This document shows, one piece after another, positions 1-64,000 of a stretch of 64,000 bases of DNA; position 1 is the stretch's first letter; each line of letters opens with the position of its first letter. The notes below the pieces were generated by a model, which saw only the letters and a program-made list of their open reading frames with translations, did not search any database and was not told the origin of the DNA. The stretch comes from Allobosea sp. CS1GBMeth4 (GTDB taxonomy: Bacteria; Pseudomonadota; Alphaproteobacteria; Rhizobiales; Beijerinckiaceae), in assembly GCF_900185715.1 (NCBI RefSeq), contig NZ_FYAS01000030.1, forward strand, positions 124,001 through 188,000, in the 5' to 3' direction. The position numbers and the translations under genes were made by a program.

Positions 1-1621
1 TGTAGCGCTTGAGATGCTCCACCGGCCGGAAGCCCTCGCGGGCGGCGAGCTCGACGTCCTTGTCGGTGACGTCGTTCTGATAGTCGACGAAGGCTTTGCC
101 CTTGCCGCCGCTCACCCGCCAGACCGGCGAAAGCCCGTTGGTCTCCGGATCGGTCGTCAGGGTGGGCTCTGCCGGCTTGGCGGCAAGGCCCGCCTCGGCC
201 GTTGCCTCGCGCCCGAGCCTGGCACCGTCCTCCAGCGCCTGCGCCAGGGTGAAGCGCCCGGCGGCGCTGCCCGCGACCGCAAGCCCTGCCGGGAGGGCAG
301 CCGGCACGAAGCAGTGCAGCTCCTCGTTCCAGGCCGGCTTGCCGTTCTGATGCGATGTCAGATGCAGCGTCGGATTCCAGCCGTTCGAGACGGCGAGCAG
401 GTCGCAGGCAAGCTCGGTCACGGCTCCGGATGCATCGCGGATCGTCACAGCGCGAAGCTGCCGCCCGCCGCGCGCGCGCAGCACGGCGCCCCCGGCGAAG
501 AGCCGCGCGCCAATCTTGTCGGCCAGCGCCTTGCGTGCCGGGTCATCCGGACGGGAATCGACGATCGCGGCCACCCTGCCGCCGGCGGCGGCGATGTCGC
601 GCGCCGTCCTCCAGCCGTCGTCGCCGGCGGTGAAGAGCACGCTCTCGCGGCCGGGCAAGACGCCATGGCGGTTGACATAGGATCGCACCGCCCCGGCCAG
701 CATGACGCCCGGCAGGTCATTGCCCGCAAAGACGATCGGCCGCTCCAGCGCCCCGGCGGCAAGGATCGCCCGCCTGGCATGGATGCGCCAGCCGCGCTGG
801 CGCGGCTGATGCGCCGGCGGCTCCGGCAGGTGGTCGGCGACGCGCTCGACCGCGCCGTAGACGCCGTGGTCATAGAGGCCGAACACGGTGGTGCGCGGCA
901 TGATCCGCACCTCCGGCAGGCTTGCGAGCTCGGCCAGCGTCGCGGCGAGCCATTCGGAGCCCGGCCTGCCGCCGATCTCGCGCCGCTCCGCCAGCAGCCG
1001 CCCGCCCAGCCGGAAATCCTCGTCGCAGAGGATGACGCGGGCGCCGCTGCGCCCTGCCGCCAGCGCGGCGGAAAGACCGGCGGGGCCGGCGCCGATCACC
1101 AGCACGTCGCAGAAGGCGAAGGCCTTCTCGTAATGGTCCGGATCCTCCGCGCCGGCGGCGCGGCCGAGACCGGCGGCGCGCCGGATCAGCGGCTCGTAGA
1201 GCTTCTCCCAGAAGGAGGCCGGCCACATGAAGGTCTTGTAGTAGAAGCCGGCGACGAGGGCCGGCGAGACCAGCCCGTTGAGCGAGAGCAGGTCGAAGGC
1301 GAGCGAAGGCCAGCGGTTCTGGCTCGAGGCGGCGAGACCGGCGAACAATTCGACGACCGTCGCGCGGCTGTTCGGCTCCCGGCGCGCACCGGAGCGCAGC
1401 TCGACCAGCGCGTTCGGCTCCTCTGGCCCGGCCGAGAGGATGCCGCGCGGGCGGTGATATTTGAACGAGCGGCCGACCAGGCGCACGCCATTGGCGAGCA
1501 GCGCCGAGGCGAGCGTGTCGCCGGCATAGCCGCGATAGGAGGTGCCGTCGAAGCTGAACTCCAGCTGATGGCCGCGATCGATCAGCCCGCCGGAGGCGAG
1601 GCGGAAAGGTTGCGCGCTCAT
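1..1621 (-). CDS. soxA: Sarcosine oxidase alpha subunit, 3' part cut by the window edge
   Basis: The first 540 codons of a protein that is about 1000 residues long in this family. Heterotetrameric sarcosine oxidase oxidises sarcosine in the cytoplasm to glycine, formaldehyde (captured as methylene-tetrahydrofolate) and peroxide; the alpha subunit binds NAD and carries the folate domain. Residues 1-100 fit the ferredoxin-like N-terminal domain. A Rossmann motif, VLVIGAGPAGLSAAL, sits at about 173-187 and a second nucleotide-binding segment follows. The C-terminal folate-binding half lies outside the window. The ATG overlaps the soxD stop by 4 nt (ATGA), so the genes are translationally coupled. 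Family assignment is secure from domain order plus soxB and soxD next door. Confidence 0.93.
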   Translation of the reverse strand, partial: MSAQPFRLASGGLIDRGHQLEFSFDGTSYRGYAGDTLASALLANGVRLVGRSFKYHRPRGILSAGPEEPNALVELRSGARREPNSRATVVELFAGLAASSQNRWPSLAFDLLSLNGLVSPALVAGFYYKTFMWPASFWEKLYEPLIRRAAGLGRAAGAEDPDHYEKAFAFCDVLVIGAGPAGLSAALAAGRSGARVILCDEDFRLGGRLLAERREIGGRPGSEWLAATLAELASLPEVRIMPRTTVFGLYDHGVYGAVERVADHLPEPPAHQPRQRGWRIHARRAILAAGALERPIVFAGNDLPGVMLAGAVRSYVNRHGVLPGRESVLFTAGDDGWRTARDIAAAGGRVAAIVDSRPDDPARKALADKIGARLFAGGAVLRARGGRQLRAVTIRDASGAVTELACDLLAVSNGWNPTLHLTSHQNGKPAWNEELHCFVPAALPAGLAVAGSAAGRFTLAQALEDGARLGREATAEAGLAAKPAEPTLTTDPETNGLSPVWRVSGGKGKAFVDYQNDVTDKDVELAAREGFRPVEHLKRY

Positions 1622-1911
1622 GCCTTTGCTCCGACCTTTGCCGCCGCTCCCGCCTTGCGCGCCTTGGCGACCTCGACCGCCGCGATCGCATGGGTGCGGG
1701 TGTCGCGGGTCACGACCAGCCAGGCATGGCAGCCGGCGCCGTGATACCAGAGCTCGCGATGGCGGCCGGCGGGGTTGTCGCGCTGATAGACATATTCGGC
1801 CATGGCGGCCGCGCTCGCCGCCATGCCGTCCGGCCGCTTCGGATCGGCAGCGCCCAGATAGCTGAATTCCTGGGCGTCGCGCGCGCCGCAATGGGGACAG
1901 GTGATGCGCAT
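1618..1911 (-). CDS. soxD: Sarcosine oxidase delta subunit
   Basis: A 97-residue protein, the usual size of SoxD, the small zinc-binding subunit of heterotetrameric sarcosine oxidase. The zinc ligands expected for the family are visible: CPHC at residues 5-8 and a His and Cys in YHGAGCHAWL. The start is placed at the ATG opening MRITCPHC; a longer frame to 2031 runs into repeat DNA and adds a non-homologous N-terminus. The gene is separated from soxB by a 159-bp spacer holding a paired-hairpin repeat and overlaps soxA by 4 nt. The alanine/lysine-rich tail is typical and probably disordered. Confidence 0.95.
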   Translation of the reverse strand: MRITCPHCGARDAQEFSYLGAADPKRPDGMAASAAAMAEYVYQRDNPAGRHRELWYHGAGCHAWLVVTRDTRTHAIAAVEVAKARKAGAAAKVGAKA

Positions 1912-1952
1912 GGTCAGGCTTCCACGATCGTCGGGATGCGACGCGCCGCCAC

Positions 1953-2045
1953 CGTCATGCTCGCCCTTGTGGCGAGCATCCACGTCTTGAACACCACGCT
2001 CGACCAGCGAAGAGGTGGATGGTCGGGACAAGCCCGACCATGACG
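1953..2045. repeat. REP/BIME-like paired-hairpin repeat, copy 1
   Basis: Two hairpins with 9-bp perfect stems and 5-nt loops (stems 1957-1965/1971-1979 and 2019-2027/2033-2041) face each other between CGTCAT and ATGACG ends. The second stem is ATGGTCGGG/CCCGACCAT. The same architecture recurs at 5294-5376 with the same second hairpin. It lies between soxB and soxD inside the operon, where it could modulate mRNA decay; that role is inference. Confidence 0.85.
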
Positions 2046-2070
2046 GGAAGGGGAAGCGCAGCTTGTCATC

Positions 2071-3321
2071 TCAATGCAAATTCGGCTGGGCGCCGGCGCC
2101 CTTTTCGTCGATCACCCGCCCGGCGGGGAAGCGGTCGAGCCGATAGGCGCTCGCGACGGGATGCGGCTGTCCCGTCGCGATCAGATGGGCGAAGCAGAAA
2201 CCCGAGGCCGGCGTCGCCTTGAAGCCGCCATAGCACCAGCCGGCATTGAGATAGAGCCCCTCGACCGGCGTCGTATCGATGATCGGCGAGCCGTCCATCG
2301 ACATGTCCATCACGCCGCCCCAATGGCGCAGCATGCGCACCCGGCCGAGGCCCGGCCACAGCGCCATCGCCGACTCCATCACGTCCTCGATGATCGGCAG
2401 GTTGCCGCGCTGGGCGTAGGAATTGTAGCCGTCGATGTCGCCGCCGAAGACGAGGCCGCCCTTGTCGGACTGACTGATGTAGAAATGCCCGGCGCCGAAG
2501 GTGACGACGCAGTCGATCAGCGGCTTCAGCCCCTCCGAGACGAAGGCCTGCAGCACATGGGTCTCGATCGGCAGGCGCATTCCCGCCATCGCCGCGACGC
2601 GGGAGGAGTTGCCGGCGACCGCCGTGGCGATCTTCTTCGCCCGGATCGGCCCGCGCGAGGTCTCGACGCCGACGGCGCGCCCGCCCGTTATGGTGATGCC
2701 GGTGACCTCGCAGTTCTGGATCAGGTCGACGCCGCGGCTGTCGGCGGCGCGCGCATAGCCCCAGGCGACGGCGTCGTGCCTTGCCGTGCCGCCGCGGCGC
2801 TGCAGCAGCCCGCCCTGGATCGGGAAGCGGGCATTGTCGAAATCGAGCACGGGCGCCATCGCCCTCACCTGCTCGCGGTCGAGCAGCTCGGCATCGACGC
2901 CGGCGAGCCGCATCGCGTTGCCGCGGCGGGCGAAGGCGTCGCGCTGCGCGTCGGAATGGAACAGGTTGACCACGCCGCGCTGGCTGACCATGGCGTTGTA
3001 GTTCAGATCCTGCTCCAGCCCTTCCCACAGCTTCATCGAGAGCTCGTAGAACGGGGTATTGCCCGGCAGCAGGTAGTTCGAGCGGATGATCGTGGTGTTG
3101 CGGCCGACATTGCCGGAGCCGAGATAACCCTTCTCCAGCACGGCGACGTTGGTGATCCCGTGGCGGCTGGCGAGATAATGCGCCGTCGCCAAGCCATGGC
3201 CGCCACCGCCGATGATGACGACGTCGTATTCGGGCCGGGGTGCAGGGTCGCGCCAGGCCGGCGTCCAGCCCTTGTGGCCGCGAAGGGTCTGCGACAGCAG
3301 CGAGAAGAGGGAATAGCGCAT
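2071..3321 (-). CDS. soxB: Sarcosine oxidase beta subunit
   Basis: A 416-residue catalytic flavoprotein subunit of heterotetrameric sarcosine oxidase. The FAD Rossmann motif VVIIGGGGHGLATAHYL is at residues 34-50. The segment GGTARHDAV places a His at about 182, in the context of the histidine that binds FMN covalently in this family. Length is normal. It is the first gene of the soxB-soxD-soxA operon and is divergent from the GbdR-like regulator across a 55-bp gap, which suggests direct control. The product feeds one-carbon units and glycine from sarcosine, the last step of glycine betaine breakdown. Confidence 0.95.
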   Translation of the reverse strand: MRYSLFSLLSQTLRGHKGWTPAWRDPAPRPEYDVVIIGGGGHGLATAHYLASRHGITNVAVLEKGYLGSGNVGRNTTIIRSNYLLPGNTPFYELSMKLWEGLEQDLNYNAMVSQRGVVNLFHSDAQRDAFARRGNAMRLAGVDAELLDREQVRAMAPVLDFDNARFPIQGGLLQRRGGTARHDAVAWGYARAADSRGVDLIQNCEVTGITITGGRAVGVETSRGPIRAKKIATAVAGNSSRVAAMAGMRLPIETHVLQAFVSEGLKPLIDCVVTFGAGHFYISQSDKGGLVFGGDIDGYNSYAQRGNLPIIEDVMESAMALWPGLGRVRMLRHWGGVMDMSMDGSPIIDTTPVEGLYLNAGWCYGGFKATPASGFCFAHLIATGQPHPVASAYRLDRFPAGRVIDEKGAGAQPNLH

Positions 3322-3376
3322 CGGCGGGTCCGGACGGTCTTGTCACCAGGAGATTGACCGACATAGGCTGCACGAC

Positions 3377-4378
3377 ATGCTCGGCAGCGACATGCGATTG
3401 TCCATTAGCGACAGCGAGGCCCCGACCCATGTCGGCTTCCTGCTGATCCCCGACTTCGCGCTGCTGCCTTACGCCTCGGCGATCGAACCGCTGCGCGCCG
3501 CCAACCGGCTGTCGGGCCGTTCGCTCTATCGCTGGAGCCATATCGCGATCGACGGTGCCGCCGCCTCGGCCTCGAACGGGGTCGCGATCGCGCCCGACGC
3601 GACGGTCGGGGCCGAATTGCGGCTCGACTATCTCTTCGTCTGCGCCGGCGGCAATCCGGCGCTCTTCCAGCATCAGCCGACTTTCGCCTGGCTGCGCCAG
3701 CTCGCCCGGCGCGGCGTCAGGATCGGCGGCGTCTCGGGCGGCCCCTATCTGCTGGCCCGCGCCAATGTGCTGACCGGCTATCGCTTCACCATCCATTGGG
3801 AGCATGCGCCGGCCTTCCTCGAGGAATATCCCGACCTCGACCTGCGCCGCTCGCTCTACGAGATCGACCGCGACCGGCTGACCTGCAGCGGCGGCACCGC
3901 GCCGCTCGACATGATGCACGCCATCATCGCCCGCGAGCATGGCAGCGAGCTCGCGCTCGCGGTCAGCGAGTGGTTCCTGCAGACCCATGTCCGCGAAGGC
4001 GCGGGTCCGCAGCGCATGCCGTTGCGCGAGCGGCTCGGCATCGCGCACGCGCCGCTGCTGCGGGTCATCGGGCGCATGGAGCAGACCATCGAGACCCCGG
4101 AGCCGCGCGAGGAGCTCGCCCGGCTCGCCAATGTCTCCCTGCGCCAGCTCGAGCGCCTCTTCCGCCAGCATCTCGGCCGCTCGCTCGGCGAGCACTACCT
4201 CGCATTGCGCCTCGACCGGGCCCGCGATCTCCTGCGCCAGACCAGCCTGTCGATCCTGGAGACCGCGCTCGCCTGCGGCTTCGCCAGCGCCAGTCATTTC
4301 TCGCGCAGCTATCGCGAGCGCTTCGGCCATCCGCCGCGGGCCGAGCGACCGCAGCAGCTTCAGCCGGGTCGACGCTGA
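3377..4378 (+). CDS. GlxA/GbdR-family AraC-type regulator, probable activator of sarcosine/betaine catabolism
   Basis: A 333-residue regulator. Residues about 15-190 form a DJ-1/PfpI (class I amidotransferase-like) domain without enzymatic signature, and residues about 225-325 form an AraC double helix-turn-helix, ending in the typical GFASASHFSRSYRERFG segment. This architecture is that of GbdR, the activator of glycine betaine, dimethylglycine and sarcosine catabolism in Pseudomonas. Its divergent position against soxBDA supports the same job here. An in-frame ATG five codons downstream (3392) is an alternative start. The exact effector cannot be read from sequence. Confidence 0.88.
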   Translation: MLGSDMRLSISDSEAPTHVGFLLIPDFALLPYASAIEPLRAANRLSGRSLYRWSHIAIDGAAASASNGVAIAPDATVGAELRLDYLFVCAGGNPALFQHQPTFAWLRQLARRGVRIGGVSGGPYLLARANVLTGYRFTIHWEHAPAFLEEYPDLDLRRSLYEIDRDRLTCSGGTAPLDMMHAIIAREHGSELALAVSEWFLQTHVREGAGPQRMPLRERLGIAHAPLLRVIGRMEQTIETPEPREELARLANVSLRQLERLFRQHLGRSLGEHYLALRLDRARDLLRQTSLSILETALACGFASASHFSRSYRERFGHPPRAERPQQLQPGRR

Positions 4379-4462
4379 CAGACAAGAAAGCGTCGCACAT
4401 GGTCAAATCTGCGCGGCGATCCACCGGAAGCTAGGGCTTCAAATAAAAGGGGATCGCCGCCG

Positions 4463-5284
4463 ATGAAACGACTGACCGCTCTGACGCTCGCCTTCGCCGC
4501 CACGCTCGCCGCCCTGCCGGCCTTCGCCCAGGACACGCTCGCCAAGATCAAGGAGAAGGGCGTCCTCACCGTCGGCGTCAAGAACGACTACAAGCCCTGG
4601 GGCTTCCTCGATCCGTCGGGCAAGATCGTCGGTCTCGAGATCGATCTCGCCCAGGAGGTCGCCAGCAAGATCGGCGTCAAGCTCGAGATGGTGCCGGTGA
4701 TCGCCGCCAATCGCATCGAGTTCCTGCGCCAGGGCCGCATCGACATGATCCTGGCGACGCTCGGCGACACGGCCGAGCGCCGCAAGCAGATCGGCATGAT
4801 CGAGCCGAACTACTATGCCGGCGCCACCAATGTGCTCGCGCCCAAGAGCGCTGGCCTGAAGAAGTGGGAAGACCTCAAGGGTCGCAAGGTCTGCGCCGTG
4901 CAGGGCGCCTATTACAACCGCCGCGTCTCGCAGGTCTATGCGCCGGAGCTGGTCGTGTTCCCCTCGGTTCCGGACGGGTTGAACGCGCTGCAGGGCAACA
5001 ACTGCGTCGCCTTCCTGTTCGACGACACGCTGATCGTCTCGACGCTGTCCGGCGGCGACCCGAAATGGGCGAATTACGAGATGCCGCTCACCTCCGAGGA
5101 CCCGCAGCTCTGGGCGATCGGCGTCCGCCTCGACGATCTCGACGGCGCCTTCGGCAAGCTGCTGAAGGAGATGTCGGCCGACTGGCACAAGAGCGGCAAG
5201 CTGCTCGCGCTCGAGACCAAATGGGGCATCAAGCAGAGCCCCTACCTGATCGAGACCAACAGGAAGCTGAAGGGTGGCGCGTAG
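4463..5284 (+). CDS. Amino-acid ABC transporter periplasmic binding protein (family 3)
   Basis: A 273-residue protein with a clear Sec signal peptide (about residues 1-22, ending AFAQ). The family 3 solute-binding fold follows: an early VLTVGVKNDYKPWGF segment, an EIDLAQEVASKIG segment and two lobes. Two cysteines (CAVQG and NNCVAF) could form the family disulfide. A Shine-Dalgarno AAAGGGGAT precedes the ATG. It heads a four-gene transporter operon (two permeases and an ATPase follow). Family 3 proteins bind polar amino acids, opines or related compounds; the two oxidoreductase genes downstream suggest the substrate is an N-substituted or D-amino acid, which is inference. Confidence 0.93.
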   Translation: MKRLTALTLAFAATLAALPAFAQDTLAKIKEKGVLTVGVKNDYKPWGFLDPSGKIVGLEIDLAQEVASKIGVKLEMVPVIAANRIEFLRQGRIDMILATLGDTAERRKQIGMIEPNYYAGATNVLAPKSAGLKKWEDLKGRKVCAVQGAYYNRRVSQVYAPELVVFPSVPDGLNALQGNNCVAFLFDDTLIVSTLSGGDPKWANYEMPLTSEDPQLWAIGVRLDDLDGAFGKLLKEMSADWHKSGKLLALETKWGIKQSPYLIETNRKLKGGA

Positions 5285-5293
5285 GCGAGGGCG

Positions 5294-5376
5294 CGTCATT
5301 CTCGGGCTCGCCCCGAGAATCTCATGACCAGAGCTCTCTGGTTTCCGAGATGGTCGGGTCAAGCCCGACCATGACG
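5294..5376. repeat. REP/BIME-like paired-hairpin repeat, copy 2
   Basis: Same architecture as 1953-2045: hairpin stems 5298-5306/5312-5320 and 5350-5358/5364-5372, each 9 bp with a 5-nt loop, enclosed by CGTCAT and ATGACG. The right-hand stem is identical to that of copy 1 (ATGGTCGGG/CCCGACCAT). It lies between the binding-protein gene and the first permease, a position where such hairpins often raise expression of the upstream cistron. Confidence 0.85.
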
Positions 5377-5393
5377 CACCGAGTGCCCCCGGA

Positions 5394-6143
5394 ATGCCGG
5401 ACATGATCGCCGCCTTCTTCGAGCGTCTGAACGAGGTTCACGGCCTCAACTTCTCGGTCTTCTACGACGCCTTCGACCGGTCGCGCTTCCTGACCGGGCT
5501 GTGGACGACGACGTATATCTGCATCGTCTCGATCCTCGCCTCGCTCGCGATCGGGCTGCTCGGCGTCTGGATCGCCGGCGGCGGCTCCCGGCTCGGCCGG
5601 CTCCTGATCCGGTCTTACGTCCAGTTCTTCCGCAACACGCCGCCGCTGGTGCAGCTCTCCTTCTTCTATTTCGCGGTGGGCGGGCTGCTGCCGACCGGCT
5701 CCGACGGCTTCGGCGGCCAGGCTCCGCTGGTCAGCGGCACCGGCTGGGCGATCATCGCCTTCTCGCTCTTCGCCGGTGCCTTCAACGTCGAGATCTTTCG
5801 GGCCGGGATCGAGGCGGTGCCCGAGACCATGGTCGAGGCGGCTGAATCGCTCGGCTATACCCGCTTCCAGCTCTGGCGCGAGATCGTGCTGCCGCTCGCC
5901 TTCCGCATCTGCCTGCCGGCGCTCAACAACAATCTCGTCAACCTGGTGAAGACCACGACGCTCGCCTACGCCATCGGCGTACCGGAATTGCTCTACGCCG
6001 CCTCGCAGATCTGGTCCGAGGTCTTCAATGTCCGCGAGATGATGAACGTGCTGCTCGTCACCTATGTGCTGCTCGTCGCGGTGCTGGTCTGGGTGATGCA
6101 CCGCTGGGAGCGGGCCATGCGCATTCCGGGCTACATGCCATGA
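5394..6143 (+). CDS. Amino-acid ABC transporter permease (HisM/GlnP type), first subunit
   Basis: A 249-residue inner-membrane protein with about five hydrophobic segments. The cytoplasmic EAA loop reads EAAESLGYTRFQLWREIVLP near residues 143-162, the coupling site for the ATPase. An early FFRNTPPLVQLSFFYF segment is characteristic of His/Glu/Gln/Arg/opine-type permeases. It pairs with the permease that overlaps its stop by 4 nt. The spacer to the upstream binding protein is occupied by the paired-hairpin repeat. Confidence 0.93.
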   Translation: MPDMIAAFFERLNEVHGLNFSVFYDAFDRSRFLTGLWTTTYICIVSILASLAIGLLGVWIAGGGSRLGRLLIRSYVQFFRNTPPLVQLSFFYFAVGGLLPTGSDGFGGQAPLVSGTGWAIIAFSLFAGAFNVEIFRAGIEAVPETMVEAAESLGYTRFQLWREIVLPLAFRICLPALNNNLVNLVKTTTLAYAIGVPELLYAASQIWSEVFNVREMMNVLLVTYVLLVAVLVWVMHRWERAMRIPGYMP

Positions 6144-6991
6144 GGACCGCCGCCACCGATCTTCCCGTCCTCAAGCCCTTCCGCGCGCCGCCGATCGCGC
6201 CGAGCGGGCTCGCCGCGCCGGCCCTGCTCGGCGCCGGCCTCGTCGCCGGCGTCGCCATCGTCTTCGCTGCCTCGCTGGCCGTGGCACAGGCGACAGGCCC
6301 CGCCATGCGCGACGGGGCCGTCACCATCCTGCTGCGCTGGCTGCCGCTGATCTTCCAGGGCTTCCTGTTCAATCTGCTGATCAGCGTGCTGTCCATGGCG
6401 CTCGGCACCGCCGTGGGCGTGCTATTCGGCATCGGCCAGGTCTCGCCCTCGGCGGCGCTGCGCCAGCCGGCCTGGGCGGCGACGCAGTTCTTCCGCAACG
6501 CGCCCTGGCTTGTGCTGCTGTTCTACGCGATGTTCCTTCTGCCCTTCGAGATCAGCCTCGGGCCGGTCGCCATCGCCTTCCCGGCCTGGGTCAAGGCGAT
6601 CATCGGCCTGGCGCTGCCGGTCGCGGCCAATGTCTCGGAGATCGTGCGCGGCGGCATCCGCTCGATCCCGTCCGGCCAGTGGGAATCGGCCGAGGCGCTC
6701 GCCTTCAGCCGCCGCCAGACGATGTGGATGATCATCCTGCCGCAGGCGGTCAAGCGCATGCTGCCGCCCTGGATGAACCTCTACGCCATCCTGACCATGG
6801 CGACGACGCTGATCTCGGTCGTCGGCATCCAGGACGGGCTGACGGTGACGCGGGCCGCCCTCGTGGCCGAGAGCCGGCCCGAGCTGATGCTGCCGATGTA
6901 CCTGCTGCTGCTGCTGATGTTCTTCGCCTATTGCTACCCGATCGCACGCCTCACCATGGCGCTCGAACGCCGATTCCACGTGAAGGGATGA
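6140..6991 (+). CDS. Amino-acid ABC transporter permease (HisQ/GlnP type), second subunit
   Basis: A 283-residue inner-membrane permease. After an N-terminal extension there are about five to six transmembrane segments, the permease signature QFFRNAPWLVLLFYAMF, and the EAA loop ESAEALAFSRRQTMWMIILP near the middle. The start ATG overlaps the preceding permease stop (ATGA) and its stop overlaps the ATPase start, so the transporter genes are translationally coupled. The longer N-terminus compared with the first permease is common in the two-permease members of this family. Confidence 0.93.
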   Translation: MRTAATDLPVLKPFRAPPIAPSGLAAPALLGAGLVAGVAIVFAASLAVAQATGPAMRDGAVTILLRWLPLIFQGFLFNLLISVLSMALGTAVGVLFGIGQVSPSAALRQPAWAATQFFRNAPWLVLLFYAMFLLPFEISLGPVAIAFPAWVKAIIGLALPVAANVSEIVRGGIRSIPSGQWESAEALAFSRRQTMWMIILPQAVKRMLPPWMNLYAILTMATTLISVVGIQDGLTVTRAALVAESRPELMLPMYLLLLLMFFAYCYPIARLTMALERRFHVKG

Positions 6992-7758
6992 CCATGGCCG
7001 ACAAGGACATCGCCAGACATCGGCTCGGCGAGCCTGTCGTCGTGGTCGAGGGCGTCGAGAAGGCCTTCGGCGCCTTCGTCGTGCTCAGGGACGTCAACCT
7101 CACCGTCCGCCGCGGCGAGACCGTCTGCATCATCGGCCCGTCCGGCTCCGGCAAGTCGACGTTGCTGCGCTGCATCAACGCGCTGGTGCCGATCAGCAAG
7201 GGCTCGATCACCGTCGCCGGCCGGCAGGTCAACGACCCCGGCCTCGACAAGCTCGCATTGCGCCGCGACGTCGGGATCGTCTTCCAGCAATACAATCTCT
7301 TCCCGCACAAGACCGCGCTGCAGAACGTGATGATGGCGCCGATCCATGTGCTCAAGCAGAAACGCGCCGAGGTCGAGGAGCGGTCCGTGCGCCTGCTCGC
7401 CAAGGTCGGGCTGTCGCACAAGCACGACGCCTATCCGGGCGAGCTCTCCGGCGGGCAGCAGCAGCGCGTCGCCATCGCCCGCTCGCTGGCCATGAACCCG
7501 AAGGTGATGCTCTTCGACGAGGTCACCGCCGCGCTCGATCCCGAGACCAAGAAGGAGGTGCTCGTCACCATCCGCGATCTCGCTACCGAGGGCATGACCT
7601 GCATCCTCGTCACCCATGAGATGGGCTTCGCCCGCGAAGTCGCCGATCACGTCTACTTCACCGATGGCGGGCTCATCGTCGAGCCCCCCCCGCCGGCCGA
7701 GTTCTTCGGGGCGCCGCGCGAGGCGCGCACCCGCGCCTTCCTCGAGCAGGTGCTCTGA
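6988..7758 (+). CDS. Amino-acid ABC transporter ATP-binding protein (GlnQ/HisP type)
   Basis: A 256-residue ATPase. Walker A GPSGSGKST, Q-loop FQQYNLFPHKT, signature LSGGQQQR, Walker B VMLFDEVTAALDP and the H-loop THEMGFAREVAD are all present, so it should be active. The VTAALDP form (E-V-T instead of the common P-T-S) is usual for polar amino-acid transporters. The ATG at 6988 overlaps the permease stop; a second ATG at 6994 is an alternative start. It ends the transporter set; two flavoprotein genes follow 104 bp later in the same direction. Confidence 0.95.
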   Translation: MTMADKDIARHRLGEPVVVVEGVEKAFGAFVVLRDVNLTVRRGETVCIIGPSGSGKSTLLRCINALVPISKGSITVAGRQVNDPGLDKLALRRDVGIVFQQYNLFPHKTALQNVMMAPIHVLKQKRAEVEERSVRLLAKVGLSHKHDAYPGELSGGQQQRVAIARSLAMNPKVMLFDEVTAALDPETKKEVLVTIRDLATEGMTCILVTHEMGFAREVADHVYFTDGGLIVEPPPPAEFFGAPREARTRAFLEQVL

Positions 7759-7862
7759 CGCGAGGCGGGAATGTCGCGCCCGGGCGAGACAATGTCGCAA
7801 ACCGGCCTGCCTCGCCGCCCTGCCGTGCCGAGACTGAGCCCCGCCATCCGAAAGCGCAGCCC

Positions 7863-9473
7863 ATGACCAACCCGGCCCCAGACCCAAGATCCGTCACCGG
7901 CAAGCCGCTCACCATCGCCGAGACCGTCGACGTCCTCGTCGTCGGCGCGGGCCCGGCCGGCCTCGCTGCGGCGATCGGCGCGGCGGCGCACGGCTTCGGC
8001 GTGCTGCTGGTCGACGAGAACCCGGTCCCGTTCAGGACGATGGGCGACGAGGTGCCGCTGCATTACGGCCAGGGCATGGCGGCCAGCGCCCGCAACCGCA
8101 ACGCCATGATGGAGGCCTTCGTGGCCTCCGAGCCGCGGATCGCCGAGGCCTTCGAAGCCGGCATCGACGTCCGCCTCGGCACCGCCTGCTGGGCGCTCTA
8201 TGCCAACGGCCCGGCGCTGGGCTGGCTGCCCGGCCTCGTCGCCGGCCTCGCCGACGAGGAGCGCAGCCTCCTCGTCCAGGCGCGCCACGTCATCCTCGCC
8301 TGCGGCCGCCGCGACATGGGTCTCGGCTTTCCCGGCTGGGAGAAGCCCGGTGTGATGGGCGCCACCGCCGCGCTCGGCCTCGCGACGCGCTACGGCGCCA
8401 TCGGTCCGCGCAAGCTCGTCATCCTCGGCTCGACCACGGAGGCGCTGACGACGGCGCTCGCCCTGCGCGAGGCCGGCGTCACGATCGCCGCCATCGTCGA
8501 GCAGGCGTCCGAGCCCGTCGGCGATACGGATCTGCTGGCCGAGCTCCGCGCCGACGGCACCGAGATCCTCGCCGGCCATGTCGTGCGCGAGGCGCTCGGC
8601 CGCGATCGCGTCGAGGCGGCAGCGGTCGCGATGCTGGACGCGCAGGGCCGCCCGGCGGGCACGGAACGCGCCATCGCCTGCGACGGCATCGTGCTCGGCG
8701 TCGGCACGACGCCGGTCGTCGACCTCATCGATGCCGCCGGCGGCAAGGTCGCGTTCCAGCCCGAGCGCGGCGGTTACGCACCCGTGCTCGATGCGGGCCA
8801 GCGCACCAGCCTCGCGAACGTTCATGCCGTCGGCGATTGTGCCGGCCTCTGGGCGGCCAAGACCCGCGACCGCGCCATCGCCGAGGCTGAGGCCGCCCGC
8901 GCCGTCGCGGCGCTCGGCCTGGATGCGGCGGGGGACATGGCCGCCGCGCCGCCGGCGCCGGAGTACGACGTCTCGGCCTATCGTCTCGCCTGGGTGCGGG
9001 CGAGCGTGATCGAAGCCCGCGCCGAATGCCATGTCTGCCAATGCGAGGAGGTGACGGCGCGCGAGATCCTCGAAATCCGCCCGCCGCGCTATCTCGACTG
9101 GCGGGACGAGCGCCGCAACGACCGTTCGCTCGCGGCGCTGCTCGGCGAGGGCCCGCCCAATCCGGACCAGGTCAAGCGTCTGACCCGTGCCGGCATGGGG
9201 CCCTGCCAGGGCCGGCGCTGCCGCGAGCAGGTCGCCGCCCTGCTCGCGCTCGGCGCGGCGCAGCCTCTGTCGGCGATCCCCCTCGCCGGCTATCGCGCCC
9301 CGGTCAGGCCGCTGCCGCTGGCGCTGACGGCCGATGTGCCGGAGGCGCCCGGCCAGGTCGAGCATTGGGACACCTGGTTCGGCATGCATGCGCAATGGCG
9401 CCCGTTCTGGGAGGTGCCGGCGCTCTACACCGTCGCGGGCAACGACGCGGCCGGCCCGGTCGCGAGCGAGTGA
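7863..9473 (+). CDS. NAD(P)/FAD oxidoreductase with C-terminal [2Fe-2S] BFD-like domain (opine oxidase A / HcnB / D-hydroxyproline dehydrogenase-like)
   Basis: A 536-residue flavoprotein. The FAD motif VDVLVVGAGPAGLAAAIGAA is at about 23-42, a second nucleotide-binding fold is in the middle, and a VHAVGDCAG segment marks the FAD-contacting loop. The C-terminal part holds the cluster ligands CHVCQCEEV and, 50-odd residues later, GPCQGRRC, the pattern of a BFD-like [2Fe-2S] domain. This is the architecture of OoxA, HcnB and the alpha subunit of D-hydroxyproline dehydrogenase. It pairs with the D-amino-acid-oxidase-like gene 10 nt downstream. The small ferredoxin-like third subunit seen in many relatives is not adjacent. 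Confidence 0.9.
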   Translation: MTNPAPDPRSVTGKPLTIAETVDVLVVGAGPAGLAAAIGAAAHGFGVLLVDENPVPFRTMGDEVPLHYGQGMAASARNRNAMMEAFVASEPRIAEAFEAGIDVRLGTACWALYANGPALGWLPGLVAGLADEERSLLVQARHVILACGRRDMGLGFPGWEKPGVMGATAALGLATRYGAIGPRKLVILGSTTEALTTALALREAGVTIAAIVEQASEPVGDTDLLAELRADGTEILAGHVVREALGRDRVEAAAVAMLDAQGRPAGTERAIACDGIVLGVGTTPVVDLIDAAGGKVAFQPERGGYAPVLDAGQRTSLANVHAVGDCAGLWAAKTRDRAIAEAEAARAVAALGLDAAGDMAAAPPAPEYDVSAYRLAWVRASVIEARAECHVCQCEEVTAREILEIRPPRYLDWRDERRNDRSLAALLGEGPPNPDQVKRLTRAGMGPCQGRRCREQVAALLALGAAQPLSAIPLAGYRAPVRPLPLALTADVPEAPGQVEHWDTWFGMHAQWRPFWEVPALYTVAGNDAAGPVASE

Positions 9474-9483
9474 GACGGCAGCG

Positions 9484-10671
9484 ATGAACGGGATCAAGGG
9501 AGCCTCGGTCGTCATCGTCGGTGGCGGCGTCACCGGTCTTTCCGCCGGCTGGTGGCTGGCGCAGGGCGGCGTCGACGTGCTGGTGCTGGAGAAGGGGCTG
9601 ATCGGCTGGGAGGCCTCCGGCCGCAATGGCGGCGGCTGCTCGCACCACCATTCGCCCCTCTTCGCCGAGGAGCAGCGGCTCTGGCCGATGATGGACGACC
9701 TGCTCGGCTACCCGACCGAATTCCGGCCCCAGCGCATCCGCCTCGCCGCGAACGAGCAGCAGATGGCGCTCTATGGCCGCGCGCTGCGCAACGCCGAGCG
9801 GCAGGGCTTCCGATCGGAGGTGCTCGACGCCAGGCAGGCGAAGGAGCTCGTGCCGCTGGCGGGCGACACCATCGTCGGCGGCTATCACTACAGGTTCGGC
9901 GGCCATGCCAATCCGCACCGCACATTGCAGGGCTATGCCTGGGCGATGCAGGACCATGGCGGGCGCGTCCTGCAGCACACCACCGTCACCGGCTTCCGCA
10001 GCGAGGGCGGCCGCGTCATTGCGGTCGAGACCGATCGCGGCGAGGTCGGCTGCGACAGCCTCGTGCTCGCCGCCGGGCCGCAGACCGGCCGGCTCTCCGC
10101 CCTGCTCGGGCAGGAGGTGCCGGTGCAGTCCGCCCGCTGCGAGATGATCGTGACCGAGCCGCTGCCGCTGATGCCGCTCGGCGGCGTCGACGGCTGCGGG
10201 CTCTATGGCCGCCAGACCCTGCGCGGCAACCTCGCCTATGGCGGCGGCCCGCATGAATGGCTGGCGCTGGGCGAGGAGGGCACGCCCCCCAAGCCGACCA
10301 CGCCGCTGATGCTGCCGATCGGCAGGCGCCTCGCCGAATTGCTGCCCAAGGCGGCGCATGCCCGCATCATCCGCTCCTGGGCCGGGGTGATCGAGAACAC
10401 GCCCGATGGCCGGCCGGTGATCGACCGTCTCGACGCGCAGGCCAATGTCGTGGTCGCGACCTTGTCGAGCGTCGGCTTCGGCCTCTCGCCGGCGAGCGGC
10501 CGCGCGATCCGCGACCTCGTGGTGGACGGCGCCTGCGGCTTCGCCGACCTCTCCAGCTTCAGGCTCGCACGCTTCGCCGCGCTCGAGCCGGACTGGCGCG
10601 AGCGTCAGGGCTGGGCCGCCGCGGCGACTCAGCCCTTGGCCGCGCCGGCCGGCTCCGGCACAAAGCCGTAG
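9484..10671 (+). CDS. FAD-dependent D-amino-acid-oxidase-family dehydrogenase (opine oxidase B / HcnC-like)
   Basis: A 395-residue DAO-fold flavoenzyme. The FAD motif VVIVGGGVTGLSAGWWLA begins at about residue 9, followed by SGRNGGG, a stretch typical of glycine/sarcosine/proline-type amine dehydrogenases. A C-terminal DGRPVIDRL and GFGLSPASGRAI complete the FAD site. It is the likely amine-oxidising subunit, with the upstream gene accepting electrons. The start is the ATG 10 nt after the previous stop; an upstream open extension to 9334 lies inside the previous gene. Its 3' end overlaps the convergent amidohydrolase by 43 bp. Substrate unknown; a secondary or D-amino acid is likely. Confidence 0.88.
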   Translation: MNGIKGASVVIVGGGVTGLSAGWWLAQGGVDVLVLEKGLIGWEASGRNGGGCSHHHSPLFAEEQRLWPMMDDLLGYPTEFRPQRIRLAANEQQMALYGRALRNAERQGFRSEVLDARQAKELVPLAGDTIVGGYHYRFGGHANPHRTLQGYAWAMQDHGGRVLQHTTVTGFRSEGGRVIAVETDRGEVGCDSLVLAAGPQTGRLSALLGQEVPVQSARCEMIVTEPLPLMPLGGVDGCGLYGRQTLRGNLAYGGGPHEWLALGEEGTPPKPTTPLMLPIGRRLAELLPKAAHARIIRSWAGVIENTPDGRPVIDRLDAQANVVVATLSSVGFGLSPASGRAIRDLVVDGACGFADLSSFRLARFAALEPDWRERQGWAAAATQPLAAPAGSGTKP

Positions 10672-11549
10672 AGCCGGTGCGCGTTCTCGGTGAGTACCCG
10701 CTCGCGGGCCGCCGGATCGGGCACCCAGTCGGCGAGGAGATCGAGCAGCTCGCCGACATTCATCATCCGCTGCCAATGGGCGACATGCGGCCAGTCGGAG
10801 CCCCAGACGCAGCGTTCAGGCGCCGCCTCGTGCAGGAGGCGGACGAAGGGCACCGTGTCGGCATAGGGCGGCCCGTCGACCGTGTTGCGGTAGGCGCCCG
10901 AAAGCTTGACCCAGCCCCCGTCGCGCACCAGCGCGAGCAATGTCCGGAAGCCGGGGTCGCCGAGCCCGCGCGAGACCGGAAAATGCCCCCAATGGTCGAC
11001 GACGAAGGGCACGGGCAGCTTGCCGAGCTTCGGCGCCAGCGGCGCAAGGTCCCTGGCGTCGATGAGGAATTGCAGGTGCCAGCCCATCTCGCGGGCGAGC
11101 GCGGCATAGTCCTCCAGCTGCTCGAAGCCGATGCCGCCACCGTAGAGGATGTTGAGGCGCAGGCCGACGACCCCCGCCTCCTTGAGCTCCGCCAGCGCCT
11201 TGTCGGGCAGGCCGAGCGGGATCACGGCGATGCCGCGCAACCGGTCGCGATGCGCCCTCAGCGCCTCGACCATCAGGCTGTTGTCCGTGCCGTGCACGCT
11301 GACCTGGACCAGGACGCCGTAGCTCATGCCCGTCGCGTCGAGCATGGCGACGTAGCGCTCCAGCGGTGCGGCCGGCGGCGTGTAGCTGCGGTCGACGACG
11401 AAGGGATGGGCCGGCGGCACGCCGATGACGTGCGCATGGGTGTCGACGGCCCCGCGCGGCACGGCGAAGCGCGTCGGCCCGCGCGGAGCAGGATCGGGCC
11501 CCGGACAGGCCGGGGCACGATCCGGGAGCGAAGCCTCAGGCATCGGCAT
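10629..11549 (-). CDS. Amidohydrolase family 2 (TIM-barrel dicarboxylic-acid/lactone hydrolase-like)
   Basis: A 306-residue metal-dependent hydrolase. DTHAHV at about residues 36-41 is the first metal site, VVDHWGHFP gives the middle His, and WGSDWPHV carries the catalytic Asp; this matches the amidohydrolase_2 / 2-pyrone-4,6-dicarboxylate lactonase-like group. The N-terminal proline-rich extension is unusual, so a later start is possible. It overlaps the upstream MFS gene by 14 nt and forms a two-gene operon with it, suggesting the transporter imports the hydrolase substrate or its precursor. The exact substrate is not readable from sequence. Confidence 0.88.
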   Translation of the reverse strand: MPMPEASLPDRAPACPGPDPAPRGPTRFAVPRGAVDTHAHVIGVPPAHPFVVDRSYTPPAAPLERYVAMLDATGMSYGVLVQVSVHGTDNSLMVEALRAHRDRLRGIAVIPLGLPDKALAELKEAGVVGLRLNILYGGGIGFEQLEDYAALAREMGWHLQFLIDARDLAPLAPKLGKLPVPFVVDHWGHFPVSRGLGDPGFRTLLALVRDGGWVKLSGAYRNTVDGPPYADTVPFVRLLHEAAPERCVWGSDWPHVAHWQRMMNVGELLDLLADWVPDPAARERVLTENAHRLYGFVPEPAGAAKG

Positions 11550-12822
11550 GCAGCACCTTGCCGCGCGTTTCCGGCAGCGCGTAGGCCGCGAGGAAGAACA
11601 GGAGATAGGCGAAGAGCGCGAACAGGCAGATCGCGTTGGCGAGCGAGGTCATCTGCGAGAGGTAGCCGACGAGGAAGGGGAAGAGAGCCCCGACGCCCCG
11701 GCCGAAATTATAGCAGAAGCCCTGGCCCGAACCGCGCAGCCTGGTCGGGAACAGCTCCGTCAGGAAAGCTCCCATGCCGGAGAAATAGCCCGAGGCGAAG
11801 AAGCCGAGCGGGAAGCCGAGCACCCAGAGCAGCTCGTTCGACAGCGGCAGCTGCGTGTAGGCGAGCACGACCACAATGGCCCCGAGCGAGAAGCTGAGGA
11901 ACAGGTTGCGGCGGCCATATCTGTCGGCGAACCATGCGCCGACGAGATAGCCGGCGAAGGAACCGACGATCAGCGCCGACAGGTAGCCGGTCGAGCTCAC
12001 GATCGAGAGCTTGCGCTCGGTCGTCAGGAAGCGCGGCACCCAGAAGGTGATGGCGTAGTAACCACCCTGGCAGCCCGTCGTGACGAGCGAGGCGAGGATG
12101 GTCGTCTTCAGGATCGGCCCCTGGAAGATCGCGAGGATCGACGGGCGATCGCCGGTGGCGGCGCCCCTGGCCCGGGTCTGCGCGGCGACTTCCGGCTCCT
12201 TCACATAGCTGCGCAGATACAGGACCAGCAGAGCCGGCAGCGCTCCGATCGCGAACATCCAGCGCCAGGCCTGTTCCGCCGGCAGCAGCGAGAACAGCAC
12301 GGCCTGCGCCAGCACGGCGAGCCCCCAGCCGACGGCCCAGCCCGACTGGACGGAGCCGACCGCGCGGCCCCGGTACTGCGCCCGGATCGTCTCGCCCATC
12401 AGCACGGCGCCGGCCGCCCATTCGCCGCCGAAGCCGAGCCCGAGCAGGGCCCTGAAGATCAGGAGCTGGTCGAAATTCTGCGCGAAGGCGCAGAGCAGCG
12501 AGAAGAAGGAGAACCACAGGATGGTCAGCTGCAGCGTGCGCACGCGGCCGATGCGGTCGGCGAGATAGCCGGCGCCCCAGCCTCCGACCGCCGAGGCCAG
12601 CAGCGTCACGGTGCCGGCGAGGCCGGCCGTGCCCGCGTCGACCTTCCACAGCGTGATGATCGTGCCGATCACCAGCGGGTAGATCATGAAATCCATGCCG
12701 TCGAGCGCCCAGCCCGTCGCGCAGGCCCAGAAGGTGCGCTTTTCGGGAACGGTCATGTCCTTGTAGAAGCCGGTGAGGCTGGTGTCCTCGCCCGGCGCGA
12801 CTGTGCTTTCGGATGTCGCCAT
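11536..12822 (-). CDS. MFS transporter, sugar/aromatic-acid:H+ symporter type
   Basis: A 428-residue inner-membrane protein with twelve predicted hydrophobic segments. The MFS loop motifs are clear: YLADRIGRVRT after TM2 and WFADRYGRRN in the second half, plus RALLGLGFGGEWAAGAV in TM4, which is typical of metabolite:H+ symporters such as the aromatic-acid and sialic-acid transporters. A strong Shine-Dalgarno (GAGGGAGG) precedes the ATG. Cotranscription with the amidohydrolase suggests carboxylate uptake; the specific ligand is not determined. Confidence 0.9.
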   Translation of the reverse strand: MATSESTVAPGEDTSLTGFYKDMTVPEKRTFWACATGWALDGMDFMIYPLVIGTIITLWKVDAGTAGLAGTVTLLASAVGGWGAGYLADRIGRVRTLQLTILWFSFFSLLCAFAQNFDQLLIFRALLGLGFGGEWAAGAVLMGETIRAQYRGRAVGSVQSGWAVGWGLAVLAQAVLFSLLPAEQAWRWMFAIGALPALLVLYLRSYVKEPEVAAQTRARGAATGDRPSILAIFQGPILKTTILASLVTTGCQGGYYAITFWVPRFLTTERKLSIVSSTGYLSALIVGSFAGYLVGAWFADRYGRRNLFLSFSLGAIVVVLAYTQLPLSNELLWVLGFPLGFFASGYFSGMGAFLTELFPTRLRGSGQGFCYNFGRGVGALFPFLVGYLSQMTSLANAICLFALFAYLLFFLAAYALPETRGKVLHADA

Positions 12823-12949
12823 TGGTTGCCTCCCTCGCGTCGCCTTCCATGGGCGATCGGCTGGGGCGGAGAGGTCTCTCAGAACAGCGCCGGCCGTCTG
12901 CCGGAAAATTCTCCGGCGGGGCGCTCATCTTCGGGGTTTTGTCGAAAAA

Positions 12950-13852
12950 TCACTGGCGCCCGCGCCGCAGGCGGCGATACCGCGCCGGGCTCTCTCCCGT
13001 CACCGCCCGAAAGGCGACACCGAAATGCGATTGCGACGAGAAGCCGGCCGCAAGGGCGACCTCGACGATCGGCAGGTCCGAGGTCTCGAGCAGGCGCCGG
13101 GCGGCGAGGACCCGCTGCTCGACCACGAAGCGATGCGGCGTCATGCCCGTCGTCCGCTTGAAGCTCCGGATGAAATGGGACGGGCTCATGCCGGCGACCT
13201 GCGCCATCGCCGTCAGCGTGATCGGAGCGGCCGGATCGTCCAGCACGAACTCGGCGACGCGCTGGCGCATCGCCTCGTCCAGTCCCGGCAAGTGCCCGGA
13301 CATCCGCGTCTCCGGTGCGGCATAGCGATCGGACAGATGGAGGGCGAGGGTATAGGCGACCTGTTCGGCCAGGAGGGCGTTGGGCCGGACGCCGCTTTCG
13401 CTGGCCTCGACCAGGCGTCTCGCCGACATCTCCAGCATCGGATCCTCGGCGTCCCAGACCTTGTCCATCAGGGCGATCGGACCGGCCGATCCCCGCGCGG
13501 CACCCGCCTCCCTGAGCAGGGCCTCGCCCAGATAGAACAGGAGCAGCTTGCCGGACCGGACCTCGGGCACGGCATCGACGACAACGCTGCGCCCGGGCTG
13601 CCCGATGCGGAAGCGCCCGGCGCGAACCGGCGCATCGCGCCTGACCCTGCCGTTCTCGATCAGCACGTGACGGCGGACGTCATAGAGCGTGATCGCGACC
13701 GTCGGGACCGGCAGCTCTCCGAACTGGTAGAGATGCGGGCCGGTGACCTCGCTCACCGCCGCGGCGAAGCCTGTCGTCGACCACAGGTCGATCAGGGCCG
13801 ACTGCCTGCGGCCCGTGACCAGTTCGGCGTGGAGAAGCGGGTTCAGCTGCAT
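12950..13852 (-). CDS. AraC-family transcriptional regulator
   Basis: A 300-residue regulator with an unassigned N-terminal sensory half and a C-terminal AraC double helix-turn-helix (about residues 190-295): AQVAGMSPSHFIRSFKRTTG in the first helix-turn-helix and VALAAGFSSQSHFGVAFRAV in the second. It sits 127 bp upstream of the MFS/amidohydrolase pair in the same direction and is the best local candidate to control it. The copper ATPase gene is on the other side and is transcribed in the same direction, ending 72 bp upstream. Confidence 0.88.
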   Translation of the reverse strand: MQLNPLLHAELVTGRRQSALIDLWSTTGFAAAVSEVTGPHLYQFGELPVPTVAITLYDVRRHVLIENGRVRRDAPVRAGRFRIGQPGRSVVVDAVPEVRSGKLLLFYLGEALLREAGAARGSAGPIALMDKVWDAEDPMLEMSARRLVEASESGVRPNALLAEQVAYTLALHLSDRYAAPETRMSGHLPGLDEAMRQRVAEFVLDDPAAPITLTAMAQVAGMSPSHFIRSFKRTTGMTPHRFVVEQRVLAARRLLETSDLPIVEVALAAGFSSQSHFGVAFRAVTGESPARYRRLRRGRQ

Positions 13853-13924
13853 CGGATCGCGCGGAGCCGGGTGATCGATACCGTTAGCATCGATGACCCG
13901 GACCCGCCACCGCGCCCGCGAAGG

Positions 13925-16288
13925 CTACAGGCGCGCGCTCCGCAGCCTCAGCGAGTTGCCGATGACGCTGACCGAGGACAGCGCCATGGCCGCGGCGGCG
14001 ATGATCGGCGAGAGCAGGATGCCGAAGGCGGGGTAGAGCACGCCGGCCGCCACCGGTACGCCGGCCGCATTGTAGATGAAGGCGAAGAACAGGTTCTGGC
14101 GGATGTTCCTCATCGTCGCGCGGCTGAGCTGCAGCGCCCGCACGATGCCTTGAAGATCCCCTTTCAGGAGCGTGACGCCGGCACTCTCGATCGCCACGTC
14201 GGTGCCGGTCCCCATGGCGATCCCGACATCGGCGGCGGCGAGGGCCGGAGCGTCGTTGACGCCGTCGCCGGCCATCGCCACCACGCGGCCCTCGCGGCGC
14301 AGCCGCGCGACGATTGCGCTCTTGTCCTCGGGCAGGACCTCCGCCTCGACCTCGGAGATGGCGAGCCTGCGGGCGACCGCCTCGGCGGTCGTCCTGTTGT
14401 CGCCGGTCAGCATCACCACCCGGATGCCCTGCGCCGTCAGGGTGCGGACGGCCTCGGGCGTGGTGGCCTTGACCGGGTCGGCGATCGCGAAGAGGCCGGA
14501 GAGGACGCCGTCGGTCGCCATGAAGATCACCGTGGCGCCCTCGCCGCGGAGCCGTTCGGCCTCGGCGCTCATGGCGGAGAGGTCGACCCCTGCCTCGGCC
14601 ATGATGGCGTGGCTGCCCAGGACCAGTCTCCGGCCCTCCACGGTGCCGGTCACGCCCTTGCCGACCGGGCTGTCGAACGCCTGCGCCGTGCCGAGGGTGA
14701 GGCCGCGCTCGCGCGCGGCATTGACGACGGCCAGCGCGAGCGGATGCTCGCTGGACCGCTCCAGGGTCGCCGCCAGCCGGAGCAGCTCGGACTCCGCCAG
14801 GGCTTCGGCCGGGACGATCGCGGTGACCTTCGGCCGTCCCTCGGTCAGCGTCCCGGTCTTGTCCACCACCAGCGTGTCGACCTTCTCGAAGCGCTCCAGC
14901 GCCTCGGCGTTCTTGATCAGCACGCCGAGTCCCGCGCCGCGGCCGACGCCCACCATGATCGACATCGGCGTGGCGAGGCCGAGCGCACAGGGGCAGGCGA
15001 TGATGAGCACGGCGACCGCCGCGACCAGCGCATGGGCGAGGCGCGGCTCCGGTCCGGCGAGAAACCAGGCGAGGAAGGCGATGATCGCGACCAGGATCAC
15101 GGCGGGCACGAACCAGCCCGAGACGTCGTCCGCCAGCCGCTGGATCGGCGCACGCGAGCGCTGCGCCTCGGCGACCATGCGCACGATCTGCGCGAGCATG
15201 GTGTCGCTCCCGACCTTGGCGGCCTCCATCACGAAGCCGCCGGTCTGGTTCATCGTCCCGCCGATGAGCGCGGCGCCGGGCGCCTTGGTCACCGGCATGG
15301 ACTCGCCGGTGACCATGGATTCGTCGACGGAGCTGCGTCCTTCCAGAAGCGTGCCGTCGACCGGGACCTTTTCGCCCGGGCGCACCCGCAGCCGGTCGCC
15401 GACGGCGACCGCATCGAGTCCGATATCCTCGTCGGTGCCGTCCGGCCTCACCCGCCGCGCTGTCCTGGGTGCGAGATCCAGAAGCGCGCGGATCGCGCCG
15501 CCGGTCTGCTCGCGGGCGCGCAGCTCGAGCACCTGGCCGAGCAGGACCAGCACGGTGATGACGGCCGCCGCCTCGAAATAGATCGGAATCGCTCCGTCCG
15601 CGCTCCGCAGCGCCTGCGGGAAGATGCCCGGCGCGGCGGTCGCCACCACGCTGTAGAGCCAGGCGACGCCCGTGCCCATGGCGATGAGCGTGAACATGTT
15701 GAGCTGGCGGGTCACCAGGGAGCGCCAGCCGCGCGCGAAGAAGGGCCATCCAGCCCACAGCACGACGGGCGTTGCCAGAACGAGCTGGGCCCAGTTCGAA
15801 CTGCGCGGCCCGAGCCAGCCATGCAGGTTGGTCAGGTGCCCGCCCATCTCCAGCAGGAGGATCGGCAGCGTCAGCACGAGGCCGATGCAGAAGCGGCGCC
15901 GCATGTCGCGAAACTCGGCGCTCGGACCTGTGTCCGGCGAAGGCATTTCCGGCTCGAGCGCCATGCCGCAGATCGGGCAGTTTCCAGGCTGCGCCTGGCG
16001 GATCCGCGGGTGCATCGGGCAGGTATAGATGGTGCCCTCGGCGACCGGCTGAGCCTTGGGCGGCCCGGGTACGCTCGCCGCATAGGCGGCGGGAGCGGCG
16101 TCGAACTTGGCCTTGCATCCGGCCGAGCAGAAATAATGGCTCGCGCCGCCGTGCTCGCTCCGATGCGGCGTCGTCGCCGGATCGACATCCATGCCGCAGA
16201 CGGGGTCCTTCACCGTTCCGGCCGCGGCCGATTCCCGATGGTGGTGCGGCCCGTGGCCGCTATGGTGCGCGTGCTGCTGATCGGACAT
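13925..16288 (-). CDS. copA: Copper-type P1B-ATPase with YHS and heavy-metal-binding N-terminal domains
   Basis: A 787-residue heavy-metal-exporting ATPase. The N-terminus is His-rich ([13 protein letters not shown]), followed by a YHS domain (about 26-70, with DPVCGMDV and YFCSAGC) and a CPMHP / CPICGMAL metal-binding domain (about 86-113) in place of the usual CXXC ferredoxin-fold domains. The core has the TGES phosphatase motif, the CPC transmembrane metal site ([12 protein letters not shown]), the phosphorylated [19 protein letters not shown] and a C-terminal [18 protein letters not shown] plus MxxSS is the Cu(I) (or Ag) pattern. The start is the ATG opening MSDQQHAHH, 43 nt below a MerR-type promoter. 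Confidence 0.93.
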
Positions 16289-16331
16289 CGGCGGGCTCCC
16301 GGCGCATGAGCGACATGGGCGTTCCGGAGTG

Positions 16332-16362
16332 AGCCTGCAGGTTCCAACCATGGCAAGGTCAA
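16332..16362 (-). promoter_or_regulatory. MerR/CueR(HmrR)-type promoter for the copper ATPase
   Basis: On the minus strand a -35 TTGACC (16362-16357) is separated from a -10-like CAGGCT (16337-16332) by 19 bp. The spacer contains the imperfect dyad CCTTGCC...GGAACC. An over-long 19-bp spacer with a central dyad is the hallmark of MerR-family promoters such as those of CueR/HmrR on copA genes. No merR-type gene is adjacent, so the regulator must act from elsewhere. Confidence 0.65.
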
Positions 16363-16454
16363 GCCCTTGATCGTCGATCGCCAGATCGGCTGCCGGGGAT
16401 CAAATTGCCGCCGCATATGGCTGGTCGAGTTGGCAGCCCGGAAGGAGGATCGAC

Positions 16455-16664
16455 ATGCGCCTTGCTCTCGCAGCCATCGCCCTGGTTCTGACCGGCTGCG
16501 GCGGAACCGACCAGCCGCACGCCGTCGCCCGGAACCTGACGATCGGCACCGGCGAATGCTCCAGGCACAAATGGGGGACCGCCCAGATGGCCGAGTGTCT
16601 CGACCGCGTGGCCACGCGCCAGACCGCGACCATGTCCGGCGGCAAGGCCGGCGAGAGCAGCTAG
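16455..16664 (+). CDS. Small putative lipoprotein
   Basis: A 69-residue protein with a lipoprotein signal: hydrophobic residues 3-12 followed by the lipobox LTGC, so Cys15 would be lipidated after cleavage. Two more cysteines follow (GECSRHKW and AECLDR). A near-perfect Shine-Dalgarno (GGAAGGAGG) precedes the ATG. It is divergent from the copper ATPase, so a role at the envelope in metal handling is possible but not shown. No family recognised. Confidence 0.7.
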   Translation: MRLALAAIALVLTGCGGTDQPHAVARNLTIGTGECSRHKWGTAQMAECLDRVATRQTATMSGGKAGESS

Positions 16665-16820
16665 GACGGACGGCCGGTGACGGCCGGGCCGATGCGTCCC
16701 GACCGGCCGGAATGCGAAAGGTTAACCTCTTGCATTTGAGCGAGTAACCATATGGTCCGAGCGCTTGTTCGCGGCCCTGGCGAATCGGCTAGTCAGGTGT
16801 CGCGAGGGAGTGGAGGAACA

Positions 16821-17270
16821 ATGTCGGACAACCGCGAAGAGTTGCTTGGCCTGGCTGCGATGGTGGTGTCGGCCTATGTCAGGCACAACCGCCTCCCGCA
16901 ATCGGAACTGAGCGCGCTGATCGAGAAGACCCACACGACGCTTCACGCGCTCGGCAATGGAAGCCCCGAGCCGGAGCCCGAAAAGCCGAACCCGGCCATT
17001 CCGGTCAAGAAGTCGATCACCCCCGATGCCATCTACTGCCTTGAGGATGGGCGGCCGTTCAAATCCTTGAAGCGCCATTTGCGCACGGCCTACGACATGT
17101 CGCCGGAGGAGTATCGGGCGAAGTGGGAGCTGCCGGCCGACTATCCGATGGTCGCACCCAATTATGCCGAGACGCGCGCGCAGCTGGCGAAGTCGATGGG
17201 CCTGGGCCGGAAGCCCGGGGAGCGGCCCGGAGCCTCCGGCGGCAGGCGCAAGGGCGGCCGCAGGATCTAG
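16821..17270 (+). CDS. mucR: MucR/Ros-family zinc-finger transcriptional regulator
   Basis: A 149-residue regulator. The MucR/Ros zinc-finger region is at about 70-105: YCLEDGRPFKSLKRHL followed by a second histidine-free helix and the conserved MSPEEYRAKWELP segment, then YPMVAPNYAETRAQLAKSMG. As in some MucR proteins, the second zinc Cys of Ros is replaced by Asp (CLED). MucR proteins control exopolysaccharide, motility and symbiosis genes in Hyphomicrobiales. The start ATG has a GGAG Shine-Dalgarno; an in-frame extension to 16752 lacks a good one. Tail is basic (GGRRKGGRRI). Confidence 0.93.
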   Translation: MSDNREELLGLAAMVVSAYVRHNRLPQSELSALIEKTHTTLHALGNGSPEPEPEKPNPAIPVKKSITPDAIYCLEDGRPFKSLKRHLRTAYDMSPEEYRAKWELPADYPMVAPNYAETRAQLAKSMGLGRKPGERPGASGGRRKGGRRI

Positions 17271-17356
17271 GGAATGCCCGCGCTTCCGCGGAAGAATCCT
17301 CGCCGCGTGACAGGTCCCCGAACGGCGCCCTTGCCTGAAAGAACCGCTCCAGCCCG

Positions 17357-17644
17357 ATGCCACGCTACCGTGACGAACTCGATGCCATCGTCGCCTATGA
17401 GCGGGAGCTTCGCGGCCGGATCGCCAGGCGGATCGCCGACGAGGCGGGCATGCCGGTCGTCGGCGAGCCGACCGCGCGCGAATGGGCCGCGGCCGAGGCG
17501 GCGATCGAGGCCTGGCGGCAGGGCGGGGAGGACGAGGCCGATCCGCGCGCATTCCGCCCGACGGGACCGCTGCAGCACCTGCTCGCGGAGCATCGCGCCG
17601 CATGTGACCGGATCGACGACGTCCTCGACCGCCGCCTGTCCTGA
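17357..17644 (+). CDS. Hypothetical protein, acidic and helical
   Basis: A 95-residue protein with no recognised family. It is Glu/Asp/Arg/Ala-rich and predicted mostly helical, without signal peptide, membrane segment or cysteines. It lies 87 bp downstream of mucR in the same direction and faces the convergent Ku gene. Codon use (third-position G/C) matches the neighbours, which is the main support that it is real. Confidence 0.6.
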   Translation: MPRYRDELDAIVAYERELRGRIARRIADEAGMPVVGEPTAREWAAAEAAIEAWRQGGEDEADPRAFRPTGPLQHLLAEHRAACDRIDDVLDRRLS

Positions 17645-17707
17645 GGCCCGCCGTCGCCGACGCGGAAGCGGTGCATGCGGCGATGCGGCGCAATCCCGTC
17701 AGCCGGG

Positions 17708-18517
17708 TCAGCTCCGCAGCGCCTTGTCGGCCTGAAGGCTCTTCTTCAGCGCCTCGAAGAGGTTGACGACGTTGCTCGGCCGCTCCTTGCCGCCGGCGGC
17801 GGCGGCGGCGGCGGCGCGCGTCCCCTTGCGGCGCTTCTTGGCCGCGATCAGCTTCAGCAGATGCTCCTGAACCGGGTCCTTCACCATGTCGGGTGACCAC
17901 TCCTTGGTCTTCGCCTTGATGAATTTCTGGGCCAGCGCGAGCAGCTCGGGTTCGGGCTTCTCCTTGTCGATCTCGGCGAAATAGGCCTTCTCGTCGCGGA
18001 CCTCGTCGCCGTAGCGCAGCGTCCACAGCACGATCCCCCTGTCGCGCGGCTCCAGCATCACGGCGCGCTCGCGGCGGTAGAGGACGACGCGGGAGATGCC
18101 GACCATCCTGGTGGCCGCCATGGCGTCGCGGATGACCGCGAACGCCTCCTCGCCGACCTCGTCGTCGGGAACCAGATAGTGCGGGCTGTCGAGATAGATC
18201 CAGGGAATGGACGCGCGCGGGACGAAGGCGTCGATGTCGATCGTGCGAACGCTCTCGAGCTTGACCGCGTCGAGCTCCTCATCCTCGATCACGACGAGGC
18301 GGCCGGCCTCCGCTTCGTAGCCCCTGGCCTGGTCCTCGGGATCGACGGGCTCGCCGCTCTCGGCGTCGACATAGCGGCTGACGACGCGGTTGCCGGTCTC
18401 GCGGTTCAGGGTGTGGAAGCGGACCTTCTCGCTCTCGGAGGTGGCCGGGCTCATCGCCACCGGACATGTCACCAGCGAGAGCTTGAGATAGCCTTTCCAG
18501 TAGGTCCGGGCAGGCAT
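17708..18517 (-). CDS. ku: Ku protein, non-homologous end joining (first copy)
   Basis: A 269-residue bacterial Ku, the ring-forming protein that binds DNA ends and recruits LigD for non-homologous end joining. It starts PARTYWKGYLKLSLVTCPV, the standard Ku opening, and keeps the RFHTLNRETGNRV and VVLYRRERAVMLEPRD segments of the beta-barrel core. The C-terminal tail is Lys/Ala-rich, as usual for DNA-binding Ku extensions. The start is the ATG at 18517: the longer TTG start at 18553 would overlap the -10 element of the predicted promoter. It is divergent from a second Ku gene; no ligD is in the window. Confidence 0.95.
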   Translation of the reverse strand: MPARTYWKGYLKLSLVTCPVAMSPATSESEKVRFHTLNRETGNRVVSRYVDAESGEPVDPEDQARGYEAEAGRLVVIEDEELDAVKLESVRTIDIDAFVPRASIPWIYLDSPHYLVPDDEVGEEAFAVIRDAMAATRMVGISRVVLYRRERAVMLEPRDRGIVLWTLRYGDEVRDEKAYFAEIDKEKPEPELLALAQKFIKAKTKEWSPDMVKDPVQEHLLKLIAAKKRRKGTRAAAAAAAGGKERPSNVVNLFEALKKSLQADKALRS

Positions 18518-18551
18518 GCGCTGCAACTCCGCTCGACGGCTGTGCCGATTC

Positions 18552-18577
18552 AATGCGGCTTGGCTCGATTCGGTTCC
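18552..18577 (-). promoter_or_regulatory. EcfG-like promoter of the first ku gene
   Basis: Minus-strand GGAAC (18577-18573), 17-bp spacer, CATT (18555-18552). This is one mismatch from the alphaproteobacterial general-stress consensus GGAAC-N16/17-CGTT. Transcription would start near 18545, above the ATG at 18517. Confidence 0.45.
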
Positions 18578-18584
18578 CTGTGCC

Positions 18585-18609
18585 GGAACTTGCCGGGCTG
18601 CCCCGCATT
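18585..18609 (+). promoter_or_regulatory. EcfG-like promoter of the second ku gene
   Basis: Plus-strand GGAAC (18585-18589), 16-bp spacer, CATT (18606-18609), mirror-like to the promoter of the divergent ku gene. The shared CATT variant of the -10 suggests both genes are under the same stress sigma factor. Confidence 0.45.
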
Positions 18610-18642
18610 GACTCGCCGATGCTGCGTTCTGGAGCGAGGGCC

Positions 18643-19464
18643 ATGGCTGCGCCGCGGGCGAACTGGAAGGGCTATCTGAAATTCGGCGAGATCAGCTGCC
18701 CGGTCGCGCTCTACACCGGCGCCAGCACCTCGGAGCGCATCGCCTTCCACACCATGAACCGCGACACCGGGCATCGGGTCCGGCGCGAATTCATCGACCC
18801 CGTGACCGAGAAGCCGGTCGGGCGCGAGGAGCAGATCAAGGGCTTCGAGATTGGCGAGAACCGCTATGTCGAGGTCGAGCCCGAGGAGATCGCCAAGGCC
18901 GTGGAGGAGAGCAAGAAGACCCTCGCCGTCGCCGCCTTCGTGCCTTGCGCCGAGATCGACACCGTCTATTTCGACAAGCCCTACTATCTCGCTCCGTCGG
19001 GCGAGATGGCGAACGAGGCCTTCGCGGTGATCCGCGAGGCGCTCCGCGCCGGCCAGGTCGCAGCTCTCGCCCATGCGGTGCTGTTTCGCCGCTACCGCTC
19101 GCTGATGATCCGCGCCCAGGGCCTCGGCCTCGTCGCCCACACCCTGAACTTCGACTACGAGGTCCGCTCGGCGCGCGAGGCCTTCGACGGCGTCCCGAAG
19201 CTCAAGCTCGACAAGGAGATGCTCGAGCTCGCCAAGCACATCATCGACACCAAGCGCGGCACGTTCGACCCGTCGACATTCGACGATCGCTACGAGGCCG
19301 CTCTGGCCGAGCTGGTGAAGGCGAAGCTCGCCGGCAAGCCTGTCAGGGCGGCGAAGAAGGTTAAGGCGCCGCAGGTGCTCGACCTCATGGAAGCGCTGCG
19401 GGCGAGCGCCGGCCGGGCGCCCCCGAAGCCGGTGAAACGCAAGGCGGCGAAGAAGGCGGCATAG
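18643..19464 (+). CDS. ku: Ku protein, non-homologous end joining (second copy)
   Basis: A 273-residue Ku paralogue. It opens with RANWKGYLKFGEISCPVALY and keeps the RIAFHTMNRDTGHRV and VLFRRYRSLMIRAQGLGLV core segments; the tail ends in a lysine/alanine-rich stretch (KRKAAKKAA). It is clearly diverged from the copy at 17708-18517, so the two may form a heterodimer as known for paired Ku genes in rhizobia. The start ATG lies behind a GGAG Shine-Dalgarno and behind the predicted stress promoter at 18585. An in-frame ATG far upstream at 18553 is rejected because it lies before that promoter. Confidence 0.95.
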   Translation: MAAPRANWKGYLKFGEISCPVALYTGASTSERIAFHTMNRDTGHRVRREFIDPVTEKPVGREEQIKGFEIGENRYVEVEPEEIAKAVEESKKTLAVAAFVPCAEIDTVYFDKPYYLAPSGEMANEAFAVIREALRAGQVAALAHAVLFRRYRSLMIRAQGLGLVAHTLNFDYEVRSAREAFDGVPKLKLDKEMLELAKHIIDTKRGTFDPSTFDDRYEAALAELVKAKLAGKPVRAAKKVKAPQVLDLMEALRASAGRAPPKPVKRKAAKKAA

Positions 19465-19879
19465 CCTCGACCTCGGCTTCCCGGCAGCGAGGATTTGGCA
19501 GGCGCTCTGCGGAGACCGCCGTTCAGCTCGGGCGGAGTTGCACCAACCCGGAATTGCAGCGAGATGCATGACCAATGGTAAGTTATATTGCCTTACGTCA
19601 ACAACACAGGATAACGCATCAGCAGATCCGATCATGTGAATAAATCTTGTGACAGTTGATCGATACTGCCTGTAAATAGTATTCCCAGAGAAATTAGATC
19701 CAAATTTGTACCATTATTTACAGAATCGCGCGACTCGCACGTTTAAACCGATTTAGTCAAGACTGAATCGGTTTAAACGACATGCGCCCGGCGCTACCCA
19801 CGGTTGACACAACCAAGGGTATCCCTTGCATGCAACCTATTTAAACATCTCGCCGACTTTTAAATCGGGGAGAGAATCC
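19465..19879. other. AT-rich intergenic region upstream of the autotransporter
   Basis: A 415-bp gene-free stretch. From about 19560 the base composition drops sharply below the surrounding high-GC DNA. It contains the near-perfect 38-bp palindrome at 19741-19778 and a TTGACA at 19803-19808 that could be a -35 element. No gene is supported. The low GC suggests horizontally acquired regulatory DNA or a target for AT-binding silencers such as MucR. Confidence 0.7.
19741..19778. repeat. 38-bp inverted repeat upstream of the autotransporter
   Basis: Perfect 13-bp arms GTTTAAACCGATT (19741-19753) and AATCGGTTTAAAC (19766-19778); pairing continues inwards with one mismatch to a 2-nt centre. Each arm contains the 8-bp palindrome GTTTAAAC. 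No T-tract follows and no gene ends here, so it looks like a protein-binding operator rather than a terminator. Confidence 0.85.
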
Positions 19880-22795
19880 GTGATTCCGAGAAGCGGGCGA
19901 GCTGGTCATTTCGAGGTGCCGCGAGTGTCCTTGCGGCTTTCCTTGCTCACGGCGACGGCGTTGACGCTGATGCCGGCATCCGGAGTGCAGGCGCAGCAGA
20001 TCATGACGTCAGGCGATGTGACGCCGGCTTATCCGGCCGGCACCAATCCATGGAACGTCGTCGGCAACCTGGTCGTTGGAAACGCGGCCAATGGCTCAGT
20101 GAGCATCCAGAACGGCGGCGCCGTGTCGGTCAGCAACTGGCTCGTTCTCGGTGCCTCGACCGGCACGTCAGGGCAGGTCACCGTCGACAATGCGACGCTG
20201 ACCAGCTCGGTGTTGTTCATAGCCAACGCAGCCGGGTCTCAGGGCAACGTCCTGATCACCAACGGCAGTACCGTCAACACGACATCGGCTATCCCGGCCG
20301 TCGGCGTGATCGCCCAGGGCACCGGCTCCACCGCCACCGTAACCCTGAGCAACAACTCGGTCTGGAATACGAACGGCTCCATCGGCGTCGGCCAGAACGA
20401 CAATTCGACCGGCACCCTCAACGTGCTCAGCGGCAGCCAGGTCAACATCACCAACCCCGTCGGAGGTGGTCTTTTCGTCGGCCACATCGACAGCGGGGCT
20501 CGCGGCTTCGTGCTGATTGATGGCGCGGGCTCGGCCGTGAACAGCGTCGCGAATGTCTATGTTGGCGGCTCCGGCGGAACCGGCTCGGTGACCGTTCAGA
20601 ATGGTGGCCTGCTTCACGCCGATGGCTTCATCAACGCTGGTGGACATGCGGGTGGCCCCACCACCGCAACTGGCACCATAACCGTTACGGGCCCCGGTTC
20701 GGCCATGACCGCCGGCCAGGACATCAATATCGGCTTCATCGGCCGGGGCACGCTGAGCCTGCTGGCTGGCGCAACGGCGACCGCCGGCGGCGCCTTCAGC
20801 ATCGGCACCCTGGCAACGGGCACCGGAACAGCCACGATCGATGGTGCCGGCACATCGATGACCGCGGCCTCGCTGGTCGTCGGTGACGCCGGCGCGGGAG
20901 CGCTGACGATCAGCAATCAGGCTGTCGTGAATGCCGCCGGCGGCACCACGATAGCGGCGCAGGCAGGCTCGACCGGCACGCTCGATATCGGCGCGGCCGC
21001 CGGGGCGGCCGCTGCGGCGCCGGGCGCGCTGAACACGCCCACGGTCACCTTCGGCGCCGGCACCGGACGGCTGGTGTTCAACCATAGCGACACCAGCGGA
21101 GCCTACACCTTCGCGGCCGCGATCGGCGGCACGGGCGCTGTCGACTTCCACAACGGCTACACCCGCCTGACCGGCCCGAGCACCTATGCCGGGCCGACGA
21201 CCCTATACGCCGGCACCGTTGCGGCCGGCGCCGCCAACGTGCTCAGCCCGAATTCCGATTACACGGTGCAGGCGGCCGGCACGCTCGACCTGCTCGGGAA
21301 CAGCCAGACCGTCGCCTCGCTGACCAATGCCGGAACGGTCATGCTCGGCCTGCCCGGCGGCACCGCCGGCACGACGCTCACCACCGGCAGCTATGTCGGC
21401 CAGGGCGGAACGATCGCGCTCAACACCGTGCTCGGCGGCGACAACTCGCCGAGCGACCAGCTCGTGATCGATGGCGGCAGCGCGACCGGCACGACCGGCC
21501 TTCGCATCAGCAATGCCGGTGGCGGCGGCGCGCTGACGACGGGCGACGGCATCCGTGTCGTCGATGCGATCAACGGCGGAACCACCGCGTCCGGCGCCTT
21601 CTCTCTCGCCGGGCGCGTCGCGGCCGGCGCCTATGAATACAACCTGTTCCGCGGCGGCAGCTCGGATGCGCAGGACTACTTCCTGCGCTCCGTCTACACC
21701 GGGCCGACGACCACGCCCGGTGCGGCGCAGGAGACGCCGCAAGGTGGCGCACAGCCGGGAACGCCGGCGGCGACGCAGGCGGCCGAGCTGCCCAATTACC
21801 GCGTGGAGGTGCCGGTCAACCTGGCGGTGCCGGCCATGGCCAACCGCTTCGGCCTCGTCATGCTCGGGACCTATCACGACCGCAACGGCGAGGACTATGC
21901 CGACGCCCGCACGGCGTCGGGCGAGCGGCGCAGCGCGGCGTGGGGCCGTGTCTTCGGCGAGACTGGAACGGTCAAGCAGGGCGGCACCGGAGCTTTCGGA
22001 CGCTTGAACAGCTTCTACAAGAACGGGCCCGACTACGATTTCGACGTCGCTGGCCTGCAGACCGGCCTCGATCTCTTCCGCAGGCACGCGGCCGATGGCG
22101 TCCGCGACATTGCCGGCCTCTATGTCGGTGCAGGCCGCATCGTCGGCGACGTCGACGCCGTCTATGGCGGCAGGGCCGGATCCGTCTCGATGTACGGCTA
22201 TTCGCTCGGCGGCTACTGGACCCGCAAGGGCGCGAGCGGCTGGTATGTCGATGCCGTCGTGCAAGGCACCCGGTACGATCAGGTCGAGGCGACCTCGATG
22301 TTCGGCGAGCGCCTCAAGCCGAGCGGCTGGGGCCTCACCGCTTCGCTCGAGGGGGGCTATCCCGTCGCCCTCGGTGCCGGCTGGACCATCGAGCCGCAGG
22401 CGCAGTTGATCTACCAGCGCGTTTCGCTCGACGGCGGCGCCGACAGCTTCGGCTGGACCAAATATGACGACACCGACGTGCTCTACGGCCGAGTCGGCGC
22501 GCGCTTGACCAAGGACTGGTCGCTCGGCGGGCGCCCGGTGACGACCTGGGCCCGGGCCAACCTCTGGCATAGCTTCGGCGCTGATGCGAAGACCACCTTC
22601 ACCAATCTGGCGGGCAATTTCCCCGTTACGCTGAAGACCGGGCTCGGCGGCACCTGGGCCCAGCTCGGGCTCGGAATGTCCGGTCGCCTGGCCGAGAACG
22701 TCAACCTGTTCGCCGCGGCGGACTACAATTTCGCACTCGGCGAAGGCGAGGGCCACAGTCTCGGTGGGCGCGTTGGCCTCAGGGTGACCTGGTAA
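19880..22795 (+). CDS. Autotransporter with beta-helical passenger and outer-membrane barrel
   Basis: A type V secreted protein of about 971 residues. After a basic N-terminus and hydrophobic segment (SLLTATALTLMPASGVQAQ) comes a Gly/Ala/Thr-rich passenger with repeated beta-helix turns such as VTVDNATL and VTVQNGGLL. A proline-rich linker follows, then a roughly 285-residue barrel ending in the aromatic-terminated strand GLRVTW. The barrel domain contains RSAAWGRVFGETG, typical of the autotransporter domain. The start GTG has a strong Shine-Dalgarno (GGGGAGAG); an in-frame ATG at 19826 is the alternative. Probable surface adhesin; the exact function is unknown. Confidence 0.88.
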   Translation: MIPRSGRAGHFEVPRVSLRLSLLTATALTLMPASGVQAQQIMTSGDVTPAYPAGTNPWNVVGNLVVGNAANGSVSIQNGGAVSVSNWLVLGASTGTSGQVTVDNATLTSSVLFIANAAGSQGNVLITNGSTVNTTSAIPAVGVIAQGTGSTATVTLSNNSVWNTNGSIGVGQNDNSTGTLNVLSGSQVNITNPVGGGLFVGHIDSGARGFVLIDGAGSAVNSVANVYVGGSGGTGSVTVQNGGLLHADGFINAGGHAGGPTTATGTITVTGPGSAMTAGQDINIGFIGRGTLSLLAGATATAGGAFSIGTLATGTGTATIDGAGTSMTAASLVVGDAGAGALTISNQAVVNAAGGTTIAAQAGSTGTLDIGAAAGAAAAAPGALNTPTVTFGAGTGRLVFNHSDTSGAYTFAAAIGGTGAVDFHNGYTRLTGPSTYAGPTTLYAGTVAAGAANVLSPNSDYTVQAAGTLDLLGNSQTVASLTNAGTVMLGLPGGTAGTTLTTGSYVGQGGTIALNTVLGGDNSPSDQLVIDGGSATGTTGLRISNAGGGGALTTGDGIRVVDAINGGTTASGAFSLAGRVAAGAYEYNLFRGGSSDAQDYFLRSVYTGPTTTPGAAQETPQGGAQPGTPAATQAAELPNYRVEVPVNLAVPAMANRFGLVMLGTYHDRNGEDYADARTASGERRSAAWGRVFGETGTVKQGGTGAFGRLNSFYKNGPDYDFDVAGLQTGLDLFRRHAADGVRDIAGLYVGAGRIVGDVDAVYGGRAGSVSMYGYSLGGYWTRKGASGWYVDAVVQGTRYDQVEATSMFGERLKPSGWGLTASLEGGYPVALGAGWTIEPQAQLIYQRVSLDGGADSFGWTKYDDTDVLYGRVGARLTKDWSLGGRPVTTWARANLWHSFGADAKTTFTNLAGNFPVTLKTGLGGTWAQLGLGMSGRLAENVNLFAAADYNFALGEGEGHSLGGRVGLRVTW

Positions 22796-22825
22796 CCACT
22801 GCCCGGCCAGGCCGGGAATGGGATC

Positions 22826-22864
22826 GAGGCTCCAGCGGCGCGCGGATCGCGCCGCCGGAGCCTC
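22826..22864 (+). terminator. Strong hairpin downstream of the autotransporter
   Basis: Seventeen-base-pair stem GAGGCTCC-A-GCGGCGCG / CGCGCCGC-C-GGAGCCTC with one A/C mismatch and a 5-nt loop, beginning 31 bp after the stop. Only a short T run (ATTTG) follows, so it is a probable but not textbook intrinsic terminator. Confidence 0.6.
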
Positions 22865-22912
22865 GGCGATTTGTAGGCTTGCCGGCCCGGAGCCACGCGC
22901 TCTCGCCGGGGC

Positions 22913-23128
22913 TCAGGGCGAACGCCGATACTGGTCGATGCTGCGCTGCATCAGGTCGTCCTCATCGATCGAGAGAGCGACCAGATTCGCGACGATATAG
23001 GCCAGCCTGGTGCGTTCCTGCTCGGTGAGGGCTTCGGGAATATTGGTTGCGACCGCTTTCCAGGCGGCTTCCAGCGCCGCCTGGGCGCGGGCGAGCTCGA
23101 CCGGATCCGTCAGTGACGAGAATGGCAT
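22913..23128 (-). CDS. Small hypothetical helical protein
   Basis: A 71-residue protein (MPFSSLTDPVELARAQAAL...) predicted as three helices, without signal or membrane segment. The ATG is preceded by a very good Shine-Dalgarno (GGGGGAAAGGAG). The pattern LTEQERTRLAYIVANLV resembles short conserved hypothetical proteins of Hyphomicrobiales, but no function is known. It converges with the autotransporter and is divergent from the SDR gene region. Confidence 0.7.
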   Translation of the reverse strand: MPFSSLTDPVELARAQAALEAAWKAVATNIPEALTEQERTRLAYIVANLVALSIDEDDLMQRSIDQYRRSP

Positions 23129-23479
23129 CTCCTTTCCCCCGATAGCCAGTCCAGAGGGAAGGAGATGTGTCGATAAGCGCGAGGATTCGCAAGTGGTTCC
23201 GCACCTTCGGCGCGCTGCGGACGGCTCCGCGCCGGGCACGGCGGCGCTGCGCGGCTCGAACCCCGGCCAGCAAGCCCGGCAAGAGCCTGGCGTGTCGCCG
23301 AAGCGTGCGCCGGCGCGCCGGAACCCGTCCCGGCGTTGCCGCGTTGCGCCTTCGCCGGGACGGCGTGCCTCGAATACCGGGCCACTGGCCGTCCAAGCGC
23401 CGAATCCGATCAGGTCGGCTCCATCTGCCCGCCGTTCCCGTGAGATCGGTGCCCCGCAGCGAACGCCCCGGAGGACAAC
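23129..23479. other. Intergenic region between small hypothetical gene and SDR gene
   Basis: A 351-bp gap. It contains the GGAAC-N17-CGTT promoter at 23320-23345. An open frame from a GTG at 23167 with a good Shine-Dalgarno exists but its arginine-rich product lacks coding character and runs out of frame into the SDR gene, so it is not called. Confidence 0.6.
23320..23345 (+). promoter_or_regulatory. EcfG-type general stress promoter of the SDR gene
   Basis: GGAAC at 23320-23324, 17-bp spacer, CGTT at 23342-23345: a full match to the alphaproteobacterial EcfG consensus. The predicted start site is about 127 nt upstream of the SDR start codon. Confidence 0.6.
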
Positions 23480-24337
23480 GTGACCGATCATCCCAAGCCG
23501 CCCTTTCCCGACCAGCAGCAGGCCATGCCGGGCGCGACCGGCCAGATGCAGCCCCAGCCGGACCATGGCGAGCACTCCTACAAGGGAGCCGGCCGCCTCG
23601 CCGGCAAGCGCGCGATCATCACCGGCGGTGACAGCGGCATCGGCCGGGCGGTGGCCATCGCCTATGCCCGCGAGGGCGCCGATGTGCTGATCGCCTATCT
23701 CGACGAGGACCACGACGCGGCCGAGACCGAGCATTGGGTGGCGAAGGCCGGGCGCAAGGCGGTGCTGGTTCCGGGCGACATCCAATCCTCCGACCATTGC
23801 CGCGCCATCGTCGCGACGGCGCTGCGCGAGCTCGGCGGCATCGACATCCTCGTCAACAACGCCGCCCACCAGGCCAGCTTCGAGGAGCTCGACGAGATCA
23901 GCGACCAGGAATGGCAGACGACCTTCGCGGTGAACATCCACGCGATGTTCTATCTGACGAAGGCTGCGGTGCCGCACATGCAGCCGGGCAGCGCCATCAT
24001 CAACACCGCCTCGATCAACGCGGACATGCCGAACCCGACCCTGCTCGCCTATGCGACGACGAAGGGGGCGATCCAGAACTTCACCGCCGGCCTCGCCCAG
24101 TTGCTGGCGCCGAAGGGGATCAGGGCGAATGCCGTCGCGCCGGGGCCGATCTGGACGCCGCTGATCCCCTCGACGATGACCGGCGAGAGCGTCACCAATT
24201 TCGGCAAGCAGGTGCCGATGCAGCGGCCCGGCCAGCCGGCCGAGCTCCAGACCACCTATGTGATGCTCGCCGATCCGCTGTCGAGCTACGTCTCCGGCGC
24301 GACCGTCGCCGTGACCGGCGGCAAGCCGATCATCTAG
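23480..24337 (+). CDS. Short-chain dehydrogenase/reductase, stress-associated (YghA/YhdF-like)
   Basis: A 285-residue SDR enzyme with the long N-terminal extension of the YghA/YhdF group. NAD(P)-binding TGGDSGIGRAVA is at about 48-59, NNAA follows in ILVNNAAHQ, and the catalytic Ser (NTASINA) and Tyr-Lys pair (YATTK) are intact. The C-terminal SGATVAVTGGKPII is typical. The start is a GTG preceded by GGAGGACAAC. Proteins of this group are commonly part of general stress regulons; the EcfG-type promoter upstream supports that. Substrate unknown. Confidence 0.92.
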   Translation: MTDHPKPPFPDQQQAMPGATGQMQPQPDHGEHSYKGAGRLAGKRAIITGGDSGIGRAVAIAYAREGADVLIAYLDEDHDAAETEHWVAKAGRKAVLVPGDIQSSDHCRAIVATALRELGGIDILVNNAAHQASFEELDEISDQEWQTTFAVNIHAMFYLTKAAVPHMQPGSAIINTASINADMPNPTLLAYATTKGAIQNFTAGLAQLLAPKGIRANAVAPGPIWTPLIPSTMTGESVTNFGKQVPMQRPGQPAELQTTYVMLADPLSSYVSGATVAVTGGKPII

Positions 24338-24404
24338 AGCATGCTTTAAACCTCTAGAATCGATCACGCTGCATTTGGACGACTCCGTCCATGCAGCGTG
24401 ATCG
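24332..24404. repeat. Hairpin repeat element downstream of the SDR gene
   Basis: A 14-bp perfect stem CGATCACGCTGCAT (24361-24374) / ATGCAGCGTGATCG (24391-24404) contains an inner hairpin GGACG-ACTC-CGTCC. Just upstream two TCTAGA hexamers flank GCATGCTTTAAACC (24332-24357). The SDR stop codon lies inside it. The compact double-stem form suggests a dispersed Hyphomicrobiales repeat that can also stop transcription. Confidence 0.75.
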
Positions 24405-24606
24405 AGCGTCCCGCCGACCCGACTGCGCCCTTCCGAACTGTCCCGCAGCGTGCGCCAGCGCACCGATCCACGGCACGGCTGAACGTCCGCGAGCCTGCCC
24501 GGTTCTTGGGGCAGGCGGCAGGGCGCCTCGCTGATGACGGCGCCGCCGGGCCCTCGCGGCGTTCTCTCGGACGTCTTCGAGCGAGCCCAGCGATCGATCA
24601 GGAGAT

Positions 24607-25122
24607 ATGCAGATGGCCAGTCCCGAAGAACGGCTGATGGAATGGTTGCGTGATGCGCACGCCATGGAACGGCAGGCCGAGACGATGCTGTCGTCTCTCG
24701 CGTCGCGGATCGAGAACTATCCGGACGTGAAGGCGAAGATCGAGGCTCACCTCGGCACGACCCGCCAGCAAGCCTCGCTGCTCCAGGACTGCATCGAGAG
24801 GCGGGGCGGCGACACCTCGACCATCAAGGATCTCGCTGCGAAGTTCGTCGCCTTCGGGCAGGGCCTGAGCGGCATCTTCGTCGGCGACGAGATCATCAAG
24901 GGCGCGATGGCGAGCTATACCTTCGAGCAGATGGAGATCGCCGCCTACCGCATTCTCATCGCCGCGGCCGAGCAAGTCGGTGATCGGGAGACGAGCGCCG
25001 TCTGCGCCCGCATCCTCCGCGAGGAGGAGGAGATGGCGCGCTGGCTCTCCGAGAACCTTGCGCCGCTCACGCAGCGCTATCTGGTGCGCGAGGCCGCTCC
25101 CGAGCTCGAAGCGCAGCATTGA
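24607..25122 (+). CDS. YciF-like ferritin-fold protein (DUF892), first copy
   Basis: A 171-residue four-helix protein of the YciE/YciF (DUF892) family, a ferritin-like group with a possible di-iron site. Typical segments are WLRDAHAMERQAETMLSSL at the start, the middle TFEQMEIAAYRILIAAAEQ and the last helix REEEEMARWLSENL. Metal-ligand Glu and His/Tyr positions appear in the second and fourth helices. Function is unknown, but members are stress-induced. A paralogue is at 31838-32341. No clear EcfG site was found directly upstream. Confidence 0.9.
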   Translation: MQMASPEERLMEWLRDAHAMERQAETMLSSLASRIENYPDVKAKIEAHLGTTRQQASLLQDCIERRGGDTSTIKDLAAKFVAFGQGLSGIFVGDEIIKGAMASYTFEQMEIAAYRILIAAAEQVGDRETSAVCARILREEEEMARWLSENLAPLTQRYLVREAAPELEAQH

Positions 25123-25300
25123 GGCGCCGCAGCCGGCCGGGCCGGCTCAGGCCGGCTCGGCCGCCGTCGCGCAGGATCAGCTGACCGTCGCCCGTCATCA
25201 TGGCCCCTCTCGCGTCGCAGGCGCCGAAGCCCGTTCGCCGCGGTTTCGTCCGAGGAGCTGTGCAGGCCGCAAGCGCCCGATTCGTCCGGGCCGATAGCTT

Positions 25301-25357
25301 GGTACGTCTCCGCACAATCTCTGCACGGTAGCGGAACCGAAGCGGCCGGGTCCCGTT
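25301..25357 (+). promoter_or_regulatory. EcfG-type promoter with upstream GGTACG-N4-CGCAC dyad
   Basis: GGAAC at 25333-25337, 16-bp spacer, CGTT at 25354-25357. The dyad GGTACG-TCTC-CGCACA occupies 25301-25316, starting 32 bp upstream of the -35. The same dyad-promoter arrangement is seen before three other stress genes in this window. Confidence 0.6.
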
Positions 25358-25363
25358 CGAGAG

Positions 25364-25467
25364 CCGGTGCCACGCCCCGGCACCCAACTCGTCGCTGACC
25401 GGGCAGCTCATGCTGTCCATGGGACCACAGCCAGCGGCGCCCGGAGTTCTCGGAGCTCCGGGTTTTT
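25364..25467 (+). ncRNA. Candidate stress-induced small RNA, about 104 nt
   Basis: Predicted from signals only: a full-consensus EcfG promoter about 7 nt upstream and a GC-rich hairpin plus T-tract at the end. An inner hairpin GGTGCC/GGCACC lies in its 5' part. It could instead be an attenuated leader of the small gene at 25500. The 5' end is estimated. Confidence 0.4.
25440..25467 (+). terminator. Intrinsic terminator
   Basis: CCCGGAG-N8-CTCCGGG hairpin immediately followed by TTTTTGTT. It stands 33 bp in front of the next gene and 318 bp after the previous one, so it ends a transcript that begins in the gap. Confidence 0.75.
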
Positions 25468-25499
25468 GTTGACGGCAGCGGCATGACGGAGACGGAGCG

Positions 25500-25688
25500 A
25501 TGGCGGAGAACGGCAATCACGAGGCTCTCGACGACCAGATCGCGCTGTTGCGGCGGCAGATCTCGGAGTTGACGGAGCAGGCGGCCGCGGCCTCCGGAGC
25601 GGCCCAGGAGGAGCGGCTGGCGGACATGCTCAACGAGAAGCAGGACCGCCTCAATGGCCTCCTGAAGGAGCGCGAGCGCTCGGGCTGA
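25500..25688 (+). CDS. Small hypothetical coiled-coil protein
   Basis: A 62-residue hydrophilic protein, almost entirely helical with leucine heptads (LLRRQISELTEQAAAASG), so probably a short coiled coil. Good Shine-Dalgarno (GGAGACGGAG). No signal or membrane segment, no family recognised. It lies just after a terminator, in the stress-gene neighbourhood. Confidence 0.65.
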   Translation: MAENGNHEALDDQIALLRRQISELTEQAAAASGAAQEERLADMLNEKQDRLNGLLKERERSG

Positions 25689-25738
25689 GCCGGGCGTCCG
25701 GCCGAACTCGATGAACTTCCGAGCCGATCCCGCATTGA

Positions 25739-26545
25739 GTGCTGATGACCCGAGATGCATGCTCGCCCCCGACCGTCCCGGTCACCCTCGCGACCTATAA
25801 CGTCCGCCGCTGCCTCGGCACCGATCGCCGGCTCTCGCCGGAGCGCATCGCCGAGGTGATCGCCGGCTGCGACGCCGACATCGTGGCCCTGCAGGAGATC
25901 GATGTCGGCCGGCTGCGCAGCGGCGGCGTCGACCAGGCCCGCCTCATCGCCGAGAAGCTCGGCTTCGCCAGCCATTTCCACCCGGCGCTGCGGATCGCAC
26001 AGGAGCAATACGGCGATGCGGTCCTGACGCGCGGCCGGTCCCGGCTCGTCAAGGTCGGCTTCCTGCCCGGCCCGCGCATCTCCTGGCTGGCCGAACCGCG
26101 CGGCGCCATCCGGATCGAGGCGGTGCTGGACGGCGCCCGGCTGCAGGTGATCAACACCCATTTCGGCCTCGGCCGCCGCGAGCGGCGCGCTCAGGCGCTG
26201 GCCCTGCTGGGCACCGACTGGCTCGGGCAATGCCCGGCTCCCGTCGTGGTGGCGGGCGATCTGAACTCGCTGCCGGGCGGCCAGGTCTACCGGAGCTTCG
26301 CCGCCCGCATGGGCGACGCCCATCTGGCCGGTTCGCAGGGCAAGCCGGCGCCGACCTTCCCGTCGCGCCGGCCGCTGCTGCGCATCGACCATGTCTTCGT
26401 GTCGCAGGATATCGAGGTCGCGGACGCCGCGGTGCTGCGCACGCCGCTCGCCAGCGTCGCCTCCGACCACCTGCCGCTGGTCGTGCGGCTGCGCGTCCCG
26501 GTCCAGGAGGGCAAGGCCGGCCTTGCCGAAACCGATGGACCTTGA
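25739..26545 (+). CDS. Endonuclease/exonuclease/phosphatase family protein (YbhP-like)
   Basis: A 268-residue EEP-fold metal-dependent hydrolase. Signature residues: TYNVRRC, DIVALQEID (metal Glu), NTHFGLG (catalytic His region), GDLNSLPG and SDHLPL. In E. coli the EEP gene ybhP neighbours ybhN (UPF0104) and clsB (phospholipase D-type cardiolipin synthase); here the same three families are adjacent, which suggests a role in membrane phospholipid metabolism rather than DNA repair. The start is a GTG at 25739 with an in-frame ATG at 25745. It overlaps the next gene by 11 nt. Confidence 0.9.
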   Translation: MLMTRDACSPPTVPVTLATYNVRRCLGTDRRLSPERIAEVIAGCDADIVALQEIDVGRLRSGGVDQARLIAEKLGFASHFHPALRIAQEQYGDAVLTRGRSRLVKVGFLPGPRISWLAEPRGAIRIEAVLDGARLQVINTHFGLGRRERRAQALALLGTDWLGQCPAPVVVAGDLNSLPGGQVYRSFAARMGDAHLAGSQGKPAPTFPSRRPLLRIDHVFVSQDIEVADAAVLRTPLASVASDHLPLVVRLRVPVQEGKAGLAETDGP

Positions 26546-27509
26546 CGCTTCCCGCGACGGGAGCGGAGGCGGCGCCAAGCGATGGCCCTCCGTCCTGCGG
26601 ACCCTCCTGGCGCTGGCCGCCATCGCGCTGGCGGCCTACCTGCTCCACCGGACCTTGCGCGGCCACAGCTATGACGAACTGGTCCGCCTGCTGCGCTCGG
26701 CCGCCCCGGCGCGCGTGGCCGCGGCACTGGGCTTCGCCCTGTCCAGCTATGCCTGCCTGACCCTGTTCGACGCCCTGGCGCTCCGCTATGCCGGCAGGCC
26801 GCTGCCCTATCGGCAGGCGGCGCTGGCCTCCTTCACCAGCCTGTCGCTCGGCCACAATATCGGCCTGGCCGCTCTGAGCAGCGGCGCGATCCGCTACCAC
26901 TTCTACGCGCGCTGGGGGCTCAGCGTCGGCGAGGTCGCCAGGGTGATCCTGTTCTGCGGGGCGACAGTCGGCATCGGCCTCGGCACGCTCGCAGCGCTGG
27001 CGCTGCTCCTGCGCACGGACCTGGCGGCGAAGCTGACCGGCCTGCCCGAAAGCGCCCTGCTCGCCCTGGCGGCCGGGCTGATCCTGATGCTGGCGGCCTA
27101 CCTCGTCGCCTGCGTCGTCGTACGCGGGCGCTGGCGGATCCGGAACTGGGGCGTCGAATTGCCCGATCCCCGGCTCGCCGCCGCCCAGTTCGTCGTCGGC
27201 CCGCTGAACTTCGCCCTCGTCGCGGCGAGCCTGCACCAGGCCCTGGCGAGCCTCGGGACGGTATCCTACCCCGATGTCGCCGCAAGCTATGTGCTGGCCA
27301 ACATCGCCTCGCTGATCGCCCATGTCCCCGGCGGGCTCGGGGTCATCGAGGCCGTGGTGGCGACCGTTCTCCCCGGCGCCGGCGTGGTCGCCGGCCTGCT
27401 CATCTTCCGTGCCGTCTACTTCCTCGTGCCCCTGCTTCCCGGCGCAGCGCTGCTGGCGTTCTCGCTGCTGCGCGGCCGCAGGGAGCAGGAGGCGTCCGGA
27501 TCGGCGTGA
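26535..27509 (+). CDS. UPF0104 / lysylphosphatidylglycerol flippase-domain membrane protein (YbhN-like)
   Basis: A 324-residue inner-membrane protein with about eight hydrophobic segments and the LPG_synthase_TM pattern: SLSLGHNIGLAALSSGAIRY in the middle and SLIAHVPGGLGVIEAV near the end. It lacks the aminoacyl-transferase domain of MprF, so it corresponds to the stand-alone YbhN group found next to cardiolipin synthase B. The start ATG is inside the end of the EEP gene (11-nt overlap). The region upstream in frame back to 26391 lies inside that gene and is not used. Confidence 0.88.
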   Translation: MDLDASRDGSGGGAKRWPSVLRTLLALAAIALAAYLLHRTLRGHSYDELVRLLRSAAPARVAAALGFALSSYACLTLFDALALRYAGRPLPYRQAALASFTSLSLGHNIGLAALSSGAIRYHFYARWGLSVGEVARVILFCGATVGIGLGTLAALALLLRTDLAAKLTGLPESALLALAAGLILMLAAYLVACVVVRGRWRIRNWGVELPDPRLAAAQFVVGPLNFALVAASLHQALASLGTVSYPDVAASYVLANIASLIAHVPGGLGVIEAVVATVLPGAGVVAGLLIFRAVYFLVPLLPGAALLAFSLLRGRREQEASGSA

Positions 27510-27560
27510 GGTTACGGGCCTTGTCGGCGCGATCACCGCCCCCGCGGACCGAGGGGCGCT

Positions 27561-29069
27561 CTAGCGGAACGGCCAGGGCAGCCGCAGGATGCGCTCCGGG
27601 TCGAGGAATTGCGTCCCCAGGATCGGCCGGAACGGCCCGTCCGGCGTGCTCACGTCGAAGGGCCTGAGCCCGCGCGGCTTGCGGTTGAGCCGATCGAGCG
27701 CCGGCACCAGCCCGTCGGCTGCGATCGCGGCGTCGACGGCGTCGACCGGGCAGTCCAGATGCTCCGCCAGGAGCCGGTTGCGGATGCCGGCGATGGCGCG
27801 GTGGTCCGCCGGGCTGCCGGCCTCGATCGCGACATCGCATTCGGTGTCGAGACCGACCGAGCGGTTGTTGAGGTTCGAGGATCCGATCCGGATCAACCGG
27901 TCGTCGGCGATGATGAGCTTGGAATGGACGAACACCTCGACGTCCCCCTCCGGCCCCGGAACCACCGGGTAGAGCACCCGCAGCCGGCCGAACCGGTCCG
28001 CCCGGGCGAGCCTGCGGATCAGCCGGTCGCGGTTCTCGGACATGGCGAGGCGTTCGAGGAGGCCGCGCGCCTCCCGCGTCATCACGATGACGATATCGGG
28101 TCCGTTGCGGGCCTTGAGCCGCTTCGACAGCGCCGCACCGATGCTCCGCGCCGTCAGATACTGCGTCTCGATGTAGACCGAGCGCTCCGCCGACGCGATC
28201 ATGTCGAGCGCCAGCGCCGCCGACTCGCGGATTTCGGCGCGCCCGTCATAGGCCGGCTCGGTCCGCGCTATGGCGGCCGAGGCCGGGTGGAAGTCCGGGG
28301 TCAGCCCGTCCGGCCAGGGATCGTCGGCGCCACCCTGCCGCGCCTGCGCCGGTGGATCCGCATCGCCGCCCGGAGCCTCTCCCGTGGCGCTGCGCCAACG
28401 CTCGGCCGCCATGGCGCACATCGCCGCCGCCGCGCTGCCGTCGAACACCATCTGGACATCGTGAACCGGCGCGTAGGGTTCGCCGTCGCAGTCGAGGCGG
28501 CGCGGATCCTCCGCCAGATGCTCCGGCGTGTCCCAGCGGCGCACGGTGAGATCGATCCCGCCGACGAAGGCGATCGCGCCATCGACGCAGACGATCTTCT
28601 GGTGGTGCGATCCGTAGATCGGGTGCCGGGTGTCGAGCTTGACCTGGATGCGCGGATGGCCCTGCCATTCGCTGCCGAACAGGGCGGGAGCGATCGCGCT
28701 CGGGCCATGCAGGACCGAGACGCTCCAGATCAGGATATGGACGTGAAGCTCCGGCTTCGCCTCGACCAGCGCGCGCAGGAGCGGCCCGAGCGCAGGCGAG
28801 TCGTCGTCGCCGGCCTGCGGGCGCAGGCGGATGCGGCCGTCGAAATCCCAGCCGATGATGATGATCGAGCGCCTCGCCCGGCGAAGGCTGCTCTCGAGAT
28901 GGCGAAAATACTCGGCGCCGTCGATGAGGACGGCCGCCCGCTCGGCCGCCACCGCGTCGCGGCAATTCCGGCCGGGGCAGAACATCGAAGCCGGGCTTCG
29001 GCCGGGCGGGGCCTGCTGCGGACGGCTCCCCTTCCGGAAGATGTTCAGGCGCGAAGACAAGCTCATCAC
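27561..29069 (-). CDS. Phospholipase D-family protein, cardiolipin synthase-like
   Basis: A 502-residue protein with two HKD domains: HQKIVCVDG (about residues 154-162) and VHSKLIIADD (about 385-394), each followed by a GG/GS and Asn/Asp (FVGGIDLT, GSSNLNNRS). The N-terminal segment SIIIIGWDFDGRI and the insert between the domains match the bacterial PLD/ClsB-like group. It is convergent with the EEP/YbhN pair and together they match the ybhP-ybhN-clsB set. An EcfG-type promoter lies directly upstream with almost no leader, so translation may be leaderless. Confidence 0.9.
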   Translation of the reverse strand: MMSLSSRLNIFRKGSRPQQAPPGRSPASMFCPGRNCRDAVAAERAAVLIDGAEYFRHLESSLRRARRSIIIIGWDFDGRIRLRPQAGDDDSPALGPLLRALVEAKPELHVHILIWSVSVLHGPSAIAPALFGSEWQGHPRIQVKLDTRHPIYGSHHQKIVCVDGAIAFVGGIDLTVRRWDTPEHLAEDPRRLDCDGEPYAPVHDVQMVFDGSAAAAMCAMAAERWRSATGEAPGGDADPPAQARQGGADDPWPDGLTPDFHPASAAIARTEPAYDGRAEIRESAALALDMIASAERSVYIETQYLTARSIGAALSKRLKARNGPDIVIVMTREARGLLERLAMSENRDRLIRRLARADRFGRLRVLYPVVPGPEGDVEVFVHSKLIIADDRLIRIGSSNLNNRSVGLDTECDVAIEAGSPADHRAIAGIRNRLLAEHLDCPVDAVDAAIAADGLVPALDRLNRKPRGLRPFDVSTPDGPFRPILGTQFLDPERILRLPWPFR

Positions 29070-29078
29070 GGAGCGCGC

Positions 29079-29104
29079 AACGTTCCGCGCGGCGCGATTG
29101 TTCC
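29079..29104 (-). promoter_or_regulatory. EcfG-type promoter of the phospholipase D gene
   Basis: Minus-strand GGAAC (29104-29100), 17-bp spacer, CGTT (29082-29079), a full match to consensus. The predicted start site falls within about 3 nt of the annotated ATG at 29069. Confidence 0.6.
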
Positions 29105-29149
29105 CGAAGCCGCGATCCGGCCGGAGCCGCGATCTCGGCCCCCGGCGAC

Positions 29150-29206
29150 GGTACGCTGGCGTACGGTCGCGGCCGCGCCGGGACCCCGGCCTCGGGGCGT
29201 CACGTT
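29150..29206 (+). promoter_or_regulatory. EcfG-like promoter with upstream GGTACG-N4-CGTACG dyad
   Basis: GGACC at 29181-29185 (one mismatch to GGAAC), 17-bp spacer, CGTT at 29203-29206, 25 bp before the oxidoreductase start. The perfect-arm dyad GGTACG-CTGG-CGTACG (29150-29165) begins 31 bp upstream of the -35. Confidence 0.5.
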
Positions 29207-29230
29207 TCCTCGCAATCGGCGGAGGTCGCG

Positions 29231-30760
29231 ATGAACGCCTGGGACGAACACAGCCGCTCCGTCTGGATGGATGCGCAGGTCGCGCCCGACGCGCGTCCCC
29301 TGGCCGGGAGTGCGAACGCCGACGTGGCCATCGTCGGCTCCGGCATCGCCGGACTCTCGATCGGCTACGAACTGCTGCAGCGCGGCCTGTCGGTCGTGAT
29401 CCTCGACCGCGGCGCGATCGCAGGCGGGATGACCGCGCGCACGACCGCCCATCTCGCGCCGATCTGCGACGATTCCCTGGCGAGCCTGCTGTCGATGCGC
29501 GAGATCGACGAGGCGCGCGGCTTCCAGGCCAGCCAGAGCGCCGCGCTCGACAGGATCGAGCAGATCGTGCAGCGCCACGGCATCGCCTGCGAGTTCCGCC
29601 GCCTGGACGGCATCCTCTGCCTCGATCCGGGCAGCGAGCCGTCGATCCTGGACGACGAGGCCGAGGCAGCCCGCCGGCTCGGTATCGCGGTGGTCCGCGA
29701 GACCGGGCTGCCGCTGCGGACGCTCACCGAGACGCCCTGCCTGCGCTATCCGGGGCAGGCGACTTTCCATCCCCTCGCCTATCTGCGCGGCCTGTGCGAG
29801 GCGATGGCGGCGCAGGGCGCGGCCCTGCATCCGCGCTCGGCGGTCGAGGAGATCGCCGAGACCGCGGACGGCGTTCGCCTGAGCGTCGCCGGCGGGCACG
29901 AGGTCCTCGCCCGACATGCGGTGGTCGCCACCAACGCGCCCGTCCATGCCCGCTTCGCCTATCACACCAAGCAGGCGCCCTACCGGACCTATGCGATGGC
30001 GTTCGAGATCGAACGCGGACGCCTCGCCGACGCGCTCTACTGGGACACGGCCGACCCTTATCATTATGTCCGCCTGACCGCCGGCGCGGACGGCAAGGAC
30101 CTCCTGATCGTCGGCGGCGAGGATCACAAGACCGGCGAGGCGGACGACGCGCCCAGGCGCTTCGCCGCGCTCGAAGCCTGGATCAGGACGCTGCTGCCGG
30201 ATCTCGGGCGGGAGACCCACCGCTGGTCGGGCCAGGTGATGGAGACGCTCGACTACGGCGCCTATATCGGGCGCGACCCTGACAGCCGGCGCACCTATGT
30301 CGCCACGGGCGATTCAGGCCAGGGCATGACGCATGGCGTCGTCGCCAGCCTGATCATCCCGGCGATGATCGCCGGCGAGGGCAGCGAGTACGCCGCGGTC
30401 TACCATCCCGCCCGCACGCCGGCCCGCGCGGCAGCCACCTTCCTGAGCGAGAACGCCACCGCCGTCACGAACATGGCCGAATATGCCCTGCCGGGCGAGA
30501 TCGCCTCGGTGGACGAGCTCGGCCCGGGCGAAGGCGGAATCCTCCGCGACGGGCTGAACAAGGTCGCGGCCTATCGCGATGTGGACGGCACGGTCCAGCT
30601 GCGCTCCGCCGTCTGCACGCATCTCGGCTGCCATCTCAAATGGAACGCCTTCGAGCGCTGCTGGGATTGCCCGTGCCATGGCTCGCATTTCGCGCCGGAC
30701 GGTTCGGTTCTCAATGGACCGGCCATTTCCCCGCTCGCTCCGGCCCGGGAAACCTCGTGA
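29231..30760 (+). CDS. FAD-dependent oxidoreductase fused to a C-terminal Rieske [2Fe-2S] domain
   Basis: A 509-residue fusion. Residues about 30-390 form a DAO-fold flavoprotein with AIVGSGIAGLSIGYELL and GDSGQGMTHG. Residues about 415-505 form a Rieske domain with CTHLGC and CPCHGSHF, giving the two-Cys/two-His ligand set. This architecture is known in bacteria next to stress genes but its substrate is unknown. The Shine-Dalgarno CGGAGG precedes the ATG. Electron flow from an amine or hydroxy substrate via FAD to the cluster is an inference. Confidence 0.92.
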   Translation: MNAWDEHSRSVWMDAQVAPDARPLAGSANADVAIVGSGIAGLSIGYELLQRGLSVVILDRGAIAGGMTARTTAHLAPICDDSLASLLSMREIDEARGFQASQSAALDRIEQIVQRHGIACEFRRLDGILCLDPGSEPSILDDEAEAARRLGIAVVRETGLPLRTLTETPCLRYPGQATFHPLAYLRGLCEAMAAQGAALHPRSAVEEIAETADGVRLSVAGGHEVLARHAVVATNAPVHARFAYHTKQAPYRTYAMAFEIERGRLADALYWDTADPYHYVRLTAGADGKDLLIVGGEDHKTGEADDAPRRFAALEAWIRTLLPDLGRETHRWSGQVMETLDYGAYIGRDPDSRRTYVATGDSGQGMTHGVVASLIIPAMIAGEGSEYAAVYHPARTPARAAATFLSENATAVTNMAEYALPGEIASVDELGPGEGGILRDGLNKVAAYRDVDGTVQLRSAVCTHLGCHLKWNAFERCWDCPCHGSHFAPDGSVLNGPAISPLAPARETS

Positions 30761-30809
30761 CCTCGCCGCCCCTGTATCGGCCGGCGGAAGGTCGACGGAC
30801 CCGAGGCCG

Positions 30810-31004
30810 TCAGCAGGACCGGCACTCGAACGGCTTGATCTGGGCCTGGCCCTGCTGGACGACGATGCGTTCCACAACGCCGTCCGGCTTGATCCGGATC
30901 ACGCCGTCTCCAAGGCATTCGTCGATGAAATAGGCGGGAAGCCCGGCGCGCAGGGCCTTCTCGATCGATCGCCTGCGGAATTGCTTCAGCTTCTCATGGT
31001 ACAT
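30810..31004 (-). CDS. Small hypothetical protein with C-terminal cysteines
   Basis: A 64-residue protein (MYHEKLKQFRRRSIEKAL...), basic N-terminal helix followed by a short beta-rich segment, ending ECRSC. Good Shine-Dalgarno (AAGGGAG). The pattern DGVIRIKPDGVVERI is distinctive but no family was recognised. The gene converges with the Rieske fusion gene. Confidence 0.6.
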   Translation of the reverse strand: MYHEKLKQFRRRSIEKALRAGLPAYFIDECLGDGVIRIKPDGVVERIVVQQGQAQIKPFECRSC

Positions 31005-31093
31005 GGCCAACTCCCTTGCACGATGAGGCGACGGCTCGTTTGTAGCTGCGAATGGGGCGGAAGTTCGGCTTTCCAGGCGGCCGGGCGCGCGAC

Positions 31094-31149
31094 GGTGCGG
31101 TCGCGCACCCCGCCCCGTGAAATCGAACAACGCCCGTCGCAGCGTCGTT
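31094..31149 (+). promoter_or_regulatory. EcfG-like promoter with upstream GGTGCG-N4-CGCACC dyad
   Basis: CGAAC at 31124-31128 (one mismatch), 17-bp spacer, CGTT at 31146-31149, 67 bp before the DUF4142 gene. The dyad GGTGCG-GTCG-CGCACC at 31094-31109 begins 30 bp upstream of the -35. Confidence 0.45.
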
Positions 31150-31215
31150 TCAGATCCTGACCTGCCGAGCGGACGGTTATTTCCGTCGGCTTCCACCCGG
31201 AGTGAGGACTTCGCG

Positions 31216-31740
31216 ATGCATCGACGCATGATCGTCCTGACCGGCGCGCTGCTGCTGCCCGGCCTGGCCGTCGCCCAGGCAACGACGGGGCAGCCGCTGG
31301 CCGGCTCGCAGCCCGCGGCGGGTCCCGACGAAACGCAGCATGCCAATGCGACGCTCGCCGCCGGCGGCATCGCCCTCGAAACCAGCCGCCTCGCGCTGAC
31401 CAGGGCGGGAACCCTGGCGAAATCGTTCGCGGAACTGGAGATCGCGGAGCAGGAAACCGTCGCCGCGGTGCTCAGGCAGCGCGCGCACGCCCCCGCGCAG
31501 GCGCTCGAGCCGAAAGGCCAGTCGATGCTCGGGCGGCTGGAGAATACCGCGACGGGCTCCGCTTTCGACAAGGCCTATATCGCCCATCAGATCGAGGGCC
31601 ACCAGGAGCTTCTGGAGCTCCAGGAGGCCTATCTCGGCAAGGGGAAGGACCCTTACAGTCGCGCCGTCGCGATGCTAGCGCGCGGTCATATCCGCGAACA
31701 TCTCAAGGACCTGGCGACGATCCAGGCTCAGCTCGCCTGA
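31216..31740 (+). CDS. DUF4142-like periplasmic protein
   Basis: A 174-residue exported protein. Residues 1-20 are a signal peptide ending AVAQA. The mature part is helical with the DUF4142-like segments LAKSFAELEIAEQETVAAVL and FDKAYIAHQIEGHQELLELQ; the HQIEGHQ motif is a conserved feature of that ferritin-fold-like domain. Function unknown. The start ATG has a GGAGTGAGG Shine-Dalgarno; the frame extends upstream to 31117 but that part has no signal-like start. Confidence 0.85.
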   Translation: MHRRMIVLTGALLLPGLAVAQATTGQPLAGSQPAAGPDETQHANATLAAGGIALETSRLALTRAGTLAKSFAELEIAEQETVAAVLRQRAHAPAQALEPKGQSMLGRLENTATGSAFDKAYIAHQIEGHQELLELQEAYLGKGKDPYSRAVAMLARGHIREHLKDLATIQAQLA

Positions 31741-31750
31741 CGCGGGCGGC

Positions 31751-31806
31751 GGTACCGTAGCGTACAGACGCCGGTCCGGCGGAACCGGCGGGGCAGTGTA
31801 GCCGTT
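31751..31806 (+). promoter_or_regulatory. EcfG-type promoter with upstream GGTACC-N4-CGTACA dyad
   Basis: GGAAC at 31781-31785, 17-bp spacer, CGTT at 31803-31806: full consensus, 31 bp before the YciF-like gene. The dyad GGTACC-GTAG-CGTACA at 31751-31766 begins 30 bp upstream of the -35. Confidence 0.65.
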
Positions 31807-31837
31807 CCTGCTCGCCGATTCCAACCGGAGTGCGACC

Positions 31838-32341
31838 ATGGCAAGCAATCCCAAGACCCTGAACGATCTTTTCATCGATACGCTCAAGGACATCTATTAC
31901 GCCGAGAAGCAGATCCTGAAGGCCTTGCCGAAGATGGCGAGGGCCGCAACCTCGCCCGGTCTGAAGCAGGCCTTCGAGAAGCACCGGGACGAGACCGAGA
32001 CCCAGGTGGACCGTCTCGGCGACGTGTTCGAGATCATCGGCAAGGCGCCGCGCGGCAAGACCTGCGACGCCATCCTCGGCATCATCGAGGAGGCCAAGTC
32101 GATCATGGAGGAGTTCGAGGACAGCCCCGCGCTCGACGCCGGCCTGCTCGCGGCGGCCCAGGCCGTCGAGCATTACGAGATTTCCCGGTACGGCACGCTG
32201 AAGACCTGGGCCCAGCAGCTCGGGCTCAAGGATGCGGCCAAGCTGCTCGACCAGACCCTGCGCGAAGAGATCGCCACCGACGAGGCCCTGTCCAAGCTCG
32301 GCGAGAGCTCGGTCAACAAGCAGGCCCAGAAGGCGGCCTGA
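31838..32341 (+). CDS. YciF-like ferritin-fold protein (DUF892), second copy
   Basis: A 167-residue DUF892 protein: LFIDTLKDIYYAEKQILKAL in helix 1, FEKHRDETETQVDRLGDVFE in helix 2, VEHYEISRYGTLKTWA in helix 3 and the final LREEIATDEALSKL in helix 4. The Glu/His/Tyr pattern fits the predicted di-iron site of this ferritin-like family. It is closer to canonical YciF than the copy at 24607-25122. A consensus EcfG promoter is 31 bp upstream. Confidence 0.93.
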   Translation: MASNPKTLNDLFIDTLKDIYYAEKQILKALPKMARAATSPGLKQAFEKHRDETETQVDRLGDVFEIIGKAPRGKTCDAILGIIEEAKSIMEEFEDSPALDAGLLAAAQAVEHYEISRYGTLKTWAQQLGLKDAAKLLDQTLREEIATDEALSKLGESSVNKQAQKAA

Positions 32342-32420
32342 GGACGCGGCTGCGCCGGATCGTTCCGGTGCCGCCCCCGCCCGGGATCCGAGGCGGCGAG
32401 CCAAGGCTCGCCGCCCTTTG

Positions 32421-32798
32421 TCACTTTGCCGAATAGGTCACCGCCTCGATCTTGTTGCCGTCGGGATCGAGAACGAAGGCCGCATAATAATGGTGGTCGT
32501 ATTGCGGTCGCAGCCCGGGCGGCCCGGCATCCGTCCCGCCATGGTCCAGGGCGACGCGATGGAACGCCTCGACCATGCCCCGCCGTCCCGCCGAAAACGC
32601 GACATGCACGCCGTTGCCGACCGTGGCCGGACGGCCGTCGACGGGCGTCTCGAGGCTGAACAGGAAGCTGCCCACGCCATAGTCGGCCGAGCCTGCATCG
32701 GCCTGCAGCAGCCGGATGCCGAGCACGGCGAGGACCGGGTCGTAGAAGGCACGCGCCCGCGCGACGTCATTGGTCCCGAGCGACAGGTGATGGATCAT
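32421..32798 (-). CDS. VOC-family (glyoxalase-like) protein
   Basis: A 125-residue protein with the two beta-alpha-beta-beta-beta units of the vicinal oxygen chelate fold: MIHHLSLGTNDVARARAFYD at the start and HYYAAFVLDPDGNKIEAV at the end. Possible metal ligands are the early His and the late Glu. These small single-domain members act as dioxygenases, glyoxalases or resistance proteins; which one cannot be told. Confidence 0.88.
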   Translation of the reverse strand: MIHHLSLGTNDVARARAFYDPVLAVLGIRLLQADAGSADYGVGSFLFSLETPVDGRPATVGNGVHVAFSAGRRGMVEAFHRVALDHGGTDAGPPGLRPQYDHHYYAAFVLDPDGNKIEAVTYSAK

Positions 32799-32845
32799 CG
32801 TGATGCTCCGATGGCTGTGGTCTCGCGCCGACCCCGGCGGCCGGC

Positions 32846-33298
32846 TCAGGCAATCGGGGTCGCGACCGGCAAGGCGGCGTCGAGGATCGCCTCGACCTGC
32901 AGGACCTCGCCCGGCTCGGCCTGGACGGCGACGAGCGCCGCCCCCTCCTGCACGGCCTCCGAATGTCCGCGTGCCTCCGGCTCGGTGACGCCAGCATCGA
33001 CCAGCGCTCCGACGACTCCGCCGGCGAGCGCTCCCGCCGCGGCCCCTCCCAGCAGCCAGCCGGCAGCGATTACCGGTCCCACGCCGGGCAGGGTGAGCGC
33101 CCCCAGGCTGATGACGGCCCCGGCCGCGGCGCCGGCGGCGCCACCGATCCCGGCGGCGGCCGCCGCATTGTCGTCACCGGTGCGGCGGCGCCCGACCAGC
33201 CCGATCCGCTGCGCGGGGATGCCCGCTTCGGACAGGCGGACGACGACGTTCCGCGCATCCTCGAAACTGCGATAGCGACGGGTGATGGTTCGTATCAT
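32846..33298 (-). CDS. Glycine-zipper stress protein (first paralogue)
   Basis: A 150-residue protein: an N-terminal ferredoxin-like half (TRRYRSFEDARNVVVRL) resembling the general stress protein 17M-like fold, then a long Gly/Ala-rich zipper (residues about 48-105) likely to insert in a membrane, and a C-terminal strand-helix segment. It is a paralogue of the protein at 36020-36559 (shared TRTIT, LGRR, GIGPVVAAGW and EAIxDGA features). Function unknown. Confidence 0.8.
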   Translation of the reverse strand: MIRTITRRYRSFEDARNVVVRLSEAGIPAQRIGLVGRRRTGDDNAAAAAGIGGAAGAAAGAVISLGALTLPGVGPVIAAGWLLGGAAAGALAGGVVGALVDAGVTEPEARGHSEAVQEGAALVAVQAEPGEVLQVEAILDAALPVATPIA

Positions 33299-33514
33299 CG
33301 ATCGGCTCCGGCGATGAGGATCGGGCGCGGGCCGCGCTGCTCGGCCTCTCCTGAGGGCGGCGGCCGTCTTTCCGCAGGCGGACAGCGCCTCGTGCGGGGT
33401 GGCCGACCCGATGACGCCTCAACGCCCGCGTGCGCGAAGGGGTTTCGGTACGCCGACGCACCGACGAAAGGCATCCGCGGATCGGCTGCACCCCGGGACG
33501 CCTCGGAAAGCCGG

Positions 33515-33540
33515 CGAACCACCTGCCCCGCACGCGCGTT
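33515..33540 (+). promoter_or_regulatory. EcfG-like promoter of mgtC
   Basis: CGAAC at 33515-33519 (one mismatch), 17-bp spacer, CGTT at 33537-33540, 34 bp before the start codon. A GGTACG-CCGA-CGCACC dyad lies further upstream at 33447-33462 (68 bp), outside the 30-32 bp spacing seen elsewhere. Confidence 0.45.
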
Positions 33541-33573
33541 CAGCCTTGGCCGGCTTGAAGACGGGAGGGCGGC

Positions 33574-34044
33574 ATGAGTTTCGATTTCCGCGACGAGCTG
33601 GATCTGCTGCTGCGCCTGCTGGCGGGAACGGCGGCCGGCATCGTCGTCGGCTGGGAGCGCACCAGCAAGCAGCGCGCGGCCGGGATCCGCACCTTCGGGC
33701 TCGTCGGCCTCGGCACCGCCGCCGCCGCGACCATTTTCAGCGAGCCGCACCAGGCCGACGCCGCCAGCCGCGTGATCCAGGGTCTCGTCACCGGCATCGG
33801 CTTCCTGGGCGCCGGCGTCATCGTTCTGCGCAAGGGCGAGACGACCCCGCAGGGACTGACCACGGCGGCTGCGATCTGGGTCACGGCGGCGCTGGGCTGC
33901 GCGGCCGGGCTCGGGCATCACGCCATCGTCCTGTCGGCGACCATCCTGGCCGTCGGGCTGCTGGCGGTCGACCACTCGATCGAACGCTGGGCCGGCCGGC
34001 CCGGACAATCTCGGAGCGGCGCTCCTCCGGACGGAACTGACTGA
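33574..34044 (+). CDS. MgtC/SapB-family membrane protein
   Basis: A 156-residue inner-membrane protein with about four hydrophobic segments, matching the N-terminal MgtC domain: AAGIVVGWERTSKQRAAGIR after TM1, GLVTGIGFLGAGVIV and the TTAAAIWVTAALGCAAGLG segment. It lacks the C-terminal ACT-like domain of virulence MgtC proteins, as do most SapB members. Family roles include magnesium limitation and acid or membrane stress. It heads a run of five same-strand stress-region genes. Confidence 0.9.
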   Translation: MSFDFRDELDLLLRLLAGTAAGIVVGWERTSKQRAAGIRTFGLVGLGTAAAATIFSEPHQADAASRVIQGLVTGIGFLGAGVIVLRKGETTPQGLTTAAAIWVTAALGCAAGLGHHAIVLSATILAVGLLAVDHSIERWAGRPGQSRSGAPPDGTD

Positions 34045-34098
34045 CCCTTCGAACAGTTCTCCCGGCAGCCGCCGAGCGCGCATCCCGGGAGGACAGCT

Positions 34099-34173
34099 AT
34101 GGACGACGTCATCTATCTGGTCGGCCTCGTGGTCGTCGTCATGGCGATCCTCTCCTTCTTCGGCCTGCGATAG
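34099..34173 (+). CDS. 24-residue single-span membrane protein
   Basis: A tiny gene with a strong Shine-Dalgarno (GGGAGG) 7 nt before the ATG, encoding MDDVIYLVGLVVVVMAIL and ending SFFGLR, then TAG. Nearly all of it is one transmembrane helix with an acidic N-terminus and a final Arg. It lies between mgtC and the larger membrane protein gene, 9 nt before the latter. Similar one-helix proteins ending LSFxGLR are, from memory, frequent in Hyphomicrobiales; function unknown. Confidence 0.7.
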   Translation: MDDVIYLVGLVVVVMAILSFFGLR

Positions 34174-34182
34174 GAGCGTCCC

Positions 34183-35064
34183 ATGGCAAGCGAAACCACC
34201 GACGTCGTCGTCGTTGCCCCGGCCGAAACGGCCCCGCCCTCCGGCTCCTATCTCGAATGGAGCGCGATCTTCGGCGGCGCTGCCCTCTCCGCCGCCATCA
34301 CGACGCTGCTCACCGCCTTCGGCTCGGCGATCGGCCTGTCGCTCGTCTCGTTCGAGCCCTCGCGGTCGACCGGCCTGACCGCATTGGCGATCGCCGGTGC
34401 GCTCTGGGCCCTGTGGGTGGCCGTCACCGCCTCCGCGGCTGGCGGCTATCTGGCGGGACGGATGAGGCGCCCGGCCGCGGACGCCAGCCTGCACGAACGC
34501 CATGTCCGGGACGGCGCTCACGGCCTGGTCGTCTGGGCGGTGGGCGCGCTGCTCGTCGCCGCTCTGGCCGCGTCCTCCGCGACCGGTCTCGTCAGGACCG
34601 CCGCCAGCGGGGCTGCCGGTGCCGGCACGGCAGCGGGCGCGGCCCTCAGCCAGCAGCCCGATCCGCTGGCGACGGCCGTCGACATGCTGACGCGGGCGAG
34701 CGGCACCGAGCCGGCGACGCAGGCCGAGCGTGACGAGGCCTCGCGCATCCTCCTGCGCAGCCTGGCGACCGGTCAGCTCGATCCGGCCGACCGGTCCTAT
34801 GTCGCGAGCCGGATGGCGGCGCGGATGAACATCGCCCAGCCCGAAGCGGAGAAGCGCATCGACGATGCCTTCGCCCGCCTCGGCCAGGCCAAGGAGACCG
34901 CCAGGCAGGCCGCCGAGCGGGCCCGCAAGATGGGGGTTCTCTCGGCGTTCCTGACCGCGGCGGCCCTGCTCGTCGGCGCGGCGGCTTCGTGGCTGGCGGC
35001 GCAGCTCGGTGGCAGGCATCGCGACGAGGAACTCGATCTCACGGCCCTGCTGGGGCCGCGCTGA
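34183..35064 (+). CDS. Hypothetical multi-pass membrane protein
   Basis: A 293-residue protein. Residues about 24-100 hold two hydrophobic spans, a third at about 112-130, a cytoplasmic or periplasmic helical domain (about 150-240) and a last span at about 247-272. Segment YLEWSAIFGGAALSAAITTL opens the membrane part. No family is recognised with confidence. It is 9 nt after the 24-residue gene and likely cotranscribed. Confidence 0.8.
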   Translation: MASETTDVVVVAPAETAPPSGSYLEWSAIFGGAALSAAITTLLTAFGSAIGLSLVSFEPSRSTGLTALAIAGALWALWVAVTASAAGGYLAGRMRRPAADASLHERHVRDGAHGLVVWAVGALLVAALAASSATGLVRTAASGAAGAGTAAGAALSQQPDPLATAVDMLTRASGTEPATQAERDEASRILLRSLATGQLDPADRSYVASRMAARMNIAQPEAEKRIDDAFARLGQAKETARQAAERARKMGVLSAFLTAAALLVGAAASWLAAQLGGRHRDEELDLTALLGPR

Positions 35065-35080
35065 ACGACAGGAGGTCATC

Positions 35081-35308
35081 ATGCGAGACGGACACGGCAA
35101 CCCGCTCAGCCCCGACGAGGAGGCGCAGGTCAAATCCCGCAAGCCGGAGAAGACGGACGCACGGGGGCAGTTCGCCCCGTCCCGGGCCAAGCCCAATCCG
35201 GACGGGCTGACCAGCGCCAACCCGGTCGTGGTGTCGGGCGACGGCGACGCGACGCCGGGCAGCGGCCATGGGCGCGACCGCGACCCCAGCGGCCCACGCT
35301 CCGGCTGA
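35081..35308 (+). CDS. Small hypothetical hydrophilic protein
   Basis: A 75-residue, Pro/Gly/Asp-rich protein likely disordered (MRDGHGNPLSPDEEAQVKSR... GRDRDPSGPRSG). A textbook Shine-Dalgarno (AGGAGG) precedes the ATG. The in-frame region back to 35009 belongs to the upstream gene. No function known; situated in the mgtC run. Confidence 0.65.
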   Translation: MRDGHGNPLSPDEEAQVKSRKPEKTDARGQFAPSRAKPNPDGLTSANPVVVSGDGDATPGSGHGRDRDPSGPRSG

Positions 35309-35322
35309 GAGGGCGGACAACC

Positions 35323-35847
35323 ATGGCGACGGTGCCGACGATCCTGATTCTCCCTTTCGAGGAACGCGGCTTCGTTCCGAACAACGCCCGGTTTCCGGCG
35401 CTCGTCTATCGGCAGGCCTTCGCGAACGACACCGCCGATCTCGCCGGAGCCATGGAGCGACGCTTCGGCGAGAACGGCTGGCCGCCGGCCTGGCGCGACG
35501 GCGTCTTCGACTTCCACCACTACCATTCGAAAGGCCATGAGGTGCTCGGCATCGCCCGGGGCTCGGCCGAGCTGGTCCTGGGCGGGGAAGGCGGTCGCGA
35601 GCTCGCCGTCTCGGCCGGGGACGTGCTGCTCCTGCCCGCCGGCACGGGGCATTGCCGGGTCGGCGCCAGCAGCGACTTTCTGGTCGTCGGCGCCTACCCG
35701 CCGGGCCAGAGCGGCGACATCCTCCGCGAGGCGCCGAGCGCCGAGCTCCGGGCGGCCATCGCGAGGCTGCCGAGGCCCCCAGCCGACCCCGTCTTCGGCA
35801 GGGACGGACCGATGCTCGAGCGCTGGAGCGACGGGCTCGTCCTCTGA
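35323..35847 (+). CDS. Cupin-domain protein (YjlB-like)
   Basis: A 174-residue cupin. The first cupin motif is HHYHSKGHEVLGIARGSAEL (about residues 65-84) with metal-ligand histidines and Glu, and the second is LLLPAGTGHCRVG. The N-terminal segment ILPFEERGFVPNN is typical of the YjlB group. Function unknown. It is the last gene of the mgtC run, 14 bp after the preceding one. Confidence 0.88.
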   Translation: MATVPTILILPFEERGFVPNNARFPALVYRQAFANDTADLAGAMERRFGENGWPPAWRDGVFDFHHYHSKGHEVLGIARGSAELVLGGEGGRELAVSAGDVLLLPAGTGHCRVGASSDFLVVGAYPPGQSGDILREAPSAELRAAIARLPRPPADPVFGRDGPMLERWSDGLVL

Positions 35848-35974
35848 GCGGCGGGTACGATGGTCGGCAAGGCGATGGAGGAAGCCTCGGCGGTCCCGCG
35901 GGAGCCGTGACGATGACCGCAGCGCGTCGGCGAGATGGGAGCGCTGCGAGCGCAGGCTGGCCGAGACAGGAAAG

Positions 35975-35998
35975 CCCCGCCGGCGTGAGCCGGCGGGG
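35975..35998 (-). terminator. Perfect GC hairpin downstream of the glycine-zipper operon
   Basis: Ten-base-pair perfect stem CCCCGCCGGC / GCCGGCGGGG with a 4-nt loop, 21 bp beyond the stop of the minus-strand gene at 36020. On the minus strand it is followed by CTTTCC, a short T run. Confidence 0.55.
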
Positions 35999-36019
35999 TC
36001 GGATGCTTCGGCGCGGTGG

Positions 36020-36559
36020 TCAGATCAGAGGGCGGTAGGGTTCGCCCTGATCGTCGAACCGGGACCAGCCTTCGCTCCTATAGTCCGCCATCCGCCGATC
36101 CCGGTCGATGGGCGTGGCGCCGTCCATGATCGCCTCGACGGCAGCCGCGCGGTCGTCGGCAGCACGAACCGAAACCACACTGCCCCCGCGGCGGACGGTC
36201 TCGGCATAATAGTGGGCGCTTTCCTCATCCTCGCCGGCGCTGGTCAGGGCGCCGATGATGCCGCCCGTCGCGCCGCCCGCGGCAGCGCCGGCCAGCGTCG
36301 AAGCGAGCCATCCTGCAGCGACGACCGGACCGATGCCGGGAATCGCGATCAGGCCCAGGCCGGCGAGCAGCCCGGCTGCGCCACCAACCGCAGCGCCGAT
36401 CCCGGCCCCCTCCCCGGCATTGCTGTCGTCGTTGTCGGCCTCGACGCGACGGCCGAGAAGGCTGATGTCGGAGGTGGCGACACCGGCCGCCTGAAGGCGC
36501 TCCACGACGCCCTCGGCAGTGGCGTAGTCGTCATAGGCGCGGGTGATCGTGCGGGTCAT
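36020..36559 (-). CDS. Glycine-zipper stress protein (second paralogue)
   Basis: A 179-residue paralogue of the protein at 32846-33298. The N-terminal TRTITRAYDDYATAEGVVER fold, the long Gly/Ala zipper (about 50-115) with IPGIGPVVAAGWLASTLAG, and a C-terminal strand-helix segment are shared; a polar tail follows (YRSEGWSRFDDQGEPYRPL). Likely membrane associated. It follows the small exported protein by 14 nt and is probably cotranscribed with it. Confidence 0.8.
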   Translation of the reverse strand: MTRTITRAYDDYATAEGVVERLQAAGVATSDISLLGRRVEADNDDSNAGEGAGIGAAVGGAAGLLAGLGLIAIPGIGPVVAAGWLASTLAGAAAGGATGGIIGALTSAGEDEESAHYYAETVRRGGSVVSVRAADDRAAAVEAIMDGATPIDRDRRMADYRSEGWSRFDDQGEPYRPLI

Positions 36560-36573
36560 TTGGGTTTCCTCCC

Positions 36574-36873
36574 TCAGTTGCGCGTGATGTTGCCGCGGTA
36601 GTCGACCGAGACGTTCACCTTGGCGCCGGAATGCATGGCGGTGCCCTTCCAGACGCCGTTGTCGTCCTTCTTGAGCTCGCTGACGCCGCTATAGCCGTTC
36701 GCCTCCAGGCGGCTCCTGGCCTGCCCTTCGGTGAAGCTGTTGGCCCCGGGCAGCGGCGCGTTGGCATCCGCCGGCGCGTTCGGCGCCGGTGTCGGCGACG
36801 TTGTGGATGTCTGTGCGATCGCCGCGGTTGAGACCACGGCGCAGAAGATCGACGCGACGAGCGCGTTGCGCAT
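36574..36873 (-). CDS. Small exported protein (PepSY-like)
   Basis: A 99-residue protein with a signal peptide (residues about 1-20, ending AAIAQ), a Pro/Ala/Asn-rich linker and a C-terminal domain with the line QARSRLEANGYSGVSELKKD followed by a beta hairpin (GTAMHSGAKVNVSVDYRGNI). That C-terminal pattern resembles PepSY-type periplasmic domains. The ATG has a good Shine-Dalgarno (AAGGAG). Function unknown; first gene of a two-gene operon. Confidence 0.8.
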   Translation of the reverse strand: MRNALVASIFCAVVSTAAIAQTSTTSPTPAPNAPADANAPLPGANSFTEGQARSRLEANGYSGVSELKKDDNGVWKGTAMHSGAKVNVSVDYRGNITRN

Positions 36874-37204
36874 GGGAAACTCCTTGTCTGAGAGCGGGTT
36901 CGGGTACGCCAAGAACCCGCAGCAGCCCGGAGAAGTTCCTTCGGCAAGACGTCGCGATCAGCCCGTGCTCAGCGCTCCAGGATTTTCGGCCTCCAGCCGG
37001 GAATGAAGCCGGCGGCAGCGCCCGGTCGCCGAACCAGACGAACAGGCCGGTGCCGACCCGCACCGCCCTGGCGAGGCGGCGCCCGGGCCAGCCGCCGACG
37101 CAGGGAACGAGGCGCGGCGGATCACAAGCGCGCTGCCCTCGTCCACTTGACGCAAGGTCAGGAGAATGATGCGATCGCGTGTGCGGCCACGTCGGGAGGG
37201 ATCA
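36874..37204. other. Gene-free stretch between divergent small genes
   Basis: A 331-bp gap without a supported gene. On the minus strand GGAAC (36939-36935) is followed after 17 bp by GGTT, a weak EcfG-like match that could drive the exported-protein operon. Otherwise nothing distinctive is seen. Confidence 0.5.
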
Positions 37205-37630
37205 ATGGTTGCAGCTGGTCATCGCGTGCATGCCGAGGAGGTGCGGGTCTCCGCCACATCGAGCGGAACCGAGACGCCGATCCCGCTGGCGGCCGGTCAC
37301 TTCGCCAGGTTCAGCAATGCGCGGCCCGGGCAGAGGTGGCTGACCCACCCGCACGGCAGCGAAGGCTGGTGCGGCCCCGGCGGTAACGGCGTGCGGTTCG
37401 GCGGCGGCAACGAAGGCAGCTTCGCCGTCTCGCGGCACCCGCCGGGCGGCCGGCCGAGCATGTACTTCATGATGCGTGACGACGATGTGCTGACCATCGC
37501 CGGGCCGGGCCGGCTCTTCATGACCGCGCATGACAACGACCGCAGCGACAACCAGGGCGAACTGGTCATGCTGTTCGAGATCTTCTCCGGCCCGCCGGCC
37601 GCCGAGTCGGCCAGTGTCGAGCAGGAATAG
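37205..37630 (+). CDS. Hypothetical protein, possibly cupin-like beta-rich
   Basis: A 141-residue mostly beta protein with HPHGSEGWCGPGGNGVRFGG in its first half and MYFMMRDDDVLTIAGPGRLF in its second, which could be a small ligand-binding beta fold. No family recognised with confidence. Start at the ATG following GGGAGGGATCA; an in-frame ATG at 37166 is a weaker alternative. Confidence 0.6.
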   Translation: MVAAGHRVHAEEVRVSATSSGTETPIPLAAGHFARFSNARPGQRWLTHPHGSEGWCGPGGNGVRFGGGNEGSFAVSRHPPGGRPSMYFMMRDDDVLTIAGPGRLFMTAHDNDRSDNQGELVMLFEIFSGPPAAESASVEQE

Positions 37631-37732
37631 ACGAGCGGATCCGCACGATCGCAACGTCTCGCGCACGGCCCGGCTCGGCAGCCGCCGCGCTCCGCGCTGC
37701 CGGAAGGAGGACTGCCGAGATACCGCGGCTCT

Positions 37733-39096
<1,364 letters not shown>

Positions 39097-39100
<4 letters not shown>

Positions 39101-40914
39101 GCGGCTCTCTTCAGGCTGATCGTGAAGGTGCTGCCTTCGCCCTTCCGGCTCGTCGCGGAGAGCGTGCCGCCGAAGGAGGCGACGATGTCCTGCGAGATCA
39201 CCAGCCCGAGGCCGAGCCCACGCGGCTTGGTGGTGCGGAACGGGGCGAAAAGCGCGGCGAGCGCGGCGGCGTCGAGGCCCGGCCCATTGTCGCTGATGGC
39301 GATGTCGACCTGCTCGCCCCGGATCGCGACATCGATCGCGAGGCATGGCGCACGGCCGTCCTGAGCCTCTGTCATCGCCTCGATCGCATTGCGCATCAGG
39401 TTGACGAGAACCTGTTCCAGCTCCACCGGCCGGGCCAGCACGAAAACCGGCTCGGCTGGTTCGGGAAGGGCCGGCGCGATGCCGGCGTGCCGCAGCGCGG
39501 CATCGAGGATCATCAGTGCCCCGCCGAGCGCCTCGCCGAGATCGACCGGCCCATGCGGCCCCCCGCCGCGCCGGGCGAAGCCGCGCAACGTGTCCGTGAT
39601 GGTGCCGATACGGTCGGTCAGCCCGACGATCCGCGCGAGTGCGCCATCCGCCGCGGCCGCGTCGGCACGACCGAGGAAGGCGCGGGCGTTCTCGGCATAG
39701 GTACGCATCGCGGCGAGCGGCTGGTTGATCTCGTGGGCGACACCGGCCGTGACCTGGCCGAGCGTTGCGAGGCGATTGGCTTTCGCCAGTTCCTCGCGCG
39801 CATCGGACAGGCGTTGCTGCGCCCTCGTGCGCTCCGCCATCTCCTCGACGAGCCGGTCGTTCGCACCGGCCAGCGCGAGCGTGCGCTCGGCCACGCGCCG
39901 CTCGAGCTCGGCCTTGACCCGGGCCTCGGCGTCGCGCCGGGCGAGATTGACCTGGCGCCGCCACAGCGCGAATGCACCGAGGGCTGCGCCTGGCATGAGC
40001 AGGAGCGCGACCAGCGTCTGCAGGCGGACCTGCTCGTCGCGGATCGCCGCGCCGACCGGCATCAGGACCTCGAGCTGCCAGTCCGTGGTCGCGACCGGGA
40101 TGCGCGAGGCGACATGCGCGCCGGCTGCGGCGCCCGTGCCGCGGACGATCTCGCCGTCCCGCCGCAAAGGCAGCAGCGTCAGCGGCGCTGCGCCGAACTG
40201 CAGCGATTGCCGGATCTCCGCCGCCATGTGCGCGGCGAGCGCGATCTCCGTCCGGAAGCGCCAGTCCGCGACGGTGGAGATCAAGACGACGCCGCGCCTG
40301 TCGACGGCATAGGTCTGGCCGCCCAGCGCCCGCCAATCGGCCTCGACCCGATCGAACTCGACCTTGACCACGACGACACCGAGCGGATCCTCGCCATCGC
40401 CGACGCGGCTGGTGATATAGAGGCCCGGGCGCTTGCTGACGGTGCCGAGGGCGAACTGCTCCGCCGCCCCTCCTGAAACCGCGCCGCTGAAGTAATCCCG
40501 GAACGCATAGTCGTTGCCGACGAAGCTCGTCGGCTCCCGCCAGTTGCTGGCGGCGATCGCAAGGCCGTCCTTCCCGAGCACATAGATCACCGCCGCACGG
40601 GTCTCGCGGGCGATCGCCTCCAGCTTGAGGTCGAGCGCGTGCCTGTCGCCGTCCGTCAGCGCCGCGTGCACGTCCGGATCACGCGCCAGGATCACCGGCA
40701 GGGCGCGGTGCTTCTCCAGCTCGCCGCGCAGGATGGCGAGCGCCAGCGTCGCGGCATCCGCAGCGCGGCCGCGCATCGCTGCGATGGCGCGGCTGCGGCC
40801 GGCATCGCCCGCGATCAGCACAGCGCAGCTGGCGATCGCCACGGCCGCGAGCGCAAAGACGATCCAGAGGCGGCGCTTGCCGATCCACTGGGCGCGCGTA
40901 TCCGATGGGGCCAT
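39097..40914 (-). CDS. dctB: C4-dicarboxylate sensor histidine kinase
   Basis: A 605-residue membrane kinase. Transmembrane segments near residues 14-36 and 285-310 bracket a periplasmic double-PAS (Cache) sensor with the family segment [16 protein letters not shown]; a coiled coil follows. The phospho-acceptor His is in [14 protein letters not shown] and the ATPase has [17 protein letters not shown] and GLGLGLVIS. The start is the ATG at 40914; the longer TTG start overlaps the DctD-like operator. Forms the sensor pair with DctD for succinate, fumarate and malate. Confidence 0.95.
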
Positions 40915-40922
40915 GCGCCATC

Positions 40923-40942
40923 TTGTGTGGAATCCCGCACAA
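40923..40942. promoter_or_regulatory. DctD-type upstream activator site between dctB and dctA
   Basis: TTGTGTGGAATCCCGCACAA is a near-perfect dyad (one mismatch) about 105 bp upstream of the dctA -24/-12 promoter, the position and sequence type of DctD-binding sites. A weaker second half-site (GAAATCCCGCGGG) is near 41027-41039. Confidence 0.7.
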
Positions 40943-41045
40943 GTCAACCAGCTCGCGTGCGGCTTACCGCCAGGCCGCTGGTCGAAATGGGCGGATAGGA
41001 CTTATAACACACTGAAATCACGTGATGAAATCCCGCGGGAGACCT

Positions 41046-41060
41046 TGGCACAGTGATTGC
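41046..41060 (+). promoter_or_regulatory. Sigma-54 (-24/-12) promoter of dctA
   Basis: TGGCAC (41046-41051) - AGTGA - TTGC (41057-41060), a full match to the RpoN consensus TGGCAC-N5-TTGC, 65 bp before the dctA start codon. Confidence 0.88.
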
Positions 41061-41124
41061 CAGCGAGGCGGCAGCGGCGTCGAGAACAGCAAGAACCCGC
41101 GAGCTAGGCCCCAAGGAGGAAACC

Positions 41125-42459
41125 ATGGCGATCACGCTTGACCAGGCGCCGACCCAGCCGGCCCGCCCCCGGAAATTCCATCAGCACCTTTATGTGCAGG
41201 TGCTCGCGGCCATCGCCGCCGGCATCCTGCTCGGCCATTTCTGGCCGGAGCAGGGCGCGGCCCTCAAGCCGCTCGGCGACGCCTTCATCAAGCTGGTGAA
41301 GATGATCATCGCGCCGGTGATCTTCCTGACCGTCTCGACCGGCATCGCCGGAATGAGCGACATGCAGAAGGTCGGACGCGTCGCCGGCAAGGCGATGATC
41401 TACTTCCTGACCTTCTCGACGCTGGCGCTCGTCGTCGGCCTCATGGTCGGCAACCTGGTCCAGCCGGGCAGCGGCCTGCACATCAACCCGGCCAGCCTCG
41501 ACGCCAGATCCGTGCAGGGCTACGCCACCCAGGCTCATGATTCCAGCATCGTCGGCTTCCTGCAGAACATCATCCCGAACACGATCGTCGGCGCCTTCGC
41601 CTCCGGCGACATCCTGCAGGTGCTGTTCTTCTCGGTGCTGTTCGGCCTGTCGCTGTCGCTGGTCGGCGAGCGCGCCAAGCCCGTGACCGACTTCCTGCAG
41701 GCGCTGTCGACCCCGATCTTCAAGCTGGTCGCGATCCTGATGAAGGCCGCCCCGCTCGGCGCCTTCGGCGCCATGGCCTTCACCATCGGCCGCTACGGCA
41801 TCGGCTCCGTCGCCAATCTCGCCATGCTGATCGGCACCTTCTACCTGACCTCGGCGATCTTCGTGCTCATCGTGCTCGGCGCGGTCGCCCGCTATAACGG
41901 CTTCTCGATCCTGGCGCTGATCCGCTACATCAAGGAGGAGATCCTGCTGGTGATCGGCACCTCCTCCTCGGAAGCGGCGCTGCCGACCCTGATGGAGAAG
42001 ATGGAGGCCGCCGGCTGCAAGCGCTCCGTCGTCGGACTCGTGGTCCCCACCGGCTATTCCTTCAACCTCGACGGCACCAACATCTACATGACCTTGGCCG
42101 CCCTGTTCATCGCCCAGGCGATGGACATCCACTTGCCGCTCGGCGACCAGATCCTGCTCCTGCTCGTCGCCATGCTGAGCTCGAAGGGCGCAGCGGGCAT
42201 CACCGGCGCCGGTTTCATCACATTGGCTGCCACCCTCTCCGTCGTCCCGGCGGTGCCGGTCGCGGGCATGGCGCTGATCCTCGGCATCGACCGCTTCATG
42301 TCGGAGTGCCGCGCCGTCACCAATTTCATCGGCAACGCCGTCGCGACGATCGTGGTGGCGCGCTGGGAGGGCGAACTCGACCAGGGGCAGCTCCAGGCGG
42401 CCCTGAGCGGCAAGCTGCCCGACCTGCTCGACGAGCCCCTTCTCACGCCGGCCGAGTGA
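41125..42459 (+). CDS. dctA: C4-dicarboxylate:H+/Na+ symporter
   Basis: A 444-residue transporter of the dicarboxylate/amino-acid:cation symporter family, about eight transmembrane helices plus two re-entrant hairpins. Family hallmarks: a serine-rich hairpin ([16 protein letters not shown]), [11 protein letters not shown] and the [13 protein letters not shown] second hairpin. Takes up succinate, fumarate and malate. Start at the ATG after AAGGAGGAAACC. Expression should need sigma-54 and DctD-P, given the promoter and operator upstream. Divergent from dctBD. Confidence 0.96.
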
Positions 42460-42925
42460 ACGGACCGGCCCGCGACGCGACGTGGCTGCCGGCTGCCCCG
42501 ATGGCGCAGCCGGCTTCGAACGGCAGGCCGGCCGGCAACCATGCCATCCGAGCGACCTCCAGCTGATCTTCGGTCGGTCCAGGGCGGTGGGAGCAAAGCG
42601 CCGGATGCGGCGGCGCTGCTTGCTGCAGGTTGGCAAGGACCGTACTGGCTGCCATGGACGACGAACGTCCGCCCTGCGTTCGCCGGATCCATGTCGGACG
42701 CGTCAGGCTGGCGCGCCGCCTGAAGTCGGCCATGGTGCCGTCGCCGAACGATTGGAACTCCGCGCCGCGCCCCGCCTCGAACTCGGCGGTGGTGCGGCAG
42801 CCCCCGAACAATGCGCACGCGGCAATCAGCGCCGCACGGAGCGAGATGCGCCGGCGGGGACGAACTCGGCTTCTGTGTGAAACGCTTACCGGAAACGGCC
42901 GAAACGACCGCAAAATTCGAAGAGA
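42460..42925. other. Gene-free stretch between dctA and tRNA-Arg
   Basis: A 466-bp gap. On the minus strand a frame in 42443-42940 contains a lipoprotein-like stretch (ALIAACALFGGC) around 42800, but its only starts are weak or inside the tRNA and its second half looks non-coding. I do not call a gene, though a remnant of a small lipoprotein gene is possible. Confidence 0.5.
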
Positions 42926-43002
42926 TGGCGCGCCCGACACGATTCGAACGTGTGACCTTTGCCTTCGGAGGGCAACGCTCTATCCAGCTGAGCTACGGGC
43001 GC
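42926..43002 (-). tRNA. tRNA-Arg (anticodon CCG)
   Basis: A 77-nt cloverleaf including an encoded CCA. Acceptor stem GCGCCCG/CGGGCGC, D-arm AGCTCAGCTGGATAGAGC, anticodon stem TTGCC/GGCAA with loop CTCCGAA giving anticodon CCG, and T-arm GTTCGAATC. It is the attachment gene of the defence island that follows. Confidence 0.97.
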
Positions 43003-43065
43003 TAACCGTGGAGGCTGGATAGCCGATTGGCGGCGCTTCGGCAATGCGGGAATTGCGGGCGGAGC
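42963..43065. repeat. Island boundary direct repeat, left copy (tRNA-Arg 5' half plus upstream flank)
   Basis: 103 bp identical, base for base, to 61933-62035. It begins inside the anticodon arm of tRNA-Arg and extends 63 bp beyond the tRNA 5' end. Same orientation at both ends, so these are attL/attR-like direct repeats. Confidence 0.97.
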
Positions 43066-43077
43066 AAAGGGCCCATC

Positions 43078-43115
43078 AGGCAAAGGTCACACGTTCGAAT
43101 CGTGTCGGGCGCGCC
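43078..43115 (+). repeat. Inverted copy of the tRNA-Arg 3' half
   Basis: 38 bp identical to 42927-42964 but inverted. It includes the T-arm and 3' acceptor strand (without the final A of CCA) and breaks at the same anticodon-loop position as the direct repeat, overlapping it by two bases (CT). Confidence 0.95.
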
Positions 43116-43129
43116 GGGATTGTGGCTAG

Positions 43130-43690
43130 CTATTCGGTGATTGCCGGCTTCGCTCCATCTTCATGGTCGTCTGCGTTCTGCGACCAGGCGAGCAGCTCGA
43201 TGCCCGCCGCGACATAGGCGGCACGAGGATCTGGACGATCCTTTCGCGGGAGACGCTTATCCTCGATCTTTAAGATCCACGCTATTTCAGTGCGCATGAG
43301 GATCGGCACGATCGTCGAGGGAGTTGGGTCTTCCAGCGCCAGCAGCGCCTTCACGGTGTCGCTGACGGGCATAACGTGCTCCCAGTGGAAAACTCCGCGT
43401 TCTGGATCTTTCATAAGACCGCGCTGATCTCGCCACCGAAACCGAGTCAGATCGCCGAGCTCCAGTTCATCAGCGAGCCTCTGGGCTGCACGCGACGCCC
43501 CAGGCACGACGAAGCTTTCAAGACCGCGTGCCATCCAACCCAGCATCATGGCGAGTGTGCTTTGAACGTCAGGCGGAGAAGTCTTATAGCGCCGCAGAAG
43601 GTCGACAATCGCTTCCGCAATAAACGGCGCAGCCCGGGCCAGGTTCGATCCGGATTCCGCATGGGGTAGCGGTTCGCCATCCAAGTCCAT
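43130..43690 (-). CDS. Unknown protein, last gene of the restriction-like operon
   Basis: A 186-residue protein with no confident family. Visible features: a helical N-terminal half (IAEAIVDLLRRYKTSPPDVQ), the line FHWEHVMPVSDTVKALLALE with a conserved-looking His-x-Glu-His, and TEIAWILKIEDKRLPRKDRP with an E-D-x-R pattern. Short proteins with an EHV(M/I)P motif followed by an EED-R segment recur, from memory, near restriction and mobile genes. It starts 15 nt after the helicase stop, so it belongs to the operon. The ATG at 43690 is preferred over the GTG one codon earlier. Confidence 0.75.
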   Translation of the reverse strand: MDLDGEPLPHAESGSNLARAAPFIAEAIVDLLRRYKTSPPDVQSTLAMMLGWMARGLESFVVPGASRAAQRLADELELGDLTRFRWRDQRGLMKDPERGVFHWEHVMPVSDTVKALLALEDPTPSTIVPILMRTEIAWILKIEDKRLPRKDRPDPRAAYVAAGIELLAWSQNADDHEDGAKPAITE

Positions 43691-43705
43691 CACGCACTAC
43701 CCTGC

Positions 43706-45799
43706 TCAATTCTCGAGAAAATCGACGAGAAATTCCGAGGCCGGCTCGACGCCAGACACCAGCAAATGATCTCGGGCCCGGGTGCAGGCGACATAGAGCA
43801 GGTGCCGTTCCGTGTTGTAGACCTCTTCGAGATCGGCATCGTCGGCCACGCTCTCGATGCGTTCCTGCAACGGGATGATCTCGTCGTCGCATGCCATCAC
43901 GACGACGGATCTGAATTCCAGCCCCTTGGCGAAGTGCATCGTGGTGACAGCGACTGCACCGTCTTCGACTTCGACCTTGTCGTTCAGTTCTATGAACGGC
44001 GTGCCCAGCAGTTTGACCGCTGCCCTCGCTCGCTTCAATTCGGCATCCGATCGGACGAAGACGCCGATCTCGTGGGCCTTGCAGCCTTCGGCAAGGCGTT
44101 TCGAGATCCAGGCCGAAACGACCCCGGCCTCATCGTCCGGGCCTCGGGAGATCACGACGTCGGGTGGCGGACCGTCGAACATCGATACGGTGCCCCGGCG
44201 ACCCTCCGTATTGCCGTCCACGTCCGAAATCATGCCCGGCAGGAGCCTGTCGGCCTGCGAGCGGATCTGATGCGAGGTGCGGTAGTTGATACGCAGCGTG
44301 AACGAGCGCCCGCGCACGTCGAGACCGAGAGCCTTCCAGGAGAAGGGCTGCTGGAAGATCCGCTGACCCAGATCCCCGGCAAAGAACAGGCCATCCGGCC
44401 GCTCCCCCGTCAGGGCTGCCAGGAAGCGCGCCTCGGCGACACCCAGGTCCTGCGCCTCGTCGACGACCGCATGATCGAACGGACGGGTTTTGCCGTTCGC
44501 CAGGTGCTCCGTGAGCCGGCCGAAGATGTCTGACCAGGTGACGAGCTTGCGCTCGGCCATGGCCGCACGCGCCCGCTCGAAGATGCTCCAGAGCGCCTCG
44601 CGCTGCTTGCCGCCGATCCGGGTCTTACGACCGAGCCGGGAGACGTCGCGATAGGCCTCCCAGCTCTTCAATTGCCATGCGTCGACGACGTCGCTCCATT
44701 CCCCGAACAGGAAATTTGCCGAGAACTTGTATTCCAAGACATCGGCTGCCGCCTTGCTGAGGAGGCTCCGGATGAGCGATGCCGAGGCGATCTGTGGCTG
44801 TCCGAACCATTCCGCATAGAGCTCGTAGCCGAGCGCCGTGAGCGCCTTTACGGCGATGCGCGCTCGAAGTGCATCGTCGGACGGCGCCAAGCTCGCCAGT
44901 TTGCCCCGCAACGCGTTCGCGAGCGGCTTCGAGAAAGTGGTCAGAAGCACGCGGCTTTTTGGATTAGCGCGCGCCAGATGGACGGCGCGGTGAAGCGCGA
45001 CGATCGTCTTGCCGGTTCCAGCCGAGCCAGACACACGCGCGGGCCCAGTGAAGGCCCGCTCGACCAGCGCGCTCTGTGCCGGGTGCAGGAACACCGCCCA
45101 TTTGTCCCAGGGGTAATCGAGAGCCTGCCGGAGCTCCTCCACATTGGTCAGAACACGGAAGCGGCGCTGCGCGTCGGGGTGAGCGAATGGATCGGCTTCT
45201 GCCGGCGCCGGGTGCGGCGGCTCCGGGTTCTCGCCGACCGCGAGCTTGAGCAGCGCTTCCTGCGCCTCCTGCGGCAGGTGCCTGATGATGTCGAAGAGCG
45301 TGTCCTCGGTGGCTCGCCGCACGTCGTCGACCCATTCCTCCGGCACACCGAACGCCATCAGCTCGTATTTGCGCAGATTGTCGAACAGGCAGACTGTCCG
45401 CACGGACGGAGTCGCGACTTCGGGCTGCACGCCGGTTTCGGCGAGAGGAGTAATCCGGACCTCTTCGACCCGCTCGCGGATCTCGACCAGCTGCATCGCG
45501 CCGGTCGTCGGATGACGCTCGATCTTGCGCCGCTCAGCCCAGCTGTAGGCGGCGTCGTGGTGGTCCACATAGCAGAGCAGGATCCCACTTTGCGCGCGGT
45601 GCACGATGATGCGGATATCCGCGTTGACGCGCAGCGACCAGAAGTTCGGGTCCTTGGCGCGGTCCAGCTTGTGAAAGGACAGGCCAGGCGCGGCAGGGTT
45701 CATCTGCAGGTCGAAAGCGGTCGTCTTGACCGACTTCTGCTCCTGTGCGGTTAGTCGCCCCAGGCTATCCGTGAACGTGTCGGCGATGCGGAAGTCCAT
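43706..45799 (-). CDS. UvrD/Rep-type helicase with N-terminal RelE/ParE-like domain
   Basis: A 697-residue fusion. Residues 1-92 resemble a RelE/ParE mRNA-interferase fold (LGRLTAQEQKSVKTTAFDLQ, SFHKLDRAKDPNFWSLRVNA, IRIIVHRA). A linker with a conserved FGVPEEWVDDVRRA segment follows, then a superfamily 1 helicase: Walker A VSGSAGTGKTIVALH (about 256-270), Walker B VVDEAQD, and C-terminal TTMHFAKGLEFRSVVVMA and LLYVACTRARDHL. It follows the zinc-ribbon gene by 7 nt in the operon. The fused toxin-like domain may be a DNA- or RNA-sensing module; that is inference. Confidence 0.88.
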   Translation of the reverse strand: MDFRIADTFTDSLGRLTAQEQKSVKTTAFDLQMNPAAPGLSFHKLDRAKDPNFWSLRVNADIRIIVHRAQSGILLCYVDHHDAAYSWAERRKIERHPTTGAMQLVEIRERVEEVRITPLAETGVQPEVATPSVRTVCLFDNLRKYELMAFGVPEEWVDDVRRATEDTLFDIIRHLPQEAQEALLKLAVGENPEPPHPAPAEADPFAHPDAQRRFRVLTNVEELRQALDYPWDKWAVFLHPAQSALVERAFTGPARVSGSAGTGKTIVALHRAVHLARANPKSRVLLTTFSKPLANALRGKLASLAPSDDALRARIAVKALTALGYELYAEWFGQPQIASASLIRSLLSKAAADVLEYKFSANFLFGEWSDVVDAWQLKSWEAYRDVSRLGRKTRIGGKQREALWSIFERARAAMAERKLVTWSDIFGRLTEHLANGKTRPFDHAVVDEAQDLGVAEARFLAALTGERPDGLFFAGDLGQRIFQQPFSWKALGLDVRGRSFTLRINYRTSHQIRSQADRLLPGMISDVDGNTEGRRGTVSMFDGPPPDVVISRGPDDEAGVVSAWISKRLAEGCKAHEIGVFVRSDAELKRARAAVKLLGTPFIELNDKVEVEDGAVAVTTMHFAKGLEFRSVVVMACDDEIIPLQERIESVADDADLEEVYNTERHLLYVACTRARDHLLVSGVEPASEFLVDFLEN

Positions 45800-45806
45800 C
45801 GGCTAA

Positions 45807-46454
45807 TCACCTCAGCCATCTAACCGGGATTATCGTTCTCTCGAGTGTTTCACCATCTGGGAGTGAGACTTGGTCGCCCTTGTAAGCAATGATCGATTTT
45901 TGAGTCAGGAATGGCGATGTTCCTTCATAGCGAAATCGCCCAAGCGGTCGGTCTTCTTCGAGAAAACTAACATCAACGTCTGACTTGTTGTCGAATAGCC
46001 CAACCTTCACGACCACGCACAACATCCACCCGTCGCTGTCGAGCGTTCTCTTAAAAACAATGTTCTCATGGCGAGCGATTCGGAGCAGCCCCTCGGACGT
46101 TTGCTGATCTCGCAGGTCATCGGGGAATATGGCTGTGCCTCGCGTGCCAGTTCGTGATTGACTGTTGTCGGTGCAAGGATGCTTTGGCCAGGGCCATCCT
46201 AGGTCGTCAAAATAAATCCTCGATCCATGGGTGTTTTGATAATAATAAACCCCCTCACCACAGATTGGACAACTTGCATTCGGATTAACAAAGCAGGCAA
46301 CGCTACGAGTTTTTGAAACGTAGTATCCGGCCAATGACAATGCGTTGTTGACGCTGTGCCCGGGCATAGACTGGAATGATCTGGCATAAGCACCAGACCT
46401 TGTCCGGTAGCACCAGCCACAACTGCACCATGGGTAGTGATTATGGCCAGGCAC
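45807..46454 (-). CDS. Zinc-ribbon protein of unknown function, low-GC gene
   Basis: A 215-residue protein with no family I recognise. It opens MPGHNHYPWCSCGWC, followed by ASCPICGEGVYYYQN, so two Cys pairs (CSC..C and CPIC) likely bind zinc; a His-rich start and HPCTDN add possible ligands. The C-terminal half is beta-rich with basic residues (SIIAYKGDQVSLPDG). The gene is visibly AT-richer than its neighbours, a sign of separate origin. It starts with a GTG 4 nt after the methyltransferase stop, so it is part of the operon. Confidence 0.75.
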   Translation of the reverse strand: MPGHNHYPWCSCGWCYRTRSGAYARSFQSMPGHSVNNALSLAGYYVSKTRSVACFVNPNASCPICGEGVYYYQNTHGSRIYFDDLGWPWPKHPCTDNSQSRTGTRGTAIFPDDLRDQQTSEGLLRIARHENIVFKRTLDSDGWMLCVVVKVGLFDNKSDVDVSFLEEDRPLGRFRYEGTSPFLTQKSIIAYKGDQVSLPDGETLERTIIPVRWLR

Positions 46455-46458
46455 GGAG

Positions 46459-49302
46459 CTAATTCACCGCAAACACCTTCATCACCTCATCCCCGAGATG
46501 ATTGATGACCTTTACCGCGATGCGCCCGCTCTTCGGCTTCGGGAAGGGGCGGGAGATGTCGGAGTTCAGGCTCTCCCAGGCTTCCTGGTCGATCTCGGCC
46601 TTCAGCGTCGTCTTGAGCGCCTTGTAGGGGTCGTTCGCGCCGAGAAAATAGGCGTGGCGGACGAAGAAGCTCTCCTCGTTGTAGTCGGTGTCGAGCATCC
46701 AGAGCGCGATACCGTCCGTGCCCTCGGAGATCACCTCGCCGGTCTGAGGCTTGAACACGTCGACGCCGAAGACCTTCACCTGCTTCATGCCGTCGGCTGC
46801 ATCCAGGATCTTGATGTCGGGCTCGCCGAAAATGACGAAGAGGTTGCCGGCGCCGGTCGCCTTGAGATCGCCGCCCATGTGAAGATCGGGGTTCATCCGC
46901 GCCTTCAGCACCGGCACGCGGCCGAGCTTGTCGAACTCGGCGGAATGGGCGTCGTAGTTAAAGGCGCAAGCGATCAGCACATCGAAGCCGGCATCGCCCG
47001 CCTCACGCGCCGCCGCGACGAGATCAGGTCGCGAGACCGTGCCAAATTCCGGACCGATGAAAATGCCGGCGCGCTTCTGCTGCTGGCCCTCGGTGTAAGT
47101 GCCCTCGGCGCAGATGAACTCCCCCGGCCAGCCGGTCAGGCTGGAGAAGGTGATGCGATCCTCCTTGTGCGCCTGCTGGACGCCGGCGATCTTGAGATTC
47201 TCGAGGATCATGTGCGCGAAGTCGTGCACGGTCTCGTCGCGCTCGGCCGCCTTGCGCTTGCCTTCGGCGGCTTCGAGCACGTCGATCAGCTCGTCGTCCC
47301 AATCGACGGCAAGGGTGCGATGCGGTGACAGGCTCTCGACCGTGAAGGGGCCAGCGACGCGCACCTTGCTGTTGTCGGTGTAGGGCCTGTCGTAGAGATA
47401 TTCGAATTCGGCCTTGGCCGCGATCGAGGCATCGATCTCCTTCTGGCGGGCGATGCGAGCTTCCCACCATTGGCGGTGCGCCAGCGTCGCCGCTTCGGGC
47501 CAGCCGGGCGCGGCTTCGCGTGGGATTTCCCACTCCTCCCAGCTCTTGCTGAGTGCCGCGTTGAGGGCTGCGCGCAACGGCGCGAGCGTCGCCTGCCACT
47601 TCTCCCAGATCACGTCGATCTCGGTGTTGCTGGCGATCGCGCCTGAGCTTCCTGAGCGCGCACGATCATAGACAAACCCGTGGCGAATGTCGCCACGGGT
47701 CGGCGTGCTCTTGGGCGATGTGCGAGTGAGATCACCTTCCTTAAGCTGACCTTCAGGGCTGTCAGCGAGCAGGTAGTAAGGGTAGCGGGCGCCCATAAGC
47801 CGCGAACGAGCTAGAGCGATGGCCACACGACTCGTATCCACAGTGATCCAGCGGCGCCCCCAATGCTCGGCCACATAGGCGGTCGTACCGGAGCCGCAGG
47901 TTGGGTCAAGCACTAGATCGCCCGGATCGGTGGCCATCAGAATGCAACGCTTAATAAGTTCTGTGTTTGTCTGAACTACATAGATTGGTTTCGAGGCCCC
48001 TCCGAGCGCATCCCACCAGTTTGACATTTGTTTGATCGATGGCGACGGCGAATACCTGATGAACCGAATGTCCCGGTTGAGCGGAAAAAGCCTATCGGCA
48101 TATGCCAATCGCGTCATACCAGGCGTTTCGCCATCATCGCTAACGACAGTGTGCTTCCAGCACTGGCCGTCGCCTATCGGAAAAACACGGCCGAAAAGCT
48201 TAATATCGTGCGATTGATTACGTCGAAAACCCCCGCTTTTTAGAGGATTCAGCCCAAAAATTCGAGCTCCGGGATAGGTGGCACGAAATAGAGCGATATT
48301 CCGCTCATAATCAACATTGTCTCGTGCGCTGAGCTGAGATACCCGCAGACGCACTCCGCCATCAAGCTCAACAAACGGGAAATCTTCGAATACCTCTTCT
48401 TCCTCCCGAACAAGCCACAGCTTGCGAAACTTGAGACGCTCGCCTTGTCGAGCATACATCAAGATAAAATCGTTTACAGGCTCTAAAGTCCCACTGATCT
48501 GGCTACCTTTTTTCTTTACAAGAATTTCCGAAACATAGTTTTCCTCCCCGAATACCTCATCCATCAACGCCCGCACGCGGTGCACGTTCTCATCGCCGAT
48601 CTGCACGAAGATGCTGCCGCTCTCGTGCAGCAGGTCGCGCGCCACGGTGAGGCGGTCGCGCAGATAGGTGAGATAGGAGTGGATGCCGTCTTTCCAGGTG
48701 TCGCGGAAGGCGCGGACCTGCTCCGGCTCGCGGGTGAGATGGTCCTTGGCGCCGTCCTTCACGTCCCGTGACGTGGTGCTCCACTGGAAATTGCTGTTGA
48801 ACCTGATGCCGTAGGGCGGGTCGAAATAGATGCACTGCACCTTGCCTCGCAGCCCCTCGCGCTCGGCGAGGCTCGCCATCACCGAGAGGCTGTCGCCCGA
48901 GATCATCCGGTTCGACCAGTGCTGGTCGTGCTGGTAGAACTCGGTCGCGGCCTCCTTGTCCTTCAGCCCGTTGAAATCGGCGAAGAGATCGGGCGCCGAG
49001 GGCTCGGCCTCCTCGCGGCGCGCCTGCGACTCGCGCTTCAGCTCGTCGATGATCGCCTTGGGATGCACCTTCTCCTGGATGTAGAGCGGCGGCGCCTGGA
49101 CGATCAGGTCCGACCAGTCCTGCTCGTCCTTGCCGCGCCAGACCAGTTGCGGATCGAGATCGCGATTGCGGCGCTCATAGGCGAGCTGGACCGGCGCCTT
49201 CTCATCGGCGCGCATCACGCTTTCATATTCGGCCGTCGGGATATTCCGACGCGTCGCACTGTCATGCTTGAGCGCTTCGACCGAGAGTGGGTTCTTGGCC
49301 AT
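46459..49302 (-). CDS. Type III-like DNA methyltransferase (Mod, beta class)
   Basis: A 947-residue N6-adenine or N4-cytosine methyltransferase. The catalytic motif IV DPPYG is at 161-165 and the AdoMet motif, in DPTCGSGTTAYVAEHWGRR, is at about 466-484; catalytic motif before AdoMet motif is the beta class, as in type III Mod. The long C-terminal half (about 590-947) is unlike classical Mod and may carry target recognition. The start ATG overlaps the small upstream gene by 1 nt. With the Res-like gene at 49715 it forms a restriction-modification core. Confidence 0.93.
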   Translation of the reverse strand: MAKNPLSVEALKHDSATRRNIPTAEYESVMRADEKAPVQLAYERRNRDLDPQLVWRGKDEQDWSDLIVQAPPLYIQEKVHPKAIIDELKRESQARREEAEPSAPDLFADFNGLKDKEAATEFYQHDQHWSNRMISGDSLSVMASLAEREGLRGKVQCIYFDPPYGIRFNSNFQWSTTSRDVKDGAKDHLTREPEQVRAFRDTWKDGIHSYLTYLRDRLTVARDLLHESGSIFVQIGDENVHRVRALMDEVFGEENYVSEILVKKKGSQISGTLEPVNDFILMYARQGERLKFRKLWLVREEEEVFEDFPFVELDGGVRLRVSQLSARDNVDYERNIALFRATYPGARIFGLNPLKSGGFRRNQSHDIKLFGRVFPIGDGQCWKHTVVSDDGETPGMTRLAYADRLFPLNRDIRFIRYSPSPSIKQMSNWWDALGGASKPIYVVQTNTELIKRCILMATDPGDLVLDPTCGSGTTAYVAEHWGRRWITVDTSRVAIALARSRLMGARYPYYLLADSPEGQLKEGDLTRTSPKSTPTRGDIRHGFVYDRARSGSSGAIASNTEIDVIWEKWQATLAPLRAALNAALSKSWEEWEIPREAAPGWPEAATLAHRQWWEARIARQKEIDASIAAKAEFEYLYDRPYTDNSKVRVAGPFTVESLSPHRTLAVDWDDELIDVLEAAEGKRKAAERDETVHDFAHMILENLKIAGVQQAHKEDRITFSSLTGWPGEFICAEGTYTEGQQQKRAGIFIGPEFGTVSRPDLVAAAREAGDAGFDVLIACAFNYDAHSAEFDKLGRVPVLKARMNPDLHMGGDLKATGAGNLFVIFGEPDIKILDAADGMKQVKVFGVDVFKPQTGEVISEGTDGIALWMLDTDYNEESFFVRHAYFLGANDPYKALKTTLKAEIDQEAWESLNSDISRPFPKPKSGRIAVKVINHLGDEVMKVFAVN

Positions 49303-49718
49303 CAGTTCGGCTGCCCTCTATGCAACGCAATCGTCGAACCGCTGCCATTGACCCGCAAGAACGGCGCGACCAGCGAGTGGCCGCGATCAGTCAGTTCGAA
49401 ATGCTCATTTCGACAGGATACGCAGTCGCTCAGGAGGAGCGCCCGCATCACGGCCCGATCGGGCCAGAGGAAACCGTCTTCCAGGGCGATCCCGCACATC
49501 GGTATCGCCCCTCCCGCCAGCTCCACGTAAGCGCAGAGGTATCCAACAGTTCGCCCATTGCGCCAGTCCGGAGTCTTGCCGTCATTCTCCAGCCACCAAG
49601 CCTCCTCGAGCCCGTGCTTGTTCGGTCCCTGCTTGACGGTCTTGTTGGTCGAGGCCTGCTTGCCGTCGAGCCGACTCGTCCAATTGTCGAGCAATGCCCT
49701 GGCTTCGGCGAAGGTCAT
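49302..49718 (-). CDS. Unknown small protein between res and mod
   Basis: A 138-residue protein, no family recognised. It has a helix-rich N-terminus, WWLENDGKTPDWRNGRTVGY, and a C-terminal half that reads like a winged-helix: MRALLLSDCVSCRNEHFELT followed by DRGHSLVAPFLRV. It overlaps the Res-like gene by 4 nt and the methyltransferase by 1 nt, so it is translated with them and is likely a working part of the system, for example a specificity or regulatory subunit. Confidence 0.8.
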   Translation of the reverse strand: MTFAEARALLDNWTSRLDGKQASTNKTVKQGPNKHGLEEAWWLENDGKTPDWRNGRTVGYLCAYVELAGGAIPMCGIALEDGFLWPDRAVMRALLLSDCVSCRNEHFELTDRGHSLVAPFLRVNGSGSTIALHRGQPN

Positions 49719-52700
49719 GCTAGCTCCAGGGGCAAAAACGTCGCAATCAGCTTGTTGAACTCCGCCTCGATCTCATAGACGGCCGTGAACTCGGCAAAGG
49801 CCCAGCGGCCGAACTTGCCGAGGTTGTTGACGCCCGGCACCCAATAGGCGCGCATGGTGTTGGCTTTCTCCTTGGCGTCCTCGCCTCGGTAACCCTTGAT
49901 CTCGACGATGAGGTTCAGCGGCTCGGCTTGTCCGTCATTGATGCGAACGATGAAGTCCGGCAGGTATTTGCGTGGCGTCGAGCCCATCAGATAGGGCACT
50001 TCCAGCCCGAGGTTCTGGTTCTTGACGTAGGCCAGCACACCGGGGTGCGCCTCGGCGACGCGGCAGAACTCGGCCTCCCAGTCGCTGTCACAGACCACCC
50101 AGTTGACATGGCAGCGGCGTTGGTCGGTCTGCCAGCGCGTCTGCTTCGACGTGGTGAAGTTCACGAAGGCGGTCGAGCCCGTCGGATTATAGGCGTCGAG
50201 GATCGCCTTCACCGGGCGCGTGCCTGCGAGCGTCTCGGTGATCGCGGACTTGATCCGCTCGGCCGCCATGTCGGCGATCTCGCGATAAAGCACCTGTGCC
50301 GGATAGGTGGCGCCCGTGCACTGGAGGCCGCCGCTTGCCAGCCATTGCCGCGTGATGCGCTTCAGCTGACCAAAAAGATGCAGCTTCGGTTCCTCGCCGG
50401 GATCGCGATACTTGTTGTAGAGCAGATGCTTGGTGAGATTGAACAAGATTGTCGAGGAGCGAGTATCCTCGAGATGCGCGACCGTCAGGTCGACGCCCTC
50501 GCCGATGATGCCTTGGTTCTTCGTGACCGAGGGACCGACGAGCTCCGGCGTCAAATGTAGCACATGGTCAGGGCCGAAGGTCGCTTCCAGACGCTCGTCC
50601 GGAAGTTCAACGCGATAGCCTTCGACCCGCGGGAAGACGATCTCCAGCGCGTCGCGATCCGGCTTGACCGCGTGGACGCGCACGGTCTCGCGCGGCTTGG
50701 CAGGAGGGGCAATGACGGGCTTGGCTGCGAAGTCAAAGGGGATGCCGAGCACATCGGCATATTCGACGTTGAACAGGCCTTCGTCGTTCAGCTCATAGGA
50801 CTGGCGACGAAGGCCGCGGCCGACGACCTGCTCACACAGCAGCTGGGTGCCGAAGGCGCGCACACCGAGGATATGCGTGACGGTGTTCGCATCCCAGCCC
50901 TCGGTCAACATCGAGACTGAGACGACGCAGCGGATCTGCTCGCCGAGCCGGCCCTTTTTGCCGACCGTGTTCATCACCTCGCGCAGCAAGGTGGCCTCAT
51001 CGATCTCCCCGCCGGTCAGGATGTCGTTGGCGTCCCTGCCACCGCGCTCGACTATATCGCGCTTGAAGCGCTCGATCTCGTCCGCTGCCATCTCGCGAAA
51101 GTCCTTGTCGAGCGCCTCGCCGGATTCAAGCTGGGCGCTGTCGATTAGGATCGTGTTCGGACGGGCGATGCGGTTACCGTGCTCGTCGTAATTGCGGAAC
51201 AGCTCAAGACGGCCGTTCTGCAACACGCTTGAGCCATCATCATTTTCGCGATGAAAGCCGGAGACGTATTTGTAGATCAGCTCTGAGGTTGAGGTGTTGT
51301 TGCAGACGACAATGAAGACCGGCGGAACGCCAATGCCTTCCTTCGTCCATAGCTCGAACGTCTTCTCGTAGTGGCCGTAGAGGGCATCCAGCGCCGCCAG
51401 CAGCACCTGTGGCAGCGCGTGAGGATCATAGCTTTTGCCGGCAGAGGAACGCCCTTTTTTTGGCAATCCCTTCGGACTCTTCTTGATCTCGTCCCATAGG
51501 TTCCGGAACTTCGGTGTGTCGCCGCCCGGCACATTGTCCGCAACTGGCACGCGCGGCAGCTTGACGATGCCGCATTCGATCGCGTCCATCAGCGAGAAGT
51601 CGCTCATGGTCCAGGGGAAGAGTGTGCCCTCGACGTAGCCCGAGCCACGTAGGAAGAACGGCGTCGCTGAGAGGTCATAGACCAGCGCGAGGCCGAGCTT
51701 GCGCTTCACTGCCTCGAGGCCGGAGATCCACATCCGCGCGGCCTCGTTGTTCTCCTTCGCCTCGTCCTTGTCCTCGCCTTTCAGATCGCCTTCCGTCTCA
51801 CCCGTGGCGTCCTTGATGCGCTCGCGATAGCAATGGTGCGCCTCGTCATTGAGCACGACGATGTTCTTCATGCCCATCAGCTCGGGCATCACCCGCTGAA
51901 GCATCTGCCCCTCGGTCTCGAGGGTCTGCAGCTTCTCACCGCGCCAGCCTTCGAGCGCGGTTTTGGTTCCCTTGGCAATCTCCAGCCGCTCGCGCAGCTT
52001 GAACGCGTGATAGTTGGTAATGACGATCTTGGCGCGATCGATGTCCGCCAGCATGTCAGGCGGAACGATCTCGCGGTGCCGGTAATAGCTTTCGGGATCA
52101 TTCGGGAGCAGGATACGCAGCCTGTCCTTGATCGTGATGCCCGGCGCGACGATCAGGAAGCCGCGCGAGAACTGCTTGCTGTTGGGGTGCCTGACGGCGT
52201 TGACGGTTTGCCAGGCGATCAGCATGGACATCACGGTCGTCTTGCCGGCGCCGGTCGCGAGCTTCAATGCCAGGCGCATGAGCTCCGGATTTGCCTGCTC
52301 GTTGGCGCCCTTGAGGTGCGCCCAGAACTTCGCCGCGCGGGCGCCGAGCTTTGGGGCGACCTCGGTCAGCCAGATCGCCGTCTCGACGGCCTCGACCTGG
52401 CAGAAGAACGGCGTGACGCTCTGAAACTTGTGATGGCGCCAGTGCTGCAGCAGCCGAGCTGTTTCGGGGGTGACGAGCCACTGCTCGGGATTCGGCAGAT
52501 TGCGCCAGACTTCAACGTAGGTGCGGACCTCGTTGATGATAGGCGTCGGGTTGTATTCCTGCTCCTGCGTCGACAGATCGTCGTCGGCGCCGAGAACGAA
52601 TGAGGCCTGCTTGCCGCTCTGCCGGCGCTTCTTCGGTTTTGGAACCGGGGTAATGAGGTCCGAACGACGCCGAGTCTCGATGATGCGGTTCGTCGGCTGG

Positions 52701-52966
52701 CCGTCCGCATCGAGCTCCCAATGCCGCGCCGGGAATGCATAAGGCGAATTGAGGATCGGCCTCTCGAAGAACTGCTCAGTCACCGGCGCCAACCTCGGTC
52801 GTGGGACGATGGCGAACGGCGCCGGCGAGCCGCCGAGACAGCCAGACGCTCTCTGCGACCCCGGATTGTCTTCGATCACCCAGAATGTGGGCTGGCCGCG
52901 CTGCTTGTCTCTGAGCCGATCGCATTGATTCCCCCGGACAGGGAAGGTAAATGGCTCGGTGGCCAC
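49715..52966 (-). CDS. Type III-like restriction endonuclease/helicase (Res)
   Basis: A 1083-residue superfamily 2 helicase-nuclease. Motif I LKLATGAGKTTVMS at about 234-247, a DEAHH box (VVLNDEAHHCYRE), DLSATPFF, and motif VI-like QVVGRGLRRQ are present. The C-terminal domain has a PD...ExK nuclease site: PDFIVRI at about 1003-1009 and VEIKGYRG at about 1021-1028. The start is a GTG. It is the first gene of the operon; an IS3-family element sits 56 bp upstream of it and may have replaced or interrupted its promoter. Confidence 0.93.
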   Translation of the reverse strand: MATEPFTFPVRGNQCDRLRDKQRGQPTFWVIEDNPGSQRASGCLGGSPAPFAIVPRPRLAPVTEQFFERPILNSPYAFPARHWELDADGQPTNRIIETRRRSDLITPVPKPKKRRQSGKQASFVLGADDDLSTQEQEYNPTPIINEVRTYVEVWRNLPNPEQWLVTPETARLLQHWRHHKFQSVTPFFCQVEAVETAIWLTEVAPKLGARAAKFWAHLKGANEQANPELMRLALKLATGAGKTTVMSMLIAWQTVNAVRHPNSKQFSRGFLIVAPGITIKDRLRILLPNDPESYYRHREIVPPDMLADIDRAKIVITNYHAFKLRERLEIAKGTKTALEGWRGEKLQTLETEGQMLQRVMPELMGMKNIVVLNDEAHHCYRERIKDATGETEGDLKGEDKDEAKENNEAARMWISGLEAVKRKLGLALVYDLSATPFFLRGSGYVEGTLFPWTMSDFSLMDAIECGIVKLPRVPVADNVPGGDTPKFRNLWDEIKKSPKGLPKKGRSSAGKSYDPHALPQVLLAALDALYGHYEKTFELWTKEGIGVPPVFIVVCNNTSTSELIYKYVSGFHRENDDGSSVLQNGRLELFRNYDEHGNRIARPNTILIDSAQLESGEALDKDFREMAADEIERFKRDIVERGGRDANDILTGGEIDEATLLREVMNTVGKKGRLGEQIRCVVSVSMLTEGWDANTVTHILGVRAFGTQLLCEQVVGRGLRRQSYELNDEGLFNVEYADVLGIPFDFAAKPVIAPPAKPRETVRVHAVKPDRDALEIVFPRVEGYRVELPDERLEATFGPDHVLHLTPELVGPSVTKNQGIIGEGVDLTVAHLEDTRSSTILFNLTKHLLYNKYRDPGEEPKLHLFGQLKRITRQWLASGGLQCTGATYPAQVLYREIADMAAERIKSAITETLAGTRPVKAILDAYNPTGSTAFVNFTTSKQTRWQTDQRRCHVNWVVCDSDWEAEFCRVAEAHPGVLAYVKNQNLGLEVPYLMGSTPRKYLPDFIVRINDGQAEPLNLIVEIKGYRGEDAKEKANTMRAYWVPGVNNLGKFGRWAFAEFTAVYEIEAEFNKLIATFLPLELA

Positions 52967-53084
52967 TACACAAGCTAGGATTGCATGGCGATGTTTCCGC
53001 CTCGAGAATTTAGCCGGTGGGCTGACCTGAGACCCTGATCCTCCTCCAGATTTGAGTAGAGTCCGTCACTCACGGAGACGGACG

Positions 53085-53351
53085 ATGCGCCCCTCACGAT
53101 TCACGGAAGAGCAGATCATCGGGATGCTGAAGGAGCAGGAGACTGGAGCTGCGACGGCGGATGTCGGCCGCAAGCACGGCATCTCCTCGGCGACCTTCTA
53201 CAAGTTCAAGGCGAAGTATGGCGGGATGGACGTGTCGGATGCGCGCCGGCTGAAGACCCTCAAGGATGAGAACGCCCGCCTCAAGAAGCTGCTGGCTGAA
53301 CAGATGCTCGACAACGCGATCCTGAAGGACGTCGCCGCAAAAAAATGGTGA
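53085..53351 (+). CDS. IS3-family transposase OrfA
   Basis: An 88-residue protein with the HTH_Tnp_1 helix-turn-helix ([33 protein letters not shown]) and the leucine-zipper tail ([20 protein letters not shown]). It ends in the run AAAAAAATGG, where a programmed -1 frameshift can fuse it to OrfB. The start is the ATG at 53085. Confidence 0.93.
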
Positions 53352-54184
53352 CGCCCGATGCGAAGCGGAAGGCGGTGGCTCATGCCTGCACGGTGCATGC
53401 GGTGAGCCAGCGTCGGGCGTGCCTGGCCTTGAAGATCGACCGCTCGACGGTGCGCTACACGAGCACCCGGCCGGACGATGCGCTGTTGCGCGAGGCGATG
53501 AAGGCCGTGGCGGCGGAGCGCCGGCGGTTCGGCTATCGCAGGATCCACATCATGCTGGACCGTCAGGGCATCGTGATGAACCAGAAGACGCTGCGGCGGC
53601 TCTATCGCGAGGAGAAGCTGCAGGTGCGCCGGCGCGGCGGCCGCAAACGGGCATTGGGCACGCGCAGGCCCATGCTCGTGCCGGATCGGGCCAATGTGCG
53701 CTGGAGCCTCGATTTTCTCTCCGACACGATCTCGGATGGTCGCCGCTTCAGGGTGCTCGCCATCGTCGACGATTACACGCGCGAGTGCCTGGCGCTTGTC
53801 GCCGACACCTCGCTCTCGGGTCTGCGCGTGGCTCGCGAGCTGGATGCCATCATCCGCCTGCGCGGCCGGCCGGGGACGATCGTGTCCGACAACGGCACCG
53901 AGTTCACCTCGATGGCGATCCTGCGCTGGTGCCAGGAGACCGGGGTCGAGTGGCACTACATCGCCCCCGGCAAGCCGACGCAGAATGCCTTCGTCGAGAG
54001 CTTCAACGGACGCTTCCGGGACGAGTGCCTCAACGACATGCTGTTCTCGACGCTCGTCGAGGCCCACAGCGCCATCACCGCATGGAAGGAGGACTACAAC
54101 CGCCACAGACCACACTCGGCCCTCGGCAACATCACGCCCGCCGAGTTCGCCCTCAAATCCGCGCTGGAAAAACAGGCCGCCTGA
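53345..54184 (+). CDS. IS3-family transposase OrfB (DDE integrase core)
   Basis: A 279-residue transposase. An HTH_21 segment ([20 protein letters not shown]) precedes the rve core: first Asp in [13 protein letters not shown], second Asp in [11 protein letters not shown] and the Glu in [17 protein letters not shown], with the [11 protein letters not shown] lead. All catalytic residues are present, so it is probably active. It overlaps orfA by 7 nt in another frame. Confidence 0.95.
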
Positions 54185-54401
54185 GGCCAGAAATGAAACT
54201 CAGGACTCTCCCTCAGACCGGAGGAGAAAAGGGTCTCAGGTCACCAGCCGCTCGGAGCCAAGGAGGTTTCCAGGCGCGGCGCTAAGGAAATCCGGCTGGA
54301 TGTGGCGCTGGTGTGCCGATTGCGGCTCAGGCCGCTGAGACAGACCACTGGATGCCTGATCGGCCAAGGAGTTCCGCGGAATCCATACTCGGAATGGTTC
54401 C

Positions 54402-54424
54402 GCCTTCGGTAGGCAACGCTCTAT
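54402..54424. repeat. Internal degenerate tRNA-Arg anticodon-arm copy
   Basis: GCCTTCGG-TA-GGCAACGCTCTAT matches 42961-42983 of tRNA-Arg at 21 of 23 positions, same orientation as the island end repeats. It lies 14 bp beyond the zorD stop and marks the boundary between the restriction and Zorya modules. Confidence 0.75.
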
Positions 54425-54438
54425 GGAAGAACGATTCT

Positions 54439-57405
54439 CTAGCGTTCGTCGAGGCTCGTTTGCACTGTTGCCGCGAACATCTCACGGAGATCGCTGTCAC
54501 TCACTGGGGGCGCCAGCATCTCCTGCGAGAGCCGTCGCTTGCGAGCAAGTAGGCGGTCGAGAGTCACATCGAATGAGGCGTCACCAAACTCGGGGTGGAC
54601 CGCGATGGGCATGTGAATGGTGACGGACAGTGTCTGACCGATGCGATAGCAGCGGTCATTGCATTGATCTTCTACCGCCGGGTTCCACCAACGGCTCAGA
54701 TGCAGAACGTGATTCGCTGCCGTGATGGTCAAGCCTACACCCGCCGATTTCGGGCCGAGGATGAGGAGGTCGAAGCCCTTCGGCGCCTTCTGAAATCGTT
54801 CGACGATCGCCTGCCGCTTGTCGCCCGGAACCTCGCCATTGATAATGGCTGGAGTGCGAGCGAGACCGAGGAGAGTCGTCGCAGCAGCGGCGAATGCTCC
54901 TTGCACGCTCCTGTCCTCTATAAAGACGAGCGCCTTCTCGCCGGATTGTTCGATGCGGCTCAGTAGAGCGAAGACCTGGCGGGTTCGAGCCGAGCGTTCG
55001 ATCCAGGTCTGGGCCTGCCGCGGATCATAGCCGTCGACGCCTTCCGCTCCGTCCGGATGAAGGGAAATGCCCCGCAGCGCATGAACTGCCTTCAACATGG
55101 CGCGGGGATCACGCCCTGCGGCATGTGCTTCGCGCACAGCAGCGGTGTAGGCCTCCGCCTGCGGTGCTGGCATGTTCACCGGATACGACACGATGCGCTT
55201 CTCCGGCAGGCCTTCGAGGATCTGCTCCTTCATGCGACGCTTCATGACGGCTGGCGCGCCTTCCTGAGGCTCGTCCAGCCGCGACTTTAGGGTCTTGAGA
55301 GCTGCCGCGTCTTCCTCCCCATGTGCCGCAGAGAACGACTTCAGATCCCCTAGGTATCCTGGTGCGACCCGGTCCATCAGGCACCAGAGGTCTTCAATGC
55401 GGTTCTCGATCGGCGTGCCGGTAAGGCCGAGCACGAAGTCCGCGTTCATCGCCTTGGCGGCCTGGGTGTTGATCGTGCCCGGAGATTTGACCTTCTGCAT
55501 TTCGTCGAACACCGCGACCGCGTATCCGACCCGCGCAAAGGCGCGGTGGTTGTCGGCCAGCGTCTCGTAAGTCGTCAGGATCCAGCCTGCATCGCGCAAG
55601 CGATCCACGTCGAGCGCATCCTCCGGTGTCCAGCCAGGCTCTCTACGGCGCTTCAGCCGCGACAGACCAGGGCCGAACGCTTCGATGCATTCGCCCAGCG
55701 CGTCATCAACCAGGTGCTGGCTCGCCTCTGCGGTCCAATTGCGTAGCAGTGCTGTGGGCGCGACCACTAGGATCGGGCCAGACGGGGCGGCGCGCGACGC
55801 TTTCTGGCTGGCGCGAACCCAGGCGAGGAACGCGAGAGCCTGAAATGTCTTGCCCAGCCCCATGTCGTCCGCGAGCAAGACACCTGGCCCCCCCGCGGTC
55901 CAGGACTCCACCAACCAGTCGAAGCCTTCTCGCTGATGCGGCTTGGGCGCGCTACGCAACAAATGCTCCGGCAGGCCCGGCGCGATCGCACAGCGTCGTC
56001 GCGGCCGCGTCATTATGTAATCGACGCCTTCGACGTTGCTCTTGATCTGCAGCACAAGACGCTCTGAAGCGGGCGGCTCACTACTGGGTCCGAGCGCGTC
56101 CGCCTCTGGAAGTGTCGTCCCGCCGCGCAGGCCGGCGATCGCGGCCTCAACCGTGGGCAGAGGTGTCAGCGTGCCATCGATCTCGATTTCTGGCTCGCCC
56201 GCCGCCTTGGCAACGTCAGCCCGTTCGATCAGCGCATCCAGCTTCTCTGGGGTGAAGTCCAGCGTGCGCTCACCGATTTGCAGCCTGAAGCGTTCCGGCA
56301 GCCAGCCACTAGGCTTGCGGACCAGCCAGGGCAGTTTCGGCGGGTCCCAGAGACCGAGGCCGGTCACCCGTTCGGAATACTGTTTCGTCTCGACAAACAG
56401 CAGCGCCGCAGCCATGTCAGCGGCATCTCCGCCTAGCGCAGCAGCCAGCGCCGGCCGCGGGTTTCGAAGGAAAGCCCGGCGCTCCTCGGTTGAGGCGGCT
56501 CGCTGTCTTCGCACGACGTCTAGCGCCGTGCGCAGCTCCGGCGCCACGACGACGAACTGGTTACGCCCGAGCACATGCGACTGGCGCGGTCCGCCACTGG
56601 AGAACTGGCTGAGGAACTGCGCCTGCAGCTCCGGCGGAAGAAGCGCGTCAGCCTGCGTGTCGCGCAGCCTCGCCTCGGCTGAGGCCTCATCCTCGCTGTC
56701 GAAGCGATCGGCTGGCGCGTCGTCCTCTAAGGAGGCCGCCTTTTCACGAGCCATCAAAACCGGCACGAAATCGGGCCCCTCGACGTCCGAGCGCTCGCGG
56801 ACATCCAGTGCGAACGAGCCGGCCTGGAAGATCGTCAGACTGCCGAGCACGGCGTCCGCATGAATATCTTGCCCCGCCGCCTCGCGTAGCGCCTGCTGCA
56901 CAGGCGCCCAGGCGGCAACGCGGGCCGCGGGCTCCGTGCCGAGCGTCGCGTTGTAACCCTCGACCGCTCGGACTAGTGCGAGCAGCTCGCGGCTGAGCCT
57001 GCCCCTTTCGCCTCCCCATGACAGCACCGCACCGAGACGTTCGGGCGCAATGTCCCGGTAGGAGCGGTCGCGCCATTTCAAACGGATACGCCCCTCTGCG
57101 GTCTCTATGCGCCCGTCCAGTGACAAGCTGACCGAAAGCCGGCCGAGAACCGGAAGCGCGAGTGTATCGGCGACCGAAGCCGGTGCCGAGGCGACGGAAT
57201 CCTCGGCAAGGAGCAGATCGTCGCCGTCGATTCGGCCTAGGCCGGCCTCGACCTCGGCGAGTGCAAACCGGCCGGCGACGCGAGCGGATCCGGCAAGTCC
57301 GGACCAGCTGGAAGGGGGCACGGCCTTCCGTGAAAGGAGGCGCCGTTCTTCGGCGCGTATGCGCAGCTCGGTGCCTGTAGGGGTGGCAGTGAAGACGATG
57401 GCCAT
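54439..57405 (-). CDS. zorD: Zorya type I protein ZorD (SNF2-family helicase)
   Basis: A 988-residue ATPase. The N-terminal half (1-485) is the Zorya-specific region; the SNF2 core follows with Walker A LADDMGLGKTFQ (about 511-522), Walker B VFDEMQK (632-638), GLTGTPIEN (660-668) and motif VI QCNDRCYRIGQ (914-924). In E. coli Zorya, ZorD is the DNA-translocating nuclease/helicase effector. Length is a little shorter than the roughly 1080 residues of reference ZorD. It is the last gene of the operon, 4 nt after zorC, and borders the internal tRNA-like core. Confidence 0.93.
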   Translation of the reverse strand: MAIVFTATPTGTELRIRAEERRLLSRKAVPPSSWSGLAGSARVAGRFALAEVEAGLGRIDGDDLLLAEDSVASAPASVADTLALPVLGRLSVSLSLDGRIETAEGRIRLKWRDRSYRDIAPERLGAVLSWGGERGRLSRELLALVRAVEGYNATLGTEPAARVAAWAPVQQALREAAGQDIHADAVLGSLTIFQAGSFALDVRERSDVEGPDFVPVLMAREKAASLEDDAPADRFDSEDEASAEARLRDTQADALLPPELQAQFLSQFSSGGPRQSHVLGRNQFVVVAPELRTALDVVRRQRAASTEERRAFLRNPRPALAAALGGDAADMAAALLFVETKQYSERVTGLGLWDPPKLPWLVRKPSGWLPERFRLQIGERTLDFTPEKLDALIERADVAKAAGEPEIEIDGTLTPLPTVEAAIAGLRGGTTLPEADALGPSSEPPASERLVLQIKSNVEGVDYIMTRPRRRCAIAPGLPEHLLRSAPKPHQREGFDWLVESWTAGGPGVLLADDMGLGKTFQALAFLAWVRASQKASRAAPSGPILVVAPTALLRNWTAEASQHLVDDALGECIEAFGPGLSRLKRRREPGWTPEDALDVDRLRDAGWILTTYETLADNHRAFARVGYAVAVFDEMQKVKSPGTINTQAAKAMNADFVLGLTGTPIENRIEDLWCLMDRVAPGYLGDLKSFSAAHGEEDAAALKTLKSRLDEPQEGAPAVMKRRMKEQILEGLPEKRIVSYPVNMPAPQAEAYTAAVREAHAAGRDPRAMLKAVHALRGISLHPDGAEGVDGYDPRQAQTWIERSARTRQVFALLSRIEQSGEKALVFIEDRSVQGAFAAAATTLLGLARTPAIINGEVPGDKRQAIVERFQKAPKGFDLLILGPKSAGVGLTITAANHVLHLSRWWNPAVEDQCNDRCYRIGQTLSVTIHMPIAVHPEFGDASFDVTLDRLLARKRRLSQEMLAPPVSDSDLREMFAATVQTSLDER

Positions 57406-57409
57406 GACT

Positions 57410-58804
57410 TTACCGCACTCGATAGCTCGCTTCAGGGATTCGGAAGCCGGTCATAAAATGGATCCTGTCGGCCACCTTTCGCTGCCAGGCGTAGAGATCG
57501 GAGTTGTGGTGAGTGACTTCGAATATCTCTGCGGTCGGCGCTGCAACCGCATCCGCAGGTGCCTGTAAAGAAGCCGCCTTGTAGGTTTTCGCGTCCATTC
57601 GGGGCGCAGACTGGTGGCCAGAGTCGCTCCAGATGATGCATTTTCCAGTGTGGCTCCATTCGGAAACGATGCCGCGCCCGATACGCAACAGCAGCACCGC
57701 ATGCCCTTGCTGAACTCGGTCCTCGAATGCGGCGAAGGCGACGCCAGTTCCGAGTCGCTGGCGCGCGATCCTCGCCCCATCCTTGTCGAAGACCACCCAT
57801 GCATCGGCGATCAGGTCGTGCTGATACACGGCCTCCCAGAATGCGCGGCGATAGCGCCACATCTGCGCCACTGCGACGCGATCCACGACGTCGAGGAATT
57901 GCCTCAGCGACTGTTCGACCAGCCATCGGCGGACTGTCTGTTCATCGTCCCGCATCCGAGTCCAGCGACCGGGGGTCACACGCGGGTCGCCGAACAGGCT
58001 AAGCAGCAGCCCCAAATAGGCGTCGCGGATTTCCTTCGCTGGCATGCCAACGCCGAAGGGGGCCAGCAATGCCCGCACCGCCAGAGGACCAAGCCCCTCG
58101 TATTGCAGCTTGCCGTCGGGCTTGTGCACGAGCGCCCGCACGAGTGCGAGCCGCGCCATCGGGTCCGGCTCGCGTCCGCCGGCCAGCTCCTCGAGGCAGA
58201 TGCTCATGCAATGCCGAGCATAGCCCCCCGCGGCGAGGCTGGAGAGGCCCGTTTGTGTCAGCAGCGCCGCCGGCGTCAGTCGTTCGGCGATTGCCGCCTG
58301 TGCCACATTCCGAGGCCCGGCTTCGATGTCGAAGAGCCCGAAACGCGCATGCAAGCGATCCCAAGGCGCGCCGATGGTCGCCACGAGGCCGTGAAGCGCC
58401 GCTGCGACCTCCGGCGTGCCGGTGCGTCCAGGCTCGAAGCTGGTCAACCATGACAATGCCAGCGTGCGGGAGGCGGTCTTGCGGCCGCTGCGGCGGACCC
58501 CCTCAATGACAGCGGCCAGCGCAGCCGGCTGCTCCGAGAGAGCCGGAGATGTAGTCCACAGGCACCATGCTCCGTCGCGCGCACGGCGCCAATCCAGTGG
58601 CTCTCCGACAGCAACGGCGGCTGCGATCTCGCGGGCAACCCTGTCGTAGTCTTTGCCTGCCCGCGGCGCTGCCATACCGGCCCCGGCGACGACGCGCGCC
58701 GCCGCCCGCGCTGTGGCCGTCTCCGCTGGCGCACCAGCAATGCTGAGCAGGCGCCGCTTAAGCTCGGTAATCGCGGACCTAAAGGCAGGTGCCGCACCGC
58801 TCAT
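57410..58804 (-). CDS. zorC: Zorya type I protein ZorC (EH-signature domain)
   Basis: A 464-residue protein. The C-terminal part carries the EH signature: the Glu in IVSEWSHTGKCIIWS and the His in FEVTHHNSDLYAWQRKVA. The remaining helical part has no catalytic motif. ZorC acts with ZorD as the DNA-sensing and effector side of type I Zorya. The gene overlaps zorB by 4 nt and precedes zorD by 4 nt, in the fixed zorABCD order. Identification rests on the order plus the EH motif. Confidence 0.9.
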   Translation of the reverse strand: MSGAAPAFRSAITELKRRLLSIAGAPAETATARAAARVVAGAGMAAPRAGKDYDRVAREIAAAVAVGEPLDWRRARDGAWCLWTTSPALSEQPAALAAVIEGVRRSGRKTASRTLALSWLTSFEPGRTGTPEVAAALHGLVATIGAPWDRLHARFGLFDIEAGPRNVAQAAIAERLTPAALLTQTGLSSLAAGGYARHCMSICLEELAGGREPDPMARLALVRALVHKPDGKLQYEGLGPLAVRALLAPFGVGMPAKEIRDAYLGLLLSLFGDPRVTPGRWTRMRDDEQTVRRWLVEQSLRQFLDVVDRVAVAQMWRYRRAFWEAVYQHDLIADAWVVFDKDGARIARQRLGTGVAFAAFEDRVQQGHAVLLLRIGRGIVSEWSHTGKCIIWSDSGHQSAPRMDAKTYKAASLQAPADAVAAPTAEIFEVTHHNSDLYAWQRKVADRIHFMTGFRIPEASYRVR

Positions 58805-59667
58805 CGACCGCTCCCACTCGCCTGCGTCAGGCGGTCGATTTCCTTCTTCATCTCCTCCGTCAGCTTGAGGATCTCACCAAGCCTCTGGCGGCTGTCCACC
58901 TCCATGACGAAGCGCAGATCGATGCGCCGGTTCCGCGCCCAGGCCTCGCGGCTGCTACCGGCATCGATCGGGCGTGTCGCCGCATAGCCCGAGACGGAGA
59001 CGATTTCCTCGCCACGCTGGTTGCGAAGCATACGCAACGCCCGAGCCTCGCCCATCATATGGCGATAGGTGTTCACCGCCCGCTGCACCGACAGCAGCCA
59101 GTTCTGGGCGTCGGGGCCATCCGAATCGGTGTGCCCCTCGATGAAGACGGTCTCGACCGAAGGCGCGCCGCTGGCGCGGCAGGGCGGCGCGTTGCTCTGA
59201 AGACGGCAAGCACTGTAGCGCGGCAGCACGCGCTCGAGCACCCGCGCGATCTTCGATACGTTCGTCAGCGCGAGGAACTTGAGGTCTGCTTCATTTGGGT
59301 TGAAGCGCACCGAGTCCTCCGTCAGCCGGAGCACGCCATTGGCTTCGTCCACCCTGACGTTGAGACCTTCAGCCTGCAACTGGCTTTCGATGTCTCTGAG
59401 CATCTCGCGCCGCACACGCTGGGCCTCGTCCAGCAGCGTAATCTCCGCACCCACCTGACCGCGTAGTTCCTCGAGCTTGTGCGCCATCTTGCGGGCGTCA
59501 TCGACGGCGTTCTCCTGGACCTCGGTCTTGGTCCGGAAATCGAGGGCGAACATCATCAGCATGATGATGAAGATGAACAGCACGCCGACCATCATATCGG
59601 TCATCGAGACGAAATAGTTCTCGCCGTCCTCCGAGCCGCTATGGTCAGTCTCGTCAGCGATCGCCAT
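58801..59667 (-). CDS. zorB: Zorya protein ZorB (MotB-like, OmpA C-terminal domain)
   Basis: A 288-residue membrane protein. Short cytoplasmic N-terminus, one transmembrane helix (TDMMVGVLFIFIIMLMMFAL) with the proton-path Asp24 just before or within it, a coiled stalk (about 45-105), and an OmpA/MotB peptidoglycan-binding domain: VETVFIEGHTDSDG and NRRIDLRFVM. ZorB pairs with ZorA as a proton-driven stator anchored to peptidoglycan. In E. coli the corresponding Asp26 is needed for defence. It starts 6 nt after zorA. Confidence 0.94.
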   Translation of the reverse strand: MAIADETDHSGSEDGENYFVSMTDMMVGVLFIFIIMLMMFALDFRTKTEVQENAVDDARKMAHKLEELRGQVGAEITLLDEAQRVRREMLRDIESQLQAEGLNVRVDEANGVLRLTEDSVRFNPNEADLKFLALTNVSKIARVLERVLPRYSACRLQSNAPPCRASGAPSVETVFIEGHTDSDGPDAQNWLLSVQRAVNTYRHMMGEARALRMLRNQRGEEIVSVSGYAATRPIDAGSSREAWARNRRIDLRFVMEVDSRQRLGEILKLTEEMKKEIDRLTQASGSGR

Positions 59668-59673
59668 GGCACA

Positions 59674-61374
59674 TCAATCGATCTTGCCGGCCGCGCGGGG
59701 CGTCGGCAGCACCGCCCGAAGGTCCTGGACCGCCTCGCCAAAATCGCCGGTATTCTCTGCAATGGCCGCGAGCGCGGGGTTGAGCTTGTCGATGGCGTCG
59801 GCGAGGCCCTGGTCGACCTTCGATGCGTAGTCGACGAGTTGCCGGGCCTGCCGCTCCGTCGCCTCGCCCAGCTCCTTCACCGCGGCTGCAAGGTGCTCGT
59901 CGACGGTCTCGAAACGGGCCGCATAACTTTTCCAGGTCTCGGCCATCTGGGAGACATGACCGGAGAGCGCCTCCGCCAGCCGCCCTGAGGATTCGCGGCT
60001 GGCCTCGAAGGTCTCGGTCGCCTTCCCGATCGTCTCGCCAAATCGCTCGGTGACACCGGCTATGCGTTCGCCTGACTGGGCGAGAGGTTCCGACGCGGCC
60101 CGGACCTCCTGCGCCGTTTGCTGGAACGCTTCCGCGAGATGGCGTGACTGTTCCACCGCGGCCCGGATCGTTGTGCCGGCGTCGCTGATGATGCTGTTCA
60201 GCCCGGATGCAGCATCGGCCATGCGGCGGCCGAAATCCTCGCCCGTGCCGCTGATGCCCTGCTGCGCCCGCTGCATCGCCTCCTGCATCTCCTTCAGCGT
60301 CGTGGCGAGTTCGCGCAGTTCGGTCCCTGCGCCGTTCTGCACCTGCTCCGAGAATGTCTTGAGCAACTCGCCGAGCCCGTCCTGGCTGTGAGCCCTTAGT
60401 TGGCCGACCGCGGTCTCGATCCTGTCGCTGACGGGAGCCATCGCGACGGACATCACCTCCTGCAGACGCGGCGTCATCTCCTGGCCCATGCGCGTGAAGA
60501 AATCGGCGCTGTTGATCGCCTTGAGCTCAGTGACCTGCTGCTCCATCAGGTCTTTGGTGTCGGACGCGATCGACTGCGGCGCCTGATAGCGGAGACGGGA
60601 TTCGACCGCGTGGCAGAAGCCGTCGAACGCCGCCTCGATCCAGATCGTATAGGTGCGAAAGAAGATGGACAGCATGATTGAGGCGCCGAGGCCCGCGATC
60701 GACGTCGCGAACTTGAACGTCGCCACCTGCAGCAGATTGCGCGTCGCAGACTGCATGGCGCTCGTGTCTGAGCTACTCACCGCTGCCGCCGCCTGGTTCA
60801 GTGCCAACACCAGCCCCAAGAAAGTCAGCAGCAGGCCGACGCCGACGAAATAACCCGGTATTGCCCCCATCATCTTGAGACCGAACAGCTTCTCGCGCGC
60901 GGTCGCGAGGTTGATGAAGGCTTGCGGTCGAACGGTATTTCGAAGGATGTCCTCGCCTTGCCGCCGAACCAACGTCTCGTCGAACTCCTTCCAAGCATGC
61001 CCTATCAGCGGGTGAGCCTCGAACAGGTCTCGTGTTTCGTCATAGGTCTTGGCGAAGCCGACCATGTCCGCCGATCGGATCACTTGGCGCCGCAGGCGCC
61101 TGAGCGGAATACAGATCCCGAGCACGTGCAGAGCACCGAAAGCGATCGCGAAGCCCAGCGCGACGGCGAAGATGCCGCTCGAGACAGCGAAAGCAAAGGC
61201 CTCGGAGCTGAGGCCGTGGAGATCGCCCCTGGTCGCCTGCGAGACGACCCGCAACATAACTGTCGTGTCGAGCCAAGGCGCTACCTGGGCGAAGCTCCAC
61301 ACCACCAGCGCAACCAGTGCCCAGAACACGATGATGCGTGCCCAGGCGTTCCAAGCCAACTTCGGCAACCTCAT
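59674..61374 (-). CDS. zorA: Zorya protein ZorA (MotA/TolQ/ExbB-like motor with long tail)
   Basis: A 566-residue protein. Hydrophobic segments at about 14-32, 58-84, 166-190 and 215-238 form the MotA/ExbB-like core (FLGLVLALNQAAAAVSSS is in TM3 and its loop). The rest (about 270-566) is a long amphipathic helical, coiled-coil tail (e.g. LKEMQEAMQRAQQGISG). ZorA-tail length is what makes the type I motor; 566 is at the shorter end. The start is the ATG behind GGGGGGCGA; an upstream in-frame ATG at 61527 is possible but has no membrane-compatible start. First gene of the operon. Confidence 0.92.
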   Translation of the reverse strand: MRLPKLAWNAWARIIVFWALVALVVWSFAQVAPWLDTTVMLRVVSQATRGDLHGLSSEAFAFAVSSGIFAVALGFAIAFGALHVLGICIPLRRLRRQVIRSADMVGFAKTYDETRDLFEAHPLIGHAWKEFDETLVRRQGEDILRNTVRPQAFINLATAREKLFGLKMMGAIPGYFVGVGLLLTFLGLVLALNQAAAAVSSSDTSAMQSATRNLLQVATFKFATSIAGLGASIMLSIFFRTYTIWIEAAFDGFCHAVESRLRYQAPQSIASDTKDLMEQQVTELKAINSADFFTRMGQEMTPRLQEVMSVAMAPVSDRIETAVGQLRAHSQDGLGELLKTFSEQVQNGAGTELRELATTLKEMQEAMQRAQQGISGTGEDFGRRMADAASGLNSIISDAGTTIRAAVEQSRHLAEAFQQTAQEVRAASEPLAQSGERIAGVTERFGETIGKATETFEASRESSGRLAEALSGHVSQMAETWKSYAARFETVDEHLAAAVKELGEATERQARQLVDYASKVDQGLADAIDKLNPALAAIAENTGDFGEAVQDLRAVLPTPRAAGKID

Positions 61375-61932
61375 TCGCCCCCCCGACTGCCAAGATCGTC
61401 CGGCAGCACGAGAAACAGCCTGGCGATTATCGCGCCTTGGGCGTGTCGGGAGCATGCGGAACGCGAGCAGTGACACGTATAAATTGCGCAGGCTAAGACG
61501 AGCCCGCAAGCGCAAAGCGCTCAGCATCGTGGTGGGGATTTGCTTTGCTAGGCGTTGTGGGCGGGCTCATGTGTGATTTCGGCGGAAACGCGGACACCTG
61601 GATCAACAAATGCAAGGAACTCACGACCAGCCTGATGGTCAGCCACCTCGCGAGCTGACACTTCGATCAGGCTAATTCGTTCGAGCCGGGACAGCGTGCC
61701 GTCCGGTCCCACTTCAATCGCGCTCGCGCGATCTCGCGCCCGCTCCTTGCTCGTTTCAGGTGAGCATGCAGCCCGGTCAAGCGGCGTCAGTGGTGATCTT
61801 ATAGACCCGGCGCCGCACAGATGTGGCTAGGTCGTGCCGCATCGGATCGTTGGCGCCACAGGGAGGCATCGATAGCCGTCAATGTCTTGTAAAAGAAGAG
61901 CTTTCTAGCTCGCCGGCCCCAGCGATTCCCAG
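61375..61932. other. Island right end: promoter region of zorA and coding remnant
   Basis: 558 bp between zorA and the right-end repeat. It should hold the zorA promoter, not recognisable by consensus. It contains the remnant at 61548-61826. No integrase gene or integrase fragment can be read in either strand. Confidence 0.65.
61548..61826 (-). pseudogene. Coding-like fragment without a start codon
   Basis: An uninterrupted 92-codon frame on the minus strand between two TAG codons. Its product has coding character in its second half: GTLSRLERISLIEVSAREVA and GREFLAFVDPGVRVSAEIT. There is no ATG and no start with a Shine-Dalgarno. I read it as the 3' remnant of a gene lost at the island end; the family is not recognised. 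Confidence 0.45.
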
Positions 61933-62035
61933 CTTCGGAGGGCAACGCTCTATCCAGCTGAGCTACGGGCGCTAACCGTGGAGGCTGGATAGCCGATTGG
62001 CGGCGCTTCGGCAATGCGGGAATTGCGGGCGGAGC
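61933..62035. repeat. Island boundary direct repeat, right copy
   Basis: Identical to 42963-43065: tRNA-Arg 5' half up to the anticodon loop plus 63 bp of its upstream flank. The tRNA here is only a half copy and lacks the 3' part. Chromosomal backbone continues after 62035. Confidence 0.97.
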
Positions 62036-62251
62036 CGGCCGCCGAATCCGACCAGGATGGGACCTGGCCCGGGATGCTCGCGTCATGGGCCGCCGCCACC
62101 CTCCCGTCATCCTTCGGATCGCATCGGCGCAGGGCACCGAGGTTCGAGCGTGTCGGCCGCTCGGCGGCGCGCGGGCACATGATGCGGGTCGCGGAGCGTG
62201 GTGGCACGATCCGGAGCGGGAGGATCGCCGACGCCGCGGCGAGGCACCGGA

Positions 62252-63043
62252 TCAGCGGCTCGGCCCGACCTCGCTCAGCGCCCGCCAGGGCAGGACGAAG
62301 GCCTCGCCGTCGCAGGCGCCGCGCGCGACCCCGATGCCGAAGGCGCGGGCGAGATTGCCGTCGTCGAGCACCGCCGCCGGCACATCGTCGGCGAGGACGC
62401 GCCCGCTTTCCAGCAGGACGAGCCGGTCGCAGAAGCGCCCGGCGAGCGAGAGGTCGTGCAGGGCGACGACGATGCCGGTGCCGCCCGAGGCGATCCGGCG
62501 GAACAGCGCCATCGCCTCGAGTTGGTGACGCGGGTCGAGACCGACCAGCGGCTCGTCCGCGAGCAGCATCTCCGCCTCCACCGCCAGGGCCCGCGCCAGC
62601 AGCACGCGCATGCGCTCGCCGCCGGAGAGCGTGTCGAGGCTGCGCCCGCGGAAGGCGTCCGCATCGGCCGCGGCGAAGGCGCGCCCGATCGCGGCCTTGT
62701 CGGCTGCGGTGAGACCGGCGAAGGGGCGGCGATGCGGCAGGCGGCCGAGCGCGACGACCGCCTCCGCCCGCATCTGCCATTGAACGGTGCCGCCCTGGGC
62801 GAGGAAGGCGAGGCGCCGGGCGAGCGTGCGGCGGCCCAGCCTGCCCGCCGACAGTCCGTCATAGAGCACCGTGCCGGCATCGGGCGGCAGCAGGTCGGCG
62901 AGGACGCGCAGCAAGCTGGTCTTGCCGGCACCATTGGCGCCGATCAGGCCGACGAGCTCGCCCGGCCGCAGTGAAAGATCGATCCCGGCGAGGATCGGCC
63001 TGCCGGCCAGGGCGACCGTGACGCGGTTGGCTTCGATGCGCAT
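62252..63043 (-). CDS. Iron-chelate/cobalamin ABC transporter ATP-binding protein (FecE/BtuD type)
   Basis: A 263-residue ATPase: Walker A GLIGANGAGKTSLLR (about 32-46), signature LSGGERMRVLLARAL (about 136-150), Walker B MLLADEPLVGLDP and H-loop ALHDLSLAGRFCDR. FecE/FhuC-like features suggest iron-siderophore or vitamin B12 uptake. Start ATG shares 1 nt with the permease stop. The segment before 62252, down to the island repeat, holds no gene. Confidence 0.92.
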   Translation of the reverse strand: MRIEANRVTVALAGRPILAGIDLSLRPGELVGLIGANGAGKTSLLRVLADLLPPDAGTVLYDGLSAGRLGRRTLARRLAFLAQGGTVQWQMRAEAVVALGRLPHRRPFAGLTAADKAAIGRAFAAADADAFRGRSLDTLSGGERMRVLLARALAVEAEMLLADEPLVGLDPRHQLEAMALFRRIASGGTGIVVALHDLSLAGRFCDRLVLLESGRVLADDVPAAVLDDGNLARAFGIGVARGACDGEAFVLPWRALSEVGPSR

Positions 63044-64000
63044 CACGCCTCCCGCCGCAGGCGCTGGATCAGGCCGAACAGGAAGGGCGCACCGATCAGG
63101 GCGGTGACGACGCCGAGCTTGAGCTCCGGCCGGATCGGCAGCAGCCGCAGCAGCGTATCGGCGGCCAGCAGCAGGCAGGCGCCGCCGAATCCGCTCGCCA
63201 GCAGCAGCCGGCCCGGCCTGTGGCCGACCAGCGGGCGCAGCAGATGCGGCACCACCAGCCCGACGAAGCCGATCGTGCCGGTGACGGCGACGGCGCTGCC
63301 GACCGCGAGCGCCGCCCCGCCGATCAGGCGGCCCCGCAGCCAGGAGAGCTCGAAGCCGAGGCTGCGCGCCGTGTCCTCGCCGAGGGTGAGGCCGTCGAGC
63401 GCCGGCGCGCAGGAGAGAAGCAGGGCCCAACCGGCCAGCATCAGCGGCAGCACGAGCCAGACATGGACGAGGCTGCGGTCGGCGAGCGAGCCCATCAGCC
63501 AGAACACGATCTCCAGGGCGGCGTAGGGATTGGGTGTGAGGTTGAGCGCCAGCGCGGTCATCGCCCCGGCGAAGCTGTTGAGCGCGACGCCGGCCAGGAT
63601 CAGCGTCATCGTCCCCGCGCCCCGGCCATTGAGCGAGAACAGCAGGACGACGGCGAGCAGGGCCCCGGCGATGCCGCCGAGCGGCAGGGCGAGCGCGAAG
63701 GCGCCGGCAAAGCCGGAATAGAACATGGTGACGGCGCCGAAGGCCGCGGCGCCGGAGATGCCGACGACGCCTGGCTCGGCCAGCGGGTTGCGCAGGAGTC
63801 CTTGCATCGCCGCACCGGCGAGGCCGAGGCTGAAGCCGACCAGAGCGCCGAGGACGGCGCGCGGCAGGCGTAGCTCGACGAGCACCAGTGCCGGCAGGCT
63901 CTGCCGCCCGGCGAACCAGTCGCCGAGCGCGACGGCAAGGTCGAGCTCGGCATAGCCGACCGCGAGCGACAGCGCGGCCATGGCGAGCGTGGCGGCGGCG
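63043..64000 (-). CDS. FecCD-family iron/cobalamin ABC permease, cut by the right edge
   Basis: 319 codons visible of a normally about 330-350-residue permease; the N-terminus lies outside the window because an in-frame reading continues to the edge. Hydrophobic segments occur throughout, with FecCD signatures LRLPRAVLGALVGFSLGLAG, GLLRNPLAEPGVVGISGAAA and GTIGFVGLVVPHLLRPLVGH. It would form the membrane half of an importer with the ATPase downstream; the binding protein is presumably to the right. Confidence 0.92.
   Translation of the reverse strand, partial: AAATLAMAALSLAVGYAELDLAVALGDWFAGRQSLPALVLVELRLPRAVLGALVGFSLGLAGAAMQGLLRNPLAEPGVVGISGAAAFGAVTMFYSGFAGAFALALPLGGIAGALLAVVLLFSLNGRGAGTMTLILAGVALNSFAGAMTALALNLTPNPYAALEIVFWLMGSLADRSLVHVWLVLPLMLAGWALLLSCAPALDGLTLGEDTARSLGFELSWLRGRLIGGAALAVGSAVAVTGTIGFVGLVVPHLLRPLVGHRPGRLLLASGFGGACLLLAADTLLRLLPIRPELKLGVVTALIGAPFLFGLIQRLRREA

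Follow-up and report, generated by a model that had tools for sequence, protein, structure and literature searches.

In classical type III restriction-modification (R-M) systems, the mod gene precedes the res gene. They require ATP for cleavage and need two unmethylated sites in inverted orientation, cutting about 25-27 bp away from one of them. The other systems relevant here combine DNA modification with additional effectors. In the available text of a preprint (PMC12458937, preprint 2025), ARMADA type II consists of ArmA (BrxHII-like), ArmB (PglX-like), ArmC (YprA-like) and ArmD, and all four genes, ArmD included, are needed for protection; of the mutations in the helicase Walker motifs, K266A abolished protection, whereas D454N only reduced it. 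According to the available parts of PMC12839542 (NAR 2026) and of a review (PMC12707154), auxiliary and backup effectors of BREX and BREX-related systems, such as nucleases and abortive effectors, are encoded inside the defence operon, and PrrC lies inside a type IC locus.

The window, 64,000 nucleotides of Allobosea sp. CS1GBMeth4, contains an operon of six tightly packed minus-strand ORFs in the order res, p138, mod, znr, RelE-UvrD and p187. The genes res (49715..52783, ORF open to 52966) and p138 (49302..49718) overlap by 4 nt, and p138 and mod (46459..49302) by 1 nt. The gap between mod and znr (45807..46454) is 4 nt, and that between znr and the RelE-UvrD helicase gene (43706..45799) is 7 nt. 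A sequence-only reading of this DNA had described six minus-strand genes with overlaps or gaps of no more than 15 nt, and both the ORFs and the junctions were confirmed; the gap between the helicase gene and p187 (43130..43693) is 15 nt with an ATG start and 12 nt if the GTG one codon earlier is used. The six genes are three plus three: a res-mod-helicase core and three extras that vary.

The conservation of the core was analyzed in 81 helicase-anchored loci, based on the best 80 of 549 confirmed stretches. In this set, mod is found upstream of the helicase gene in 72 of the 81 loci. Seven of the nine loci without it have 3.1 kb or less of upstream sequence; the other two, L074 and L080, have over 9 kb, yet no mod. 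In the reverse direction, res, mod and the helicase gene are in the same order and on the same strand in 15 of 20 informative res-anchored loci, and the full triad is missing in five. The helicase occurs with res and mod in many distant bacteria. Among 327 genomes of the order, 19, the window's own included, have a helicase match at E 1e-100 or better. The divergence of the three core proteins is correlated (r 0.82-0.89 in 41 loci, a value which includes the shared descent of the hosts). One Pseudomonas plasmid carries the three genes alone, separated by a 1-nt gap at one junction and overlapping by 1 nt at the other. Unlike in the classical two-gene order, res lies before mod here and a conserved third gene is present. 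Some copies are broken: among the 81 loci, res is split in four, mod in seven and the helicase gene in three, and the res of Bosea L005 is split by one in-frame stop.

The sequence-only reading had proposed one six-gene defence system with all genes acting together. The tight packing of all six genes fits this proposal, as does the retention of znr (92% identity) beside this core in Bosea L005. The distribution of the extras contradicts it, and we regard it as very improbable: p138 is present in 4, znr in 2 and p187 in 1 of the 81 loci (best 80 of 549 stretches), and close core relatives hold other genes in the same places. Bosea L005 itself has a 303-aa gene where the window has p138 and lacks p187, and relatives of znr are found on plasmids without the res-mod-helicase core in their annotated flanks. 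The co-occurrence search across genomes which that reading had suggested gave a fixed res-mod-helicase order in very different bacteria and no six-gene order. The outcome that it named as refuting, with only res and mod co-occurring elsewhere and the other four genes varying, is seen for p138, znr and p187 but not for the helicase. Its claim that there is more here than mod and res is upheld, with the RelE-UvrD gene as part of the system.

In all three core proteins, the catalytic residues are invariant or almost invariant, and the motifs are intact in the window copy; these counts omit Res below 900 aa, Mod below 880 aa and helicases below 640 aa. Res resembles type III Res in combining an SF2 helicase with a C-terminal PD-(D/E)XK nuclease, and belongs to the BPTD_3080 family (NCBIfam NF046055, 1352.7 bits against a cut-off of 800). 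Matches to classical Res models are weak (PADLOC REase_III, 33.8 bits); in Pfam, ResIII is above and RE_endonuc just below the cut-off. With numbering from 52966, the residues K242, D374-E375, H377, R717, R720, P1003-D1004, E1022 and K1024 do not vary among the sequences of at least 900 aa (43 of 43, window included). The earlier start at 52966 is probably to be replaced with the GTG at 52783, which gives 1022 aa. This start is likelier because the NCBIfam profile match begins at residue 67, most relatives with an intact gene have about 1010-1030 aa, and the DNA resembles the Bosea copy only from about 52790 onwards. Two gene callers based on codon usage disagreed; the first chose 52783, which also counts for this start, and the second 52966.

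Mod is a DNA methyltransferase (PADLOC MTase_III PDLC03632, 1249.9 bits; Pfam N6_N4_Mtase) with the type III arrangement of a DPPY motif, an exchangeable region and an FxGxG-type motif. DPPY (D161-Y164) is kept in 53 of 53 sequences of at least 880 aa, and the second motif is D466-T473. Identity falls between the two motifs in every close pair that was compared (8 of 8), which indicates that the recognition region is exchanged between loci. In the pair L017/L019, whose methylation motifs would be expected to differ, Res is 99% identical.

The third core protein consists of a RelE-fold domain (residues 1 to about 90) and a GajB-like SF1 (UvrD) helicase (Pfam UvrD_C and UvrD-helicase), whose motifs show little or no variation among 80 sequences of at least 640 aa. 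The Walker lysine of the window helicase is K264. The RelE-like N-terminus suspected in the sequence-only reading is supported by structure prediction: residues 1-120 are predicted to adopt a fold that matches toxins of the RelE superfamily (Foldseek/VIA-align). The sequence match by itself is weak (Pfam HigB-like 0.0055, YoeB 0.74). In the YoeB alignment (E 0.74), R63 and H81 correspond to R65 and H83 of YoeB, which we take to be catalytic positions. Both residues are invariant in 80 of 80 sequences of at least 640 aa, and are also kept in the aligned relatives from E. coli and Thermus. The RelE domain may be an active RNase.

RelE RNases cleave mRNA in a ribosome-dependent manner, while ParE is a gyrase poison, and in the fold search the same fold is common to both. 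Members of the UvrD family are repair helicases. RelE-UvrD could therefore be an end-processing or safety factor, with the RelE domain as a non-RNase binding module or a ParE-like gyrase binder. We consider this unlikely: against it stand the invariant R63 and H81 at the YoeB catalytic positions and the loss of protection of ARMADA without ArmD, as given in the available text of PMC12458937.

ArmD has the same layout of a RelE domain and a GajB-like helicase. No test of the RelE domain of ArmD was found in the available text of that preprint. The window helicase is 32% identical to the helicase of the E. coli plasmid L142, which adjoins a gene for a 2113-aa DEAD/DEAH helicase; we infer that L142 carries ARMADA. 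Helicase identity to likely ARMADA relatives is 32-37%, whereas the helicases of the res-anchored loci reach 50-78%. Neither ArmA, ArmB nor ArmC was found in the island that contains the operon, whose large ORFs between the repeats are all assigned otherwise; PADLOC 2023 contains no ARMADA model. The helicase part is related to GajB of Gabija (PADLOC 3.4e-25), but here a RelE domain is fused to it, and GajA was not found among the assigned ORFs of the island. PglZ of BREX and DrmA/B of DISARM are not among the best PADLOC models for the six proteins (best 25 for Mod and the helicase). Membership in BREX, DISARM, ARMADA or Gabija is thus rejected, as their defining genes were not found. The sequence-only reading had set the locus apart from plain type III, BREX and DISARM, and the conserved third gene together with these PADLOC results agrees with it. 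No res-mod-RelE/UvrD set was found in a literature search outside of which lay bioRxiv, many subscription papers and supplements, and this gene set is not described in the available parts of PMC3710099 and PMC3702460. ARMADA type II and the present system modify DNA and differ in their other parts, but have the RelE-helicase module in common; its role is thereby testable by comparison.

Unlike in type III R-M of the EcoP1I/EcoP15I type, cargo genes lie between the core genes. There are two slots, slot A between res and mod and slot B between mod and the helicase gene. Their lengths fall into two classes, 31 nt or less and 228 nt or more. By length, slot A is filled in 43 of 55 cases (with a called gene in 41) and slot B in 58 of 72 (in 50). 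The 144 called cargo genes form 91 similarity clusters, 64 of which are seen once. The cargo counts are lower bounds, because the second gene caller, like the first, missed znr; the first did so probably because of its lower G+C. On the other side, 15 of the 144 called genes are shorter than 100 aa and may include false calls. All but one of the cargo genes (143/144) are on the core strand, compared with strand splits of 52:24, 37:29 and 30:32 at the first, second and third gene beyond the helicase gene. The extras p138 and znr are thus co-directional genes in two defined slots that are filled variously elsewhere, not plain chance neighbours as had been offered as the alternative. Turnover is fast: among pairs with 85-95% helicase identity, both members have the same slot-A cargo in 4 of 43 and the same slot-B cargo in 3 of 34.

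Some cargo representatives belong to families known from abortive infection or restriction; PADLOC covered the representatives outside slot A. An AbiEii-type ATPase was found in 4 of 67 representatives, and further families are TIR, SIR2, Fic, PIN, HNH, Schlafen, ABC-3C and GmrSD. Effectors within a defence core are also seen in the BREX-type and PrrC loci, and HNH, PIN, Schlafen, GmrSD and OLD/AbiEii-type ATPases overlap with the BREX-type effector families in the available parts of the two sources cited above; the present loci differ from those in their core and in that the cargo is confined to two defined slots between three constant genes. The slots are a catalogue of candidate defence effectors, and near-identical cores with different cargo are natural experiments on the triggering of partner effectors by R-M.

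The cargo of the window, p138 and znr, belongs to no named family and shows no enzymatic signature. Foldseek gave no significant match for p138 (best E 0.17), and in a PHROGs search none of p138, znr and p187 had a match below E 0.2. The slot-A product p138 resembles a DNA-binding protein more than an enzyme, possibly one of the winged-helix type, and may act as a regulator. The slot-B product znr, described as a Cys-rich zinc-ribbon protein in the sequence-only reading, fits that description by the conserved CxC..C and CPxCG motifs common to its relatives, in an N-terminal zinc-ribbon-like domain. It is also in slot B of L005, L140 and Shinella L151. Its G+C (51%, third position 52%) is lower than that of its neighbours (60-64%), yet 30 synonymous against 17 non-synonymous changes from the Bosea copy in 216 codons look like those of a real gene.

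These turnover data allow another explanation: an ordinary type III R-M locus may serve as a favoured landing place, with the cargo and the helicase having no functional tie to res-mod. The fast turnover, the presence of some cargo families elsewhere and the 105 of 271 operon junctions longer than 20 nt are in line with it, and neighbouring genes could be moved together with the Mod recognition region when recombination exchanges it. It leaves unexplained why the helicase stays with res-mod in distant bacteria and in 15 of the 20 res-anchored loci, and why 36 of 50 cargo-to-helicase junctions are 20 nt or shorter, compared with 5 of 46 for same-strand genes after the helicase gene. We consider it improbable.

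Our preference goes, by a narrow balance, to an R-M system of type III-like character in which an RNase-helicase is the constant third subunit and the effector cargo is exchangeable. In such a system, Mod would methylate one asymmetric site, whose sequence is determined by the middle region of the protein, and Res would act as a translocating helicase-nuclease that cuts DNA with unmethylated sites. The RelE-UvrD helicase would act on DNA engaged or cut by Res. Its RelE-fold domain would cleave RNA and in this way halt phage expression in addition to the attack on phage DNA. The slot genes, p138 and znr in this case, would be on the same transcript as the core and contribute to defence as backup effectors or guards, set off once the core has been blocked or overwhelmed. 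Only tentatively do we extend this to a widespread system for which the searches gave no name, in which an R-M core with an RNase-helicase uses the slots as a cartridge holder, the Mod middle region and cargo are swapped with hardly any change in the core, and the core triggers the cargo if restriction fails.

The operon and its upstream neighbours form an island at tRNA-Arg, bounded by direct repeats of 103 bp. The repeats (42963..43065 and 61933..62035, both minus strand) are identical at 103 of 103 positions, and the initial 40 nt of tRNA-Arg(ccg), at 42926-43002, lie within the former. A type I Zorya operon on the same strand (54439..61527; ZorA1, ZorB1, ZorC1 and ZorD1 by PADLOC) adjoins the res side upstream. 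It is considered to be outside the core because Zorya proteins were matched in the fetched stretch of only 5 of 81 loci, many of which end at contig ends. Between zorD and res is an IS3-like element on the plus strand (53028..54240) with an rve/HTH_21 transposase and inverted ends TGAGACCCT near 53028 and 54238. Its ends are approximate because there is no near full-length copy in the genome, where the longest other match is 553 bases at 71%. Lying just before res, the element may have hit the res promoter, and therefore the window copy may not be expressed.

At the island end outside the core, p187 encodes a protein with a WEHVMP motif. In 289 genomes of the class, 327 genomes of the order and 72,556 plasmids, the only match is the window's own. 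A relative (67% identity over 179 residues) is encoded by a 191-aa ORF in L192, from the same genus. This ORF is the last of a type I R-M operon, where it shares 4 nt with the 3' end of hsdR, and that operon is at the same tRNA-Arg site as the window island.

Three genes of the operon, res, mod and the RelE-UvrD helicase gene, form a conserved core with intact motifs, and two slots inside it, between res and mod (slot A) and between mod and the helicase gene (slot B), hold cargo genes that turn over. The six ORFs that the sequence-only reading placed on the minus strand at 43130-52966 were recovered at those positions, with res probably starting at 52783 instead of 52966. From res onwards, through p138 (slot A), mod, the zinc-ribbon gene (slot B), the helicase gene and p187, the junctions are -4, -1, +4, +7 and +12 nt, the last being +15 nt if p187 begins at ATG.

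The helicase was used as the query against one genome per species. The best 80 of 549 confirmed stretches were kept and, with the window, constitute a set of 81 loci. mod lies upstream of the helicase gene on the same strand in 72 of the 81 loci, and res as well in 55. Among the nine loci without mod, the upstream DNA is 3.1 kb or shorter in seven and longer than 9 kb in two (L074 and L080). Less than 1.5 kb is present ahead of mod in 13 of the 17 loci that have mod and no res; the other four (L007, L013, L016 and L053) have room for res, yet none is there, and their mod is shortened or split. Core genes broken into two or more called ORFs were observed for res (4/81 loci), mod (7/81) and the helicase gene (3/81), and res of Bosea sp. 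Root381 (L005) has one in-frame stop. The hosts, named as recorded, with many bins and some possibly misnamed, include Pseudomonadota (Alpha-, Beta- and others), deltaproteobacteria, Acidobacteria, Planctomycetota, Nitrospira, Nitrospinota, Cyanobacteria, Herpetosiphonaceae, Dehalococcoidia, Clostridiales and Bacillota. mod was not seen at either cyanobacterial locus (L075 and L080). The bare three-gene form is present on a plasmid of Pseudomonas avellanae. Identity between loci correlates across the three core proteins (r 0.82-0.89, 41 loci), a pattern that common descent of the hosts alone could yield.

The reverse test started from res, with the NCBIfam profile NF046055. Some match was found in 134 of 398 genomes drawn from the phylum, and 26 were above the cut-off. 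The window's own locus and five ending at contig ends (G018, G185, G117, G157 and G189) were left out, and 20 were fetched, two of which (G133 and G305) are apparently on contigs already covered by the forward test. The order res-mod-helicase on one strand is seen in 15 of the 20, including L124, where the helicase matches in two pieces and res contains a stop. There is no helicase gene in L118 (res present, mod in two pieces), in the divergent L132 and L133 (31-32% identity, mod ahead of res) or in L134 (short mod match). In L135, res matches in two pieces and neither mod nor helicase was matched.

The distance from res to mod is at most 31 nt in 12 of 55 loci and at least 294 nt in the remaining 43; that from mod to the helicase gene is at most 16 nt in 14 of 72 and at least 228 nt in the remaining 58. 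The slots hold 144 called genes in 91 single-linkage clusters, excluding the zinc-ribbon gene of the window, which the gene caller missed; 15 are shorter than 100 aa. On the core strand are 143 of the 144, while strands are mixed after the helicase gene (52:24, 37:29 and 30:32 for the first, second and third genes). Over the 72 loci with mod, junctions of 20 nt or less were counted for res to cargo (24/37) and cargo to mod (28/37) in slot A, mod to cargo (25/50) and cargo to helicase (36/50) in slot B, and cargo to cargo (21/53), and for 166 of all 271 intra-operon junctions. In contrast, the next same-strand gene follows the helicase gene this closely in only 5 of 46 cases, the window included. 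Therefore, the helicase gene is usually the last of the operon.

Cargo families were counted among 82 cluster representatives of at least 100 aa (67 from slot B, 15 from slot A), with Pfam run on all 82 and PADLOC on the 67; slot-B families are drawn from the 25 listed first among 54 Pfam families, and likewise among 400 PADLOC families. The matches, with one to four members each, are AbiEii/SMC ATPases, TIR, SIR2, Fic, PIN, HNH, RhuM, Schlafen AlbA, KAP NTPase, ABC-3C, subtilase, GmrSD, DUF3800 and NYN. The commonest cluster, with nine called genes, occupies slot A in L047, L063, L066, L071, L077, L078 and L084, and slot B in L053. Its representative (L047:5489-6988) has DUF4062, a RecG-type HATPase_c_4 and a weak DeoR-like helix-turn-helix match.

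Cargo sharing was counted for pairs in which the slots of both loci hold called genes. At helicase identity of 95% or more, a slot-A cluster is common to 6 of 7 pairs and a slot-B cluster to 3 of 5. At 85-95%, the counts are 4/43 and 3/34, and at 50-80%, 69/770 and 14/1183. Comparing 4/43 with 69/770 for slot A, sharing at 85-95% is therefore no higher than among distant cores. The slot-A genes differ between L008 and L018 (Res 95.6%, helicase 96.6% identical), and the slot-B genes between L024 and L028 (97% for both proteins). Counter-examples are L035/L037 and L017/L019 (98% helicase), where both cargo genes are retained. In eight close pairs, both ends of Mod are mostly over 90% identical in 60-column windows, and identity reaches its lowest value, 8-28%, in the region separating the DPPY and FxGxG motifs; L024/L028 show a second drop (16%) further along. 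The recognition region is thus exchanged. Between the window and Bosea sp. Root381, the DNA blocks are res (82%), the first 750 bp of mod (92%), and the mod end with the zinc ribbon and the helicase gene (87%); similarity breaks off in three places, namely p138, the recognition region and the DNA that follows the helicase gene.

In these families, Mod methylates, and Res translocates and cuts. The helicase would act on DNA handled by Res, its RelE domain, whose fold is predicted, would cut RNA, and the cargo would serve as backup effectors or guards. The chief uncertainty concerns the link between cargo and core, which may be functional or may amount to no more than a shared recombination-prone operon. 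Against the simple picture are the helicase loci L074 and L080 without mod, the 5 of 20 res loci without the triad, the split copies of core genes that some relatives carry, and p138, which seems closer to a DNA-binding protein than to an effector.

The RelE-helicase fits the description of ArmD, the RelE-GajB-like helicase of ARMADA type II, a system in which every single-gene deletion abolished protection (PMC12458937). On an E. coli plasmid (L142) and a Thermus plasmid (L144), a relative (32-37%) adjoins a large DEAD/DEAH helicase gene, and we infer that these pairs fit ARMADA. Embedded genes are described for other systems: backup effectors in BREX-type loci (PMC12839542) and PrrC in a type IC locus (PMC12707154). 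In literature searches, no description was found that combines type III-like res-mod with a third gene of the ArmD type and a pair of cargo slots.

In the window, a 103-bp direct repeat, identical at all positions (42963-43065 and 61933-62035), bounds a defence island. One copy extends over the 40 nt at the 5' end of tRNA-Arg(ccg). The repeats enclose 18,867 bp that contain the six genes, a type I Zorya operon of four genes (zorABCD) directly upstream of res on the same strand, and an IS3-like element (53028-54240) inserted between zorD and res. The insertion may have deprived res of its promoter or may provide another; elsewhere in its own genome, the element has no match longer than 553 bases (71%). 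Zorya proteins have matches no more than about 4 kb from the core, in either orientation, in 5 of the 81 loci (L031, L032, L045, L067 and the window). No integrase gene is present among the large ORFs of the island apart from the IS transposase. The tRNA 3' end is the part usually duplicated at island boundaries; here it is the 5' side with the upstream region. A perfect inverted repeat of 38 nt (42927-42964 and 43078-43115) is also present, one arm being an inverted copy of the 3' part of the tRNA that lies roughly 75 nt ahead of the tRNA itself.

The repeat core recurs in 18 other genomes of the genus, which is probably Bosea to judge from L005. Among the matches listed, at least 9 of the 18 have two or more copies per contig, 3-29 kb apart, and the other nine have one. 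From 16 of these genomes, 17 stretches were fetched, 10 of which have similar inverted tRNA fragments next to the repeat. PADLOC assigned six of ten scanned proteins, from three loci (L181, L188 and L192), to type I or type IIG restriction-modification; one resembles an ABC-type ATPase and three have no PADLOC match. Further proteins encoded there have metabolic or housekeeping roles (hydantoinase, COX1, Hsp90 and a transporter). L187, which belongs to a different genome of the genus, has at 292-1793 fragments of a RelE-UvrD gene, with 83% and 92% identity, beside the same tRNA-Arg repeat. Downstream of the Bosea sp. Root381 operon, L005 carries three unequally degenerate copies of the repeat (12101-12193, 16046-16142 and 17583-17785), as though several insertions had piled up.
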